Source: Primulina eburnea (lineage: Eukaryota; Streptophyta; Magnoliopsida; Lamiales; Gesneriaceae). Taken from it: 64,000 bases of DNA. The notes under the pieces are model-generated. The model searched no databases. It was not told the origin of the DNA and saw only the letters and a list, made by a program, of their open reading frames with translations. Below, piece by piece: positions 1 through 64,000 of this stretch; within the stretch, counting starts at the first letter, position 1, and every line of letters begins with the position of its first letter. Position numbers and translations under genes: made by a program. Location of the stretch: the NCBI RefSeq assembly GCF_022965805.1, contig NW_027330954.1, positions 1 through 64,000 of the forward strand, given 5' to 3'.

Positions 1-351
1 CTCCGCCATGAGCTGGCGAGATTTTAGCCGAATTCCTTCTCTAAGACCCTCTAATTTGCGATTTTCCGCTTTTGGTAAGTTTCCGTTTCCCGAGACATCG
101 GCATAGGAAGGTCGAATTCGATTCTGGATAAATTTTCTCTTATCTCAGGCGTAAGAATATTTTAAACTTCGCTAATTTTTCTTCTTCTTCTTGTTTTTTT
201 TTTTTTACTATTTTCTGGAAAATTGAACTATTATTGTTGTTGTGAGCCTCTTCTACACGGAATGGGCATGCAGATTAATCCAGAGACGGTTTGCTGGTTA
301 AAAACAATTATTTCGAATATTTTAGTCATAATTTACGTAAATGGTCGCGAG

Positions 352-425
352 ACGAGGACTTCCCGGGAGGTCACCCATCCTAGTGCTGCGTTCGCACAAG
401 CACGTATAACCCCGGGTTCTGATGC
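352..425 (-). pseudogene. inverted 5S rRNA relic in spacer
   Basis: Read on the minus strand, this stretch follows the 5S gene from about its CCATCAGAAC segment to AAGTCCTCGT with scattered substitutions: GCATCAGAACCC, then CGTGCTTGTGCGAACGCAG, then ACTAGGATGGGTGACCTCC. It therefore keeps a diverged version of the internal promoter region and the 3' half of 5S, but lacks the first ~43 bases. It faces away from the intact gene 86 bp downstream. The same relic is in unit 2, so it predates the duplication of the unit. Confidence 0.85.
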
Positions 426-510
426 GGCGAGAGCAGAGCCGCGTTTTGTCTCTCGCCGCCCGGCCCACACGTACTCGAAGGATATAAGAATAAACAGCCC
501 ACTCAATGTT

Positions 511-630
511 GGGTGCGATCATACCAGCACTAATGCACCGGATCCCATCAGAACTCCGAAGTTAAGCGTGCTTGGGCGAGAGCAGTACTAGGATGGGTGA
601 CCCCCTGGGAAGTCCTCGTGTTGCACCCCT
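511..630 (+). rRNA. 5S ribosomal RNA
   Basis: This is a 120-nt plant 5S rRNA gene, starting GGGTGCGATCATACCAGCAC and ending GTCCTCGTGTTGCACCCCT. It encodes the 5S RNA of the large ribosomal subunit and would be transcribed by RNA polymerase III from internal A-box, intermediate and C-box elements, which are present in mid-gene. A TATA-like TATAAGAATA lies about 28 bp upstream (483-492), the usual place in plant 5S genes, and T-runs follow at 630-648 as terminator. The sequence looks intact; GACCCCCTGG replaces the common GACCTCCTGG. Confidence 0.95.
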
Positions 631-650
631 TTTCGTGTTTTTCTTTTTAC
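629..650 (+). terminator. Pol III T-run terminator of 5S gene
   Basis: Three T-rich runs (TTTT, TTTTT, TTTTT) follow directly after the 5S 3' end, as expected for RNA polymerase III termination. Unit 2 lost this sequence at its breakpoint. Confidence 0.7.
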
Positions 651-1115
651 GATTCCTCGATCGGACCAGATAAGACATGTGAAATTATCGTAGCTCGGGC
701 CCGCGTCGGATTTGGACAAAACTGTGTGCTAATTTGATTGTAAACGTGTCAACGAACGAGACTCTTGACTCCGCCATGAGCTGGCGAGATTTTAGCCGAA
801 TTCCTTCTCTAAGACCCTCCAATTTGCGATTTTCCGCTTTTGGTAAGTTTCCGTTTTCCGAGACATCGGCATAGGACGGTCGAAATTCGATTCTGGTTAA
901 ATTTTCTCTTATCTCAGCGTAAGAATAGTTTAAACTTCGCTAATTTTTCTTATTCTTCTTGTTTTTTTTTACTATTTTCTTGAAAATTGAACTATTATTG
1001 TTGTTGTGAGCCTCTTCTACACGATTGGGCATGAAGATTAATCCAGAGACGGTTTGCTTGTTAAAAAACAATTATTTCGAATGTATTAGTAATAATTTAC
1101 GTAAATGGTCGCAAG

Positions 1116-1190
1116 ACGAGGACTTCCCGGGGAGGTCACCCATCCAAGTGCTGCGTTCGCACAAGAACGTATAACCCCGGGGTTTTGATG
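1116..1190 (-). pseudogene. inverted 5S rRNA relic in spacer (unit 2)
   Basis: This is the counterpart of the relic at 352-425, in the same orientation and place in the unit, with additional changes such as an extra G in the GGGG run. It is 5S-derived sequence on the minus strand lacking the 5' third of the gene. Confidence 0.82.
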
Positions 1191-1276
1191 CGGCGATAGC
1201 AGAGCCGCGTTTTGTCTCTCGACGCCCGGCCCGCACGTACTCGAGGGATATTAGAATAAATAGCCCACTCAATGTT

Positions 1277-1392
1277 GGGTGCGATCATACCAGCACTAAT
1301 GCACCGGATCCCATCAGTACTCCGAAGTTAAGCGTGCTTGGGCGAGAGCAGTACTACGATGGGTGACCCCCTGGGAAGTCCTTGTGTTGCAC
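1277..1392 (+). rRNA. 5S rRNA gene, truncated at 3' end
   Basis: The first 116 nt of a 5S gene, starting GGGTGCGATCATACC. It differs from unit 1 by several substitutions (ATCAGTACTCC for ATCAGAACTCC, TACTACGATGG for TACTAGGATGG, AGTCCTTGTG for AGTCCTCGTG). The last four bases and the T-run terminator are missing because the retroelement mosaic begins at 1393. The upstream TATA-like site reads TATTAG. Probably a 5S pseudogene. Confidence 0.85.
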
Positions 1393-1518
1393 TGATTTTA
1401 ATAAAATAACAGCGGAATTTCAGAACTCAATTTTGCTAAAGATACAAGCACCATGCATGAGTCTATAAAGTAGAATGCAAACAAGGTAAGGATAATGGCG
1501 AATAATTTGTTAGATGAA

Positions 1519-1812
1519 TTACATTTTTTTAGCCCACAAAGTTTTCCAAAAGTAACTCAAAAATTTAACATCACGACAAGTTACAATAGTCCTATGCATA
1601 CCATGCAACCTAACGACTTCCTTGAAGAACAAATCCGCAATGTTTGATACATCATCGGTTTTATGACAAGCAATAAAATTTGCCATATTAAAGAATCTAT
1701 CAACAACAACAAATATTGAATCCCTCCCCTTCTTAGTCCTAGGCAACCCCAAAACAAAGTCCATAGAAATATCAACCCAAGGTTCACTAGGAACAGGAAG
1801 TGGTGCTTGGAA
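1519..1812 (-). pseudogene. gypsy integrase core fragment
   Basis: The minus-strand translation covers [20 protein letters not shown] through [11 protein letters not shown] to [13 protein letters not shown]. This is the central part of a Ty3/gypsy integrase catalytic core with the first catalytic Asp (SMDF). The second Asp region reads TCRDVKF instead of SDRDVKF, so that catalytic residue is lost. The Glu region is absent. The sequence resembles chromovirus integrases of the CRM/Galadriel type. An inactive fragment. Confidence 0.85.
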
Positions 1813-2040
1813 ATGAATATTCTTTTGAGTTCTGTATATTGTGCCAATGTCCAGGAACAAGGATCATACGCAAAAGTGGTTGGATATAATCAGAACTCAA
1901 TTGTAACGCCCTTGACTGATTTTAATAAAATAACAGCGGAATTTCAGAACTCGATTTTGCTAAAGATACAAGCACCATGCACTTCATCTAACACATCATC
2001 TAGTCTAGGTATGGGATGCCTATACAAGCACCCTGCACTT

Positions 2041-2425
2041 TGGTGTGGCTGAAACTTTGAATTATTTGCATGAACATTTTTATTGGCCACATACGAAACG
2101 TGATGTTGAGTGTGTTTGTGAAAAGTGCATTATTTGTAGACAAGCTAAGTCTAGAACACAACCACATGGATTGTATACACCACTTCCTGTTCCTAGTGAA
2201 CCTTGAGTTGATATTTCTATGGACTTTGTTCTGGGGTTGCCTAGGACTAAGAAGGGGAAAGATTCAATATTTGTTGTTGTTGATAGATTTTCTAAGATGG
2301 CACATTTTATTTCTTGTCATAAAACCGATGATGCATCAAACATGGCGGATTTGTTCTTCAAGGAAGTCGTTAGGTTGCCTGGTATGCCTAGGACTATTGA
2401 CTCATGTATGCCTAGGACATGTAAG
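2041..2425 (+). pseudogene. gypsy integrase fragment (zinc-binding end and core)
   Basis: The plus-strand translation reads [19 protein letters not shown], then [13 protein letters not shown], then the core with [17 protein letters not shown]. This spans the HHCC zinc-binding region and the first part of the catalytic core. One in-frame stop replaces the Trp of EPWVD. It is nearly an inverted copy of 1519-1812, so the two can fold back on each other. It ends where copia LTR sequence begins at about 2427. Confidence 0.85.
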
Positions 2426-2426
2426 G

Positions 2427-2543
2427 GGTGAATCTCCGACTACAATGCATCGACTCTTATATATTTCGACAAAACAACCAACCTTGCCACCTAATGACCC
2501 CATGAGAGTCGGTAAATAAGTAAAAGTGTAATGCTATCATAGA
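2427..2543 (-). mobile_element. copia LTR fragment
   Basis: This piece matches part of element F's LTR (around 40512-40630), including AATGCATCGACTC and ATGACCCCATGAGAGTCGG. It is about 117 bp embedded between gypsy integrase and gypsy RT pieces, showing that the mosaic mixes copia and gypsy sequence. Confidence 0.8.
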
Positions 2544-2775
2544 GAGTGGAAAAATACTTTTAAAACCAAATACGGGTTATATGAGTGGATGGTCATGCCC
2601 TTTGGCTTAACTAACACTTCTAGCACCTTTATGAGGTTAATGAATTATGTCTTGCGTGCATACATAGGGAAATTTGTTGTGGTTTATTTTGATGATATTC
2701 TTGTGTATAGCAAAGATTTAGAAGAGCATGTTGAGCATTTGAGACTTGTACTGACAACACTTAGGGCTGAACATT
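2544..2775 (+). pseudogene. gypsy reverse transcriptase fragment
   Basis: The translation contains [20 protein letters not shown] and [20 protein letters not shown]. This is the fingers/palm region of a Ty3/gypsy RT with the catalytic FDD motif intact. The wording matches CRM/Galadriel-like chromoviruses, not the Tekay-like elements A-C. It breaks off after LTTLRAEH, where LTR-type sequence takes over. An isolated fragment. Confidence 0.85.
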
Positions 2776-2990
2776 TCCCCTACAATTTATACATGCAATC
2801 ATATAACAGATATAAAAGCATGAAATAGATATCAATAACATGTATCAAAATCTGAAAGACATGAATCTCATAAGTAGCCTCGGGCCCTGTAGGCCTGGCT
2901 GCCATATCATTATTCCCCGCAAACTGTGCGAAGAACTGAGTCATCCCAGCGGGGATTTCACCGTTTACATGATGATTATTGCATAATCAG
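2776..2990 (-). mobile_element. gypsy LTR fragment plus gag-like fragment
   Basis: Positions ~2780-2862 are the reverse complement of the LTR piece also present at 12890-12975 and 61990-62090 (with ATGAAATAGATATCAATAAC). Positions ~2870-2972 read on the minus strand as GEIPAGMTQFFAQFAGNNDM, which looks like the N-terminal part of a plant gypsy Gag. I assign this by appearance only. Confidence 0.55.
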
Positions 2991-3129
2991 AACTCAATTG
3001 TAACGCCCTTGACTGATTTTAATAAAATAACAGCGGAATTTCAGAACTCAATTTTGTTAAAGATACAAGCACCATGCAATTTATCTAACATATCATCTAG
3101 TCTAGGTATGGTATGCCTATACTTTGATG

Positions 3130-3476
3130 GGGCACTTTGGTATGGCTAGAACTTTGAATTGTTTGCACGAACATTTTTATTGGCCACATATGAAACATGA
3201 AGTTGAGCGTGTTTGTGAAAAGTGCATTATTTGTAGATAAGCTAAGTCTAGAACACAACAACATGGATTGTTTACACCACTTCCTGTTCCTAGTGAACCT
3301 TGGGTTGATATTTCTATGGACTTTGTTTTGGGGTTGCCTAGGACTAAGAAGGGTAGGGATTCAATATTTGTTGCTGTTGATAGATTCTCTAAGATGGCAC
3401 ATTTTATTGCTTGTCATAAAACCGATGATGCATCAAACATTACGGATTTGTTCTTCAAGGAAGTCGTTAGGTTGCA
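3130..3476 (+). pseudogene. gypsy integrase fragment interrupted by element A
   Basis: The translation runs from the zinc-binding region ([20 protein letters not shown]) through [19 protein letters not shown] to [10 protein letters not shown]. It is an integrase fragment like those at 2041 and 14356. It stops at 3476 exactly where element A's LTR starts (TGTGGGGACC), so A inserted into it. The expected continuation is not found on A's right side, which shows a later rearrangement. Confidence 0.85.
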
Positions 3477-5378
3477 TGTGGGGACCCGGGCTCTAACTCA
3501 ATTCTTTCTGAGATTAATTGGATCTTTGTTCGAAAATGTGGGTCATAAAAAAATTTCTTTTAACATAATTCAAATGTATATAAACATGCACAAGGTCTTT
3601 ATTTATTTTATTTCTACAAACATAATATACATGTCTTGTCCAGTACATATTCAACAAACCAGTATTCAAATACAGTACATGACAAAAGTACAAACTACTA
3701 GTACATCTGCTATGCCCGTGATCACCACGCTATATCCATCTCTCACCTCTGTTGCGACCCAGATCCTGCCCTACCTGTTGTTATCCACACATACCGACAC
3801 AACAACAGCCGGAAACTCCGGTGAGAACAAATCCCAATATAAAACATGTATACATGCATGTCATATAATTTCATAATCAATCATAATACATGTTTCAGTA
3901 ATTATGTCACATTAATAAATACAGATAAAACAATCATGCACATAATCAATAACAATACGTCTCATAATTTAGGAAACGTAATTCATACTATTCAAACTCA
4001 TATCTTGACTCAACTCGTATCTAACTCTAGGGATCCCGGTGTGAATAAGATGTAACAAGTCTCCCACATACTCTCCCATTCGGGGTGGCGTTACATCTTA
4101 TTTCTAGACTTCGGTCCTGACTGTATCGAATATCTACAATCGGAGTGATTCTGATCCGAAGCGTCGACACCACCGAACGTCTAGTTATTTGGAGAATCTA
4201 CCAAATGACTCACCTATCTTAAAAGGCTTGAATATGAATCTATAAACAAAGCATAAGCATTCAAAATATAACCAACAATCTAGTATGTGATTTTGTTGGG
4301 AAACTCAAATTGAATCTCATTTGAGTTGTGTCTTCCCAAAACAAAACATGAAATATACCTTTCGTTGTTAAACCTTTATCGATGTCTTGGTCTCGATGTC
4401 GAAGTGAGGCAAGATGAATCTGAAATGGCAATGTTCAATAGATATAAGATTAACATTCAACTCAACCAATAAATGTACGAATCAATATTCATTTTCGGTA
4501 CATTTCGACGGCATAACGACGTGATCTTGTAATACCAAATCAACTCCAATATCAATACTTCATATCAATAACTCATAACCACTATCATATATACTTCAAA
4601 CTCTGAAATTCTGCATAAGCTCATACATATATATGCTGGAAATTCATAACAATTGCATACGATAGTATTTCTTCGATCCGATTACGAATAAACGTTCACT
4701 ATAATCATAAGAACAAATAATAACAATCAAACTCTGATTTCCCCAATCATCTCAACTCCAAACATGCTGAAAAGTGATAATACTTACATCCTTTGGTAGC
4801 TTGAAGCAAGAGAAGCACAAATATGGATTCGGATTCAAGATCGGGTGGTTGGATTTTGCACAATCACTTTTCTACTATGGCATGAAGCTTAAAAACATTC
4901 TTCCTTGGTAGCTCTCAGTGGTTTCATTTCTGAAGAAGTGCGGAATAGAGGTCAAGATACATTTTAAATGATGTCCAAGACATATGTCAACTTTGTATGC
5001 ATGCTGGACTTCTCGCGCATATGCGCGTCCTCAAATCGCGCATATGTGCGAGACATACTGTCTCGGCAATGTTTATTTCAACACCTCGCGCATATGCTCG
5101 CTTCATATCGCTCATATGCGCGTATCTACTCGCGCATGTGCGCCAATGTTTCTGGAAATGTCGCGCATATGCGTGCCTTATCTCGCACATATGCGCGAGG
5201 GCTTCTGGACCCCTCGCGCATCTGCGTGTATTTCTTCGCGCATGTGCGCTGCCGCTTGTCCTTTACACCACTTTTGTATATTTTCTCGTCTCTTCCGGTC
5301 CGATACAATGCACTTATAATCATCTTAATTATCAACAAAACAAATCTGATTATGATAATCAAATTCTCGGGCCTTACA
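3477..5378 (-). repeat. element A 3' LTR (complete, ~1.9 kb)
   Basis: On the minus strand this LTR starts TGTAAGGCCCGAG and ends CCCCACA, i.e. TG...CA. It is followed by the polypurine tract on its internal side. It matches 11086-12336 for its first ~1.25 kb in window coordinates. The part present only here (4739-5378) carries the U3 palindrome array. Confidence 0.9.
5014..5249 (-). promoter_or_regulatory. U3 array of nine CGCGCATATGCGCG-type palindromes
   Basis: Nine 13-14-bp sites close to the perfect palindrome CGCGCATATGCGCG start at 5014, 5037, 5087, 5109, 5131, 5162, 5184, 5215 and 5237. Step sizes are 23, 50, 22, 22, 31, 22, 31 and 22 bp, i.e. near 2, 3 or 5 helical turns. The array is in U3, upstream of the presumed transcription start on the minus strand. 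The TATA region is weak (TTTAAAAT near 4960). I infer a protein-binding array; no factor is identified. Confidence 0.75.
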
Positions 5379-5393
5379 TTTCTCCCCCTCTTA
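5379..5393 (-). promoter_or_regulatory. element A polypurine tract
   Basis: On the minus strand, TAAGAGGGGGAGAAA directly precedes the 3' LTR, the expected site for plus-strand DNA priming. Just upstream is TTCGAGGACGAAC, a motif shared near the tract in elements B, C and S. Confidence 0.85.
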
Positions 5394-5483
5394 GATATGA
5401 GTTCGTCCTCGAACTCGCAGGCAATCAATCGCAGTATATATATACAAGATGAAATATAATCAAAACTGAATAAAATACTCACA

Positions 5484-6758
5484 TCATCGGAATAGCTCGG
5501 GATATCTCTGCCTCATCTCTGACTCTGTTTCCAAAGTTGCTTCTTCAGTGCCATGACGACTCCACTGGACTTTCACTAGCGGAAAAGTCTTCGTTCTGAG
5601 TTGCTTTTCTTTTCGGTCCAGAATTTGCAATGGTTGCTCAAAATAACTCAAAGTCTGATTTAGTTCGGCTTCGTCAGGCTGGATGACATGAGAAATATCT
5701 AGTATATACTTCCGTAATATCGATATATGGAAGACATCATGTATCCCAGATAGAGAAGGAGGAAGATTAAGTCGGTATGCTCGATCACCAATCTTTTCAA
5801 GAATCTCGTAAAGACCGATGTATCTAGGCAAAAGCTTCCCACGTTTTCCAAATCGCACAACGCCTCTGAAAGGAGAAATCTTCAAAAATACTTTGTCTCC
5901 CTGTTCAAATACTAACGGTCTACATTTGATATTGGCATACTTGGCTTGTCTATCTTGTGATGTTTTCATCCGCTTCTGGATTATCTTCACCTTCTCTTTC
6001 ATGTCACGAATCATATCAGGCCCAAGTTCTAGTACCTCTGAGATGTCATCCCAATACAGCGGAGATCTGCACTTCTTTCCGTATAAAGCTTCAAACGGTG
6101 CCATCTCGATGCTTGTCTGATAGCTGTTGTTATACGAGAATTCACAAAGTGGTAGTGAATGTTGCCAACTAGTACCAAAATCTAGTACTACATCTCTCAG
6201 CATATCCTCTAAAGTCTGGATAGTCCGCTCTGACTTCCCGTCTGTCTGGGGATGATAAGCAGTACTCACATTCAATGTCGTACCTAAAGCCTGTTGCAAA
6301 CTGTGCCAGAAATGAGAAGTGAATCGTGGATCACGAATAGATACAATCGATTTCGGCACACCATGCAATCTGACTACCTCTCGGACATATATATCTGCCA
6401 TCTGATCATGTCTATACGTCATTCTGTATGGAATAAAACAAGCTGATTTGGTTAATCTGTCAATAATGACCCAAATCGCATCACAGCCTCGGGATGATCG
6501 AGGTAACTTCGTCACGAAATCCATGGAAATGTGGTCCCATTTCCATTCAGGAATAGACAAACTCTGAAGTAGACCTCCAGGCTTCTTTCTCTCTGCCTTC
6601 ACCTGTTGACAATTTAAGCACTTAGACACAAATTCGACAATATCTGACTTCATCTGTTTCCACCAGAACTGTGTCTTTAAGTCATTGTACATCTTCCTGC
6701 CACCAGGATGGATACTAAACCGACTACATTGCGCTTCTGACAATATCTGCTGTTTCAA
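5484..6758 (-). pseudogene. element A integrase with chromodomain
   Basis: A 424-residue open stretch from the end of the zinc-binding domain to the polyprotein C-terminus. Zinc ligands are visible at about His17, Cys47 and Cys50. The catalytic triad should be Asp80, Asp141 and Glu177 (35 residues between the last two, as in DD35E), but residue 141 is Ile (VSIRDPRF instead of VSDRDPRF). Integration activity should therefore be lost. The C-terminus (from ~379, ILDRKEKQLR to YPELF) is a chromodomain, with Leu in place of the usual Trp in ATWE. The ATG is not the true start; a stop at 6759-6761 separates it from upstream pol. Confidence 0.9.
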
Positions 6759-6761
6759 ATC

Positions 6762-6977
6762 TCAAATATCTGGCACTGCAAGACGGTTATTTACATACAA
6801 AACATAATCATGTACTTGATACTCAGACTGATGTCCTGATCTGACCATATCAATCGATTTCTGTACATTCTGATCAGTTCTTTGAGCTTCCTTAATCCTC
6901 ATAATCAAATCTGACTCAACTTGAATTGTAGCAAGTCTCAATGGTCTACTATCTGTGGCAAATGATAAACCAGACAA
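6762..6977 (-). pseudogene. element A RNase H-integrase linker
   Basis: The minus-strand ORF has LRLATIQVESDLIMRIKEAQ and ends VNNRLAVPDI before a stop. It is the segment between RNase H and the integrase zinc domain, in the same frame as the integrase ORF, hence part of the same broken polyprotein. Confidence 0.8.
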
Positions 6978-7301
6978 ACATCAATCTTCAACTAAATTTG
7001 AAACACCTATCGTCGATAAGGATAAGGCTCATACCTTTCGACTCAAGGCATCCGCTGCTGCATTTGACCTCCCTGGATAGTATTTGATCTCGCAATCAAA
7101 ATCCTTCAATAAGTCAAGCCATCTACGCTGTCTCATGTTCAACTCTGACTTAGAAAATAAATACTTCAGGCTTTTGTGATCAGAGTAGATTTAAAATTTC
7201 TTGCCATAGAGGTAGTGACGCCAGATCTTCAATGCAAATACGATAGCCGCCAATTCAAGATCATGAATTGGGTAGCGAACCTCGTGTGGCTTCAACTGTC
7301 T
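6978..7301 (-). pseudogene. element A RNase H (broken)
   Basis: The minus-strand translation gives [20 protein letters not shown], then [20 protein letters not shown] and AAADALSRK. This is the RNase H domain that degrades RNA in the RNA-DNA hybrid. It is interrupted by stops after VIAYA (7302) and KKF (near 7195). The Glu/Asp-bearing segments remain recognisable. Confidence 0.85.
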
Positions 7302-7901
7302 CTAGGCATATGCGATCACGTGTCCTCGCTGCATAAGAACACATCCTAATCCCCTGTGAGATGCATCACAATATACAACGAAATCACCCGTACCTGAAGG
7401 TATCGTTAATACTGGAGCACTGGTCAGTCGTTTATTCTCCATAAAACTAGACTCACAAGCTTCAGACCACACAAATGGAGTGTTCTTTTGTGTTAACTGA
7501 GTGATCGTCTTTGCTATACTGGAGAAATATCGGACAAATCGTTGGTAATAGCCTGCTAGACCCATGAAACTGCGTATCTCTTGCACAGAAGTCGACCTCG
7601 GCAAACTAATTACAGCTTCAACTTTACTCGGATCCACAGAAATACCATCTCCAGATATGATATGCCCAAAAAACATAACCTGTCTCAGCCAAAACTCGCA
7701 CTTTGACAATTTAGCATATAATCTCTCATTTCTCAATGTCTGTAATACAATTCTTAAGTGCTCGGCATGATCAGTCTCATTTCTCGAGTAAACTAGAATA
7801 TCATCAATGAAAACAATAACAAACTCGTCTAGATATCTCTGAAAGACACAGTTCATCAATCCCATAAACACCGCTGGTGCATTCGTTAAACCAAAAGGCA
7901 T
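7302..7901 (-). pseudogene. element A RT palm to RNase H start (second RT copy)
   Basis: A 199-residue open stretch starting [17 protein letters not shown], with the RT catalytic motif FIDDILVYS intact, then thumb/connection ([21 protein letters not shown]) and the RNase H start ([15 protein letters not shown]). It lies in the frame shared with the integrase. A stop just upstream replaces the usual Glu of HYEF. Positions 7570-7901 belong to the duplicated 811-bp segment. Confidence 0.88.
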
Positions 7902-7910
7902 GACAATAAA

Positions 7911-8381
7911 CTAGTATTGTCCATACCTGATTCGGAATGCTGTCTTCGGTATATCAATATCTCGTACTCGCAGCTGGTGATATCCGGATCTCAAATCAAT
8001 CTTTGAATTGACAGAGGATCCCTGCAACTGATCAAATAAATCATCGATGCGAGGCAATGGATATTTGTTCTTCACCGTCGCCTTGTTCAGTTGCCGATAG
8101 TCAATGCACAATATCATCGAACCGTCTTTCTTCCGTACAAATAGCACTGGTGCACCCCAAGGAGATACACTCGGTCTGATGTAACCCTTGGCCAACAGAT
8201 CTTCAAGCTGGGTTTTCTGTTCTTTCAATTCAATAGGCGGCATTCTATACGGAGCTCGAGATATGGGAGCTGTACCTTGTATAAGATCGATGCTGAAATC
8301 TACCTCTCGGACTGGAGGTAACCCTGGAATCTCGTCTGGGAATACATCGGCAAACTCATGTACTACTGGCAGATCTGCCAC
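7911..8381 (-). pseudogene. element A RT N-terminal part (second copy)
   Basis: The ORF spans [20 protein letters not shown] through [20 protein letters not shown] and FRIRYGQY before the stop. This is the start of the RT domain (fingers). It is the duplicated copy and is in the downstream (integrase) frame. Its twin is 8722-9192. Confidence 0.88.
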
Positions 8382-8712
8382 TGCGTATCTCTTGCACAGA
8401 AGTCGACCTCGGCAAACTAATTACAGCTTCAACTTTACTCGGATCCACAGAAATACCATCTCCAGATATGATATGCCCAAAAAACATAACCTGTCTCAGC
8501 CAAAACTCGCACTTTGACAATTTAGCATATAATCTCTCATTTCTCAATGTCTGTAATACAATTCTTAAGTGCTCGGCATGATCAGTCTCATTTCTCGAGT
8601 AAACTAGAATATCATCAATGAAAACAATAACAAACTCGTCTAGATATCTCTGAAAGACACAGTTCATCAATCCCATAAACACCGCTGGTGCATTCGTTAA
8701 ACCAAAAGGCAT
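8356..8712 (-). pseudogene. element A RT palm (first copy, cut by duplication)
   Basis: The ORF starts [17 protein letters not shown] and has the catalytic FIDDILVYS. It runs to [12 protein letters not shown], then continues out of frame into the second repeat copy (GRSASST) and stops. It is in the gag frame. The end of the protein is an artefact of the duplication junction at 8380/8381. Confidence 0.87.
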
Positions 8713-8721
8713 GACAATAAA

Positions 8722-9192
8722 CTAGTATTGTCCATACCTGATTCGGAATGCTGTCTTCGGTATATCAATATCTCGTACTCGCAGCTGGTGATATCCGGAT
8801 CTCAAATCAATCTTTGAATTGACAGAGGATCCCTGCAACTGATCAAATAAATCATAGATGCGAGGCAATGGATATTTTTTCTTCACCGTCGCCTTGTTCA
8901 GTTGCCGATAGTCAATGCACAATATCATCGAACCGTCTTTCTTCCGTACAAATAGCACTGGTGCACCCCAAGGAGATACACTCGGTCTGATGTAACCCTT
9001 GGCCAACAGATCTTCAAGCTGGGTTTTCTGTTCTTTCAATTCAATAGGCGCCATTCTATACGGAGCTCGAGATATGGGAGCTGTACCTTGTATAAGATCG
9101 ATGCTGAAATCTACCTCTCGAACTGGAGGTAACCCTGGAATCTCGTCTGGGAATACATCGGCAAACTCATGTACTACTGGCAGATCTGCCAA
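8722..9192 (-). pseudogene. element A RT N-terminal part (first copy)
   Basis: Near-identical to 7911-8381 ([20 protein letters not shown] to FRIRYGQY), in the same frame as gag and protease upstream. It ends at the same stop codon before MPFGLTN, so that stop predates the duplication. Differences from its twin include [11 protein letters not shown] for [11 protein letters not shown]. Confidence 0.88.
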
Positions 9193-9237
9193 TGCTGGGC
9201 TCGATTTCAGTAGATCTACTGAATATATAAGGAACCC

Positions 9238-9720
9238 CTATGCTCTTTTTTGTAACAATCTGGTCATAGTTAAAGCAGACACTAAGGGAATCCGAGATCT
9301 AGAACCCTTCCCGTAGAATTTCCAGTCGTCAGTCATCTCTGGTCTGAACCTGACAATCTTCTGGAAACAGTCTACAGTGGCTCGGTACTTGGTTAACATA
9401 TCAATCCCAACAATACAATCAAAATCAACTATCCCAAGTACAATACAATCTAAATCAATTTCATGCCCCTCAAACTGTAGTATACAATGTCTAACTGAAG
9501 TCACAGATATAAGACCACTTCCCAACGGAGAAGAAATAGACACTACAACAATTAAGGACTCGACAGGCAAAGCATGCAACAATGCAAAGCGCTCAGAAAT
9601 GAATGTATGAGATGCACCTGTGTCTATCAAAACATAGGCAGGATAACCGCAAAGAAAACAGTTACCTGCGATCACATCGTCTGGTGCATCTTGGGCTTTC
9701 TCCTCTGTCAATACAAACAC
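9238..9720 (-). pseudogene. element A aspartic protease
   Basis: The ORF holds YVLIDTGASHTFISE, the retropepsin active site (DTGA), and ends in the protease-RT linker. In an active element it cleaves the Gag-Pol polyprotein as a dimer. The active-site residues are intact; flanking stops at 9721 and 9238 separate it from Gag and RT in an otherwise shared frame. Confidence 0.88.
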
Positions 9721-9993
9721 CTAAGCCTGTTGTCTGGGGGGCTGGCTCACTGTTTGCCTACCTATGGCTCGAGGCTGAGTCGGTATAGAGGTTGGCTGGA
9801 AGGAATGGACAGACGAAGCTTGCCTCTCAGGCTGAGCTACTAATGCAGAAGACCCTGCACCCTGAGATTTCTGTGAACTCCTCTGTGGATAGACTTTGGC
9901 GAAGTGTCCCTGTTGCCTACATATGTTACATCTGCCCATCACACCCTGACACTGCTCGGTGGCATGTCTACCTCCACACGAACTGCAGTACAC
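9721..9993 (-). pseudogene. element A Gag zinc-knuckle region
   Basis: The ORF contains CSSCGGRHATEQC followed by a CCHC-like box, CNICRQQGHFAKVYP. The last Cys of the knuckle is replaced by Tyr (KVYP instead of KVCP), so nucleic-acid binding by this box should be impaired. The region after it is Gln/Pro/Ser-rich. It is in frame with the upstream gag ORF; only stop codons separate them. Confidence 0.87.
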
Positions 9994-10197
9994 ACCTGTA
10001 TACTCTGTACCCTGGCCAGGACCTCTCTGTCGTGACCCGCTGGAGCTCGACGAACTGCTCCCTGATCTCTTGAACTGTTTCCCCTTTGATTTCAGCTGAT
10101 CTTTTCTCCCGCTACTGCTACCACCACTCTCAAATCGGGGAGAGGGTTGAAATGAAAGTAGTGGCGGTCTAGGAGTCGGTGCAACATAAGGAATGCT

Positions 10198-10824
10198 TCA
10201 TTGCCTAAGTAATCCAGCTTCCGCTCCCTTGGCACGATTCAACGTATCAGTAAAGTTGTTGGGCCTACCGGTATTTACCAAGGTAAAGATTTCTGGATTC
10301 AAGCCATTTATAAACTGATCCGCAACGGCCTCTTCCTTTTCAGCAACATGAGGAGCGAATCTGAGCAATGATGAAAACTTGGCAACATACTCTTCGATGT
10401 TCAGTGGTCTGTGCCTCAGATTGGCGAACTCGGCACCCTTGTCCTTTCGGTATGACACCGGAAAGAATCGCTGATAGAACTCAGTCTTGAACACCTTCCA
10501 AGTAATTTGTGTGCCACGGTGCTCCAATGCTCTCTTCATAGTAATCCACCAATTCTTTGCTACATCTTGCAATTGGTGCACAAATAGTTTCACTCGTCGA
10601 TCATCAGTGTACTCAAGGGATTCAAATAGCATCTCGATATCCTCTAGCCAACTTTCACACTCGACTGCATTTTCTGTGCCTTTCAATGTCGGGGGCCGGA
10701 AATACTGAAACCGTTTAAGAAAAGTCTCCATCGGTGTAGCATTCACGTCCATCGGATCACTGGATGTACTGCCCTGTTCTGGTGCCCGACCTGCTGCTGG
10801 TTGCGGTACTCGTCGAGGCGGCAT
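10198..10824 (-). pseudogene. element A Gag capsid region
   Basis: A 208-residue ORF starting MPPRRVPQPAAGR, about 245 bp inside the primer-binding site, so this is probably the true polyprotein start. It has the retrotransposon gag signature (CESWLEDIEMLF, WWITMKRALE, FANLRHRPLNIEEY). Gag builds the cytoplasmic virus-like particle. A stop after AEAGLLRQ cuts it from the Ser-rich linker and zinc knuckle downstream. Elements B and H carry related Gags. Confidence 0.9.
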
Positions 10825-11068
10825 ATCTGAATATCAAACAGATTAATACACAATCTATACAATCTGTCTCAGTCCTCCTCTGTTCATATACCTCTGATCC
10901 AGAATCGGTTCTGATTCAGTCTTTGCGAATACATGCTGTAAATCGGTTCTGATAACAATACAACATGTAATAGGGAAATCAATAAATCATGCTGGCACAT
11001 CATAAAGCAAGGAATATGACTCGATCTACCCTGCTCATTCTATTCTATCTCAGTCTACAGAACCTACT

Positions 11069-11080
11069 GCTCTGATACCA
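11069..11080 (-). promoter_or_regulatory. element A primer-binding site (initiator tRNA-Met)
   Basis: On the minus strand this is TGGTATCAGAGC, complementary to the 3' end of initiator tRNA-Met, the usual primer for these elements. It lies 5 bp (11081-11085) inside the 5' LTR. Confidence 0.92.
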
Positions 11081-11085
11081 CTTGT

Positions 11086-12336
11086 TGTGGGAACCCGGGC
11101 TCTAACTCAATTCTTTCTGGGATTAATTGGAAAATGTGGGTCATAAAAAATATTTCTTTTAACATTAATTCAAATGTATATAAACATGCACAAGGTCTTT
11201 ATTTATTTTATTTCTACAAACATAATATACATGTCTTGTCCAGTACATATTCAACAAACCAGTATTCAAATACAGTACATGACAAAAGTACAAACTACTA
11301 GTACATCTGCTATGCACGTGATCACCATGCTATATCCATCTCTCACCTCTATTGCGACCCAGATCCTGCCCTACCTGTTGTTATGCACACATACAGACAC
11401 AACAACAGCCGAAAACTCCGGTGAGAACAAATCCCAATATAAAACATGTATACATGCATGTCATATTATTTCATAAATCATATTACATGTTTCAGTAATT
11501 ATGTCACATTAGTAAATACAGATAAAACAATCATGCACATAATCAATAACAATACGTCTCATAATCAATGAAACGTAATTCATACTATTCAAACTCATAT
11601 CTTGACTCAACTCGTATCTAACTCTAGGGATCCCGGTGTGAATAAGATGTAACAAGTCTCCCACCCACTCTCCCATTCGGGGTGGCGTTACATCTTATTC
11701 CTAGACTTCGGTCCTGACTGTATCGAATATCTACAATCAGAGTGATTCTGATCCGAAGCGTTGACACCACCGAACGTGTAGTTATTTGGAGAATCTACCA
11801 AATGACTCACCTATCTTAAAAGGCTTGAATATGAATCTATAAACAAAGCATAAGCATTCAAAATATAACCAACAATCTAATATGTGATTTTGTTGGGAAA
11901 CTCAAATTGAATCTCATTTGAGTTGTGTCTTCCCAAAACAAAACATGAAATATACCTTTCGTTGTTAAACCTTTATCGATGTCGTGGTCTCGATGTCGAA
12001 GTGAGGCACGATGAATCTGAAATTTCAATGTTCAATAGATACAAGATTAACATTCAACTCAACCAATACATGTACGAATCAATATTCATTTTCGGTACAT
12101 TTCGACGGCATAACGACGTGATCTTGTAATACCAAATCAACTCCAATATCAATACTTCATATCAATAACTCATAACCACTATCATATACACTTCAAACTC
12201 TGAAATTCTGCATAAGCTCATACATATATATGCTGGAAATTCATAACAATTGCATACGATAGTATTTCTTCGATCCGATTACGAATAAACGTTCACTATA
12301 ATCATAAGAACAAATAATAACAATCAAACTCTGATT
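11086..12336 (-). repeat. element A 5' LTR, truncated (lacks most of U3)
   Basis: It matches 3477-4737 and then stops at a junction sharing TCTGATT with the mosaic. About 640 bp of the U3 end, including the palindrome array, is absent. The element could not be transcribed from this LTR. Confidence 0.88.
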
Positions 12337-12360
12337 ATATCCAGTATTGATTTGCTCAGA

Positions 12361-12545
12361 ATCATGATAGATTCTCCAAAATTGGGAAGAATGTTTGTCA
12401 TTTGTCGAGTTTGCGTATAATCGTAGCGTGCATTCTACTACAAATTATTCGCCATTTGAGATTGTTTATCGTTTTAACCCTTTAACTCCTTTGGATTTGA
12501 TGTCTTTGCCTGTAAATGAAAGGTTGAATATGGATGGTAAGAAGT
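12361..12545 (+). pseudogene. gypsy integrase C-terminal fragment
   Basis: One frame reads [18 protein letters not shown], then [19 protein letters not shown]. This is the region just after the integrase catalytic core. The upstream part is in another frame, so an indel is present. The same fragment occurs at 13735-13922 and, inverted, at 16630-16836. Confidence 0.78.
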
Positions 12546-12670
12546 CCCATACCTAGACTAGATGATATGTTAGATGAATTGCATGGTGCTTGTATCTTTA
12601 GCAAAATTGAGTTCTGAAATTCCGCTGTTATTTTATTAAAATCAGTCAAGGGCGTTACAATTGAGTTCTG
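12546..12670 (+). repeat. recurrent RT/LTR-end chimeric junction module
   Basis: An RT scrap encoding [20 protein letters not shown] runs directly into TTCTGAAATTCCGCTG and then to GGGCGTTACAATTG, which resembles a gypsy LTR end. The 12-13-bp repeat ATTGAGTTCTGA flanks the inner ~50 bp on both sides. The same fusion appears at about 13617-13705 and 13965-14045, and inverted at 1392-1445, 1890-1975, 2990-3080 and 15500-15590. Confidence 0.75.
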
Positions 12671-12980
12671 ATTATATCCAGTATTGATTTGAGTGGCATA
12701 TTGATATGACTAGTATTTGGCGGATATGCCAAGACACTGGATGTTTGGTTTATATCAATGTTGCGTAGGAGCGGATCGGCTTCTATTGCGGAGATTCGGT
12801 ATAATGTGCCAATGTCCAGGAACCGGGATCCCTAGATTAGAGCTGAGTCGAGTCTGAGATGATGGGTCACTTGTTGATTTACAATTTTATATCGATTCAT
12901 GTCTTTCAGATTTTGATATGTTATTGATATCTATTTCATGCTTTTATTTCTGTTATATTATTGCATGTATAAATTGTACG
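12671..12980 (+). mobile_element. G-type gypsy LTR fragment
   Basis: It matches 14046-14355 and the LTR piece at 61800-62095, including TTGGCGGATATGCCAAG, TCTATTGCGGAGATTCG and GATTCATGTCTTTCAGA. It ends abruptly within TGCATGTATAAATTG, where integrase sequence starts. Non-coding. Confidence 0.75.
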
Positions 12981-13555
12981 GGACATTTGAAATATGTATG
13001 AATGGTCCACATGACAAATATTATTTGCATAATGGGTTTTTATTTAGAGAAAATAGATTGTGCATTCCTAAGTCATCAATTCGTGAGTTACTTGTGAGGG
13101 AGGCACATGGTGGTGGTTTGATGGGGCACTTTGGTGTGGCTAAAACTTTGAATTGTTTGCATGAACATTTTTATTGGCCACATATGAAACGTGATGTTGA
13201 GCGTGTTGGTGAAAAGTGCATTATTTGTATACAAGATAAGTCTAGAACACAACCACATGGATTCTATACACCACTTACTGTTCCTAGTGAACCTTGGGTT
13301 GATATTTCTGTGGACTTTGTTTTGGGGTTGCCTAGGACTAAGAAGAGGAGGGATTCAATATTTGTTGTTGTTGATAGATTCTCTAAGATGACACATTTTA
13401 TTGCTTGTCATAAAACCCATGATGCATCAAACATTGCGGATTTGTTCTTAAAGGAAGTCGTTAGGTTGCATGGTATGCCTAGGACTATTTTATCTGATCG
13501 TGATGTTAAATTTTTGAGTTACTTTTGGAAAACTTTGTGGGCTAAAAAAATGTAA
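12981..13555 (+). pseudogene. gypsy integrase fragment (zinc domain to core)
   Basis: An open stretch with the RNase H-integrase linker ([20 protein letters not shown]), the zinc-binding HHCC region (HGGGLMGHF..., CEKC-like GEKCIIC) and the core up to [13 protein letters not shown]. Both core Asp positions are present (SVDF and SDRD), but the fragment ends before the catalytic Glu. The N-terminal ~15 residues of the open frame come from fused LTR sequence. It is the longest such fragment in the block. Confidence 0.85.
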
Positions 13556-13734
13556 TTCATCTAACAAATTATTCGCCATTTTCCTTACCTTGTTTGCATT
13601 CTACTTTAGAGACTCATGCATGGTGCTTGTATCTTTAGCAAAATTGAGTTCTGAAATTCCGCTGTGATTTTATTAAAATTAGTCAAGGGCGTTACAATTG
13701 AGTTCTGATTATATCCAGGATTGATTTGTTCATA
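13556..13734 (+). repeat. recurrent module: spacer piece plus RT/LTR junction
   Basis: The ~60-bp piece ATTCATCTAACAAATTATTC... to GAGACTCATGCATGG recurs inverted at 1455-1530, 16212-16290 and 17310-17390. It is followed by the RT/LTR-end junction. I see no coding content. Confidence 0.65.
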
Positions 13735-14045
13735 ATCATGATAGATTCTCCAAAATTGGGAAGAATGTTTGTCATTTGTCGAGTTGGCGTATAATCGTAG
13801 CGTGCATTCTACTACAAATTATTCGCCATTTGATATTGTTTATTGTTTTAACCATTTAACTCCTTTGGATTTGATGTCTTTGCCTGTAAGTGAAAGGTTG
13901 AATATGGATGGCAAAAAGTCCCATACCTAGACAAGATGATATGTTAGATGAATTGCATGGTGCTTGTATCTTTAGCAAAATTGAGTTCTGAAATTCCGCT
14001 GTTATTTTATTAAAATCGGTCAAGGGCGTTACAATTGAGTTCTGA
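13735..14045 (+). pseudogene. integrase C-terminal scrap plus RT/LTR junction module
   Basis: Positions 13735-13922 repeat the integrase C-terminal fragment of 12361-12545. From 13923 the RT scrap and LTR-end module follows, in the same order as at 12546-12670. The whole run 12361-12980 is therefore duplicated as 13735-14355. Confidence 0.75.
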
Positions 14046-14355
14046 TTATATCCAGTATTGATTTGAGTGCCATATTGATATGACTAGTATTTGGCGGATA
14101 TGCCAAGACACTAGATGTTTGGTTTATATCAATGTTGCGTAGGAACGGATCAGCTTCTATTGCGGAGATTCGGTATATTGTGCCAATGTCCAGGAACAGG
14201 GATCCCTAGATCAGAGCTGAGTCGAGTCTGAGATGATGAGCCACTAGTTGATTTACAATTTTATATCGATTCATGTCTTTCAGATTTTGATACATGTTAT
14301 TGATATCTATTTTATGCTTTTATATTTGTTATATGATTCCATGTATAAATTGTAG
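14046..14355 (+). mobile_element. G-type gypsy LTR fragment (second copy)
   Basis: A copy of 12671-12980 with a few substitutions and the same abrupt 3' boundary next to integrase sequence. The shared boundary shows the chimera was duplicated after it formed. Confidence 0.75.
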
Positions 14356-14690
14356 GGGACTTTTGAAACATGTATGCATGGTCCACATGACAAATTTTAT
14401 TTGCATAATGGGTTTTTATTTAGAGAAGATAGATTGTGCATTCCTAAGTCATCAATTCGGGAGTTACTTGTGAGGGAGGCACATGGTGGTGGTTTGATGG
14501 GGCACTTTGGTGTGGCTAAAACTTTGAATTGTTTGCATGAACATTTTTATTGGCCACATATGAAACATGATGTTGAGCGTGTTTGTGAAAATTGCATTAT
14601 TTGTAGACAAGCTAAGTTTAGAACACAACCACATGGATTGTATACACCACTTCATGTTCCTAGTGAACCTTGGGTTGATATTTCTATGGG
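14356..14690 (+). pseudogene. gypsy integrase fragment
   Basis: The open frame [20 protein letters not shown] through the zinc region ([11 protein letters not shown]) ends at [10 protein letters not shown], then fuses to [12 protein letters not shown] from another junction. Related to 12981-13555 but cut just before the catalytic core. Confidence 0.85.
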
Positions 14691-15007
14691 ATGCCTATAC
14701 TTTGATGGGGCACTTTGTTGTGGCTAAAACTTTGAATTGTTTGCATGAAAATTTTTATTGGCCACATATGAAACGTGATGTTGGGCGTGTTTGTGAAAAG
14801 TGCATTATTTGTAGACAAGATAAGTCTAGAACACAACCACATGGATTGTATACACCACTTCCTGTTCCTAGTGAAACTTGGGTTGATATTTCTATGGACT
14901 TTGTTTTGGGGTTGCCTAGGACTAAGAAGGGGAGGGATTCAATATTTGTTGTTGTTGATAGATTCTTTAAGATGTCACATTTTATTAGATTGTATTTAAT
15001 TATGTAG
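14691..15007 (+). pseudogene. gypsy integrase fragment (zinc domain and core start)
   Basis: Starts [20 protein letters not shown], continues [13 protein letters not shown] and [17 protein letters not shown], and stops after RFFKMSHFI. It follows directly on the previous fragment, so the same part of integrase is present twice in a row. Confidence 0.85.
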
Positions 15008-15009
15008 GG

Positions 15010-15175
15010 AAATGTACCTATGAATGCCACCCACTTGGCATGCCGCTTGTTCAGTTTCTGTTGTCCCCTAAGGTATTTTAGAGACTCATGATCGGTATGG
15101 ATTACAAAATCCTTAGACCTCAAGTAGTGTTGCCACATCTCCAAAGTCCTCACAAGTGCGTACAACTCTAAGATG
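15010..15175 (-). pseudogene. gypsy RNase H fragment
   Basis: The minus-strand translation reads [24 protein letters not shown] sequence, then [20 protein letters not shown]. This is the central RNase H region with its DHESLKYL motif, typical of CRM/Galadriel-like elements. Its orientation is opposite to the integrase fragment it abuts. Confidence 0.83.
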
Positions 15176-15181
15176 GCACAA

Positions 15182-15465
15182 CTAGTGACTCATCGAGAAG
15201 AAGATACAAGCACCATGCAATTCATCTAACATATCATCTTGTCTAGGTATGGGATGCCTATACTTAATGGTTAACGCCCTTGAATGGTTCTTTTTTTTCA
15301 ATTGGTCCTCCAACACTTGCTTTGGGGACAAAGAAAGTAAAACAATGGGTTCTTTCTTGAGTACAAAAGAATATTTATTTCTAAACCCATCATGTGTCAC
15401 TTGCCTATCATATTACCATGGTCTCCCTAACAAAATATGACAAGCATGCATTGGCACCACATTGT
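15182..15465 (-). pseudogene. protease-RT linker fused to RT scrap
   Basis: On the minus strand: MHACHILLGRPW (end of protease), then VTHDGFRNKYSFVLKKEPIV and LSPKQVLEDQLKKK (linker). These jump directly to [20 protein letters not shown] (RT). Several hundred bases of pol are missing at the jump. The wording fits CRM/Galadriel chromoviruses. Confidence 0.8.
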
Positions 15466-15675
15466 AGTCGGGGATTCACTGCTTACATGATGATTATTGC
15501 ATAATCAGAACTCAATTGTAACGCAAGATTTTAATAAAATAACAGCGGAATTTCAGAACTCAATTTTGTTAAAGATACAACCACCATACAATTCATCTAA
15601 CATATCATCTATTCTAGGTATAGGATGCCTATACTTAATGGTTAACGCCCTTGAATGGTTTTTGCAGACACTATC
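15466..15675 (-). repeat. copia LTR scrap plus RT/LTR junction module
   Basis: About 25 bp resembles copia LTR sequence (TGTAGTCGGGGATTCAC). Then comes an inverted copy of the RT/LTR-end junction with a small deletion. I see no gene. Confidence 0.6.
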
Positions 15676-15925
15676 TTTAGCAAAATTGATGCACACACAT
15701 GAGCCACTTGTGTTGATTGTTTATAAGGAGATCCTCCTTAACACAAGTGATATAGCCGGGTCCCTTCCGAGCATTGTTATTTCAATTTTGCATGAATTTG
15801 AAGATGTATTTCTGGAGGAGCTACCTCAAGGACTACCACCATTGAGGGGGATCGAGCACTAAATTGATTTGGTACCCAGGAGTGCATTGCCAAATCGCCC
15901 AGCTTATATGAGTACCGTGTTTCAA
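15676..15925 (+). pseudogene. protease-RT linker and RT start fragment
   Basis: The translation includes ISILHEFEDVFLEELPQGLP and LRGIEH, a stop, then IDLVPRSALPNRPAYMS. This is the RT N-terminus of the CRM/Galadriel-like lineage. One stop lies after GIEH. The upstream part begins in the RT scrap (ATCTTTAGCAAAATTGA). Confidence 0.78.
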
Positions 15926-16290
15926 TCGGTATATTGTGGCCAATAAAAATTTTCATGCAAACAATTCAAAGTTTTAGCCACACCAAAGTGCCCCATCAAA
16001 GTATAGGCATCCCATAGAAATATCAACCCAAGGTTCACTAGGAACAGGAAGTGGTGTATACAATTTATGTGGTTGTGTTCTAGACTTAGCTTGTCTACAA
16101 ATAATACACTTTTCACCAACATGCTCAACATCACGTTTCATATGTGGCCAATAAAAATGTTCATGCAAACAATTCAAAGTTTTAGCCACACCAAAGTGCC
16201 CCATACCTAGACTGGACACCATGCATGAGTCTCTAAAGTAGAATGCAATCAAGGTAAGGATAATGGCGAATAATTATTTAGATGATTACA
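15926..16290 (-). pseudogene. gypsy integrase fragments (two partial copies)
   Basis: On the minus strand one copy covers [27 protein letters not shown]-like [10 protein letters not shown] and [10 protein letters not shown] short second piece (15937-16010) repeats the [14 protein letters not shown] part. Positions 16212-16290 are the recurrent non-coding spacer piece. Mirror image of 14356-15007. Confidence 0.78.
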
Positions 16291-16580
16291 TTTTTTAGCC
16301 AACAAAAATTTCTAAAAGTAACTCAAAAATTTAACATCACGATCAGATACAATAATCCTAGGCATACCATGCAACCTAACGTCTTCCTGGAAGAACAAAT
16401 CCGCAATGTTTGATGCATCATCGGTTTTATGACAAGCAATAAAATGTGTCATCTTAGAGAATCTATCAACAACAAAAAATATTGAATCCCTCCCCTTCTT
16501 AGTTCTAAGCAACCCCAAAACAAAGTCCATAGAAATATCAACCTAAGGTTCACTAGGAACAGGAAGTGGTGCTTGGAAAT
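16291..16580 (-). pseudogene. gypsy integrase core fragment
   Basis: The minus-strand [23 protein letters not shown] to [11 protein letters not shown] holds the first two catalytic Asp positions. A stop replaces Trp upstream (EP*VDIS). An inverted relative of 1519-1812. Confidence 0.82.
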
Positions 16581-16629
16581 AAATATTCTTTTGAGTTCTA
16601 TATATTGTGCCAATGTCCAGGAACCGGTA

Positions 16630-16836
16630 TCATATGCAAAAGGTTAAAGGGTTAAAACCATAAACAATCTCAAATGGTGAATAATTTGTAGTAGAATGCA
16701 CGCTACGATTATACGCAAACTCGAAAAATGACAAACATTCTTCCCAATTTTTCAAGTTCTTTTTAAGTATAGCACGCAAAAGTGTTCCTAGAGTCCTATT
16801 AACAACTTCAGTTTGTCCATCCTTTGAGGATGACAT
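16630..16836 (-). pseudogene. gypsy integrase fragment with catalytic Glu region
   Basis: The ORF has [20 protein letters not shown], where TEVVNR carries the catalytic Glu, and continues [20 protein letters not shown]. It continues the core from 16837-17310 across a frame change. Confidence 0.82.
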
Positions 16837-17310
16837 GTAGTAGAAAACAACAGTTTTTTGCCAAGTTTAGCCCACGAAGTTTTCCAAAAGTAACTCAAAA
16901 ATTTAACATCACGATCAGATACAATAGTCCTAGGCATACAATGCAACCTAACGACTTCCTTGAAGAACAAATCCGCAATGTTTGATGCATCATCGGTTTT
17001 ATGACAAGCAATAAAATGTGCCATCTTAGAGAATCTATTAACAACAACAAATATTGAATCCCTACCCTTCTTAGTCCTAGGCAACCCCAAAACAAAGTCC
17101 ATAGAAATATCAACCCAAGGTTCACTAGGAACAGGAAGTGGTGTATACAATCCATGTGGTTGTGTTCTAGACTTAGCTTGTCTACAAATAATGCACTTTT
17201 CACAAAAACGCTCAACATCATGTTCCATATGTGGCCAATAAAAATGTTCATGCAAACAATTCAAAGTTTTAGCCACACCAAAGAGCCCCATACCTAGACT
17301 AGACACCATG
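16837..17310 (-). pseudogene. gypsy integrase fragment (zinc domain to core)
   Basis: The minus-strand frame spans [68 protein letters not shown] and [10 protein letters not shown]. Together with 16630-16836 this is the most complete integrase of the mosaic lineage, lacking only the termini. The catalytic Asp residues are present. Confidence 0.85.
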
Positions 17311-17389
17311 CATGAGTCTCTAAAGTAGAATGCAAACAAGGTAAGGATAATGGCGAATAATTTGTTAGATGAATTACATTTTTTAGCCC

Positions 17390-17692
17390 ACAAAGTTTTC
17401 CAAAAGTAACTCAAAAATTTAACATCACGATTAGATACAATAGTCCTAGGCATACCATGCAACCTAACGACTTCCTTGAAGAACAAATCCTCAATGTTTG
17501 ATGAATCATCAGTTTTATGACAAGCAATAAAATGTGTCATCTTAAAGAATATATCAACAACAACAAATATTGAATCCCTCCCCTTCTTAGTCCTAGGCAA
17601 CCCCAAAACAAAGTCTATAGAAATATCAACCCAAGGTTCACAAGGAACAGTAAGTGGTGTATACAATCCATGTGGTTGTTTTCTAGACTTAG
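17390..17692 (-). pseudogene. gypsy integrase core fragment
   Basis: Minus-strand [20 protein letters not shown] through [19 protein letters not shown]. The second catalytic Asp is Asn (SNRD). It fuses through a recurrent spacer piece (17310-17390) to the next integrase fragment. It ends where LTR C1 begins. Confidence 0.83.
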
Positions 17693-18103
17693 TATAATAG
17701 CCAGCCTGGTGAACGGTACGGTCTAAGATTTCATATGACTATTGACTATTTGGTCGAGTTTAGTATGGTTTGGATGTTAAGGATCTTGATTTATGGTTTA
17801 TAGTGTTGATGTTTTTAGTTGTTGTGTGGCGATTATTGTAGCGTCATTACGATTTAATTTATGGTAATTTGTATGTTGAGTTGATTGGTATGAGACTAAT
17901 TGTAGTGGTTAGATATGTTATAGATGTGCAACTTCCTTGTTGAGTGTGTGGCCGAATTATGAAGAAAAGTGACGTTGCGATTCGATTTTTGTTGCATAGA
18001 GTTTGTTGTTTGCTCCAGGTGACAGTGCACCCGCGCTCAAGAGAAGACCGCACCTGCGGTCTTTAATTCAGATTTTTTATGAGATTGCCGAAGACACACC
18101 GCG
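17693..18103 (+). repeat. LTR C1, truncated
   Basis: It matches the first ~410 bp of LTR C2 (GTGAACGGTACGGTCTAAG...). The first bases read TATAATAG instead of TGTAA-type. At 18103 it jumps from GACACACCGCG straight into RT coding sequence, so an internal deletion removed the palindrome array, the rest of the LTR, gag, protease and the RT start. Only the first one or two palindrome sites survive near 18024-18060. Confidence 0.85.
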
Positions 18104-18742
18104 GTTTCGAAGATTGATCTGCGATCTGGCTATTATCAGTTGAAGGTTAGGGAGTCTGATATCCCTAAAACGGCGTTCCGGACCAGGTATGGTCATTATG
18201 AATTCCTTGTGATGTCTTTTGGTCTGACTAATGCTCCTCCAGTCTTCATGGATCTGATGAACCGAGTGTTCCAGCCGTATTTGGATAGCTTTGTCATTGT
18301 TTTCATCAATGACATATTGATTTATTCCAAGACCATAGAGCTTCATTCAGAGCGCCACAGAGTTGTTCTTCAGTTGTTGAGAGAGAAGAGGTTGTATGCT
18401 AAATTGAAGAAATGTGATTTCTGGTTGGAGCAGATTTCTTTCTTAGGCCATGTTTTCTCGAAGGATGGTATAGTTGTTGATCCAGTGAAAAATCGAGGCG
18501 ATTCAGAAGTGGCCTATTCCTATTACTATATCAGAGGTACGCAGTTTTCTTGGTTTGGCGGGTAATTATCGTCGTTTTATTTCACATTTTTCTTAGATTG
18601 CCCTGCCATTAACCAATATGACTAGGAAGACTGTGAAGTTTGAGTGGTCCAATGATTGCCAAAGTTTATTTCAAGAGTTGAAGGATAAGTTGACGACAGC
18701 TCCGGTACTTGCATTGCCCAGTGGTTCAAAGGACTTTGTTGT
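18104..18742 (+). pseudogene. C1 reverse transcriptase (5'-deleted)
   Basis: The coding run begins at the RT segment [30 protein letters not shown], with [20 protein letters not shown] and the active site FINDILIYS. The usual motif is F/Y-x-DD; here the first Asp is Asn, as in C2. A one-base insertion in GTGAAAAATCG shifts the frame at about 18490. The sequence continues to the RNase H start ([10 protein letters not shown]), where element S interrupts it. Confidence 0.87.
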
Positions 18743-18827
18743 TGTAGTAGCCCGAATTCCAAATTGGGTAATTAACGGAGTAATGGTGATTAAGAAGGTT
18801 TAATGTGTAATTTTGACCGAGTCATGA

Positions 18828-19038
18828 TCGGACGGACCGAAGATGGTTCGGAAGCACCGAAGAGTTCGGAAGGTCCGAAGTGGGTTCAGTGGATCCGATC
18901 ATGAGGTGTCAAGAGCAGCTGGACACGTGCATGTTCGGACGGTCCGAAGTGTATGATCGGAGGATCCGATCATGAGCTGTCAAGAGCCAATGGACACGTA
19001 GCGTTCGGACGTTCCGAAGTGTTGTTCGGAGGATCCGA
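18828..19038 (+). promoter_or_regulatory. U3 array of TCGGA-N3-TCCGA palindromes (element S 5' LTR)
   Basis: Eight 13-bp sites of the form TCGGAcgGTCCGA (TCGGACGGTCCGA, TCGGAGGATCCGA, TCGGACGTTCCGA) start at 18828, 18848, 18866, 18886, 18935, 18957, 19005 and 19026. Steps are 20, 18, 20, 49, 22, 48 and 21 bp. A CACGTG G-box lies between pairs at 18924-18929. The last site ends 8 bp before the TATA box. I infer a promoter-proximal binding array. Confidence 0.78.
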
Positions 19039-19046
19039 ACATGGCC

Positions 19047-19054
19047 TATAAATA
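19047..19054 (+). promoter_or_regulatory. TATA box of element S 5' LTR
   Basis: TATAAATA in context GGCCTATAAATAGTGC, right after the palindrome array. Transcription would start about 30 bp downstream. The 3' LTR has the same box at 20809-20816. Confidence 0.8.
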
Positions 19055-20176
19055 GTGCTCGGATTTCTCATTTTTGACTTGCCAATTTCTTGAGTTTTCT
19101 CTCATTTTGGAGAGTTTGGAAGGTTCCAGGGTTAAGTTGTTGGTCGAGCGATAGCCAAGAGCTGCCAGGAGTAGTAGCGTAGCGGCGCCTGAGTTTCGAG
19201 GCAATCGACATCAAAGGGCTGTCGACGGACGAAGGTAAACCCTAAACCTTTGGTAGTACTAGGGAGTACTGGTTTTGCTAGTCGAGCATGGTAGTATTGA
19301 TTGAGTATGCTTTTGATGCGTAGGCTTGTGCTAGACCTGATTAGCGGTGTTGCGTAAGGATAGGCTTGCTGTGATAGAGGTACGAAAGTACTATCCGAGA
19401 TATCCTGGTTGAGTATACATTCTTATATGTGTTGCATGATTATGTGGTGCATTGTTATATGTCATATGACGCATGCTATTATGTCACGTTTATTACTGCA
19501 CGTTGCATTTCATGTTGAGCCGTACCTCCTTCGAGATAGCCTTTACTGTTGAGCTGTATCTCTTTCGAGATAAGCTATATCTTGGGGCCGCTCAGCCCTG
19601 TCTTGTGGACGCATGGACACCGAGAGTACACAGTGGCCGACGGGTCGGGAGGGCTTCGGTGGTCCGGGACATTTTAGGTCCACGTCTGTCTTGTAGTGGA
19701 TGCAGTGACCCAGAGGTGTACCGCGCGGCACTATCCACTTGGCGCCTCTAGACTGAGCATTGTTGAGATCCTTTTGTGACTCCTGTTTCTTGACTACCCC
19801 GGTATCATGATCATAGCATGTGCATTTCATATAGGTCTGTATACTCATACTTTTGTACTGGGCGTTCTTATCGCTCACGTCCTCGGTTTTGTTTATTCTT
19901 GGACACCCCATTCCCACGGGGCAGGCCTCAGGTTGGACAGCTCAGGAGGAGCAGGAGGAGGACAGTGAGTATCTGGTTGGTTTAGTTTTCAGTACTATTC
20001 TATTTCGATATGGTTGTATTGGGTATTTTAATTGGAGTTATTCTAGACTTCGATTGAGTTGTATAACCATTATTTTGTTGACTTTTCCTGCTGTTATCTC
20101 TGATTATTGTTAATTAGGTTAATTGCATGCTTAGTTCTTGATTAGTAGGTGATTCTGGAACGGGTCACTACATTTA

Positions 20177-20188
20177 TGGTATCAGAGC
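20177..20188 (+). promoter_or_regulatory. element S primer-binding site
   Basis: TGGTATCAGAGC, complementary to initiator tRNA-Met, 4 bp after the LTR end. Confidence 0.9.
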
Positions 20189-20272
20189 ATGCGTACGATT
20201 TTGGGATATAGATTTCTGTTTTGGGATTTCCGTTGACCAATTTACTAGTTTCCCCATTCTATTGTTGTAGCA

Positions 20273-20425
20273 ATGGCTGACCACTTTGGTGATGAGAGTA
20301 GTCAGGGGAGTGTAGGTCGTTGGGGTGACCAGGACGATCGTAGACGTCATTCTTTCCGTTTCTACTCCGATGGGTCATTCGGTGTTAGCGAAGCGTCTAG
20401 TGATGGGTTGTCCTTTAGATTTTGA
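20273..20425 (+). CDS. short ORF in element S leader (possible gag remnant)
   Basis: A 50-codon ORF starting MADHFGDESSQGSVGRWGDQ and ending LSFRF before TGA. Its position after the primer-binding site suits a Gag start, but I cannot match it to a Gag domain. It may be the N-terminal stub left by the deletion that removed gag-pol. Function unknown. Confidence 0.4.
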   Translation: MADHFGDESSQGSVGRWGDQDDRRRHSFRFYSDGSFGVSEASSDGLSFRF

Positions 20426-20490
20426 GGGTAACGATGTTGTTATTTCGTTTTGTTCATCCTCTAAGCTTGATTTCGAGGACGAAATCGTTT

Positions 20491-20504
20491 TAAGGGGGGG
20501 AGAA
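20491..20504 (+). promoter_or_regulatory. element S polypurine tract
   Basis: TAAGGGGGGGAGAA immediately before the 3' LTR, preceded by TTTCGAGGACGAAATCG, the motif found at this place in elements A, B and C. Confidence 0.88.
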
Positions 20505-21933
20505 TGTAGTAGCCCGAATTCCAAATTGGGTAATTAACGGAGTAATGGTGATTAAGAAGGTTTAATGTGTAATTTTGACCGAGTCATGATCGGACGGACC
20601 GAAGATGGTTCGGAAGCACCGAAGAGTTCGGAAGGTCCGAAGTGGGTTCAGTGGATCCGATCATGAGGTGTCAAAAGCAGCTGGACACGTGCATGTTCGG
20701 ACGGTCCGAAGTGTATGATCGGAGGATCCGATCATGAGCTGTCAAGAGCCAATGGACACGTAGCGTTCGGACGTTCCGAAGTGTTGTTCGGAGGATCCGA
20801 ACATGGCCTATAAATAGTGCTCGGATTTCTCATTTTTGACTTGCCAATTTCTTGAGTTTTCTCTCATTTTGGAGAGTTTGGAAGGTTCCAGGGTTAAGTT
20901 GTTGGTCGAGCGATAGCCAAGAGCTGCCAGGAGTAGTAGCGTAGCGGCGCCTGAGTTTCGAGGCAATCGACATCAAAGGGCTGTCGACGGACGAAGGTAA
21001 ACCCTAAACCTTTGGTAGTACTAGGGAGTACTGGTTTTGCTAGTCGAGCATGGTAGTATTGATTGAGTATGCTTTTGATGCGTAGGCTTGTGCTAGACCT
21101 GATTAGCGGTGTTGCGTAAGGATAGGCTTGCTGTGATAGAGGTACGAAAGTACTATCCGAGATATCCTGGTTGAGTATACATTCTTATATGTGTTGCATG
21201 ATTATGTGGTGCATTGTTATATGTCATATGACGCATGCTATTATGTCACGTTTATTACTGCACGTTGCATTTCATGTTGAGCCGTACCTCCTTCGAGATA
21301 GCCTTTACTGTTGAGCTGTATCTCTTTCGAGATAAGCTATATCTTGGGGCCGCTCAGCCCTGTCTTGTGGACGCATGGACACCGAGAGTACACAGTGGCC
21401 GACGGGTCGGGAGGGCTTCGGTGGTCCGGGACATTTTAGGTCCACGTCTGTCTTGTAGTGGATGCAGTGACCCAGAGGTGTACCGCGCGGCACTATCCAC
21501 TTGGCGCCTCTAGACTGAGCATTGTTGAGATCCTTTTGTGACTCCTGTTTCTTGACTACCCCGGTATCATGATCATAGCATGTGCATTTCATATAGGTCT
21601 GTATACTCATACTTTTGTACTGGGCGTTCTTATCGCTCACGTCCTCGGTTTTGTTTATTCTTGGACACCCCATTCCCACGGGGCAGGCCTCAGGTTGGAC
21701 AGCTCAGGAGGAGCAGGAGGAGGACAGTGAGTATCTGGTTGGTTTAGTTTTCAGTACTATTCTATTTCGATATGGTTGTATTGGGTATTTTAATTGGAGT
21801 TATTCTAGACTTCGATTGAGTTGTATAACCATTATTTTGTTGACTTTTCCGCTGTTATCTCTGATTATTGTTAATTAGGTTAATTGCATGCTTAGTTCTT
21901 GATTAGTAGGTGATTCTGGAACGGGTCACTACA
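20505..21933 (+). repeat. element S 3' LTR
   Basis: 1429 bp. It is the 5' LTR with a one-base deletion (CTTTTCCGCTG for CTTTTCCTGCTG) and a G-to-A change (GTCAAAAGCAG). The palindrome array is at 20590-20800 and the TATA box at 20809-20816. Confidence 0.93.
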
Positions 21934-23804
21934 GTTGTTTACACCGATGCGTCGAAGAAAGGTCTTGGTGCAGTGCTGATGCAGCGTGGAAAGGTCATAG
22001 CTTATGCTTCTCGCCAGTTGAAGGACTATGAGAAGAATTATCCCACACATGATTTGGAGCTGACAGCTGTGGTTTTCGCCCTAAAAATAAGGAGACATTA
22101 CTTATATGGCGAAAAGTGTGAAATTTTCACGGACCACAAGAGTTTGAAGTATTTGTTTTATCAGAAAGAACTCAATATGCGACAGAGACGGTGGTTAGAG
22201 CTTGTCAAAGATTATGATGTGTCGATTAGTTACAACCAAGGGAAAGCGAATGTTGTAGCAGATGCATTGAGCCGTAAGTCGGGTTCTTCTTTGAGTTCGA
22301 TGATTCAGCAGCCGTTGTTGTCGGACTTGCAGCGAGAGGATATAGCTTTAGTAGTCCCAGGAACCATTGCTCGCTTTCCAGCATTGTTCATTCGGGCTAC
22401 ATTGACGGACATGATCCGTAGTGAGCAGGTCAATGATTTTCAGTTGACAGAGTTGAGAGCCAGAGTAGAGGAGAGAGGTAATTCAGATTTTCGGTTGAAT
22501 GGAGATGGTTTGGTGACAATCAGAGGCCGTATTTGTATTCCTGTTGGTGATGATATTCGACGAGACGTCTTGACAGAGGCAGATACCGCGCCATATTCGA
22601 TACATCCAGGCAGCACCAAGATGTATCAGGATCTTCGTAGACTCTATTGGTGGTCAGGTATGAAGAAAGATATTGACATGTTTATTTCTCAGTGCCTAAC
22701 TTGTCATCAGGTGAAGATCGAGCACCAGAGACCCGCTGGGACATTGCTGTCAATGTCCCTGTCATTGCCGATTCCTCAATGGAAATGGGAGCATATTATG
22801 ATGGACTTCATGACTGGTCTACCCAGAACGCAGAAAGGTTTTAACTCTATTTGGGTTATTGTTGATCGGTTGACCTAGTCAGCGCATTTTCTTCCAGTCA
22901 AGACGACGTATTCCAAGAACCAGTATGCTGAAGAGTACATAGCAAAGATTGTTAAACTTCATGGTGTTCCTGTGTCGATCGTGTCTGATCGTGACCCTAG
23001 ATTTACTTCAGAGTTTTGAAACAGTTTGCACAGAGCTATGGGTTCACGGTTAGCATTCAGTAAAGCATATCATCCCCAGAGCGAAGGTCAATTAGAGAGA
23101 GTTATTCAGATTCTAGAGGATATGCTCAGAGCTTGTACTATCGATTATCCTGGTAGCTGGGATTCCAAGCGACGATTGGCATGGCACCGTATGAAGCACT
23201 TTATGGCAGAAAGTGTAGATCGCCCTTGAATTGGGACGAGATTGGTGAGAGGAAGATGTTGGGTCCAGAGTTGGTCCAACAGACAGCTGATGTTGTTGCT
23301 GTTATTCGAGAGAGGGTGAAGACAGCACAGTCGAGACAGAAGAGTTATGCTGATGTCCAACGTAGGCCATTGCAGTTTGAGGTTGGAGACCATGTGTTTT
23401 TGAAGATTGCACCTCTTAAGGGTGTGATGCGGTTTTGAAAAAAGGGAAAGTTGAGTCTGAGATTCATTGGCCCATTTGAGATCTTGGATAGAGTTGGTGA
23501 TCGAGCTTACAGGTTAGCCCTACCGCCAGATCTTGATAGAGTTCATAATGTTTTTCATGTCTCCATGCTCAGGAAGTATATTGCGAATCCTTCCCATGTT
23601 CTTCGCCACGAGTCATTGGATTTGACGCCGAATTTGACGTACCAAGAGATTCCGGTTCAGATTCTGGATCGCAAAGTTAGATTATTGAGAAAAATAGAGA
23701 TCGGTATTGTTAAAGTCCTTTGGAGGAATCATTTGATCGAAGAAGCCACGTGGGAACCAGAGGATGGGATGAACGAGAAATATCCTGAGTTTTTTGCGCA
23801 GTGA
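21934..23804 (+). pseudogene. C1 RNase H, integrase and chromodomain
   Basis: Continues C1 pol after element S: RNase H ([34 protein letters not shown]), zinc domain ([15 protein letters not shown]), integrase core ([26 protein letters not shown]), C-terminal domain and chromodomain ([19 protein letters not shown]). Breaks: TAG after IVDRLT (shared with C2), TGA in place of Trp in SEFW (~23018), a 49-bp deletion after WDSK, and TGA in GVMRF*KKG (~23436). It ends FFAQ before the polypurine tract. Confidence 0.9.
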
Positions 23805-23830
23805 CGTCAATTTCGAGGACGAAATTCCTC

Positions 23831-23844
23831 TAAGGAGGGGAGAT
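23831..23844 (+). promoter_or_regulatory. C1 polypurine tract
   Basis: TAAGGAGGGGAGAT directly before LTR C2, preceded by AATTTCGAGGACGAAATTCC. Confidence 0.87.
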
Positions 23845-25599
23845 TGTAAAATCCAGCCTTGTGAACGGTACGGTCTAAGATTTCATATGATTATTGACTA
23901 TTTGGTCGAGTATAGTATGGTTTGGATGTTAAGGATCTTGATTTATGGTTTATAGTGTTGATGTTTTTAGTTGTTGTGTGGCGATTATTGTAGCGTCGTT
24001 ACGATTTGATTTATGGTAATTTGTATGTTGAGTTGATTGGTATGAGATCAATTGGAGTGGTTAGATATGTTATAGATGTGCAACTTCCTTGTTGAGTGTG
24101 TGGCCGAATTATGAAGAGAAGTGACGTTGCGATTCGATTTTTGTTGCATAGAGTTTGTTGTTTGCTCTAGGTGACAGTGCACCCGCGCTCAAGAGAATAC
24201 CGCACCCGCGGTATTTAATTCAGATTTTTGATGAGATTACGGAAGACACACCGCACCCACGGTGTGAAGGTTACCGCACCCGCAGTTGTCATGTTTGGAT
24301 TTTTGGTTGGATTGCCGAAGGCATAGCGCACCCGTGGTCCATTTAGGAGCACACCCGCAGTCGTCATTTTGGGATTTTAGGATGAGTTGCCGAGATCATA
24401 GCGCACCCGCGTTGAAGAAGGCAGCGCACCCGCGGTCTGTGAACAGTAGAAACGTGTTTTAGCGATTTAAGTGATTTAAATGGAAGAGTTGGCTCATTTC
24501 TCTCATTCTTTCTTCATTCTTCTCGATTCTTCTCTTAAAGGGAGAGCTAGGGTTCCATTCTTTTCATTTCATATCTTTGATTCAAGCTTGTTGTTGGTTA
24601 TTTGTGGTGAGAACAAGGTTCTTGTTGGTTCTAGAAGCTAAGGTAAGCTTGTGGCTTTGATTATTTCTTGGTTTTGGTGATGGGAGAAGTATTGGGTTTT
24701 TGATGGTGTTGGTTTTATGTATTTAATGGTATGGGTTTGTGATTATTAAGTTATTAATTGTGCAATGCATGGTTTATTGTTGTAGGATTGCTACCAAGAG
24801 ATTAGATACAAGGTTCCAAGTGGTTGTAAGTGGAATTTCATTCCTTGTGCTCACATGATAATATATGTATGGTGTTTCAATGGTTTTAATGTGCTATTCC
24901 CTTCATTTGATTCATGTTATGTATTGATACACTTTGTTGTATATTATGTAGACATTTATGTCTCAATTGCGAAAAGGGAATACAAGAGAAAAGATTCTTC
25001 AAAGTGTTTGATAAAATGCCAAAGAGAGAGTTCAAATGATTTATGGATTGATAGATACATAGTCAAAGATTTCATGCAATTAGTTGATCAACGACCATAG
25101 GCTTATATCCCTCAGAGTTATCGATGTATATCGATGGGATATAGGTACAGAGACAGAGATACTATATAGATATCAATCCAACAGAGAAAAGAGAAATACC
25201 ATCTTATTGTTATATTGCTATGTTATTCATGTTCCAAGAGTTGATGGTATTTAATGATTTCAAATCCATGTTTGATATATATCCATTGTTATGTAAGAGT
25301 TCCACTTGCTGAGTTTTATACTCATTTCAGTTATTTCATGTGATGCAGATAAGAGTGACGAGCCGGGACGTTGATTGGAGCCGGGGTCATATGCATACCA
25401 TAGATGGGAATGGAGAAGATATTTTGATAGCATTTTTGGACATGATCACAAAAATGATATTTTGTATTTTTGTTGTATCATTTGATTGATCATGTATATA
25501 CTTTTAATTATATATAGAAATGTATTTTAAATCCTTCTTTCTTTTTAGAAAATTTTAAATTCCGCTGTTATTTTACTAAAACCGATCAGAGGTGTCACA
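23845..25599 (+). repeat. LTR C2, complete (shared middle LTR)
   Basis: 1755 bp, starts TGTAAAATCCAG and ends GGTGTCACA. It serves as 3' LTR of C1 and 5' LTR of C2. The palindrome array is at 24176-24436. Its R/U5 part resembles the solo LTR at 53733-55540. The ORF at 24855-25100 in it has no recognisable domain. Confidence 0.92.
24176..24436 (+). promoter_or_regulatory. U3 array of ACCGCACCCGCGGT-type sites (LTR C2)
   Basis: Eight 14-bp sites near ACCGCACCCGCGGT (arms ACCGC/GCGGT) start at 24176, 24199, 24250, 24273, 24325, 24348, 24400 and 24423. Steps alternate strictly: 23, 51, 23, 52, 23, 52, 23. The unit is therefore a pair of sites repeated every 74-75 bp. The spacers between pairs share GATTTTTGG...TTGCCGA, so the units arose by tandem duplication. 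A weak TATA region (GATTTAAG) follows at about 24465. Confidence 0.8.
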
Positions 25600-25604
25600 T
25601 TTAG

Positions 25605-25616
25605 TGGTATCAGAGC
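25605..25616 (+). promoter_or_regulatory. C2 primer-binding site
   Basis: TGGTATCAGAGC (initiator tRNA-Met type), 5 bp after LTR C2. Confidence 0.92.
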
Positions 25617-25734
25617 CACGTTCTTCGGACCAATGCATATGACTTCGTCTAATTTCAACGGTCCGGGTACGTCTTCTTCTACATCTATTCATCGTTATCT
25701 ATTGATATGTATTTTGTGAGCACATTGTAGGAGT

Positions 25735-28113
25735 ATGCCTCCTAAGAGAAAGGCTTCAGAGGGTGATGATAGTTCTTCCTCGAAAGTTGTCGACGAGTTC
25801 GGTAAGTTACTGAAAGAGCAAGCCAAGGTCCATAGTGAGCAGATTCAACAGTTGCTACGTTTGCAAGGTACAGGTCAAGGTAGAGGTCAAGGGAGATGCC
25901 AAGTGGCTCAAGCAGTTGGAACTGATGGGATCTTTACTGCTTTCAAGAGGATGGATCCGCCTGAATTTGCAGGAAGCACTGATCCTTTGGTGGCTATAGA
26001 GTGGATCAAAGCTCTTGAGGCGATTTTCGATCATCTCTACTATGAAGACAAGGACAGAATCAGTTGTGCAGTGTTCATGTTAGTCAAAGCTGCACGCATT
26101 TGGTGGAATGTTACCAAGGTTAGTGTGGATGTTCCGGCATTGAAGTGGCAAGAGTTCACTGATCTTTTCTATGACAAGTACTTCCTAGATGCATTTCGAG
26201 CTCGGAAGGTGACTGAGTTTTTGGAGATTCGTCAAGGAGGTATGAATGTTGATGAGTATATTCTGAAGTTCGAGGAAGGCTATCTATTTGCCCCGTATAT
26301 TGCCTCCAATGACAAAGACAAGGGTGCTCATTTCATTAGAGGCCTTAGAGCAGAGATCAGAAAGGACATTAACATGTCGAAGGCGGTGACATTCAAAGAG
26401 ATTGTGGCTAAGGCTTTGTTGGCCGAGCAAGATGAGAAAGACATTGCCAGAGAGAGACAGGCGAGGCAGCAGGCTATTGCTCAAAGGGGTCAAGGTTCAA
26501 AACAAAGAAGAAAAGTCAATTTCAAGGGGAAAGGCAAGTTAGAGCCGAGTCCTAAACCACCGGAAGTTCCATTTGATCCTGAGAAGCCATTGTGTCCCAA
26601 GTGCAGTAGACATCATCCGGGAGAGTGCAGATTTGGTACTCATACTTGTTACCGATGTGGCACTGCAGGCCATATTGCCAAAGACTGTCCAAGAAGAGCG
26701 AGTAAAGAGAAGGTACAGGGTCGCATCTTCACCATGACGAAGGAAGGTATAAACCATGATTCTTCTATGATCTCTAGCACTATTTTAATTTCAGTCAGAG
26801 TAGCTACGACATTGATTGATACAAGTGCTAATCATTCTTTTATGTCTGAACTATTTTTAAGGTCTTTGGGCATAGTTCCTTCTGTTCTTCCCCTCCAATT
26901 TAATGTTGTATTGCCTTCTGGGGATGTGTTGTGCCCGACATCTATTGTGTATGCGTGCTCTATTCAAATTGATGACCGAGTGGTTTATGCCAATTTGATT
27001 GTTATTCCAATGGTTGCATTTTATATTATACTTGGCATGGATTGGCTATCAAACTATCATGCAATGATTGATTGCGTTGCTAAGACGGTGAAATTTGCAG
27101 ATGATGGCAATAGGGAAGGTATGCTCGCCAGTGCAGGTACTTTGCTGGTCCTTCCTTTTATTTCGTGTGTTGAGGCTAAGAAGTTGTTGTTTAGAGGTTG
27201 TGATGGGTTTTTGGCTTCGATTGTGGATGTGGATAGAATTGTGAAGTTGAATATTGATGATGATATTGTGAGAGAGTTTCCTGATGTATTTGAGGATGAT
27301 GTTCCGGGTTTGCTGCCGGACAGAGAAGTCGAGTTTGTGATTGATTTAGTTCCAGGTACGGTTCCTATTTTTAAGGCTCCGTATAGAATGGCCCCTTCAA
27401 AGATGAAAGAGTTGAAGTCGCAGTTGCAGGATCTTTTGGATAAAGGTTTTATTCGGCCGAGTTCTTCGCCTTGGGGAGCTCCGGTTCTTTTTGTCAAGAA
27501 GAAAGACGGGTCCTTGCGGCTTTTCATTGATTACAGTGAGATCAACAAAGTGACCATCAAAAATAAATATCCGTTGCCACGGATAGATGATCTTTTTGAT
27601 CAACTTCAGGGGGCTACAGTGTTTTCGAAGATTGATCTGCGATCTGGCTATTATCAGTTGAAGGTTAGGGAGTCTGATATCCCTAAAACGGCGTTCCGGA
27701 CCAGGTATGGTCATTATGAATTCCTTGTGATGTCTTTTGGTCTGACTAATGCTCCTTCAGTCTTCATGGATCTGATGAACCGAGTGTTCAAGCCGTATTT
27801 GGATAGCTTTGTCATTGTTTTCATCAATGACATATTGATTTATTCCAAGACCATAGAGCTTCATTCAGAGCGCCACAGAGTTGTTCTTCAGTTGTTGAGA
27901 GAGAAGAGGTTGTATGCTAAATTGAAGAAATGTGATTTCTGGTTGGAGCAGATTTCTTTCTTAGGCCATGTTTTCTCGAAGGATGGTATAGTTGTTGATC
28001 CAGTGAAAATCGAGGCGATTCAAAAGTGGCCTATTCCTATTACAGTATCAGAGGTACGCAGTTTTCTTGGTTTGGCGGGTTATTATCGTCGTTTTATTTC
28101 ACATTTTTCTTAG
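25735..28113 (+). CDS. C2 Gag-protease-RT polyprotein (partial)
   Basis: A 792-residue open frame starting [12 protein letters not shown], 119 bp after the primer-binding site. Order: Gag ([27 protein letters not shown]), zinc knuckle [15 protein letters not shown] (~305-319), protease (~362, LIDTSAN), RT (~540-792; [25 protein letters not shown]). Two key motifs are altered: protease DTSA instead of DTGA, and RT FIND (~696-699) instead of FIDD, which removes a metal-binding Asp. It ends at TAG after RFISHFS; the rest of pol continues in other frames. A Tekay/Del-like chromovirus. Confidence 0.93.
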
Positions 28114-28427
28114 ATTGCCCTGCCATTAACCAATCTGACTAGGAAGACTGTGAAGTTTGAGTGGTCCAATGATTGCCAAAGTTGATTTCAAGAGTTGAAG
28201 GATAAGTGACGACAGCTCCAGTACTTGCATTGCCCAGTGGTTCAAAGGACTTTGTTGTTTACACCGATGCGTCGAAGAAAGGTCTTGGTGCAGTGCTGAT
28301 GCAGCGTGGAAAGGTCATAGCTTATGCTTCTCGCCAGTTGAAGGACTATGAGAAGAATTATCCCACACATGATTTGGAGCTGGCAGCTATGGTTTTCGCC
28401 CTAAAAATATGGAGACATTACTTATAG
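28114..28427 (+). pseudogene. C2 RT thumb to RNase H start
   Basis: After the stop the frame continues IALPLTNLTRKTVKFEWSND, meets a second stop (CQS*FQELKDK), then loses one T near 28206 compared with C1. The shifted frame gives [20 protein letters not shown] through ALKIWRHYL, the RNase H start. Another base is lost near 28424 (TTATAGG for TTATATGG). Confidence 0.88.
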
Positions 28428-29197
28428 GCAAAAAGTGTGAAATTTTCACGGACCACAAGAGTTTCAAGTATTTGTTTTCTCAGAAAGAACTCAATATGCG
28501 ACAGAGACGGTGGTTAGAGCTTGTCAAAGATTATGATGTGTCGATTAGTTACAACCAAGGGAAAGCGAATGTTGTAGCAGATGCATTGAGCCGTAAGTCG
28601 GGTTCTTCTTTGAGTTCGATGATTCAGCAGCCGTTGTTGTCGGACTTGCAGCGAGAGGATATAGCTTTGGTAGTCCCAGGAACCATTGCTCGCTTTCCAG
28701 CATTGTTCATTCGGGCTACATTGACGGACATGATCCGTAGTGAGCAGGTCAATGATTTTCAGTTGACAGAGTTGAGAGCCAGAGCAGAGGAGAGAGGTAA
28801 TTCAGAGTTTCGGTTGAATGGAGATTGTTTGGTGACAATCAGAGGCCGTATCTGTATTCCTGTTGATGATGATATTCGACGAGACGTCTTGACAGAGGCA
28901 GATACCGCGCCATATTCGATACATCCAGGCAGCACCAAGATGTATCAGGATCTTCGTAGACTCTATTGGTGGTCAGGTATGAAGAAAGATATTGACATGT
29001 TTATTTCTCAGTGCCTAACTTGTCATCAGGTGAAGATCGAGCACCAGAGACCTACTGGGACATTGTTTTCAATGTCCCTGTCATTGCCGATTCCTCAATG
29101 GAAATGGGAGCATATTATGATGGACTTCATGACTGGTCTACCCAGAACGCAGAAAGGTTTTAACTCTATTTGGGTTATTGTTGATCGGTTGACCTAG
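28409..29197 (+). pseudogene. C2 RNase H end, integrase zinc domain and core start
   Basis: Reads [34 protein letters not shown], the zinc region ([33 protein letters not shown]) and the core start ([13 protein letters not shown]) to VIVDRLT, then TAG. The same TAG is present in C1, so it predates the duplication. First catalytic Asp present. Confidence 0.9.
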
Positions 29198-29290
29198 TCA
29201 GCGCATTTTCTTCCAGTCAAGACGACGTATTCCAAGAACCAGTATGCTGAAGAGTACATAGCAGAGATTGTTAGTCTTCATGGTGTTCCT

Positions 29291-30163
29291 GTGTCGATCA
29301 TGTCTGATCGTGACCCTAGAGTTACTTCAGAGTTTTGGAAGAGTTTGCACAGAGCTATGGGTTCACGGTTAGCATTCAGTACAGCATATCATCCCCAGAG
29401 CGAAGGTCAATTAGAGAGAGTTATTCAGATTCTAGAAGATATGCTCAGAGCTTGTACTATCGATTATCCTGGTAGATGGGATTCCAAATTGCCTCTTACT
29501 GAGTTCACGTATAATAACAGTTACCAAGCGACGATTGGCATGGCACCGTATGAAGCACTTTATGGCAGAAAGTGTAGATCGCCCTTGAATTGGGACGAGA
29601 TTGGTGAGAGGAAGATGTTGGGTCCAGAGTTGGTCCAACAGACAGCTGATGTTGTTGTTGTTATTCGAGAGAGGGTGAAGACAGCACAGTCGAGACAGAA
29701 GAGTTATGCTGATGTCCAACGTAGGCCATTGCAGTTTGAGGTTGGAGACCATATGTTTTTGAAGATTGCACCTCTTAAGGGTGTGATGCGGTTTGGAAAA
29801 AAGGGAAAGTTGAGTCTGAGATTCATTGGCCCATTTGAGATCTTGGATAGAGTTGGTGATCGAGCTTACAGGTTAGCCCTACCGCCAGATCTTGATAGAG
29901 TTCATAATGTTTTTCATGTCTCCATGCTCAGGAAGTATATTGCGAATCCTTCCCATGTTCTTCGCCACGAGTCATTGGATTTGACGCCGAATTTGACGTA
30001 CCAAGAGATTCCGGTTCAGATTCTGGATCGCAAAGTTAGATTATTGAGAAACAAAGAGATCGGTATTGTTAAAGTCCTTTGGAGGAATCATTTGATCGAA
30101 GAAGCCACGTGGGAACCAGAGGATGGGATGAACGAGAAGTATCCTGAGTTTTTTGCGCAGTGA
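29291..30163 (+). pseudogene. C2 integrase core, C-terminal domain and chromodomain
   Basis: A 290-residue frame with the second catalytic Asp (SDRDPRVTSEFW) and the Glu region (SEGQLERVIQILEDML). Then come the C-terminal domain ([30 protein letters not shown]) and chromodomain ([30 protein letters not shown]), ending FFAQ. Chromodomains are thought to target insertion to marked chromatin. Only the upstream TAG separates it from 28409-29197; this half is intact. Confidence 0.92.
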
Positions 30164-30189
30164 CGTCAATTTCGAGGACGAAATTCCTC

Positions 30190-30203
30190 TAAGGAGGGGA
30201 GAT
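30190..30203 (+). promoter_or_regulatory. C2 polypurine tract
   Basis: TAAGGAGGGGAGAT before LTR C3, preceded by AATTTCGAGGACGAAATTCC as in C1. Confidence 0.88.
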
Positions 30204-31156
30204 TGTAAAAGCCAGCCTTGTGAACGGTACGGTCTAAGATTTCATATGATTATTGACTATTTGGTCGAGTATAGTATGGTTTGGATGTTAAGGATCTTGA
30301 TTTATGGTTTATAGTGTTGATGTTTTTAGTTGTTGTGTGGCGATTATTGTAGCGTCGTTACGATTTGATTTATGGTAATTTGTATGTTGAGTTGATTGGT
30401 ATGAGACCAATTGGAGTGGTTAGATATGTTATAGATGTGCAACTTCCTTGTTGAGTGTGTGGCCGAATTATGAAGAGAAGTGACGTTGCGATTCGATTTT
30501 TGTTGCATAGAGTTTGTTGTTTGCTCTAGGTGACAGTGCACCCGCGCTCAAGAGAATACCGCACCCGCGGTATTTAATTCAGATTTTTGATGAGATTACC
30601 GAAGACACACCGCACCCGCGGTGTGAAGGTTACCGCACCCGCGGTTGTCATGTTTGGATTTTTGGTTGGATTGCCGAAGGCATAGCGCACCCGTGGTCCA
30701 TTTAGGAGCGCACCCGCAGTCGTCATTTTGGGATTTTTGGATGAGTTGCCGAGAGCATAGCGCACCCGCGGTGAAGAAGGCAGCGCACCCGCGGTCTGTG
30801 AACAGTAGAAACGTGTTTTCGCGATATAAGTGATTTAAATGGAAGAGTTGGCTCATTTCTCACATTCTTTCTTCATTCTTCTCGATTCTTCTCTTCAAGG
30901 GAGAGCTAGGGTTCCATTCTTTTCTTTTCCTATCTTTGATTCAAGCTTGTTGTTAGTTATTTGTGGTGAGAACAAGGTTCTTGTTGGTTCAAGAAGCTAA
31001 GGTAAGATTGTGGCTTTGATTATTTCTTGGTTTTGGTGTTGGGAGAAGTATTGGGTTTGTGATGGTGTTGGTTTTATGGATTTAATGGTATGGGTTTGTG
31101 ATTATTAAGTTATTAATGGTGCAATACATGGTTTATTGTTGTAGGATTGCTACCAA
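30204..31156 (+). repeat. LTR C3, truncated on the right
   Basis: Matches LTR C2 for its first ~950 bp, then stops at GGATTGCTACCAA, where a copia LTR remnant begins. About 800 bp of R/U5 is absent. A TATA-like GATATAAG is at about 30823-30830, better preserved than in C2. Confidence 0.9.
30535..30795 (+). promoter_or_regulatory. U3 array of ACCGCACCCGCGGT-type sites (LTR C3)
   Basis: Same eight sites as in LTR C2 (offset 6359 bp): 30535, 30558, 30609, 30632, 30684, 30707, 30759, 30782. Several are closer to the consensus than in C2, e.g. GAACACACCGCACCCGCGG-like sites at 30609 and 30632. The last site ends about 28 bp before GATATAAG. Confidence 0.8.
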
Positions 31157-32131
31157 ATGCTAGCTTTCTAGATCCCGTTAAGAAGTAAAATAGTTCAATG
31201 TGTTGAACGGCTTATAAAGGAGTTTATAAGCGTAGGAAAAAAATAGAAGTATGACTTCTAAAAGGAAAATGTAACTTTTAATTTGAGGAAGTGTTGCTAA
31301 ATTAAAAGTTGGTCAAATAAATAGTGTATTTAAAATTTACGATTTTCTTAAACATTATTATGGACTAAATTAAATTAATTCAAGTGTTGAATTAATTAAA
31401 CTCTAGTGGGCCTAGTAGAGTCCAAATAATTAAATTAATTCAAGTTTTGGATTAATTAAATAACATTGGGCCTCATAGAGCCTAATTAGAAATAATTATT
31501 AAACTAGTGGGCTTGTGTAAAATCAAGTAAAATTTTAAATGGGCTCAAATGTGTTTGAGACATTTAAATAAAGTCCATGGGATTTGTAAATGTTACAAGC
31601 CCACTTAAAAAGCATGCTAGGGAGGTGAAGGGTTGGAGGCACTTTTTCATTAAAAATTTGCATGGCATGCTCATGCACATTTAACACTTATTCAAGGACC
31701 ATGAAAGGTCTTTCTTTCTCTCCTCCCCACTCTCTTTGGCCGAAATTTTTCTCTTATTTTCTTAAAAAAATTTGCTTCTTCATTTTGATGAATTGATAGC
31801 AAACTTCTCAAAGAAAATGCCTTACATTTTCTAGTGCAAGTGTAAGATGGATTTTCCTAGTAGGTGATGGGCTTTATTTTGAGCAAGGTGTGCTCAAGGG
31901 AAGATTGAAGATTTGTCATCCTTTCAAGAGGTAAGGTGTTTACACCTTAGTTGGAGCCATTATCAATCTTAAGAGATTGATAGGTAAAGATTTATAAACA
32001 TCCTATGTATGACATTTTGGTGTTTTTGTATTTGCTACACATTCTAGGCATGAGTTGTTCGAATTTCTTGTTGAAAAACAAATTTTGAAAATTTCGTTGC
32101 GCATTTGAACACCTTATTCGATCCTCTTTCA
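31157..32131 (+). mobile_element. copia LTR remnant (5' truncated)
   Basis: A diverged reverse-complement relative of element F's LTR: shared pieces include AGTTCAATGTGTTGAACGGC, GAAGTATGACTTCTA, GATTGATAGGTA and the terminal CGATCCTCTTTCA. It ends exactly at the LTR end CA at 32131. The TTAATTCAAGTGTTGAATTAA-type palindromes at ~31377 and ~31437 are also in F's LTR. No coding content. Confidence 0.8.
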
Positions 32132-32843
32132 AAAAAGACCGCCCGAGCGCCAGTGCACCACAAGATTAGAACTTGGACAGAATTTCTGGCGCCTGAGCGG
32201 TAGAAAATGACCGCCCGAGCTCCAGTGTACAATAAGAATATGATCAGACAGAAAGTTCCGTGCCCGAGTGGTAGTTTTTGACCGCTCGAGCGCCGCTTGA
32301 TGTGTATGAAAAATCAGCCACGTGTCCAGGCCATGCAAGATATATATATATATATATAAGTTAACTTCATTTTCGCCAAACTGAATCAAGAAGAACGAAG
32401 GAAGCTTCAGAAAATCCTTACGCCTTTTCAAGTTTTTGATTTTGATTTGCGAAAGATCTGTCCGTCTGATTTTGAATCTGAGTGCGGTACTGTGATCCTA
32501 TCGACAAAAGCTTCACAAAGACGTAAGTTTTACTACGTTTTGTTATGATTTGAAAATATGATATTGAAGGAATCAGACATGATTAATATATGGTGTTCTA
32601 GATATATTAGACATCGTATAATCGAAATCGGATTGAAGAATAGACATCGTATGAAATTGTGATGATTTTCATAATGGATTTGATTGAGATTTGATATCAG
32701 ATTTGTATTGTTATCAATTACGAGTTGTGGGAATTGATATCTGTTGATTTGAATTGCTGGGTATATTAAGATTCTGCAGTTATGCCGTTAATAGAATTAG
32801 ATTGAATCTTGATTATATCCAGTATTGAATTGAATGGTATATT
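32132..32843 (+). mobile_element. G-type gypsy LTR, left part
   Basis: U3 and R part of a gypsy LTR related in backbone to element B's LTR (CTTACGCCTTTTC, CTATCGAC, GACGTAAGTTTTACTACGTT). The left end is missing and the copia remnant abuts it. It contains the palindrome array (32138-32294) and a TA-repeat TATA region (32341-32358). Element E interrupts it at 32843/61558 with site duplication ATATT. Confidence 0.78.
32138..32294 (+). promoter_or_regulatory. U3 array of GGCGCCCGAGCGGT/ACCGCCCGAGCGCC sites (G)
   Basis: Five 14-bp sites start at 32138, 32188, 32210, 32259 and 32281, with steps of 50, 22, 49 and 22 bp. Within a pair the second site is roughly the reverse of the first (GGCGCCTGAGCGGT then ACCGCCCGAGCTCC), so each pair can form a hairpin with an ~8-nt loop. 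The TA-rich TATA region begins 46 bp after the last site. The same site type is in the solo LTR at 54234-54342. Confidence 0.78.
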
Positions 32844-33596
32844 TGTTAGAGTAGATGCCCTGCAAGCCAACGGTTGGCTAGGGAATTTATTGACTCAAGT
32901 GAAATAAACAATCTTTATTTTAATATAATTCAACTTTTAATGGTTTCGTTATACTTTATCTGTATACCTATGCAATCAGCATAGATAAGTCCGTGATTAT
33001 GATTGTACACCATTAGCCCTTATGACCCGGGACAACACTAAAGCTCTATATGCGAGGTTGGGTACAGTTGCGACACATATAGGAGCAGTGCATTGTAGTC
33101 GGGGATTCACCACTCACCTACGGGTGTGGATATCCTGTGTGTTATGATGAAATAATAGTGCATGGAATCTGTGGCCAGAGTATGAGATGTACGTTAGAGA
33201 AGAAGTTCTCAAATAGTACACACGATGCATAGTTATCGAATTAATATGCAACCCTCGATAAACCAATGGTTGCAGATTCGATCGTAATATATGAGATGAA
33301 GGGACCGTACTGTACGTTAATCATAATCGACTGGTTCTTGCAGGCACTATCAGTGATACCTAGGGGATCATGAGGCGATGCTACTAGACGCTCTTACCAT
33401 TATCCGATGGGTGCAATCAGAAATGAGTTCTGACATTCTTAATCAATGTGTTGATGAAAAGGATGGGGCTAACTAGGGTAAGCCCAAATAAAGGATTATG
33501 TCCTGAATCACAAAGAGTTGTGAACCCACGGCTAGCTGTATCCCTGAACAATTGAGGGTCACACATGCATTGGATCGTTTGTTCCCGTTGAGAGAA

Positions 33597-33926
33597 TAAA
33601 TTCAAGGAGTTGAATTTATATTATGATATAGTAAATTCAAGGAGTTGAATTTATGATAATTAAATTTTGAGAAAATAAATTCAAGCAGTTGAATTTATTA
33701 TATAGTAAATTCAAGAAGTTGAAGTTATGAAATTTAGAGAAAATAAATTCAAGGAGTTGAATTTATAAAATTTGATAATTTAATTTATTAAACTCAAAAG
33801 TTGAGTTTATTAAATATTAAATTTTGGAGGTGATAAATTCAAAGAATTGAATTTATAATTTAAATAATAAATTCAAGTGTTGAATTTATAATTAATTTAA
33901 TTTTTTAAGCTCAAAGATTGAGTTTA
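33597..33926 (+). repeat. AT-rich palindrome array in element E LTR
   Basis: Nine ~21-22-bp palindromes of the form TAAATTCAAGGAGTTGAATTTA or TAAACTCAAAAGTTGAGTTTA start near 33597, 33632, 33676, 33706, 33744, 33789, 33834, 33868 and 33906. They are spaced 30-45 bp and end about 180 bp before the TATA box. The right LTR repeats them at about 60592-60920. Confidence 0.78.
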
Positions 33927-34107
33927 TTAAATATTAAATTAAATATAGTGAGTAGTGTGTTTAATGGGCTTGTAGGAGTACAAGTCCAACATACTATATA
34001 ATTAAAGTTTTAATGGACCTTGATTAATTAAATAAACTAGTTGGACTAGCTCAATTAATTAATAAAGCCCATTAATGTTAATTATGAATGCTAAGTCATG
34101 GCTTAAT

Positions 34108-34115
34108 TATAAATA
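34108..34115 (+). promoter_or_regulatory. TATA box of element E 5' LTR
   Basis: TATAAATA in context TTAATTATAAATAGATG. The expected transcription start is about 30 bp downstream. A matching box is in the right LTR near 61106. Confidence 0.65.
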
Positions 34116-34562
34116 GATGTGATCAAGCCATAACCCTAGCCTCCATTAATCCAAATTTTCGAAAATCTCTCCCTTTCCTATCATTAGAAATTTCGGCCAC
34201 CTTGAATGAGATTCAAGATCATGAGCCGCCTCTCGATTTTGATCTCCAATGCAAAATATCTTCTACTTTTCTAGTGCAATTTGAAATAGGAACATACTAT
34301 CTAGTCCTGGACTTGATAGGAGGATGAAGCTAGGAGTCTCTTGAAGAAAGTTCGTAGTGATTCATCAAGAGCTAATTCGTTTATACCGGATTAGTTAGAG
34401 CCACGTGATTAATTCACAAATGTATAATTTTCTGACATCATATGTATGTTTTTGTTAAAATCATACGAGCCCCCAAAGCAAATCATATTTTGATTGTCAA
34501 AATAAATAAAAAATTTTAAACTTCCGCGACGTTTGGGCGTGTTGAAAACCAAGATCCAACAG

Positions 34563-34574
34563 TGGTATCAGAGC
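34563..34574 (+). promoter_or_regulatory. element E primer-binding site
   Basis: TGGTATCAGAGC one base after the LTR end, of initiator tRNA-Met type. Confidence 0.9.
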
Positions 34575-34729
34575 CAAGGTTTTTCTAAATTGTATGGTTT
34601 TGATATTGAATAATTTATTTCTAACCACACAAAAATTTTTTTCAGAAAATTGTAGCACCATTAAAAATTTTATTTTTCCAGAAATAAAAAAAAAAAATCG
34701 GTGTTGAACGGAACTGTTCCGGACAGTGC

Positions 34730-34863
34730 ACTGTGCGCGCGCGCAATGGGCGCGCGGGCTGTGCAGAGCGTCCGCACAACGCGCGGCATGCTGTGCGGAG
34801 CGTCCGCACAGCGTGCGGCGGTTCGCACAGTGCCATTGCGGCTGCCCGAAATGTTCGGGCAGC
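34730..34863. repeat. GC-rich palindrome cluster in element E leader
   Basis: It includes CTGTGCGGAGCGTCCGCACA (34791-34810; arms TGTGCGGA/TCCGCACA) and a near copy at 34759-34778. There is also a hairpin at 34841-34863 with ten-base arms GCTGCCCGAA and TTCGGGCAGC around ATG. CG dinucleotides are dense compared with the AT-rich surroundings. Confidence 0.75.
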
Positions 34864-35851
34864 AAGGGAGGATGCCCGAATTGTCTCGGGAAGCGTGCTG
34901 GATGATGGGCTTGAATTGTTTGGGCCTAGGGTGCAATTTTTTGATTTTTCAAATTTTTGGGTAAAATTGATATTTTTGAAAATTGGTTCAATTTTTCCTT
35001 TTTGAAAATTAATTTTTAGAAAATTAATAATTTTATTGTGAAATAAATAATTAGAATATGATTTTAATTATTTATGGTAAAAATGAGTTTTACGAGAAAT
35101 CAATTATTATTGATTTAATTGAAAATTAAATAAAGGAGTTTATTTAATTTATTAAATTCTTTAATAATTGTGGTGGTTAGTGATAAAATTATTAGATATA
35201 TGATTTATCAATTAATTAAATTGATTTTAATATTTGATATTAAATGCATGAAGGATGATCGAGAGCCTTGACCAATGTGTTAGGTGTATGTCAGGATATT
35301 TTACTGTTTTATTCGTTTTTAATATTTGATATTATTAAAGTGGGCCTAGTTTATAGCCCGTTCCCATCCCCATGAGATGTATCCCTTATGTGCCATGTCT
35401 ATTTAAATGTAATTATTAGAAATACTGGGAAATCAAGACTGGAAGATGGTGCGCCCGATGAACGAGATGAAGACATGTAAAATATTGGAATCTCTTGTAA
35501 TAGTTGCATTTGCATACCTGCATTCACCTAGTTTTTGGACCTGGATCCATTTTTTGCTCACATGGATCTAATAGTGCTGGCGATCGATCATCCTTAATTA
35601 TTTTTTAATGTCATATTATGATATATGCGATATATAGTAGTATGCATGTATGTATATTATTAGATAATATAGTTGCATGAATCCAACAAACATACAATCA
35701 TGGCACGCGATTTTTAAATTAAAATGATGAGACAATTTTAAAATAAAAATATCTAATTTTGAATAAGATTCAAAATTTATATCAAACCGAAGAAGTCCTT
35801 GCCTTCCATCAACCGTGGTTGCATGTTGATCGCTACCCGCGGACAGTGTCT

Positions 35852-36131
35852 GGCTCATATTATTGGGGAGGCCTGTACGCCGGAAAGCTGTGACTTTCAC
35901 AAGACATATGATGTGAATTGAGTGGAACTCCTATGACTTCGGCTCATATTATTGAGGGAACTCATGGCGACCGTCTACCACAATTCAATATTGATGGGTT
36001 GGTTTGACACGTGAAAATAAATGGCGTCATATTATTGGGTCCTTATTAAACGTGAGGCAAAACACGCGGAGGTTGCATATGGATGCAATTGGACTCTACC
36101 TTTTAGAAATTATAATTGGCTGATATTATTC
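35852..36131 (+). repeat. GGCTCATATTATTG motif repeats in element E leader
   Basis: GGCTCATATTATTGGGGAG at 35852, GGCTCATATTATTGAGGGA at 35941, GGCGTCATATTATTGGGTC at 36023 and GGCTGATATTATTCGGGA at 36118, spaced 82-95 bp. The same motif is repeated in element F's leader. Role unknown. Confidence 0.7.
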
Positions 36132-36379
36132 GGGATTATAATTGGCTAATTGGACTTTACATGCCTACTAAGGAAATATGATTTCCCTTTTTCATTAGAG
36201 GGTGGTGGAAATGTTAAAATAGTAGGAAGGAATTTATAAAATAAAAATCCATATTTTATATCTTATAATTATTTTAAAATAATTAGCGGTTATTATTCAG
36301 TTTCCGTATCATTATATTCTCGATTTCGTTACGTAATCCATTTTTATTACTAACAAGCTAATTGAATCTAATTTTCAAG

Positions 36380-36875
36380 ACCGGTTGGGAAAATTGTTCT
36401 AAATTCAGAGAAAATGATATACACACTAATTCAGTCCTGCTGAACTGACAAAGCATGCAAGATGGTAGGACCATAGTATGCAAGCTAAAGTGTGATGTGC
36501 TCGCTTTCATGTCAAATGAACTGTAGAGACAGTTTGAGGAAATTTGGAATGCTGCTGACATTCGAATGCACGTGCAAGAGTTTCATGGTGCATGAAACTC
36601 ATACGATGATGCACACTACTTTCAAGGAGCTCGTGACTACACACATGCAAGATGGGGCTCTAGCCCATGAGCATGGTGTACATATGACTGTGCTTATTGA
36701 GAAAGTGGTGGTCCTGGAATATGTGATTCCTAACGAGTTAAATGGTAACATCAATTTGTTGTCTTTCTATTCCTCATTTGACGGGGTTATGGTGAACTTC
36801 AAGTTTAATAAGATATTTGATAGCCTTGAAGAGCTAGTCAATATGCTTTTGACTTATGAGATCACCACAAAATAA
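36380..36875 (+). pseudogene. element E Gag (decayed)
   Basis: Frames with stops show NSEKI-like start, FEEIWNAADIRMHVQEF-like and the open part TFKELVTTHMQDGALAHEHG, then SLEELVNMLLTYEITTK. These correspond to element F Gag (VKELITMRMRDGASVHEHGL, LEELVNMLVTFESTIKKEKP). The capsid-like UBN2-type Gag of copia elements is clear, but frameshifts and stops break it. Confidence 0.82.
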
Positions 36876-37163
36876 GAAAAATTGTTGTTTTTACAATGGG
36901 CCTTTTGTCGGACGAAAAATGACCCACAAAGTAAGGGAAAGAAATGTTCTGCCCCTCACAAGAAAAACAATCTCAATAAGAGGCAAACTCTGAAGGACGC
37001 TTAAAAGACCAACAAAGCCCGATAAGTCAGAATAATTTATTTCATTGCATGAAGTCCGGACATAAGAAATTATATACGCCAGAAATGTTCTGGAAATGAT
37101 AAGTGAATGTCCAAGTAAACGTGATTTCAAAAAAAAACCAAAAGAAAGTTAGGTGGTCCAAAT
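36876..37163 (+). pseudogene. element E Gag C-terminus remnant, protease missing
   Basis: Degenerate sequence gives scraps such as CPSQEKQSQ and MKSGHKK in shifting frames, where F has its Lys-rich region and zinc knuckle. It then joins integrase at WHARLGHI within ~290 bp. In F the same interval is over 700 bp, so the protease domain has been deleted. Confidence 0.6.
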
Positions 37164-37720
37164 CCCACACAAATATGGCATGCTAGACTAGGTCATATTT
37201 CCCAAAGAATTATGCACAAGCTAGTGGGAGAAAGCATGTTTGACTTGTCAAACATAAATTCTCTACCTACTTGTAAGTCCTGTCTAAAACAAAAATTGAC
37301 CAAGACTCCATTCAATGGAAACGTGGAACGTGCACATGGTCTACTGGATTTGATCCACACAGACGTTTGTGGCCCGCTAAGTGTTAGCACAAAATATGAG
37401 CAATCTTACTTCATTACCTTTACTAATGAACATTCGAGGTATTGGTATGTTTATATGATGAAACACAAGTCTGAAGCATTTGAAATGTTCAAAGAATTCA
37501 GATCTGAAGTAGAAAACCAGCTAGAAAGAAGTATTAAGGCATTTCGATCTGATCGAAGTGGAGAATACTTGAGTGCTGAATTTTTGGGTTATCTAAAAGA
37601 GAATGTGATTCTCACAGTGGACTCCACCAGCAACACCACAATTGAACGGTGTTTCTGAACATTGTAAGCGAACATTGCTGGACATGGTTCGATCAATGAT
37701 GAGATTCACTGAATTGCCTA
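37164..37720 (+). pseudogene. element E integrase
   Basis: Starts at the pre-integrase zinc region (WHARLGHISQRIMHKLVGES, CKSCLKQK), then the core with LLDLIHTDVCGPL (first Asp) and FRSDRSGEYLSAEF (second Asp). A frameshift after LTVDSTSNTT moves the catalytic Glu region (GVSEHCKRTLLDM, normally SERHNRT) into another frame, with H replacing R. Inactive. Confidence 0.87.
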
Positions 37721-37727
37721 CATTGTT

Positions 37728-38054
37728 TTGGGGCTTTGCTTTGAAACTGCGGTAATGTTGTTGAATAATGTCTATACTAAAGCAGTGGATAAAACACCAT
37801 ATGAGATATGGATGGGAAAAACTCCCAAATATTCTTACATGAGAATATGGAGATATATTGCTTACGTGAAGCAGACAGTGGGAGACAAATTGGATAGTAG
37901 ATCCACTTTATGCTACTTTGTAGGATATCCTAAGAATTCTGTTGGATATTATTTCTATCTTCCTAATGAAGCAAAATTGTTTGTTTCAAGAAATGCCATC
38001 TTTATGGAAAGGGACTTTCTATTATATAGAAAAAGGCAAGATGATAGAACTTGA
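37728..38054 (+). pseudogene. element E integrase C-terminal region
   Basis: FETAVMLLNNVYTKAVDKTP, YEIWMGKTPKYSYMRIWRYI and KLDSRSTLCYFVGYPKNSVG are the conserved post-core region of copia integrases. It overlaps the next frame (37942 on), so one more frameshift lies near 38000. Confidence 0.87.
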
Positions 38055-39137
38055 AGAAATTCAAGATACTCCCTCAACTATAGTAGTTGAACCTAATACC
38101 GAACAACCAGTAGTTGAAGTACAAGCTCTTAGAAGGTCTGATAGGGTTATTAGGCCGCCTTCAATATGTACACTTCTTCATGAACAAGGTCATGATGAGC
38201 CTCGTGTTGGATGTGATCCAATGAACTTTAAAGAAGTAATATCTGATACTGATTCAACCAAATGGCTTGAAGCCATGCAGTCAAAAATGGACTCTATGTA
38301 TTCAAACCAAGTCTGGACATTAGTGGATCCACCTGAGGGAATCGTTCCTATAGGGTGCAAATGGATCTACAAAAGAAAGCTTGGGGCGGATGGGAAGATA
38401 GTGACCTTCAAAGCAAGACCGGTTACAAAAAGTTATACTCAAAGGCAAGGAGTTGACTATGAGGAAACTTTTTCACCAATTGCTATGTTTAAGTCCATTA
38501 GAATACTACTAGCCATAGCAGCATGGTATGACTATGAGATATGGCAAATGGATGTAAAGGCTGCATTCCTCAATGGAGATATCAAAGAAGATATTTATAT
38601 GTCTCAACCTGAGGAATACACATCAGTAGGAAGTGAGCATAAGGTATGCAAACTTCAGAGATCAATATATGGTCTCAAGCAGGCATCAAGGAGTTGGAAC
38701 CTCATATTTGATAGCACTATCAAAGAGTTTGGTTTTGCTAAGAATCCTGAGGAACCGTGTGTGTGCAAGAAAGTTAGTGGGAGTGCAGTGACATTCCTAG
38801 TACTTTATGTTGATGATATCCTGCTCATTGGGAATGATGTAGGATTACTACAATCAATTAAAATATGGATAGCCAGTAAATTCTCCATGAAAGACATCGG
38901 AGAAGCATCCTACGTATTGGGAATACAAATCTATAGAAATAGATCAAAGAGGATGCTCGGACTCACACAAGCCACCTATATCGATACCATCATAAAACGA
39001 TTCTCTATGGAAGAGTCCAAGAGAGGATACTTACCAATGTGTCATGGTATTACTCTATCTAAAGCTATGTGTCCCAAACCTGATGAAGAGATAGAGATGA
39101 TGACCCGTATTCCATATGCGTCAGCTATTGGTAGTAT
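37942..39137 (+). pseudogene. element E reverse transcriptase, 5' part
   Basis: A long open frame: linker (EALRRSDRVIRPPSI-like), RT with KWIYKRKLGADGKIVTFKA, IWQMDVKAAFLNGDIKEDIY and the catalytic YVDDILLIGNDVG, to PYASAIGSI. RT motifs are intact, although GYT of the family reads SYT and KACL-type changes occur. At 39138 element F begins, and the apparent tail ERGSVTVTGSATEV is F LTR sequence. RT continues at 48843. Confidence 0.9.
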
Positions 39138-41125
39138 TGAAAGAGGATCGGTTACGGTGACCGGAAGCGCAACGGAAGTTTAAAAATCGAATTTTTGCAT
39201 GTAATTTTCGGCAACCTCCCTTTTGTGTAGCAAATACAAAAACAAACACATGTCATACATAGGGTGTTTGAGAGATATACCTATCAATCTTTAAAAGATT
39301 GATTGTGGCTCCAACTTTATTGTTATACAACAAAGCTCTTGAATGGATGACAAGTCTACAAGCTCTCCTTCCTTCAAAAATTAGGCCCACCACTTGCAAG
39401 GTAAATCCCTTCTTGTTTTGCACTAGAAAAACAAGAATATTTTTCAAGGAGAAGATTATTTCTTCCTCAACACTTGAAGAAGAAAAGAGAGGAAAAACTT
39501 GGAGAGAAGAACAACCAAAATTTCGGCCAAGGAGAGTGTGGGAGGAAGAGTGAATGAGTTGTCTTGGTTTGTGAAAAAGTAGAGACCAACTTTTGCATGC
39601 CAAGCCTTGGAGACACAAAAAGTTGTCTCCAACTCTTCACCTCCCATGCATGCATATATTATATCGTTTTAACAAATTAAAAACCATGGATTAAATTTAA
39701 TTATCTCAAACATATTTGAGACTAATTAAACATTACTTGAATTTACCCAAGTCCCACTAGTTAAATAATTAATTTAAATTGAGTTCTACAAGACTCAATA
39801 TAATTTAATTAATTCAACACTTGAATTAATTTAATTTAGTCCATAATAATGTTTATGAAAATCACAATTTTCAAATACATTATTCACTTGGCCAACTTTT
39901 AATTTAGGAACACATTCATAAATTAAAATTTACATTTCTCTCATAGAAGTCATACTTCTATTTTTCTTTACGCTCATAAACTCATTTAGAAGCCGTTCAA
40001 CACATTGAACTATTTTACTTCTCAACGGGATCTAGAAAGAAAGTACTTGTGTGGCCCTCAATGGTTCACTGATACAACTAGCCGTGGGTTCACATCTCCA
40101 TGTGATTCGGACTAAAAATGTCCTTATATGAGCATACCCCAATTGCTCCATTCTTATTTATCAACTCCTTGATAACAAGAACGTCAGAACTCAAGTCTGA
40201 TGGTACCCAACCAATCATGTTAAACGCCTAGCAGCATCGCTTACATGATTCCCTAGGTATCAAATGATAGTGCCTGCAAGAACCATTCAATTATGGTTAG
40301 CGTACAGTACGGTCCCTTCAACTCATATATCCCGATCGATTCGACAACCATTGGTTTATCGAGAGTTGTCAATGAATCGATACTATGTGTCATGTCGTAG
40401 TTGCATCGATGGTGTAATCTATGAAACCCTTTTCATAATTACCACCATACTCTGATCAGAGATTTCAAACTACATACATGAAAACACATAGGATATCCAT
40501 ACCCGTAGGTAAGCGGTGAATCCCCGACTATAATGCATCGACTCCTATATGTTTCGACATAACACCCAACCTTGCCACCTGATGACCCCATGAGAGTCGG
40601 TAAACAAGTCAAAGTGAAATGCTAGCATATAGAGTCTCAATGTTGTCTCGGGTCATAAGGACTAATGGTGTACGACCATAAACTAGGACGTTTCCACTCG
40701 ATAAGTGAGAACCACTTGGAAAGTCCTTTATAGAGGGTTGTTCAGTGCACTCTACCAGGAGCACCTATCTGCATGCTCGGACATCACAATGTCCCCTACC
40801 AATGAAACATGGTACTTACATCGCAGATACTAGTCTCGAGCTCTAGCGGCCTATATCCTTCTTAGTGGCGGCTGAATCGACTAGGAACCTTTTAGAATAT
40901 ACAGTATTACAAATATGAGTATCATGATACTCATCATATGAGCATCTCATATTCTTTCTACTATTTTTATATTCAAGGGCTTTATCTATGCAACTAGCAT
41001 GGGTATACAAATAAAAAATGCCAAAACAATAAATTCAAATATTATTAAAATAAAGATCGTTTATACATAGAGTTTCATTGTGAACACTCGGCCAACACTT
41101 GGCTCGACGTGCACCTACTCTAACA
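39138..41125 (-). repeat. element F 3' LTR
   Basis: 1988 bp; on the minus strand TGTTAGAGTAGG...CCTCTTTCA. Compared with the 5' LTR it lacks about 60 bp (equivalent of ~47488-47545) between two TTAATTCAA..TTGAATTAA-type repeats, a deletion between direct repeats. Apart from that the LTRs are very similar. Confidence 0.93.
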
Positions 41126-41140
41126 ATCTCCCACTTGCAC
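41126..41140 (-). promoter_or_regulatory. element F polypurine tract
   Basis: On the minus strand GTGCAAGTGGGAGAT precedes the 3' LTR. E has the equivalent GGGCAAGTGGGAGAT. Confidence 0.85.
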
Positions 41141-41697
41141 TAGAGCCAACAACCCATATGCTTTAAACCCATCGATTCGTGATGCTTCTCGAATAATGGT
41201 CCAGGTAAAGGCTTAGTTAGCGGATCAGCAACATTATCTACGGAGCCGACTTTGTCAATCGTGAAATCTCCTCTTTCCACGATCTCTCGGAGGATGTGGT
41301 ACTTTCTCAGTATATGTTTGGACTTCTGATGAGACCTTGGCTCCTTCGCCTGAGCTATGGCTCCCGTGTTGTCACACATCACCGGGATAGGAGCAACTCC
41401 ATTAGGAATGACGCCCAACTCTTGGACGAAATTCCTAATCCAAACAGCCTCCTTTGCTGCAGCCGATGCAGCAATATATTCTGCCTCTGTGGTGGAATCC
41501 GCAGTACTGTCTTGCTTGGAACTCTTCCAAGAGACAGCAGCACCATTGAGCATGAATATGAACCCAGAGGTTGACTTCAAGTCATCAATATCGCTTTGGA
41601 AGCTAGAGTCGGTATAGCCTTCCAATTTCAGTTCTCCACCCCCATAGACCGAGAACAACTTATTGGTCCTTCTCAAATACTTGAGGATGTCTTTCAC
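41140..41697 (-). pseudogene. element F RNase H
   Basis: 185 residues: ILKYLRRTNKLFSVYGGGEL, LEGYTDSSFQSD (first Asp), STTEAEYIAASAAAKEAVW (Glu), MCDNTGAIAQAKEP (Asp) and NVADPLTKPLPGPLFEKHH. All expected RNase H catalytic residues are present. It ends the polyprotein, close to the polypurine tract. A stop at 41728 separates it from RT. Confidence 0.9.
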
Positions 41698-41727
41698 AGC
41701 TTTCCAGTGTGGAAGACCAGGGTTGGA

Positions 41728-43359
41728 CTAATATCTACTCAATACACTTAGTGCAAATGCCAAGTCAGGACGTGTAGATATCATCCCATACATGATACTA
41801 CCAATTTCCGAAGCATACGGAATGCGTGTCATCGCCGCTATCTCTGCATCAGTCTTGGGAGACATCGACTTGGATAGGGACACGCCATGACACATTGGTA
41901 GATGTCCTCTCTTGGACTCATCCATCGAGAACCGCTTCACGATGGTATCAATGTATGTAGACTGGGTGAGACCAAGCAATCTTTTTGATCTATCTCTATA
42001 GATCTGTATTCCCAATACGAAAGATGTTTCACCCAAGTCCTGCATCGAGAACTTACTCGCTAACCATATCTCAGTTGATTGCAACATTCCTACATCATTC
42101 CCAATGAGTAGAATGTCATCAACATACAACACCAGGAATGTCACAGCACTCCCACTGGCCTTCTTATACACACAGGGTTCCTCAGGATTCTTAGCAAAAC
42201 CAAACTCTTTGATTGTACTGTCGAATATGAGGTTCCAACTCCTAGATGCCTGCTTAAGACCATAAATAAATCTTTGAAGTTTGCATACCATATGCTCACT
42301 TCCGATACATGTAAACCCTTCGGGTTGAGACATGTAAATTTCTTCCTTAATATCCCCATTAAGAAAGGCTGTCTTAACATCCATCTGCCATATCTCATAG
42401 TCATACCATGCAGCTATGGCTAGCAAAATCCTTATAGACTTGAACATTGCAACTGGAGAAAAGGTTTCCTCAAAGTCAACTCCTTGTCTTAGAGTATATC
42501 CTTTTGCCACCAATCGCGCCTTGAAGGTCAATACCTTTCCATCCGCCCCAAGTTTCTTCTTGTAAATCCATTTACACCCTATGGGAACAATTCCCTCAGG
42601 TGGATCCACGAGATTCCATACTTGGTTCGAATGCATGGAATTCATCTCAGATTCCATTGCTTCAAGCCACTTGGATGAATCGGCATCAGATAACACTTCC
42701 TTGAAGGTCCTTGGATCACATCCAAGGTTAGGCTCATCATGGCCCTCTTCAAGAAGCAGACCATACCTCATAGGTGGTCTCGAGACTCTCTCGGATCTTC
42801 TAGGATCTTGTATCTCCTCACTTGGCTCATTGGGTGTGGATTCTACAACTGTGGGTGTCTCTCGAACCTCTTCGAGTTCTATCATCTCGCCTTTTCTATC
42901 CAATAGAAATTCCCTTTCCAAAAAGGTTGCATTCCTAGAAACAAACACCTTTGTTTCTTGGGGATGATAGAAATAATATCCAATGGAATTCCTTGGATAT
43001 CCCACAAAGTAGCATAAAATGGATCGACTATCCAATTTATCTCCCACTGCCTGCTTCACATAAGCAGGGCACCCCCATATTCTAAGATAAGAATACTTGG
43101 GAGGCTTACCCATCCATATCTCATATGGAGTTTTGTCAACTGCCATTGAATGGACATTGATCAACAACAGTGCCGCTGTCTCAAGCGCATATCCCCAAAA
43201 AGATGGCGGCAACTCCGTGAACCCCATCATAGACCGAACCATGTCCATCAAAGTCCGGTTATGACGCTCTGAAACACCATTCAACTGCGGTGTAGCGGGT
43301 GGAGTCCACTGCGAGAGAATCCCATTCTCCTTAAGATACTCTTGGAACTCGGCACTCAA
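41728..43359 (-). pseudogene. element F integrase C-terminus and reverse transcriptase
   Basis: A 543-residue open frame. Integrase: LNGVSERHNRTLMDMVRSMM (catalytic Glu) and post-core IWMGKPPKYSYLRIWGCPAY. RT: MNSMHSNQVWNLVDPP, DVKTAFLNGDIKEEIYMSQP, catalytic YVDDILLIGND, YASEIGSIMYGMISTRPDLA. It ends SVLSRY with TAG where Gln (RYQ) is expected. The upstream limit is a TGA near 43400. RT looks functional in sequence. Confidence 0.92.
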
Positions 43360-43401
43360 GTACTCACCACCTCGATCCGATCGAAGTGTCTTGATGCTTC
43401 G

Positions 43402-44220
43402 TCACAATTGCTTTTCTACTTCACTTCTAAATTCTTTCAACCTTTCAAAGGCTTCAGACTTGTATTTCATCAAATACACATACCCATACCTCGAAAAGTC
43501 ATCGGTAAAGGTGATGAAGTAGGAATGTCCATGCTTAGTGGTGATGCTAAGCGGACCGCACACATCAGTATGGATCAAATCCAATAACCCTTTGGCTCGC
43601 TCCACATGGCCCTTAAAGGGAATCTTGGTCATCTTTTCTTTTTGACAGGATTCACAAGTCGTGAGAGCATTAATATCAGACATATCAAACATGCCTACTC
43701 CCACTAACTTGTTCATCCTTCTTAGGGAAATATGTCCTAATCGAGCATGCCATAATTGTGCCGAATATAGAGTATCTTGTTTTCGCTTGTTTGTTGTTGT
43801 TATTGCTTGGACATTGTTAAATGGAATATCTTTCAATTTTAAGGTGTAGAGATCGTTTTCAAGTTCTCCAGTACCAATTAAACATTCATTCTTGTAAATA
43901 TTGCAAACACCTTTGCTAAATAAACAAGAAAATCCATCTTTGTCTAACATAAAAATGGAAATAATGTTTTTCACCAACTCAGGTACAAACAAAAAGTCTC
44001 TTAACATTAACTTAAAATCATTGTTCAAAAGTAAAGTAACATCTGCAACAGCTTTGGCAGCAACCCTTGCCCCATTGCCCATCCTCAAGAAGGTCTCACC
44101 TTCCCTGAGCCTCCTACTTCTTCCCATCACCTGCAAATCATTACAGAGATGTGAACCACATCCGGTATCCAATACCCAAGAAGTAGAGTTAATTGAAATG
44201 TTTACTTCGATATAGAACAT
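43402..44220 (-). pseudogene. element F protease and integrase N-terminal half
   Basis: 272 residues: protease WVLDTGCGSHLC (active-site DTG), then DFLFVPELVKNIISI. Pre-integrase zinc region LWHARLGHISLRRMNKLVG and CESCQKEKMTK; core LLDLIHTDVCGPL (first Asp) and FITFTDDFSRYGYVYLMKYK. It ends EKQL with TGA; after it RSIKTLRSDRGGEYL (second Asp) continues in frame. The stop is the only visible damage. Confidence 0.92.
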
Positions 44221-44286
44221 ACCGTTTCCAGAACTCTTCTGGGCAAGATATTCCCTGCAGTTACGCCTCCAATGTCCAGGCTTCTT

Positions 44287-45024
44287 TCAGTGATGACAGA
44301 TGTCAACAGTCTTGTCAGCCTTCACTGGTGTGGCTGCCACTACGGGACCCGGAGTCTGCCTCTTAAAGGGCACGCTCTTCTTGGGACATTGGAAAGAACG
44401 CTTCTTTCCCTTCCCAGGTGGACCGGTCTTCGTACCAGATGAAGAGCCCACAAAAAGAACCGGCTTCTCTTTCTTGATGGTGGACTCAAAGGTCACAAGC
44501 ATGTTCACCAACTCCTCAAGGGTCGGCTCCATCTTGTTCATATTGAAGTTCACCACAAAAGGATCAAATGAGCTAGGCAGCGATAAGAGCAACACGTCGG
44601 TGGTCAACTCCGAAGGCAAGATCAGATCCATGCCCACGAGCTTGTCCACGAGCCCAATCATCTTCAGGCCATGCTCATGGACCGAGGCCCCATCTCGCAT
44701 GCGCATAGTGATCAGCTCCTTGACGGTAGCATGCCTAATAGGCCGAGTCTGCTCACCAAAGAGCTCCTTGAGGTGCATATGAATGTCAGCAGCATTCTTT
44801 GCATCCTCAAAACGCCTCTGCAGCTCATCATTCATAGAAGCCTATATATAACACCTAGCCTTCAAGTCATGGTCACACCAATCCTTGTAGGTCTACAATT
44901 CCTCAGGAGTGCAGCTAGTCTGAGCCTCAACAGGGGGCAACTCAGTCAGTGTATATGCAATCTTTTCCGAGTTTAGGATGATTTTCATATTTCTTAGCCA
45001 AGTGAGATAGTTAGGTCCGGTTAA
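44287..45024 (-). pseudogene. element F Gag
   Basis: Reading back from a start-proximal LSAILEKHVLTGPNYLTWLR: AYTLTELPPVEAQTSC, stop, stop, then open 44287-44835 (MNDELQRRFEDAKNAADIHM, ITMRMRDGASVHEHGLKM, LEELVNMLVTFESTIKKEKP). The zinc knuckle reads CHH*KKPGHWRRNC: the second Cys is a TGA. I did not find a clean start codon; an indel near 45045 may have removed it. A typical copia Gag of the UBN2 type. Confidence 0.88.
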
Positions 45025-46777
45025 CACATGCTTTTCGAGTATAGCAGATAGCGGGTGACATTATCAAATTTTGTACTGAAAAGTAAAACAGATAAATGTT
45101 AATGACTATTTTAAAATATTTAGTAAGATATAAAGTTTGGACATTTACTTTATAAATTTTTGCTCCCACTGTTTTGACATTTTCACTACCCTCTAGTGAA
45201 AACGGGAAACTCCTTTCCTCAGTAGGTACGTAAGGTCCAATTAGCGAATTATGAACCCGAATAATATCAGCCAATCATAATTCCTAAAAGGTAGTTTCCA
45301 ATTGCATCGCCATGCAACCCTATACGTAAACTTTTTTTCACGTTTGATTAGGACCCAATAATATGACGTCGTTCATCTTTACGTGTCAAGCCTAACCCAT
45401 CGATATTGAACCTTAATGGACGGTCGCCATGAGTTCCCTCAATAATATGAGCCGAAATCATGGGAGTTCCACGTAGTTCACATCACCGTGTCAATGGATG
45501 TCACAGCTTTCCGGCACCCAAAGCTCCCCCAATAATATGAGCCGAGCCCCGAGTACGGGTAGCGTTCATCATGCACCCATTGTCGATGAAAGACAAGGAA
45601 ATTATAAACAAATTTATAATTCCCCTTTTCGGGCTTGATATAAATTTTGAATCTTATTCAAAATGAGGGTTTTAAATTTTGAAAGGTCTCATCATTAATT
45701 TTATTTAAAAGCTCGCCATGTTTGATCGTATGTTTGCCGGATTCATGCAACTTTGTTATTATCATAATAATAACGCACATACTCATTATTTATAACATAT
45801 CATGCATATATTATAAACAGTAAACAAGCAAGGATGATCAATCGCCCCAATACTAATGGACCGTGTGAGCTAAACACGGGCCTAGGTCCAATCCCAGGGA
45901 AATGCATGGGATGCAAATGCAACTAATACATTAGCTTCCAATATTTACATCTCTTCGATCTTCATAATCATCATGGCCACCATCTTCCAATCTTGATCAT
46001 CCATTATACTAATATTTACAATTAAATATCCATGGCAAATAGGGATACATCTCATGGGGGTGGTAACGGGCCATAAACAAAGCCCACTTTATAAATTGAT
46101 AATTATTACAATCATTCAACCCAAAATATCCTAGCATACACCTAGAAAATTGGGCTTGGGCTTTTGATCATCCTTCATGCATAATATCACATATCATACA
46201 CCATCAATTAATTATCACAATAATTAATTGATCCAATATTATATATCTTGATCCAAATACTAACCGCCACGATTATAAACTAAATTAACAAAATATACAA
46301 ACACCTTTGTCTACTTTCCAATTAATTTATTTATAACCGAATTTCTTGTAAATCACCATTTACTATAAATATCTAAAGTCCAACTTAAAATATTTATTTC
46401 ATGAGAAAATGTTTGCAACTTTTGTGATTTTAAACTTAAGGGCCCAAAAACTCATTTTTCACCAAAAACATTTAGGCCCATTTATAAATCACAAATATGT
46501 TAACCATCTAATGGCCAAACAACATCAAGGCCCATGACACTTTGATTATCCAAAACACTTTTGGAAACCTTAGCCGTCATCGCCGTCGCCGGAGCTCCGT
46601 CGCCAGATTCTGGCAACAAAAAAAAAAATTTTATGGGCTGCCCGACACGGGCAGCAACATGCTGCCCGAAGCTTCCCCACAAAAGCCTCGGTTTTTGGTT
46701 GCAAATTTCATTCTCATGCGGTTAGAAATCAATCTCAATCTAATATCTTGTAAATGCTACACAAAATCGTAACCATA
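45025..46777 (-). other. element F untranslated leader
   Basis: About 1.75 kb between gag and the primer-binding site without a supported gene. It contains three copies of the AATAATATGAGCC motif (45355, 45440, 45530; the complement of GGCTCATATTATT). It also has a palindrome pair near 46637-46672 with CTGCCCG arms, e.g. GCTGCCCGACACGGGCAGC. Layout parallels the leader of E. Confidence 0.7.
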
Positions 46778-46789
46778 GCTCGGATACAA
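46778..46789 (-). promoter_or_regulatory. element F primer-binding site (diverged)
   Basis: On the minus strand TTGTATCCGAGC follows the LTR end after two bases. It differs at two positions from the TGGTATCAGAGC of E, so tRNA-Met pairing would be weakened. Confidence 0.65.
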
Positions 46790-46791
46790 CT

Positions 46792-48842
46792 TGAAAGGGG
46801 ATCGGTTACGGTGACCGGAAGCGCAACGGAAGTTTAAAAATCGAATTTTTGCATGTAATTTTCGGCAACCTCCCTTTTGTGTAGCAAATACAAAAACAAA
46901 CACATGTCATACATAGGGTGTTTGAGAGATATACCTATCAATCTTTAAAAGATTGATTGTGGCTCCAACTTTGTTGTTATACAACAAAGCTCTTGAATGG
47001 ATGACAAGTCTACAAGCTCTCCTTCCTTCAAAAATTAGGCCCACCACTTGCAAGGTAAATCCCTTCTTGTTTTGCGCTAGAAAAACAAGAAGATTTTTCA
47101 AGGAGAAGATTATTTCTTCCTCAACACTTGAAGAAGAAAAGAGAGGAAAAACTTGGAGATAAGAACAACCAAAATTTCGGCCAAGGAGAGTGTGGGAAGA
47201 AGAGTGAATGAGTTGTCTTGGTTTGTGAAAAAGTAGAGACCAACTTTTGCATGCCAAGCCTTGGAGACACAAAAAGTTGTCTCCAACTCTTCACCTCCCA
47301 TGCATGCATATATTATGTGATTTTTAACAAATTAAAAACCATGGATTAAATTTAATTATCTCAAACATATTTGAGACTAATTAAACATTACTTGAATTTA
47401 CCCAAGTCCCACTAGTTAAATAATTAATTAAATTGAGCTCTAAAAGACTCAATATAATTTAATTAATTCAACACTTGAATTAATTTAATTATTTGGACTC
47501 TACTAGGTCAACTAGTGTTTAGTTAATTCAAAACATGAATTAATTTAATTTAGTCCATAATAATGTTTATGAAAATCACAATTTTCAAATACATTATTCA
47601 CTTGGCCAACTTTTAATTTAGGAACACATTCATAAATTAAAATTTACATTTCTCTCATAGAAGTCATACTTCTATTTTTCTTTACGCTCATAAACTCATT
47701 TAGAAGCCGTTCAACACATTGAACTATTTTACTTCTCAACAGGATCTAGAAAGCAAGTACTTGTGTGGGCCCTCAATAGTTCACTGATACAACTAGCCGT
47801 GGGTTCACATCTCCATGTGATTCGGACTAAAAATATCCTTATATGAGCATACCCCAATTGCTCCATTCTTATTTATCAACTCCTTGATAACAAGAACGTC
47901 AGAACTCAAGTTTGATGGTACCCAACCAATCATGTTAAACGACTAGCAGCATCGCTTACATGATTCCCTAGGTATCAAATGATAGTGCCTGCAAGAACCA
48001 TTCAATTATGGTTAGCGTACAGTACGGTCCCTTCAACTCATATATCCCGATCGATTCGACAACCATTGGTTTATCGAGAGTTGTCAATGAATCGATACTA
48101 TGTGTCATGTCGTAGTTGCATCGATGGTGTAATCTATGAAACCTCTTTCATAATTACCACCATACTCTGATCAGAGATTTCAAACTACATATACATGAAA
48201 ACACATAGGATATCCATACCCGTAGGTAAGCGGTGAATCCCCTACTACAATGCATCGACTCCTATATGTTTCGACTTAACACCCAACCTTGCCACCTGAT
48301 GACCCCATGAGAGTCGGTAAACAAGTCAAAGTGAAACGCTAGCATATAGAGTCTCAATGTTGTCCCGGGTCATAAGGACTAATGGTGTACAACCATAAAC
48401 TAGGACGTTTCCACTCGATAAGTGAGAACCACTTGGAAAGTCCTTTATAGAGGGTTGTTCAGTGCACTCTACCAGGAGCACCTATCTGCATGCTCGGAAA
48501 TCACAATGTCCCCTACCAATGAAACATGGTACTCACATCGCAGATACTAGTCTCGAGCTCTAGCGGCCTATATCCTTCTTAGTGGCGGCTGAATCGACTA
48601 GGAACCTTTTAGAATATACAATATTACAAATATGAGTTTCATGATACTCATCATATGAGCATCTCATATTCTTTCTACTATTTGTATATTCAAGGGCTTT
48701 ATCTATGCAACTAGAATGGGTATACAGATAAAGAAGTGCCAAAACAATAAATTCAAATTTATTAAAATAAAGATCGTTTATACATAGAGTTTCATTGTGA
48801 ACACTCGGCCAACACTTGGCTCGACGTGCACCTACTCTAACA
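46792..48842 (-). repeat. element F 5' LTR
   Basis: 2051 bp, matching 39138-41125 with the extra ~60 bp described there. It carries AT-rich palindromes such as TTAATTCAACACTTGAATTAA (~47461) in the presumed U3. Small ORFs inside (e.g. 47979-48170) recur in the other LTR and are not genes. Confidence 0.93.
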
Positions 48843-49440
48843 AGTATTATGTATGGTATGATATCGACTCGTCCTGATGTTGCTTAGACTTTGAGTGTTA
48901 CAAGCAGATATCAGGCGAAACCTAGTCCAATGCACTGGAAGGCAATGAAAGATATTCTTAAGTACTTGAGAAGAACTAAGAACTTGTTCATGGTCTAAGG
49001 TGGTGGAGAATTAAAATTGGAAGGCTACACCGATTCTAGCTTCCAATGTGACGTAGATGATTCGAAATCGACCTATGGTTTTGTATTCATGATATATGGT
49101 GCGGCTGTCTCTTGAAAAGGCTCCAAGTAGGACACCGTTGCGGAATCCACCACTAAAGCTGAATACATTGCTGCATCTGATGCAACCAAAGAGGTAGTTT
49201 GGATGAGGAATTTTGTCCAAGAGTTGGGTGTTATTCCTAATGGAGTTGATCCAGTCCTGTTGTACTGGAACAACACTGGTGCCATTGCGCAAGCAAAGGA
49301 ACCAAGGTCTCATCAGCGATCCAAACATGTACTGAGGAAGTTCCACATCATACGAGAGATTGTGGGAAGAGGAGACATATCAGTCGAAAGAGTCCCCTCT
49401 GCAGATAATGTTGCTGATCCACTTACATAGTCCTTGCTAG
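48843..49440 (+). pseudogene. element E RT end and RNase H
   Basis: Resumes E's pol after F: SIMYGMISTRPDVA, stop, TLSVTSRYQAKPSPMHWKAM, RRTKNLFMV, stop, LEGYTDSSFQCDVDDSK, AAVS, stop, STTKAEYIAASDATKEVVWM and the open part RNFVQELGVIPNGVDPV to NVADPLT with TAG. Glu of TTEAEY is Lys, so the RNase H active site is damaged. Several stops. Confidence 0.88.
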
Positions 49441-49500
49441 GACCATTGTTTCAAAAGCATCGCGAAGCAATGGGATTAAAGTTAAGGGTAGTTGGCTCTA

Positions 49501-49515
49501 GGGCAAGTGGGAGAT
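49501..49515 (+). promoter_or_regulatory. element E polypurine tract
   Basis: GGGCAAGTGGGAGAT immediately before the right LTR (TGTTAGAGTAG). Confidence 0.88.
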
Positions 49516-50238
49516 TGTTAGAGTAGATGCCCTGCAAGCCAACGGTTGGCTAGGGAATTTATTGATTCAAGTGAAATAAACAATCTTTATTTTAATATAA
49601 TTTAACTTTTAATGGTTTCGTTATACTTTACCTGTATACCCATGCAATCAGCATAGATAAAGTCCTTGATTATGCTTTAATACAAATGAATCGTAATTCG
49701 ATGTTGAAACTCATTTGTAAACACTGCATTTTCTAAATTCGTTCCTAGTCGATTCAGCCGCCTAAAACATGGATAAAGGTCGCTTGAGCTTGAGACTAGC
49801 ATCTGTGATGTTGTGTACTGCGTTTCTTGGTAAGGGCATGGAGATGTCCAAACATACAGATGGGTAGTCATATGATGATTATACCGAACAACCCTCCCTA
49901 GGACTTTCCAAGTGGTTATCATTCATCGAGAGGATAAGTCCGTGGTTATGATTGTACACCATTAGTCCTTATGACCCGGGACAACACTAAAGCTCTATAT
50001 GCTATGGATGTTCTTTGACTCGTTTACCAGCTCCATGAGAGTCATCAGGTGGCGAGGGTGGGTACATTTGCGACACATATAGGAGCTAGTGCATTGTAGT
50101 CGGGGATTCACCGCTCACCTACGGGTGTGGATATCCTGTGTGATCTGATGAAATAATAGTGCATGGAATCTCTGTCCAGAGTATTAGATGTACGTTAGAG
50201 AATGAGTTCTCAAATAGTACACGCGATGCCAATATTAT
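49516..50238 (+). repeat. element E 3' LTR, first part
   Basis: Matches the start of 32844-34561 and also holds ~270 bp (about 49660-49930) absent from the left LTR. Element B interrupts it at 50238; the rest is at 60211-61557. Confidence 0.88.
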
Positions 50239-52384
50239 TGTAATGCCCGAGATTTTAATTACTGTAATCTGAGATTAATCTGAAATAATTTATGGATTAA
50301 TTAAGGTAAATATGGACGGAATGGATTAGACCGGGAAAGACGTAAAATATGTGCGATGGAGGTGCCATTTGTGCACATGCGCGACCTAATGCGCGAGCCA
50401 TGCGCGATTTGGCCAGAAGACCCCGCGCATATGCGCGGAGTAAGATGGCGCATATGCGCGAGGTGATCAGTAGCACAAGTAAGAATTCCAGAGAGTTCGG
50501 CGCACATTCACGGTGGAAGGCGCGCATATGCGCGAGTGGTGAGCAGTCCAGTAGCACGGATAAAGCTTCCGGCGCATATGCGTGGGGCTTGGGCGCGCAT
50601 ATGCTCGATGAATGCAATTTGAAAATCGGCCACGTTTTAGTTGCGTGCAAGTTGAGTGTATATATATATATATAAATATATATATATACGATTCTTTCTT
50701 CAGAAATAAGAAAGAAAGGAGAAAGCGAAGAAATGCTGACGCCTTTTGTCTCGTAGATTTGTGAATTACGAGAAATCCGCTCGTTAGAATTTGAATCCGA
50801 CTTCAGTATTTAATTCCTATCGACGCAGACTACAACAGGACGTAAGTTTTGTTACGTTTGAACATGATTTAAAAATATGATATTGTCAGAATTGAATAGA
50901 AATCATTTATGGTGTTTCTGATATAGTATCATCGTATATTTGAAGTCAGAATGAAGAAGAGATTGTTTATGTAATTTTATGATTTTCGGAGTCGATTTGA
51001 TTGAGAATCAATATCAGATTTATTATCGTTGAGATTATGATTAGTACCGATTTTGATTATGAGTTCTGGTACTATATTTGTAATGTTGGGACTGACAGGG
51101 TTATCGAGATTGTATTATTATGCCGTCGAAACATCCATAAATTGATATTGATCAGATTCGGTATTGGTTGAGATTGTATTGTGGTACTATATGTCGATTG
51201 GCATTGATCAGATTATGTTTTGATTTGAGTATTGATCAGAACATGTTTTGAACTGAGTTATATACTGATATTGTATCTATTCGATTGTCATTATCAGATT
51301 GGGTATGGACAGAGTTGAATTCGGGACTTCGTCCTCGTCGGACCGAGAAGATAAAGGTATAAATTAATGTTGAGTTGGGATTGCACAACTCGAGTGAGGT
51401 TTGACTCCAGTTTCCCTAAATCACATACTTTATTTTATTGCATTGTTATTTCCAATTGAATATGATTGATATCTTTGGTCTATGGATGTATAGACAATGT
51501 ATGTCTTGAGTCATAGGCGGAAGTGCCTAGTTGTAGACATTTGATCTTGTGACAGAAGGGCCGGATAATGAGGACTCGTCACTGGCCCATTGCACTTTGT
51601 CGCAGGATAGTGTATTGGTGAAAATGCCAAAGTCTGTGACGGATAGGTCAAGACATCGGACGTTTGGCTATATCGGAGTGGATAGAACTGGAGTCTTTTC
51701 TATTACTGGTGTTCGATATTGAAAGAGCCAAATTCCGTGAATAAGAACATACCACCATCCCGATCGGGAGTGTAGGTGGGTGTATGTTCTTATTCCGATC
51801 GGGATCCCTAGATTAAGACTGAGTCGAGTCTGAGAATCACGGAGAGTGATTCATTACTTGATATTGAATTATGTTCCTGATGATGGTACATGTTTAGAAT
51901 GTGATTTATTCTTGATATTGATTCATGTTTAGGATTATAATACATGTGATGAATATTTGATTCATGTTTCTGATTTTTAATACATGTTAGGGATATCTGT
52001 TATATGATTTTGTATTGTTTTTGTGATTGCATATATACATGGTTTATACTGAGAATATAATTCTCACCGGAGTTATCCGGCTGTTGTCTTGTTTGTATGT
52101 GTGCATGACAACAGGTGGGACAGGATCAGGGTCAAGAAGAGAACGAGGCTGGACTAGATAGCGTGGAGATCCGGGCTCAGAAGTAAATTAGGATTCAGTA
52201 CGGATATGTAGTTGAACCTAGTTGAATTCTCATAGACAATACAAGACTTGTATAAATATGTATTTCGAATTGATTTACATTACGTTTCCGCTTTGTATTT
52301 TAAAAAAAATTAGACCCTGTTTATCATAATTGATTGATTGATTCTAAGAATGATTAGAATTTAATTAGCGTCCGGGTCCCCACA
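50239..52384 (+). repeat. element B 5' LTR
   Basis: 2146 bp, starts TGTAATGCCCGAG and ends GGTCCCCACA. U3 carries the palindrome array and is followed by a TA-repeat TATA region (~50658-50690). It is 52 bp shorter than the 3' LTR, largely because a 66-bp unit with one pair of palindromes is missing. Confidence 0.92.
50370..50607 (+). promoter_or_regulatory. U3 array of CGCGCATATGCGCG sites (element B 5' LTR)
   Basis: Seven sites start at 50370, 50424, 50447, 50499, 50521, 50571 and 50594. Steps are 54, 23, 52, 22, 50 and 23 bp: one leading site, then three pairs. Two of the sites (50424, 50521) match the perfect palindrome. The TA-rich TATA region begins about 50 bp after the last site. Confidence 0.8.
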
Positions 52385-52389
52385 ACAGT

Positions 52390-52401
52390 TGGTATCAGAG
52401 C
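52390..52401 (+). promoter_or_regulatory. element B primer-binding site
   Basis: TGGTATCAGAGC five bases after the LTR, of initiator tRNA-Met type. Confidence 0.92.
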
Positions 52402-52758
52402 AATAGGTCCAGAACTGTATATTTTTGAGACTGAGATAGAAGCTAGTGAGCGGGGTATAATGAATTTTCTTTCCTTGCATGTGATTGCTAGCATGTGATT
52501 TATTAAAATGTTGAATTACATTGTGTATGCTAGCATGATATTATGTTTTACTGCTTTTAAATACATGTTACCTGAATATCTGAGTTGATTTGGTAATGTG
52601 TATTATTTGAGATTGGATTGGAACCAATTCTTGATCAGAGGTAAGCTGATCGGAATTGAGATTGAGACGGATTTGTCGCATGTTACCCCTAACACCTGTG
52701 ATTATTAGATATACCCCCTAGAAGAATTCCAGAGCGAGGTAGTACTTCGACTGATCAG

Positions 52759-53625
52759 ATGGATGTGTCAAAAACTCCGATGGAAACAATGATGAAGAGG
52801 TTTCAGTCGTTTCAACCGCTGATTCTGAAGGATACTGAGACGCCCGTCGATTGTGAGAATTGGCTAGAAGACATAGAAATGCTGTTTGAATTTCTTGGGT
52901 TCACAGATGATTGTAGAGTTAAACTAATCGGGAACCAGTTACGGGAAGTCGCAAGGAGTTGGTGGCTGGTAACCAAAGAAGCCTTAGAACAGCGTGGTCC
53001 AGCGATTACGTGGGAATTTTTTAAAGTTGAATTCTATCAAAGATTCTTCCCCGTATCATACAGACATGACAAAGGTGCAGAGTTTGCAAATTTAAGACAG
53101 GGTCAGTTAAATATTGATGAGTATTTGGCCCAGTTCTTCACCTTGCTACGTTTTGCCCCTCACGTGGCTAGAAATGATGCAGCTATGTTTGATCAGTTCA
53201 TCCAGGGATGGAATCCGGAGATACGTACATTGGTAAATGTGAAACAACCGAATAACTTTGCTGATACTCTGAACAGAGCCAGAAGAGCAGAAACAGTTCT
53301 GATGGGACAAAAGGACGCTTCGTATTTTCTTCCAACACCGAGACCACAGCAACTGCTTCCTAGAATCGAGATGGGTAGCAGTAGTAGCGAAAGGAAAGAA
53401 CAACTGAAAGCTCGAAAGAAGCAGTTTAAGAAGTTAGGGAGCGGTTCATCTAGCTCCAGTGGTTCTAGCCCGAGTTACACCGAAGTTTATTGCAGAACTT
53501 GTGGAGGAAGACATCCCACAGAGCAATGCCAAGGAGTGACTGGTAGATGCAATGTCTGTAAACATCAGAGACATTTTGCTAGAGTTTGTCCACTGAAAGG
53601 TTCCCGAAGCTTCCAGGGAGCATAG
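52759..53625 (+). CDS. element B Gag
   Basis: A 288-residue open frame related to element A Gag: CENWLEDIEMLFEFLGF, SWWLVTKEALEQRG, FANLRQGQLNIDEYLAQF. A Ser-rich linker follows, then CRTCGGRHPTEQC and the zinc knuckle CNVCKHQRHFARVCP with all ligands intact. The family start should be 48 bp upstream: 52711 reads ATA-CCC-CCT-AGA-AGA (IPPRR) where A has ATG (MPPRR), so the normal start codon is lost and the frame now begins at an internal Met (MDVSKTPMET). It would form the particle. No pol is linked in frame. Confidence 0.88.
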   Translation: MDVSKTPMETMMKRFQSFQPLILKDTETPVDCENWLEDIEMLFEFLGFTDDCRVKLIGNQLREVARSWWLVTKEALEQRGPAITWEFFKVEFYQRFFPVSYRHDKGAEFANLRQGQLNIDEYLAQFFTLLRFAPHVARNDAAMFDQFIQGWNPEIRTLVNVKQPNNFADTLNRARRAETVLMGQKDASYFLPTPRPQQLLPRIEMGSSSSERKEQLKARKKQFKKLGSGSSSSSGSSPSYTEVYCRTCGGRHPTEQCQGVTGRCNVCKHQRHFARVCPLKGSRSFQGA

Positions 53626-53727
53626 GCATCTGGATATGGTGACCGAAGTACAGACACAGGAAGCATTTGATGATATACTGACAGGTAACTGTTCTTTTGC
53701 GATTATTTTGCATATGTATCGATAGAT
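53626..53727 (+). pseudogene. element B protease start, split by solo LTR
   Basis: In another frame than gag: TEVQTQEAFDDILTGNCSFA, comparable to TEEKAQDAPDDVIAGNCFLC of A. Continuing across the inserted LTR at 55541 it gives VSIDTNACSTIIFE-like sequence, where DTN replaces the DTG active site. Inactive. Confidence 0.75.
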
Positions 53728-53732
53728 ACTAA

Positions 53733-55540
53733 TGTAATAGCCGAGCTTGGTGTACGGTGCGGTTTAAGTTTTCATAAGTTTATTGACTATTTGGTCAAGT
53801 TTAAGTATAGTTTGGATGTTAAGAGTTTCGATTTAGGATTTATAGTATGGTTGGTTATAGATTATGTGTCGTGCTATTGTAGCGGCGTTACGATTAAATT
53901 CATGATAATTCGTATGTTGAGCCAATTGGTATGAGGCCAATTGGAGTGATTAGATAAGAGATAAGGCTATAAATTTGTGGTTTTGGGTTTTGTTCAAATC
54001 ATCGTGGAAGGTCAGCCAAAAGAGCCCCGAATTTTGTCGTGTGTGTCGTCATTCCTCCAGTGACATATGTTGGGAGAATGGGCATAACTTTTTACTCAGA
54101 GCTCCAAATGATCTGCACTTTGGAGAGATGCATGAAAAGACATAGGGCTACAACTTTGTAGTTTACCACTTTTTCTAATTCGGACGGGAAGAGGCGTTTC
54201 TGAAGCGATCTTTAACATGGCAGTGCAAAGAGTGGCGCCCGAGCGGTAATATATGGCCGCCCGAGCGCCACCACTTCTGGAGTTTTGGATTTCGGGCAGA
54301 AATGTTGGCGCTCGAGCGGTAATTTTTGACCGCCCGAGCGCCGGGCACAGTATAAGCGTGTTTTGGGTGATTTTAGGCTTTATAACCGATTGGGACACTC
54401 ATTTCTATCATTTCCCTTCTCTTCTTTTCTCTCCTCCAATGTTTCCAAGTAGGGTTCTTCATTTTCTTTTTATCATTTCTTTCAATCAAGCAATTAATCT
54501 TCAATCCGGAGTTAGAACAAGATTATTTTGGGATCAAGGAAGCTAAGGTAAGCTTTTGGTTTGGTTATTTCTTAGTTTTTGGTGTTGGAGATGATACGGG
54601 TTTGTTGATGGTGTTGGTTTATGGATTAATTGATATGGGCTTATGATTATTGAGATGTTGATGGTTCATTATATGGTTTATTGTTGTAGGATTACTACCA
54701 AGAGTATAGAATCAAGGTTTCAAGTGGTTGTAAGTGGAATTTCATTCCTTGTGCTCACATGATAGTATATGTATTGTGTTTCAATGGTTTTAACATGTTA
54801 TTCCCTTCCATTTGATTCATATTATGTATTGATATACTTGTTGGTATATTAGAGGCAATTGAATGTCTCAATTATGTAAAAAGGGAATACAAGAGAATAA
54901 AGTCTTCAAAGTGTTTGATGAAATGCCAAAGAGAAAGTTTAAAAATGATTTATGGATTGATAGATACATAGTCAGAGATTGCATGCAATTAGTTGATCAA
55001 CGACCATAGGCTTATATCCCGACAGAGTTATCGATTTATATCGATGGGATACGAGCACCACAGACAGAGATACTATTGATATCAATCCAACAGAGAAAAG
55101 AGAAATATCATCTTATTGTTATATTATTGCTATGTTATTCATGATTCAGAGTTGATGGTATTTAATGTTTTTAAAGTAATGATTTCAGAGTATGATATAT
55201 ACATTGCTATGTAAGAGTTCCACTTGCTGAGTTTTATACTCATTTCAGTTATTTTCATGTGATGCAGCTAAGAGCGACGGACCAGGACAGTGATCGTGGA
55301 TCGGGGTCATATGCATATAGAGTTGGAAGGAAGGAAGATGTTATTTTATTGTTATTTTGGGACATGATCATAGGAATGATATGTTATTTTTGTTGTTATA
55401 TCATTTGAATGATCATTTATTTATTTTGGTTGCAAATATTTTGTAAATGATTTTATGCTATGGTATTGTAATCCTTCCATCCTTCAATTGAAAATTTTAA
55501 ATTCCGCTGCATTTTAATTGTAACGGGTCAAGGTGTCACA
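53733..55540 (+). mobile_element. solo LTR inside element B
   Basis: 1808 bp, TGTAATAGCC...GGTGTCACA, flanked by perfect ACTAA duplications at 53728-53732 and 55541-55545. Removing it restores the B protease frame region. The backbone resembles LTR C2 (ACTATTTGGTCAAG, AGTTCCACTTGCTGAG), but its U3 array is the GGCGCCCGAGCGGT type seen in G. It is a product of LTR-LTR recombination after insertion, and one of the later events in this nest. Confidence 0.95.
54234..54342 (+). promoter_or_regulatory. U3 array of GGCGCCCGAGCGGT sites (solo LTR)
   Basis: Four 14-bp sites at 54234, 54256, 54307 and 54329, with steps of 22, 51 and 22 bp. Within each pair the sites are inverted (GGCGCTCGAGCGGT then ACCGCCCGAGCGCC), giving strong hairpin potential. 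TATAA occurs at 54381, 38 bp after the last site. Confidence 0.8.
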
Positions 55541-55545
55541 ACTAA

Positions 55546-58000
55546 TGCATGCTCTACAATTATTTTTGAATAAATTGCATTGATAGATGCTTGATCGGTT
55601 GGGACTGTATGTACCGTAGTAGTGATTTCCTTACCTTTTTGGGGAAAGGCTAATATGAGTGAAATTCTGTGAGACATCGTATACTGCAGTAATAGAGAAA
55701 TGAGATTGAGTATATTGTATTGTACTTGCGATATCTGATTCAGTTGATACTAATATGCTGATCAAGTACAGAGTCATTACAGATTCTAGCCTGGAGATGG
55801 TAAGATTCGGACCTGAAATGGCAAAAGAATGAATAATATACGGTAAGAATTCTTGATCTTGGATTCCTATGATATCCGTATTATTTATGATTCGATGATT
55901 ATCGAAAGGAATGGATTAATTCCTTATATATTTAGTTGATTACTGAAGTTGAGCCTACCAGGGACTGATTTGTTAGTAGCAGGAGAGTTACTATAGTTTT
56001 TCATATGAGACTTCAGGTTTGCCTTATATCAGGGAGAGTGATTTCAGCCTTGATTTGATACCAGGTACTAGTTTCATTTTAGAATTCCGTATAAAATGAT
56101 ACTGATTGAATTGAAAGAATTAAAATGTCAGATAGAAGATTTATTGCCTGAGAGTTAGAGTTACATCTGATTATGTGTTTCTCTGGGAAATACTTCAGTT
56201 CCGTTTATGGGTTGATAAATCTTGTGTTCAGAGATATTCTGATAATTTTATGCTCATTGTATCTATGATATTTTGATATATTCATAGCGTATCATAGGTT
56301 GAAGCGAACAACTGAAATTGTATTGAATATTTTGGAAACTGAGATTGTTGCATACAGAATTATTCGGATATGAACCTTGATTGCAACCGATTGTATTCAA
56401 AGTCTGTGATATGTGAAGATAGTATATGGATTAATTGTAGCACAATTGAGACTGTGATCAATGGCTGAGAACGATATTGGAAATGGCAGAACTTCAGAAA
56501 TGTCAAAAATGTCAGAAATTACGTTTTATGCGTTTACTAGATCAGTACAAATTATTGGTATTTTGAATCCGATCCGATATGGCTGTTATTGTGAATCCGT
56601 ATTTGATACTAATTGATATGAACCGTTGGGATTATATACAGTTCAAGCCGACTCAGAGCTGATTTTGAAAATTACAGCAGTTCAGAAGTTTAATCAGACT
56701 GTTCAGAACTTGATTTCGATAGTCAGAACAGTGTGTCAATCAGAATACCAGGTAGGTAATGCTTTATTTTATATAATTAGCTGATTTGTTTGTGCCAGAT
56801 ATTTCGAATTTGAAACGACAGGTATTGTCAGATGCACACAGTAATAGATTCAGTATTATTCTGGTAACAGGAAATGTGTGATAATTCGAGCGGACAGTTT
56901 TGATGTAAACAAATGAAATCAGTTATGTCAAAATTTGTATTGAAATGTCTAAATCACTGACAGATGAAGACAGGAAGATAGAAACCATGAGATTGGTTAT
57001 ACAGATTATTGATTCCTGAATAGAAATAGGAGTACAATTCTATGGATCTTGTGATAGACTTACCGAAATCTTGCCAAGACTGTACCGGGATGTGGTTATG
57101 ATTGAACAATTTTTCAATTCTGCATATGTTATATTGTACAAGATGACGTACAAATATGACTAGATGACTGAGAGGTATGTCTGAAAAGGGGTCGGATTGT
57201 ATTGAATGCCAGAGTTGATTATATCATACTGTGATTTTTGATTGATTTTGTACTTTTGGCAGAATGTATAACATGATTTTTCATTTATGGTTTATAGATT
57301 GAAGGATAGTCAGATCGAACTATCTAGATACTGGAGGTTATCCAGGAACTGTAGTGCTGGATTTTAGCACTAGTGATATGATGTCTTGACACTTTATGAA
57401 TTATTATACAATAATAGCTATTAGATGAGTATCGAAATAGCTTTAGTCGAGGTATTGTACAGTGAGACCTGCGGATTTCCTTCGTATGGGGATGATACTG
57501 CGGTGATGCCTGAGATTGGATTTGATAGGATCAGAGATCTAATAAAGAAAATGAAACTGATTCAGAAGCAAATGAAGATAGCTCGGAAATTGATATGAAA
57601 TATGCCAACTTCGGGCGATGACTGTGGGTATTTGAGGTCGAGATTGAGTTGTTAGGAGCTATTGATTGGTATATACGGATGTTGTATAGACAGTATTTGC
57701 AATTGATTTTATCAGAATGATCTTAAGTAGTATGATGATATTATACTTATTGAATTCTTCTTCAGATTGAAATCAGGGATGCATGAAAGAATGAAAATTC
57801 AGAATGAAGACTATTCTGTTGTTGGAAATACAGTAAAGTTGGCAGGGCATTGAAAGAAGCTACCTAAGAGACAGAATCTGATATGAGATTGAGATTTCAG
57901 AATGGTTTTATAAAATGAGTTTTCTGAATTAACCTCTATTATACATTTCTTCTTTATCTGATTTGCTTACCTGTGATTTCGGGGACGAAATCGTATCTTG
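55546..58000 (+). pseudogene. element B pol, heavily decayed
   Basis: 2.4 kb with only short frames. Recognisable scraps: RT start (PGLPYIRESDFSLDLIPGTS, then LKELKCQIEDLL in another frame), RT palm (VYGLINLVFRDILI, where FIDD is destroyed), thumb (EIVLNILETEIV), and integrase end (DLIKKMKLIQKQMKIARK). Deletions remove part of RT and most of the integrase core. No domain is functional. Confidence 0.8.
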
Positions 58001-58012
58001 GGGGGGAGAAAT
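58001..58012 (+). promoter_or_regulatory. element B polypurine tract
   Basis: GGGGGGGAGAAA directly before the 3' LTR, preceded by TTCGGGGACGAAATCG, a variant of the motif in A, C and S. Confidence 0.87.
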
Positions 58013-60210
58013 GTAATGCCCGAGATTTTAATAACTGTAATCTGAGATTAATCTGAAATGATTTATGGATTAATTAAGGTAAATATGGACAGAATGGATT
58101 AGAGCGGGAAAGACGTAAAATATGTGCGAGGGAGGTGCCATTTGCGCACATGCGCGACTTAATGCGCGAGCCATGCGCGATTTGGCCAGAAGACCCCGCG
58201 CATATGCGTGGAGTAAGATCGCGCATATGCACGAGGTGATCAGTAGCACAAGTAAGATTTCTAGAGAGTTCGGCGCACATGCACGGCGGACGGCGCACAT
58301 ATGCGCGAGTGGTAGAAAGCACGAGACAGTAGGTCTCGCGCAGATGCGCGACTTATGTGTGCGCATATGCACGAGCAGTCCAGTAGCACGGATAAAGCTT
58401 CCGGCGCATATGCGCGGGGCTTGGGCGCACATTTGCGCGACTCATGCAATTTGAAAATCGGCCACGTTTTAGTTGTGTGCAAGTTGAGTGTATATATATA
58501 TATACGATTCTTTCTTCAGAAATAAGAAAGAAAGGAGAAAGCGAAGAAATCCTTACGCCTTTTGTCTCGTAGATTTGTGAATTACGAGAAATCCGCTCGT
58601 TAGAATTTGAATCCGACTTCAGTATTGAATTCCTATCGACGCAGACTACAACATGACGTAAGTTTTGTAATGTTTGAACATTATTTAAAAATATGATATT
58701 GTCAGAATTGAATAAAAATCATGTATGGTGTTTCTGATACAGTAGACATCGTATATTTGAAGTCAGAATGAAGAACAGATTGTTTATGTAATTGTTATGA
58801 TTTTCGGAGTCGATTTGATTGAGAATCAATATCAGATTTATTATCGTTGAGATTATGATTAGTACCGATATTGATTATGAGTTCTGGTACTATATTTGTG
58901 ATGTTGGGAATGACAGGGTTATCGAGATTGTATTATTATGCCGTCGAAACATCCATAAATTGATATTGATCAAATTCGGTATTGGTTGAGATTGTATTGT
59001 GGTACAATATGTCGATTGGCATTGATCAGATTATGTTTTGATTTGAGTATTGATCAGAACATGTTTTGAACTGAGTTATATACTGATATTGTATCTATTC
59101 GATTGTCATTATCAGATTGGGTATGGACAGAGTTGAATTCGGGACTTCGTCCTCGTCGGACCGAGAAGATAAAGGTATAAATTAATGTTGAGTTGGGATT
59201 GCACAACTTGAGTGAGGTTTGACTCGAGTTTCCCTAAATCACATACTTTATTTTATTGCATTGTTATTTCCAATTGAATATGATTGATATCTTTGGTCTA
59301 TGGATGTATAGACAATGTATGTCTTGAGTCATAGGCGGAAGTGCCTAGTTGTAGACATTTGATCTTGTGACAGAAGGGCCGGATAGTAAGGACTCGTCAC
59401 TGGCCCATTGCACTTTGTCGCAGGATAGTGTATTGGTGAAAATGCCAAAGTCTGTGACGGATAGGTCAAGACATCGGACGTTTGGCTATATCGAAGTGGA
59501 TAGAACTGGAGTCTTTTCTATTACTGGTGTTCGATATTGAAAGAGCCAAATTCCGTGAATAAGAACATACCACCACCCCGATCGGGAGCGTAGGTGGGTG
59601 TATGTTCTTATTCCCATCGGGATCCCTAGATTAAGATTGAGTCGAGTCTGAGTCTGAGAATCACGGAGAGTGATTCATTACTTGATATTGAATTATGTTC
59701 CTGATGATGGTACATGTTTAGAATGTGATTTATTCTTGATATTGATTCATGTTTAGGATTATGATACATGTGATGAATATTTGATTCATGTTTCTGATTT
59801 TTAATACATGTTAGGGATATCTGTTATATGCTTTTGTATTGTTTTTGTGATTGCATATATACATGGTTTATACTGAGAATATAATTCTCACCGGAGTTAT
59901 CCGGCTGTTGTCTTGTTTGTATGTGTGCATGACAACAGGTGGGACAGGATCAGGGTCAAGAAGAGAACGAGGCTGGACTAGATAGCGTGGAGATCCGGGC
60001 TCAAAAGTAAATTAAGATTCAGTACGAATATCAAGTTGAACCTAGTTGAATTCTCATAGACAATACAAAACTTGTATAAATATGTATTTCGAATTTATTC
60101 ACATTACGTTTCCGCTTTATACTTAAAAAAAAAAATTAGACCCTGTTTATCATAATTGATTGATTAATTCTAAGAATGAATAGAATTTAATTAGCGTCCG
60201 GGTCCCCACA
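58013..60210 (+). repeat. element B 3' LTR
   Basis: 2198 bp, TGTAATGCCCGAG...GGTCCCCACA. The palindrome-array part differs from the 5' LTR at roughly one base in twenty by eye; the remainder differs less. Confidence 0.92.
58143..58439 (+). promoter_or_regulatory. U3 array of CGCGCATATGCGCG sites (element B 3' LTR)
   Basis: Nine sites at 58143, 58197, 58220, 58272, 58294, 58337, 58360, 58403 and 58426. Steps are 54, 23, 52, 22, 43, 23, 43 and 23 bp: a leading site and four pairs. The pair at 58337/58360 is absent from the 5' LTR. Confidence 0.8.
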
Positions 60211-61557
60211 ACTAAAGTTATCACATAGTTATCGAATTAATATGCAACCCTCAATGAACCAATGGTTGCAGATTCGAACGAGATATATGAGATGAAGGGA
60301 CCGTACTGTACGTTAATCATTATCGACTGGTTCTTACAGGTACTATCAGTGATACCTAGGGGATCATGGGGCGATGCTACTAGACGCTCTTACCATTATC
60401 CGATGGGTGCAATCAGAAATGAGTTCTGACATTCTTAATCAATGTGTTGATGAAAAGAATGGGGCTAACTAGGGTTAGCTCAAATAAAGGATTATGTCCT
60501 GAATCACAAAGAGTTGTGAACCCACGGCTAGCTGTATCCCTGAACCATTGAGGGTCACACAAGCACTGGATCGTTTGTTCCCGTTGAGAGAATAAATTCA
60601 AGGAGTTGAATTTATATTATGATATAGTAAATTCAAGGAGTTGAATTTATGATAATTAAATTTTGAGAAAATAAATTCAAGCAGTTGAATTTATGAGATA
60701 GTAAATTCAAGAAGTTGAATTTATGAAATTTGGAGAAAATAAATTCAAGGATTTGAATTTATAAAATTTGATAATTTAATTTATTAAACTCAAAAGTTGA
60801 GTTTATTATATATTAAATTTTGGAGGTGATAAAGTCAAAGAGTTGAATTTATAATTTAAATAATAAAATCAAATGTTGAATTTATAATTAATTTAATTTA
60901 TTAAGCTCAAAGGTTGAGTTATTAAAAATTAAATTAAATATAGTGATTAGTGTGTTTAATGGGCTTGTAGGAGTACAAGTCCAACATATTAAATAATTAA
61001 AGTTTTTAATGGACCTTGATTAATTAATTAAACTAGTTGGACTAGCCTAATTAATTAATAAAGCCCATTAATGTAAATTATGAATGCTAGGACATGGCTT
61101 AATTATAAATAAGTGTGATCAAGCCATAACCCTAGCCTCCATTAATCCAAATTTTCGAAAATCTATCCCTTTCCTATCATAAGAAATTTCGGCCACCTTG
61201 AATGAGATTCAAGATCATGAGCCGCCTCTCGATTTTGATCTCCGACGCAAAATATCTTCTAATTTTTTAGTGAAATTTGAAAGAGGAACATACTATCTAG
61301 TCGTGGACTTGATAGGAGGATCAAACTAGAAGTCGCTTGAAGAAAGTTCGTAGGGATTCATCAAGAGCTAATCCGTTTATACCGGATTAGTTGAAGCCAC
61401 GTGATTAATTCACAAAGGTATAATTTTCTGACATCCTATGTATGTTTTTGTTAAAATCATACGAGCGCCCAAAGCAAATCATATATTGATTGTCAAAATA
61501 AATAAAAAAAATTAAACTTTCGCTGCGTTTGGGCGTGTATAAAACCAATATCCAACA
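60211..61557 (+). repeat. element E 3' LTR, second part
   Basis: Continues E's right LTR after element B, matching about 33225-34561, including the AT-rich palindromes (~60592-60920) and the TATA region (~61106). It ends AATATCCAACA, followed by the target duplication ATATT. The ORF at 60413-60601 is a copy of one in the left LTR and not a gene. Confidence 0.9.
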
Positions 61558-62181
61558 ATATTGATATTGTACTCCTTGATATTGTCATTGCCAGATTGAG
61601 TATTGACAGGCTTCGAATTCGAGATATCGATTTCGTCAGATCGACAGAAAGAAAGGTATAAATCAATGTTAACCGGGAGATCGACTCGGGTTAGATTGGA
61701 CTTGAGTTTCCCAAAACTCACATACTTTATTTTATTGCATTGATATTTTCAATTCGTGAGATTGATATGCTTAGTCTATTGAGTAATAGCAAAGGTGTAT
61801 TGAGTCATGGGCGGATATGCCTAGTCTTTGGCGGATATGCCAAGCCACTGGATGTTTGGTTTATATCGATGTTGCGTAGGAGCAGATCGACTTCTATTGC
61901 GGAGATTCGATATATTGTGCCAATGTCCAAGAACCGGGATCTCTAGATTAGAGATGAGTCGAGTCTGAAATGAAGAGTAACTAGATGATTTACATATTTA
62001 TATCGATTCATGTCTTTCAGATTTTGATGCATATTATTGATATATGTTTCATTCTTTTATATATGTTATCTGGTTGCATGTATATATTGTTTATACTGGG
62101 ATTATATTCTCACCGGGGTTATCCGGCTGTTGTCGTGTTTGTATGTGTGCATGACAACAGGTGGGACAGGATCAGGGTCAA
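61558..62181 (+). mobile_element. G-type gypsy LTR, right part
   Basis: Continues the LTR broken at 32843: TTGGCGGATATGCCAAG, ATTGCGGAGATTCG, GTTATCCGGCTGTTGTC and ATGACAACAGGTGGGACAGG. The last part is close to element B's LTR. Element H interrupts it at 62182, so its end is not visible here. Non-coding. Confidence 0.78.
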
Positions 62182-62926
62182 TGTGGGGACCCGGGTGCTA
62201 ATTCATCTTCTTCAATCATTTGGACTAATTGGATCAATTATGTATGCTACTTTGATAAAAAAAAATAAAAAATTATAATATCAAAGCATTCCTGATTAAA
62301 ATGTATACCATCATACAACAAGTTAAGTTTCTTTATTATACAAGATCAAATGTAAAGTCTACAACACATGATCAACTTACAAACTTATTCCAAATTACAA
62401 ATCACATAACTAGTGTTTGTTTTCCGTCACTAAAAATCTATGAATAAACCACCAATTTCATATCTAGGCCTGGATCACCACGCTAATCCTCCCTAGTTCA
62501 AGCTCTTTTCGGTCCCGATCCTGTCCCACCTGTTCCCATGCACACATACAAACACGACAACAGCCAGATAACTTCGGTGAGAATAGAATTCCCAGATAAA
62601 CAATGTATACATGCATGCCATACAAACATATACAACACATAAAACATGTATTAAAAACATGAATCCAAATCTAGAAACATATATAAAAACTATACTCTAA
62701 ATCAAACTCTTAATCTTTGACTCGACTCTTTTTCTAAGTGTAGGGATCCTGTTTTGAATAAGAACGTAACAAATCTCCCACCTACTCTCCCATTCGGGGT
62801 GGCGGTACGTTTCTATTCCCGGACTTTGACCCTCTCTATATTTAATATCTACAATAGGATTCGATCTTCTCCTACGCACATCAATATAAACCAAACGTCC
62901 AGTTATAACTCTGGCATTGCTCTGTG
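62182..62926 (-). repeat. element H 3' LTR, partial
   Basis: Begins TGTGGGGACCCGGG on the plus strand, like element A. It contains CCTGTCCCACCTGTTCCCATG and CCATTCGGGGTGGCGG, counterparts of A's and B's LTRs. It breaks at TATAACTCTGG, a string repeated in the adjoining gag, and joins gag. No palindrome array is present in this part. Confidence 0.75.
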
Positions 62927-63400
62927 GGATGTATTCCTCCACAGGTTTTACAATAAATCCCGATATAACTCTGGCCAGAACCGGTCTGTCGTGAGCCACT
63001 GGAACTAGATGAACTACGTCCAGATTTCTTAAATTGTTTCCCTCTAACTTTCAGTTTCTCTTTCTTTCCACTGCTACTACTGCCACTATCAAGTCTAGGA
63101 AGGGGTTGCAAGAATTGGTCGGGAGACTGTTGTTGTTTCTATGATTGAGCAACATACGACATTCCTCGCTGTTTGATTAAGTCTGTTTCAGCTCCCTTGG
63201 CTCTGTTCAAGGCATCGGCAAAATTATGGGCGGTTGAAATGACTGAAACCAACTCTCACAATCAACAGACATCTCAATACCCTTCAGAATCGGCGATTGA
63301 AATGACTGAAACCTCTTCAATAGTGTTTCAATCGGAGTTGCTGACACATCCATCAGATTAGTCGAGGTACTACCTTGTTCTGGGATTGTTCGAAGAGGTA
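62927..63400 (-). pseudogene. element H Gag (two internal breaks)
   Basis: On the minus strand: LPLRTIPEQGSTSTNLMDVS (start codon of the family lost), TPIETLLKRFQSFQ, VDCESW. A ~25-bp repeat of the FQSFQPP coding sequence follows, then NFADALNRAKGAETDL in another frame, SGSSSSGKKEKLKVRGKQFK and CKTCGGIHPTEQCQ. Several hundred bases of capsid region are missing. It stops before the zinc knuckle, where it joins LTR sequence. Confidence 0.82.
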
Positions 63401-63686
63401 GATCTGATTATCACAAGGGTTAGTAATCAAATCTGACAAATCTGTCTCAGTCTTCCTCTGATCATCTTACCTCTGATCAAAATCGGTTTTGATTCATTCT
63501 CAAATAATACATGCTTACAATTCAAATTAGATAATCAAGTAAACATGTATTAAAGCTATACATATATGTAACTCGACATAATAATCAATCGTATGCTAGC
63601 ATTACAAAAGCAAGGAAGAAAATTTAATCTACCCTGCTCACTCTCTTCTATCTCAGTATAAGGAACCTACAGTTCTGGAACTTACT

Positions 63687-63698
63687 ACTCTGATACCA
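63687..63698 (-). promoter_or_regulatory. element H primer-binding site
   Basis: On the minus strand TGGTATCAGAGT, five bases inside the 5' LTR; one mismatch from the usual TGGTATCAGAGC. Confidence 0.85.
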
Positions 63699-63703
63699 CG
63701 TGC

Positions 63704-64000
63704 TGTGGGGACCCGGACGCTAATTCATTTCTTAATCATCTTTGGAAATAATTGGATCAATAATTAATCTGGGTCTAAATTTTTTTAAAATACGAGTGCG
63801 GAACATATTATAATCAATCTGGTATAAACATTAAAAGTAAAAGTACAAGTCTCGTACAAATACATTACAGTCAAACTAGTGTTCAATCACTATACATCAA
63901 GTGCTGAAACCAATTCTACTTCTGGGTCCGAATCTCCACGCTAATATTGATCTCTCATCCTCTTCTCGACCCTGATCCAATCCCACCTGTTGAAATTCAC
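63704..64000 (-). repeat. element H 5' LTR, start only
   Basis: Begins TGTGGGGACCCGGACGC. It is the inverted counterpart of the end of element B's LTR (GATCCAATCCCACCTGTTG, TCCGAATCTCCACGCTA). It is cut by the window end. Confidence 0.82.

Follow-up and report, generated by a model that had tools for sequence, protein, structure and literature searches.

Probable promoter-proximal arrays of paired palindromes in Ty3/gypsy long terminal repeats of Primulina eburnea: a common spacing with exchangeable site sequences

Palindromic boxes in plant long terminal repeats (LTRs) have been described for Sireviruses (Ty1/copia), whose RM boxes are family-specific and lie in multiple copies in the upper half of the LTR, shortly upstream of a conserved TATA (PMC2829016). 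These boxes form CpG islands, different nuclear factors were suggested for them, and RM was called Sirevirus-specific among the copia elements compared (PMC2829016). A second system is that of the VANDALs, DNA transposons with their own VANC gene, in which arrays of short lineage-specific motifs occupy non-coding parts of the element and the motifs turn over by tandem repeats; the VANC motif has nine bases and a single orientation (PMC5735166). The arrays reported here share with the Sirevirus boxes the palindromic form and the presence of several copies in the LTR, and with VANDAL/VANC the arraying of short lineage-specific motifs in non-coding DNA of a plant transposon; they differ from both in their carrier, which is the LTR of a gypsy and not a copia element. 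Their geometry also resembles that of lambda-type operator pairs, at which dimers of a bacterial repressor bind cooperatively to adjacent sites about 23 bp apart, and the likeness is one of geometry only. From the available parts of these sources, the Sirevirus boxes are the closest described system. The original prediction had named no earlier description, and this needs correction for palindromic boxes upstream of TATA, which are known from copia Sireviruses; a gypsy case, a spacing rule and an exchange of box types between homologous LTRs were not met in the available part of that article (PMC2829016), nor was helical spacing met for VANC motifs in that of PMC5735166. A spacing rule or comparable gypsy arrays were likewise not met in the open-access literature, which omits most subscription journals, and the motif words matched two papers there, both bacterial.

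The window analysed here, positions 1-64,000, is one whole contig (NW_027330954.1) of the Primulina eburnea assembly GCF_022965805.1 (812 Mb, 1224 contigs). Its arrays are collected in Table 1. The eight 14-bp sites of LTR C2 and their quoted steps were reproduced exactly, also in the sister LTR, and so were the step series quoted for the B, solo, G, S and A LTRs, with the step of 54 in B2 divided into 12 and 42 by one weak site. In the first S array, two of the eight sites carry 3-4 mismatches. Judged from the sequence, these are probably promoter-proximal arrays in the U3 of Ty3/gypsy LTRs for a host dimeric factor, paired on one face of the DNA, with lineages that swap sites and keep the scaffold. 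On this reading a sequence-specific DNA-binding protein would occupy each 14-bp palindrome as a single dimer; dimers would be joined two by two, 22-23 bp apart, into presumably cooperative units, and these units would be stacked on one helix face at 4, 5, 6 or 7 turns. In one large LTR group, TATA would follow the last site at about 49 bp. The putative factor would belong to a host transcription factor family, with activation assumed as its effect, and LTR lineages would hold the geometry while repeatedly exchanging the whole set of recognition sites.

Table 1. Arrays and associated features in the window (steps in bp between site starts).
Feature	Position	Strand	Details
LTR C2, Ty3/gypsy	23845..25599	+	Self-BLAST and LTR comparison; sister LTR starts ~30204
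c-type array in C2	24176..24436	+	Eight 14-bp ACCGCACCCGCGGT-like sites, four pairs; starts 24176, 24199, 24250, 24273, 24325, 24348, 24400, 24423; steps 23, 51, 23, 52, 23, 52, 23
c-type array, sister LTR of C2	30535..30795	+	Steps identical to C2
C element ORFs	25720..30163	+	Gag, zinc knuckle, protease, RT in 25720-28113; frame 28373-29197; SH3_Tf2-1 in 29198-30163
b-type array (CGCGCATATGCGCG) in LTR B2 (50239-52386)	50370..50607	+	Steps 12, 42, 23, 52, 22, 50, 23
Proximal promoter block after B2 array	50609..50680	+	GCCACGT, TGCAAG, TATATATA; homologous block beneath some c/g arrays
b-type array in LTR B3 (58012-60212)	58143..58439	+	Steps 54, 23, 52, 22, 43, 23, 43, 23
b-type array, LTR A (minus-strand element)	5014..5250	-	Steps 23, 50, 22, 22, 31, 22, 31, 22
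g-type array of G	32138..32294	+	Steps 50, 22, 49, 22; site strand alternates
g-type array of solo LTR (53733-55540)	54234..54342	+	Steps 22, 51, 22
s-type array (13-bp TCGGACGGTCCGA) in S LTR (18743-20175)	18828..19038	+	Steps 20, 18, 20, 49, 22, 48, 21
s-type array in second S LTR (20505-21936)	20590..20800	+	

Arrays of this kind were also found by a motif-free scan for at least four similar GC-rich palindromes, which covered 314 kb (the window and 25 loci of 10 kb at round-number genome positions). The scan returned 21 arrays, seven in the window and 14 in the 25 sampled loci; every stretch was also shuffled 20 times under a first-order Markov model, and no array appeared in any shuffle. 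Two of these arrays belong to both LTRs of one element (L032), and another, with TCGCTAGTAGCGA palindromes at steps of 31, 58 and 31 (L024:4485-4618), was excluded from later counts; we take it to resemble a DNA-transposon repeat. Six site types are distinguished (a, b, c, g, h and s), and each array contains a single type. Across 25 arrays of the six types, a set that excludes L024 and the second S LTR, steps of 19-24 bp make up 90 of 158, the commonest short step being 22-23 for b, 23 for c, 22 for g and h, 20-22 for s and 20 for a. Neighbouring steps alternate between short and long in 108 cases, and 14 are short-short, one long-long and 10 involve other steps. The h type (TCCGCCCGGGCGGA) is represented by 22-bp pairs that adjoin a gypsy pol (L030:9682-9944).

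Within the pairs, c sites nearly all have the same orientation, and all five of the g arrays have paired sites that mirror each other; each g pair is therefore a larger dyad, in which two GGCGC-like half-sites lie on the outside and two GCGGT-like ones on the inside. In 97 c sites, a set that excludes the window's own arrays (L001 and L002), arms and centre are both conserved, with 90-96 of 97 sites agreeing at 11 of the 14 positions and fewer at positions 2, 3 and 13, and the ACCC centre is conserved like most arm positions; the selection of both this set and the 78 b sites at no more than four mismatches inflates apparent conservation. The c site has either C or G at positions 2 and 13, and 15 C-to-T changes fall on position 3. 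The b sites begin with C or G and have T or C at one centre base. The CGG-CCG core of the Sirevirus RM boxes, in the available part of that description, is present here in the s type (TCGGACGATCCGA); the c, g and h types are CCGC/GCGG-like and b has no such core. By eye, the linkers that separate one pair from the next in b and g arrays (e.g., 58310-58340) often have a GACAGWANGTY-like box just before the pair, and c arrays contain CCGAAGCA-like words.

The pattern of change within sites bears on whether the palindromes act in DNA or in RNA. With 5-bp arms and 3-4 bp centres they could fold as hairpins in the transcript and serve as a source of siRNA, in dimerisation or in packaging, as has been argued for maize Sirevirus palindromes, and Sirevirus LTR palindromes are small-RNA hotspots according to the available parts of two reports (PMC5311732, PMC10760457). 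Among the b sites, 59 changes affect one arm and a single one is a complementary change of both arms, and substitutions that would still allow G.U pairing in the sense RNA are not favoured (16 vs 14 in c sites; 8 kept vs 14 lost in b sites). RNA-level hairpins were rejected for this want of G.U asymmetry and for the lone compensatory change; they also leave aside a c-site centre that is as conserved as the arms, a 10.5-bp spacing ladder and a fixed TATA distance, the last two being features of DNA, and are highly improbable as an explanation. One-arm decay and the missing G.U preference are more in keeping with half-sites for a protein on DNA than with stems in RNA.

The promoter context was examined by means of the TATAWAW motif. 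Of 30 b/c/g arrays, with sister LTRs counted apart, 18 have it 45-58 bp 3' of their last site (17 at 45-52 bp), and in the other 12 it was not found at that distance. Since some array ends were set by hand, these distances may err by 1-2 bp. In the first set of 17 b/c/g arrays, the motif lies at 45-58 bp in eight (seven at 45-52 bp) and at 90, 95 and 133 bp in three; the remaining six gave no copy within 160 bp. Ten of the 13 targeted arrays have the motif at 46-52 bp. The figure of 18 of 30 is preferred to 15 of 17, as that subset admitted targeted arrays only with TATAWAW 40-60 bp away (10 of the 13) and its eight others were hand-picked. The original prediction that all arrays lie upstream of the TATA region thus holds in part; beside the arrays of C2, the solo LTR and A, no TATAWAW was found within 160 bp on either side. 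Between the last site and TATA, most b- and c-type sequences compared have CCAC near +22 and GCATG near +38, and two g-type sequences have CCAC and CATGCA. A proximal block with an ACGTG-like box, CCAC, GCATGCA and TATATATA is common to many b/c/g LTRs (50609-50680; L022, L025, L032, L035-L046), and its boxes resemble ACGT-type (ABRE) and RY (CATGCA) boxes, like the ABRE/RY pairs of seed promoters. In s-type arrays, TATAAATA follows the last site by 7-8 bp in two of three cases and by 39 bp in the third.

Site pairs are abundant throughout the genome. Exact c-core pairs (CCGCACCCGCGG, gap 2-30 bp) number 11,065 + 10,602 = 21,667, and exact b-core pairs (GCGCATATGCGC) number 20,300 at gaps of 2-30 bp and 18,045 at gaps of 31-60 bp; as the b pattern is self-complementary, both strands list identical places. 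Reversed c and b pair patterns, searched in the same genome as a control, gave no matches. The same c and b patterns matched viral_contigs once (step 36) and not at all, respectively, which is uninformative on other plants. Linkers and spacings were taken from the first 100 places listed, on one chromosome. For c, these contain 61 distinct linkers in 34 clusters (<70% identity between clusters), with steps among the matches listed of 23 in 20 clusters, 24 in five, 22 in one, 17-20 in four and 40-42 in four, the last of which contain an additional imperfect site. For b, 50 listed places gave 41 distinct linkers in 30 clusters, with steps of 20 (1), 22 (8), 23 (11), 31 (6), 41 (1) and 42 (3), and with none at 14-19, 21, 24-30 or 32-40. 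A genome without spacing preference, named at the outset as the outcome that would count against the idea, was not what the listed places showed, given that 40 of the 59 distances from 14 to 72 bp are absent among 100 listed b places.

The mean linker identity at the modal step, among the matches listed, is 0.30 for c (0.27 expected from composition) and 0.25 for b (0.25 expected). The clusters are thus at chance identity and yet have a fixed step, so linker length is kept and linker sequence is not. This bears on the rather unlikely explanation that the arrays are inherited tandem repeats only, in which duplication of a 74-bp ancestral unit bearing two palindromes left the spacing behind as a fossil, free of present constraint. 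Units of about 74 bp do recur, and the inter-pair spacers of C2 are still alike by eye. In a neutral drift model, the within-pair lengths are not improbable by themselves at an indel:substitution ratio of 0.05 (P 0.0026-0.19), so that drift at low indel rates need not alter linkers of 9-11 bp, and P is 0.0051 or less at ratios of 0.1 and above; with rare indels, a fixed linker length does not by itself settle the matter. A fossil spacing is harder to reconcile with conserved sites beside unconserved linkers, with inter-pair length changes that land on other whole turns despite chance linker identity, and with the last site-TATA distance kept in most LTRs of one group. A single recent tandem duplication per family, the other outcome held to count against the idea, is likewise not the whole story, as linker identity is at chance (0.25-0.30) and the six types share steps of 19-24 bp.

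Helical phasing was examined in 30 arrays (17 sampled and 13 targeted) through 68 pair-to-pair distances of the b, c, g and h types. These fall into four classes, 40-43 bp (6), 52-54 bp (20), 63-66 bp (9) and 71-76 bp (33), with none between them, and the classes correspond to about 4, 5, 6 or 7 helical turns. All 68 distances give R=0.76 at 10.5 bp, with a best period of 10.7 bp; the sampled arrays alone give R=0.68 (n=35), the targeted arrays R=0.89 (n=33) and the 26 distinct type-distance values R=0.64. None of 10,000 uniform draws, which ignore the kinship of arrays, matched R in any of these four sets. A phase test of sampled arrays, which took 21 of the 25 and left out sister or truncated copies, gave p 0.0001 for 21 distance values against uniform draws. 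The s type is paired mostly at 19-22 bp and is unphased (R 0.20), so that S shares the pairing attributed to it and not the phasing; when s and a types are added, the distinct-value test weakens to p 0.022. The original prediction of steps near whole helical turns therefore describes the pair-to-pair distances of b, c, g and h arrays, and not the single step of 22-23 bp, which is 2.1-2.2 turns.

A similar ladder of about 10.3-10.5 bp was seen in b-b distances of 14-72 bp among the matches listed, 13 of 50 places being dropped as second copies (R=0.70 at 10.5 bp, phase 0.06, best period 10.3). It is weak for the 18 distinct values, whose best R was equalled by 81 of 1000 uniform draws (again blind to kinship), and the steps of 14-42 bp alone fit best at 9.5 bp (R 0.89, vs R 0.80 at 10.5). 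The distance classes also bear on a chromatin or methylation reading, in which CpG-dense sites every ~74 bp would position nucleosomes or attract or repel methylation with no paired dimer. Each b, c, g, h and s site word does contain three or four CpGs, and 74 bp approximates half the 147 bp of a nucleosome; such a reading is nevertheless very unlikely, given that distances of 52-54, 63-66 and 40-43 bp occur besides 71-76 bp and that the 14-bp sequence is conserved beyond its CpGs.

Homologous LTR bodies carry different site types. The flanks on either side of the arrays of C2 (23845-24067 and 24548-25599) and the solo LTR share 80% identity, and BLAST found no match between them in the middle part, where c sites stand in one and g sites in the other. 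The sequence downstream of the G array is 71% identical to the B LTR over 370 bp, beginning ~45-57 bp after the last site, and an alignment of three sequences extends the likeness up to the last site itself, at which the two have different site words. Further bodies with unlike types are b_L029 and c_L022 (85% over 631 bp), c_w24 and g_w54 (81% over 909 bp), b_w50 and g_L022a (75% over 884 bp) and b_L025 and g_w32 (77% over 412 bp), and other similar bodies carry the same type, e.g., c_L015 and c_L032 (79% over 881 bp). A tree of 18 LTR bodies was built from eight earlier arrays and the 13 targeted ones minus c_L036, c_L037 and b_L047, with the long branch b_L042 kept. It requires at least five type changes, where two is the minimum possible and shuffled labels average 7.5 (five or fewer in 7 of 200 shuffles), and its well-supported branches alone force three changes for b, three for c and two for g. 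Alternative trees of 20 and 10 rows require six and four changes (as low in 15 and 81 of 200 shuffles). Site type is therefore partly inherited, yet was switched several times.

The claim that spacing is constrained and the recognised sequence changes in concert is supported, the concerted change by these switches between homologous bodies and by the single type in each array. Linker 7-mers are shared 63 times within types (6.7 expected) and 49 times between types (17.8 expected); as more are shared within than between types, switching may be a transfer of ready-made arrays. From the sequences, array transfer and change in place are both possible routes. The linker words common to types would also suit the inheritance of tandem repeats described above.

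The source of the putative binder was considered through the coding content of the C element. A Pfam profile search of frames 25720-28113 and 29198-30163 identified Ty3/gypsy gag, protease and reverse transcriptase (RT) domains, and not those of a Ty1/copia Sirevirus; matches to RNase H and integrase zinc profiles came from a related stretch (21910-22875) and not from the C element. The absence of a visible VANC-like gene holds for the C element, the sole element examined in full, in which gag-pol frames occupy almost the whole interval from one LTR to the other. Antisense ORFs of 167 and 170 aa over b arrays were considered as a VANC-like gene and taken as chance, the two being unrelated by eye. 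A VANC-like factor encoded by these or partner elements and co-evolving with the arrays would account for recognition sequences that change blockwise on a constant scaffold, as VANC targets do in the available part of that report (PMC5735166). It is improbable, as the C element has little room for such a gene and the antisense ORFs overlie the array itself. Because the C element has only gag-pol, the factor is most likely from a host transcription factor family, and a host factor would be the simplest source of the putative array binder. Plant-specific LOB-domain (LBD) proteins form a family with many members, act as dimers with a 'molecular calipers' mode, discriminate palindromes and bind GCGGCG (cited in PMC10118128). 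GCGG half-sites occur here in the c, g and h types and not in b and s, and LBD proteins would by analogy be a candidate binder for those three types only.

Elements beside other arrays suggest a wider distribution. SH3_Tf2-1 and Chromo (E 3e-06) were found about 0.5 kb from a b array (L029), and no chromodomain was found by profile in the C frame 29198-30160 or in L030 near the h array. The RT of the gypsy pol beside the h array is 33% identical to the C RT over 118 residues; this divergence implies that the paired geometry may extend beyond one lineage, possibly to a second gypsy lineage. Outside the C family, RT was recovered in only six stretches, of which two form a single tandem duplicate, and lineage assignment is kept at 'gypsy'. 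We tentatively entertain a spacing code, in which LTR promoters of several gypsy lineages could share a stereospecific scaffold of dimer pairs on one helical face, often fixed relative to TATA, plug in different sites and hop among diversifying paired host proteins, escaping repression or competition. If true, it would be a plant host-factor counterpart of the recognition turnover in VANC or zinc-finger arms races. The arrays themselves would form a cis-regulatory grammar of genome-filling repeats, in which a single scaffold is combined with several site sequences and quantised spacing, and exact pairs run into the tens of thousands. This grammar predicts one paired dimeric factor per site type, recoverable with a 37-bp probe. 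The arrays may also expose repeated regulator switching by retrotransposons, in a clean system for studying regulator change in mobile elements, and if host factors are involved they would be ready-made regulatory modules scattered across the genome.

Other repeats were noticed near the arrays. S (18743-21936) is a non-autonomous LTR element, with two 1.43-kb LTRs that are 99.8% identical and ~0.33 kb between them; it is probably a young insertion in a gypsy pol, because its flanks match neighbouring parts of one gypsy pol. A tandem duplication of ~811 bp, 99.4% identical, lies within a minus-strand gypsy pol (7569-9195). Between 1391 and 17692, several repeats, each a few hundred bp long and ~92-97% identical, occur in either orientation, scattered at both ends of the stretch. 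Finally, one sampled locus (L012:3019-10000) contains, beside an s-type array, an extended tandem array whose units measure ~323-364 bp and whose higher-order period is 2465 bp.
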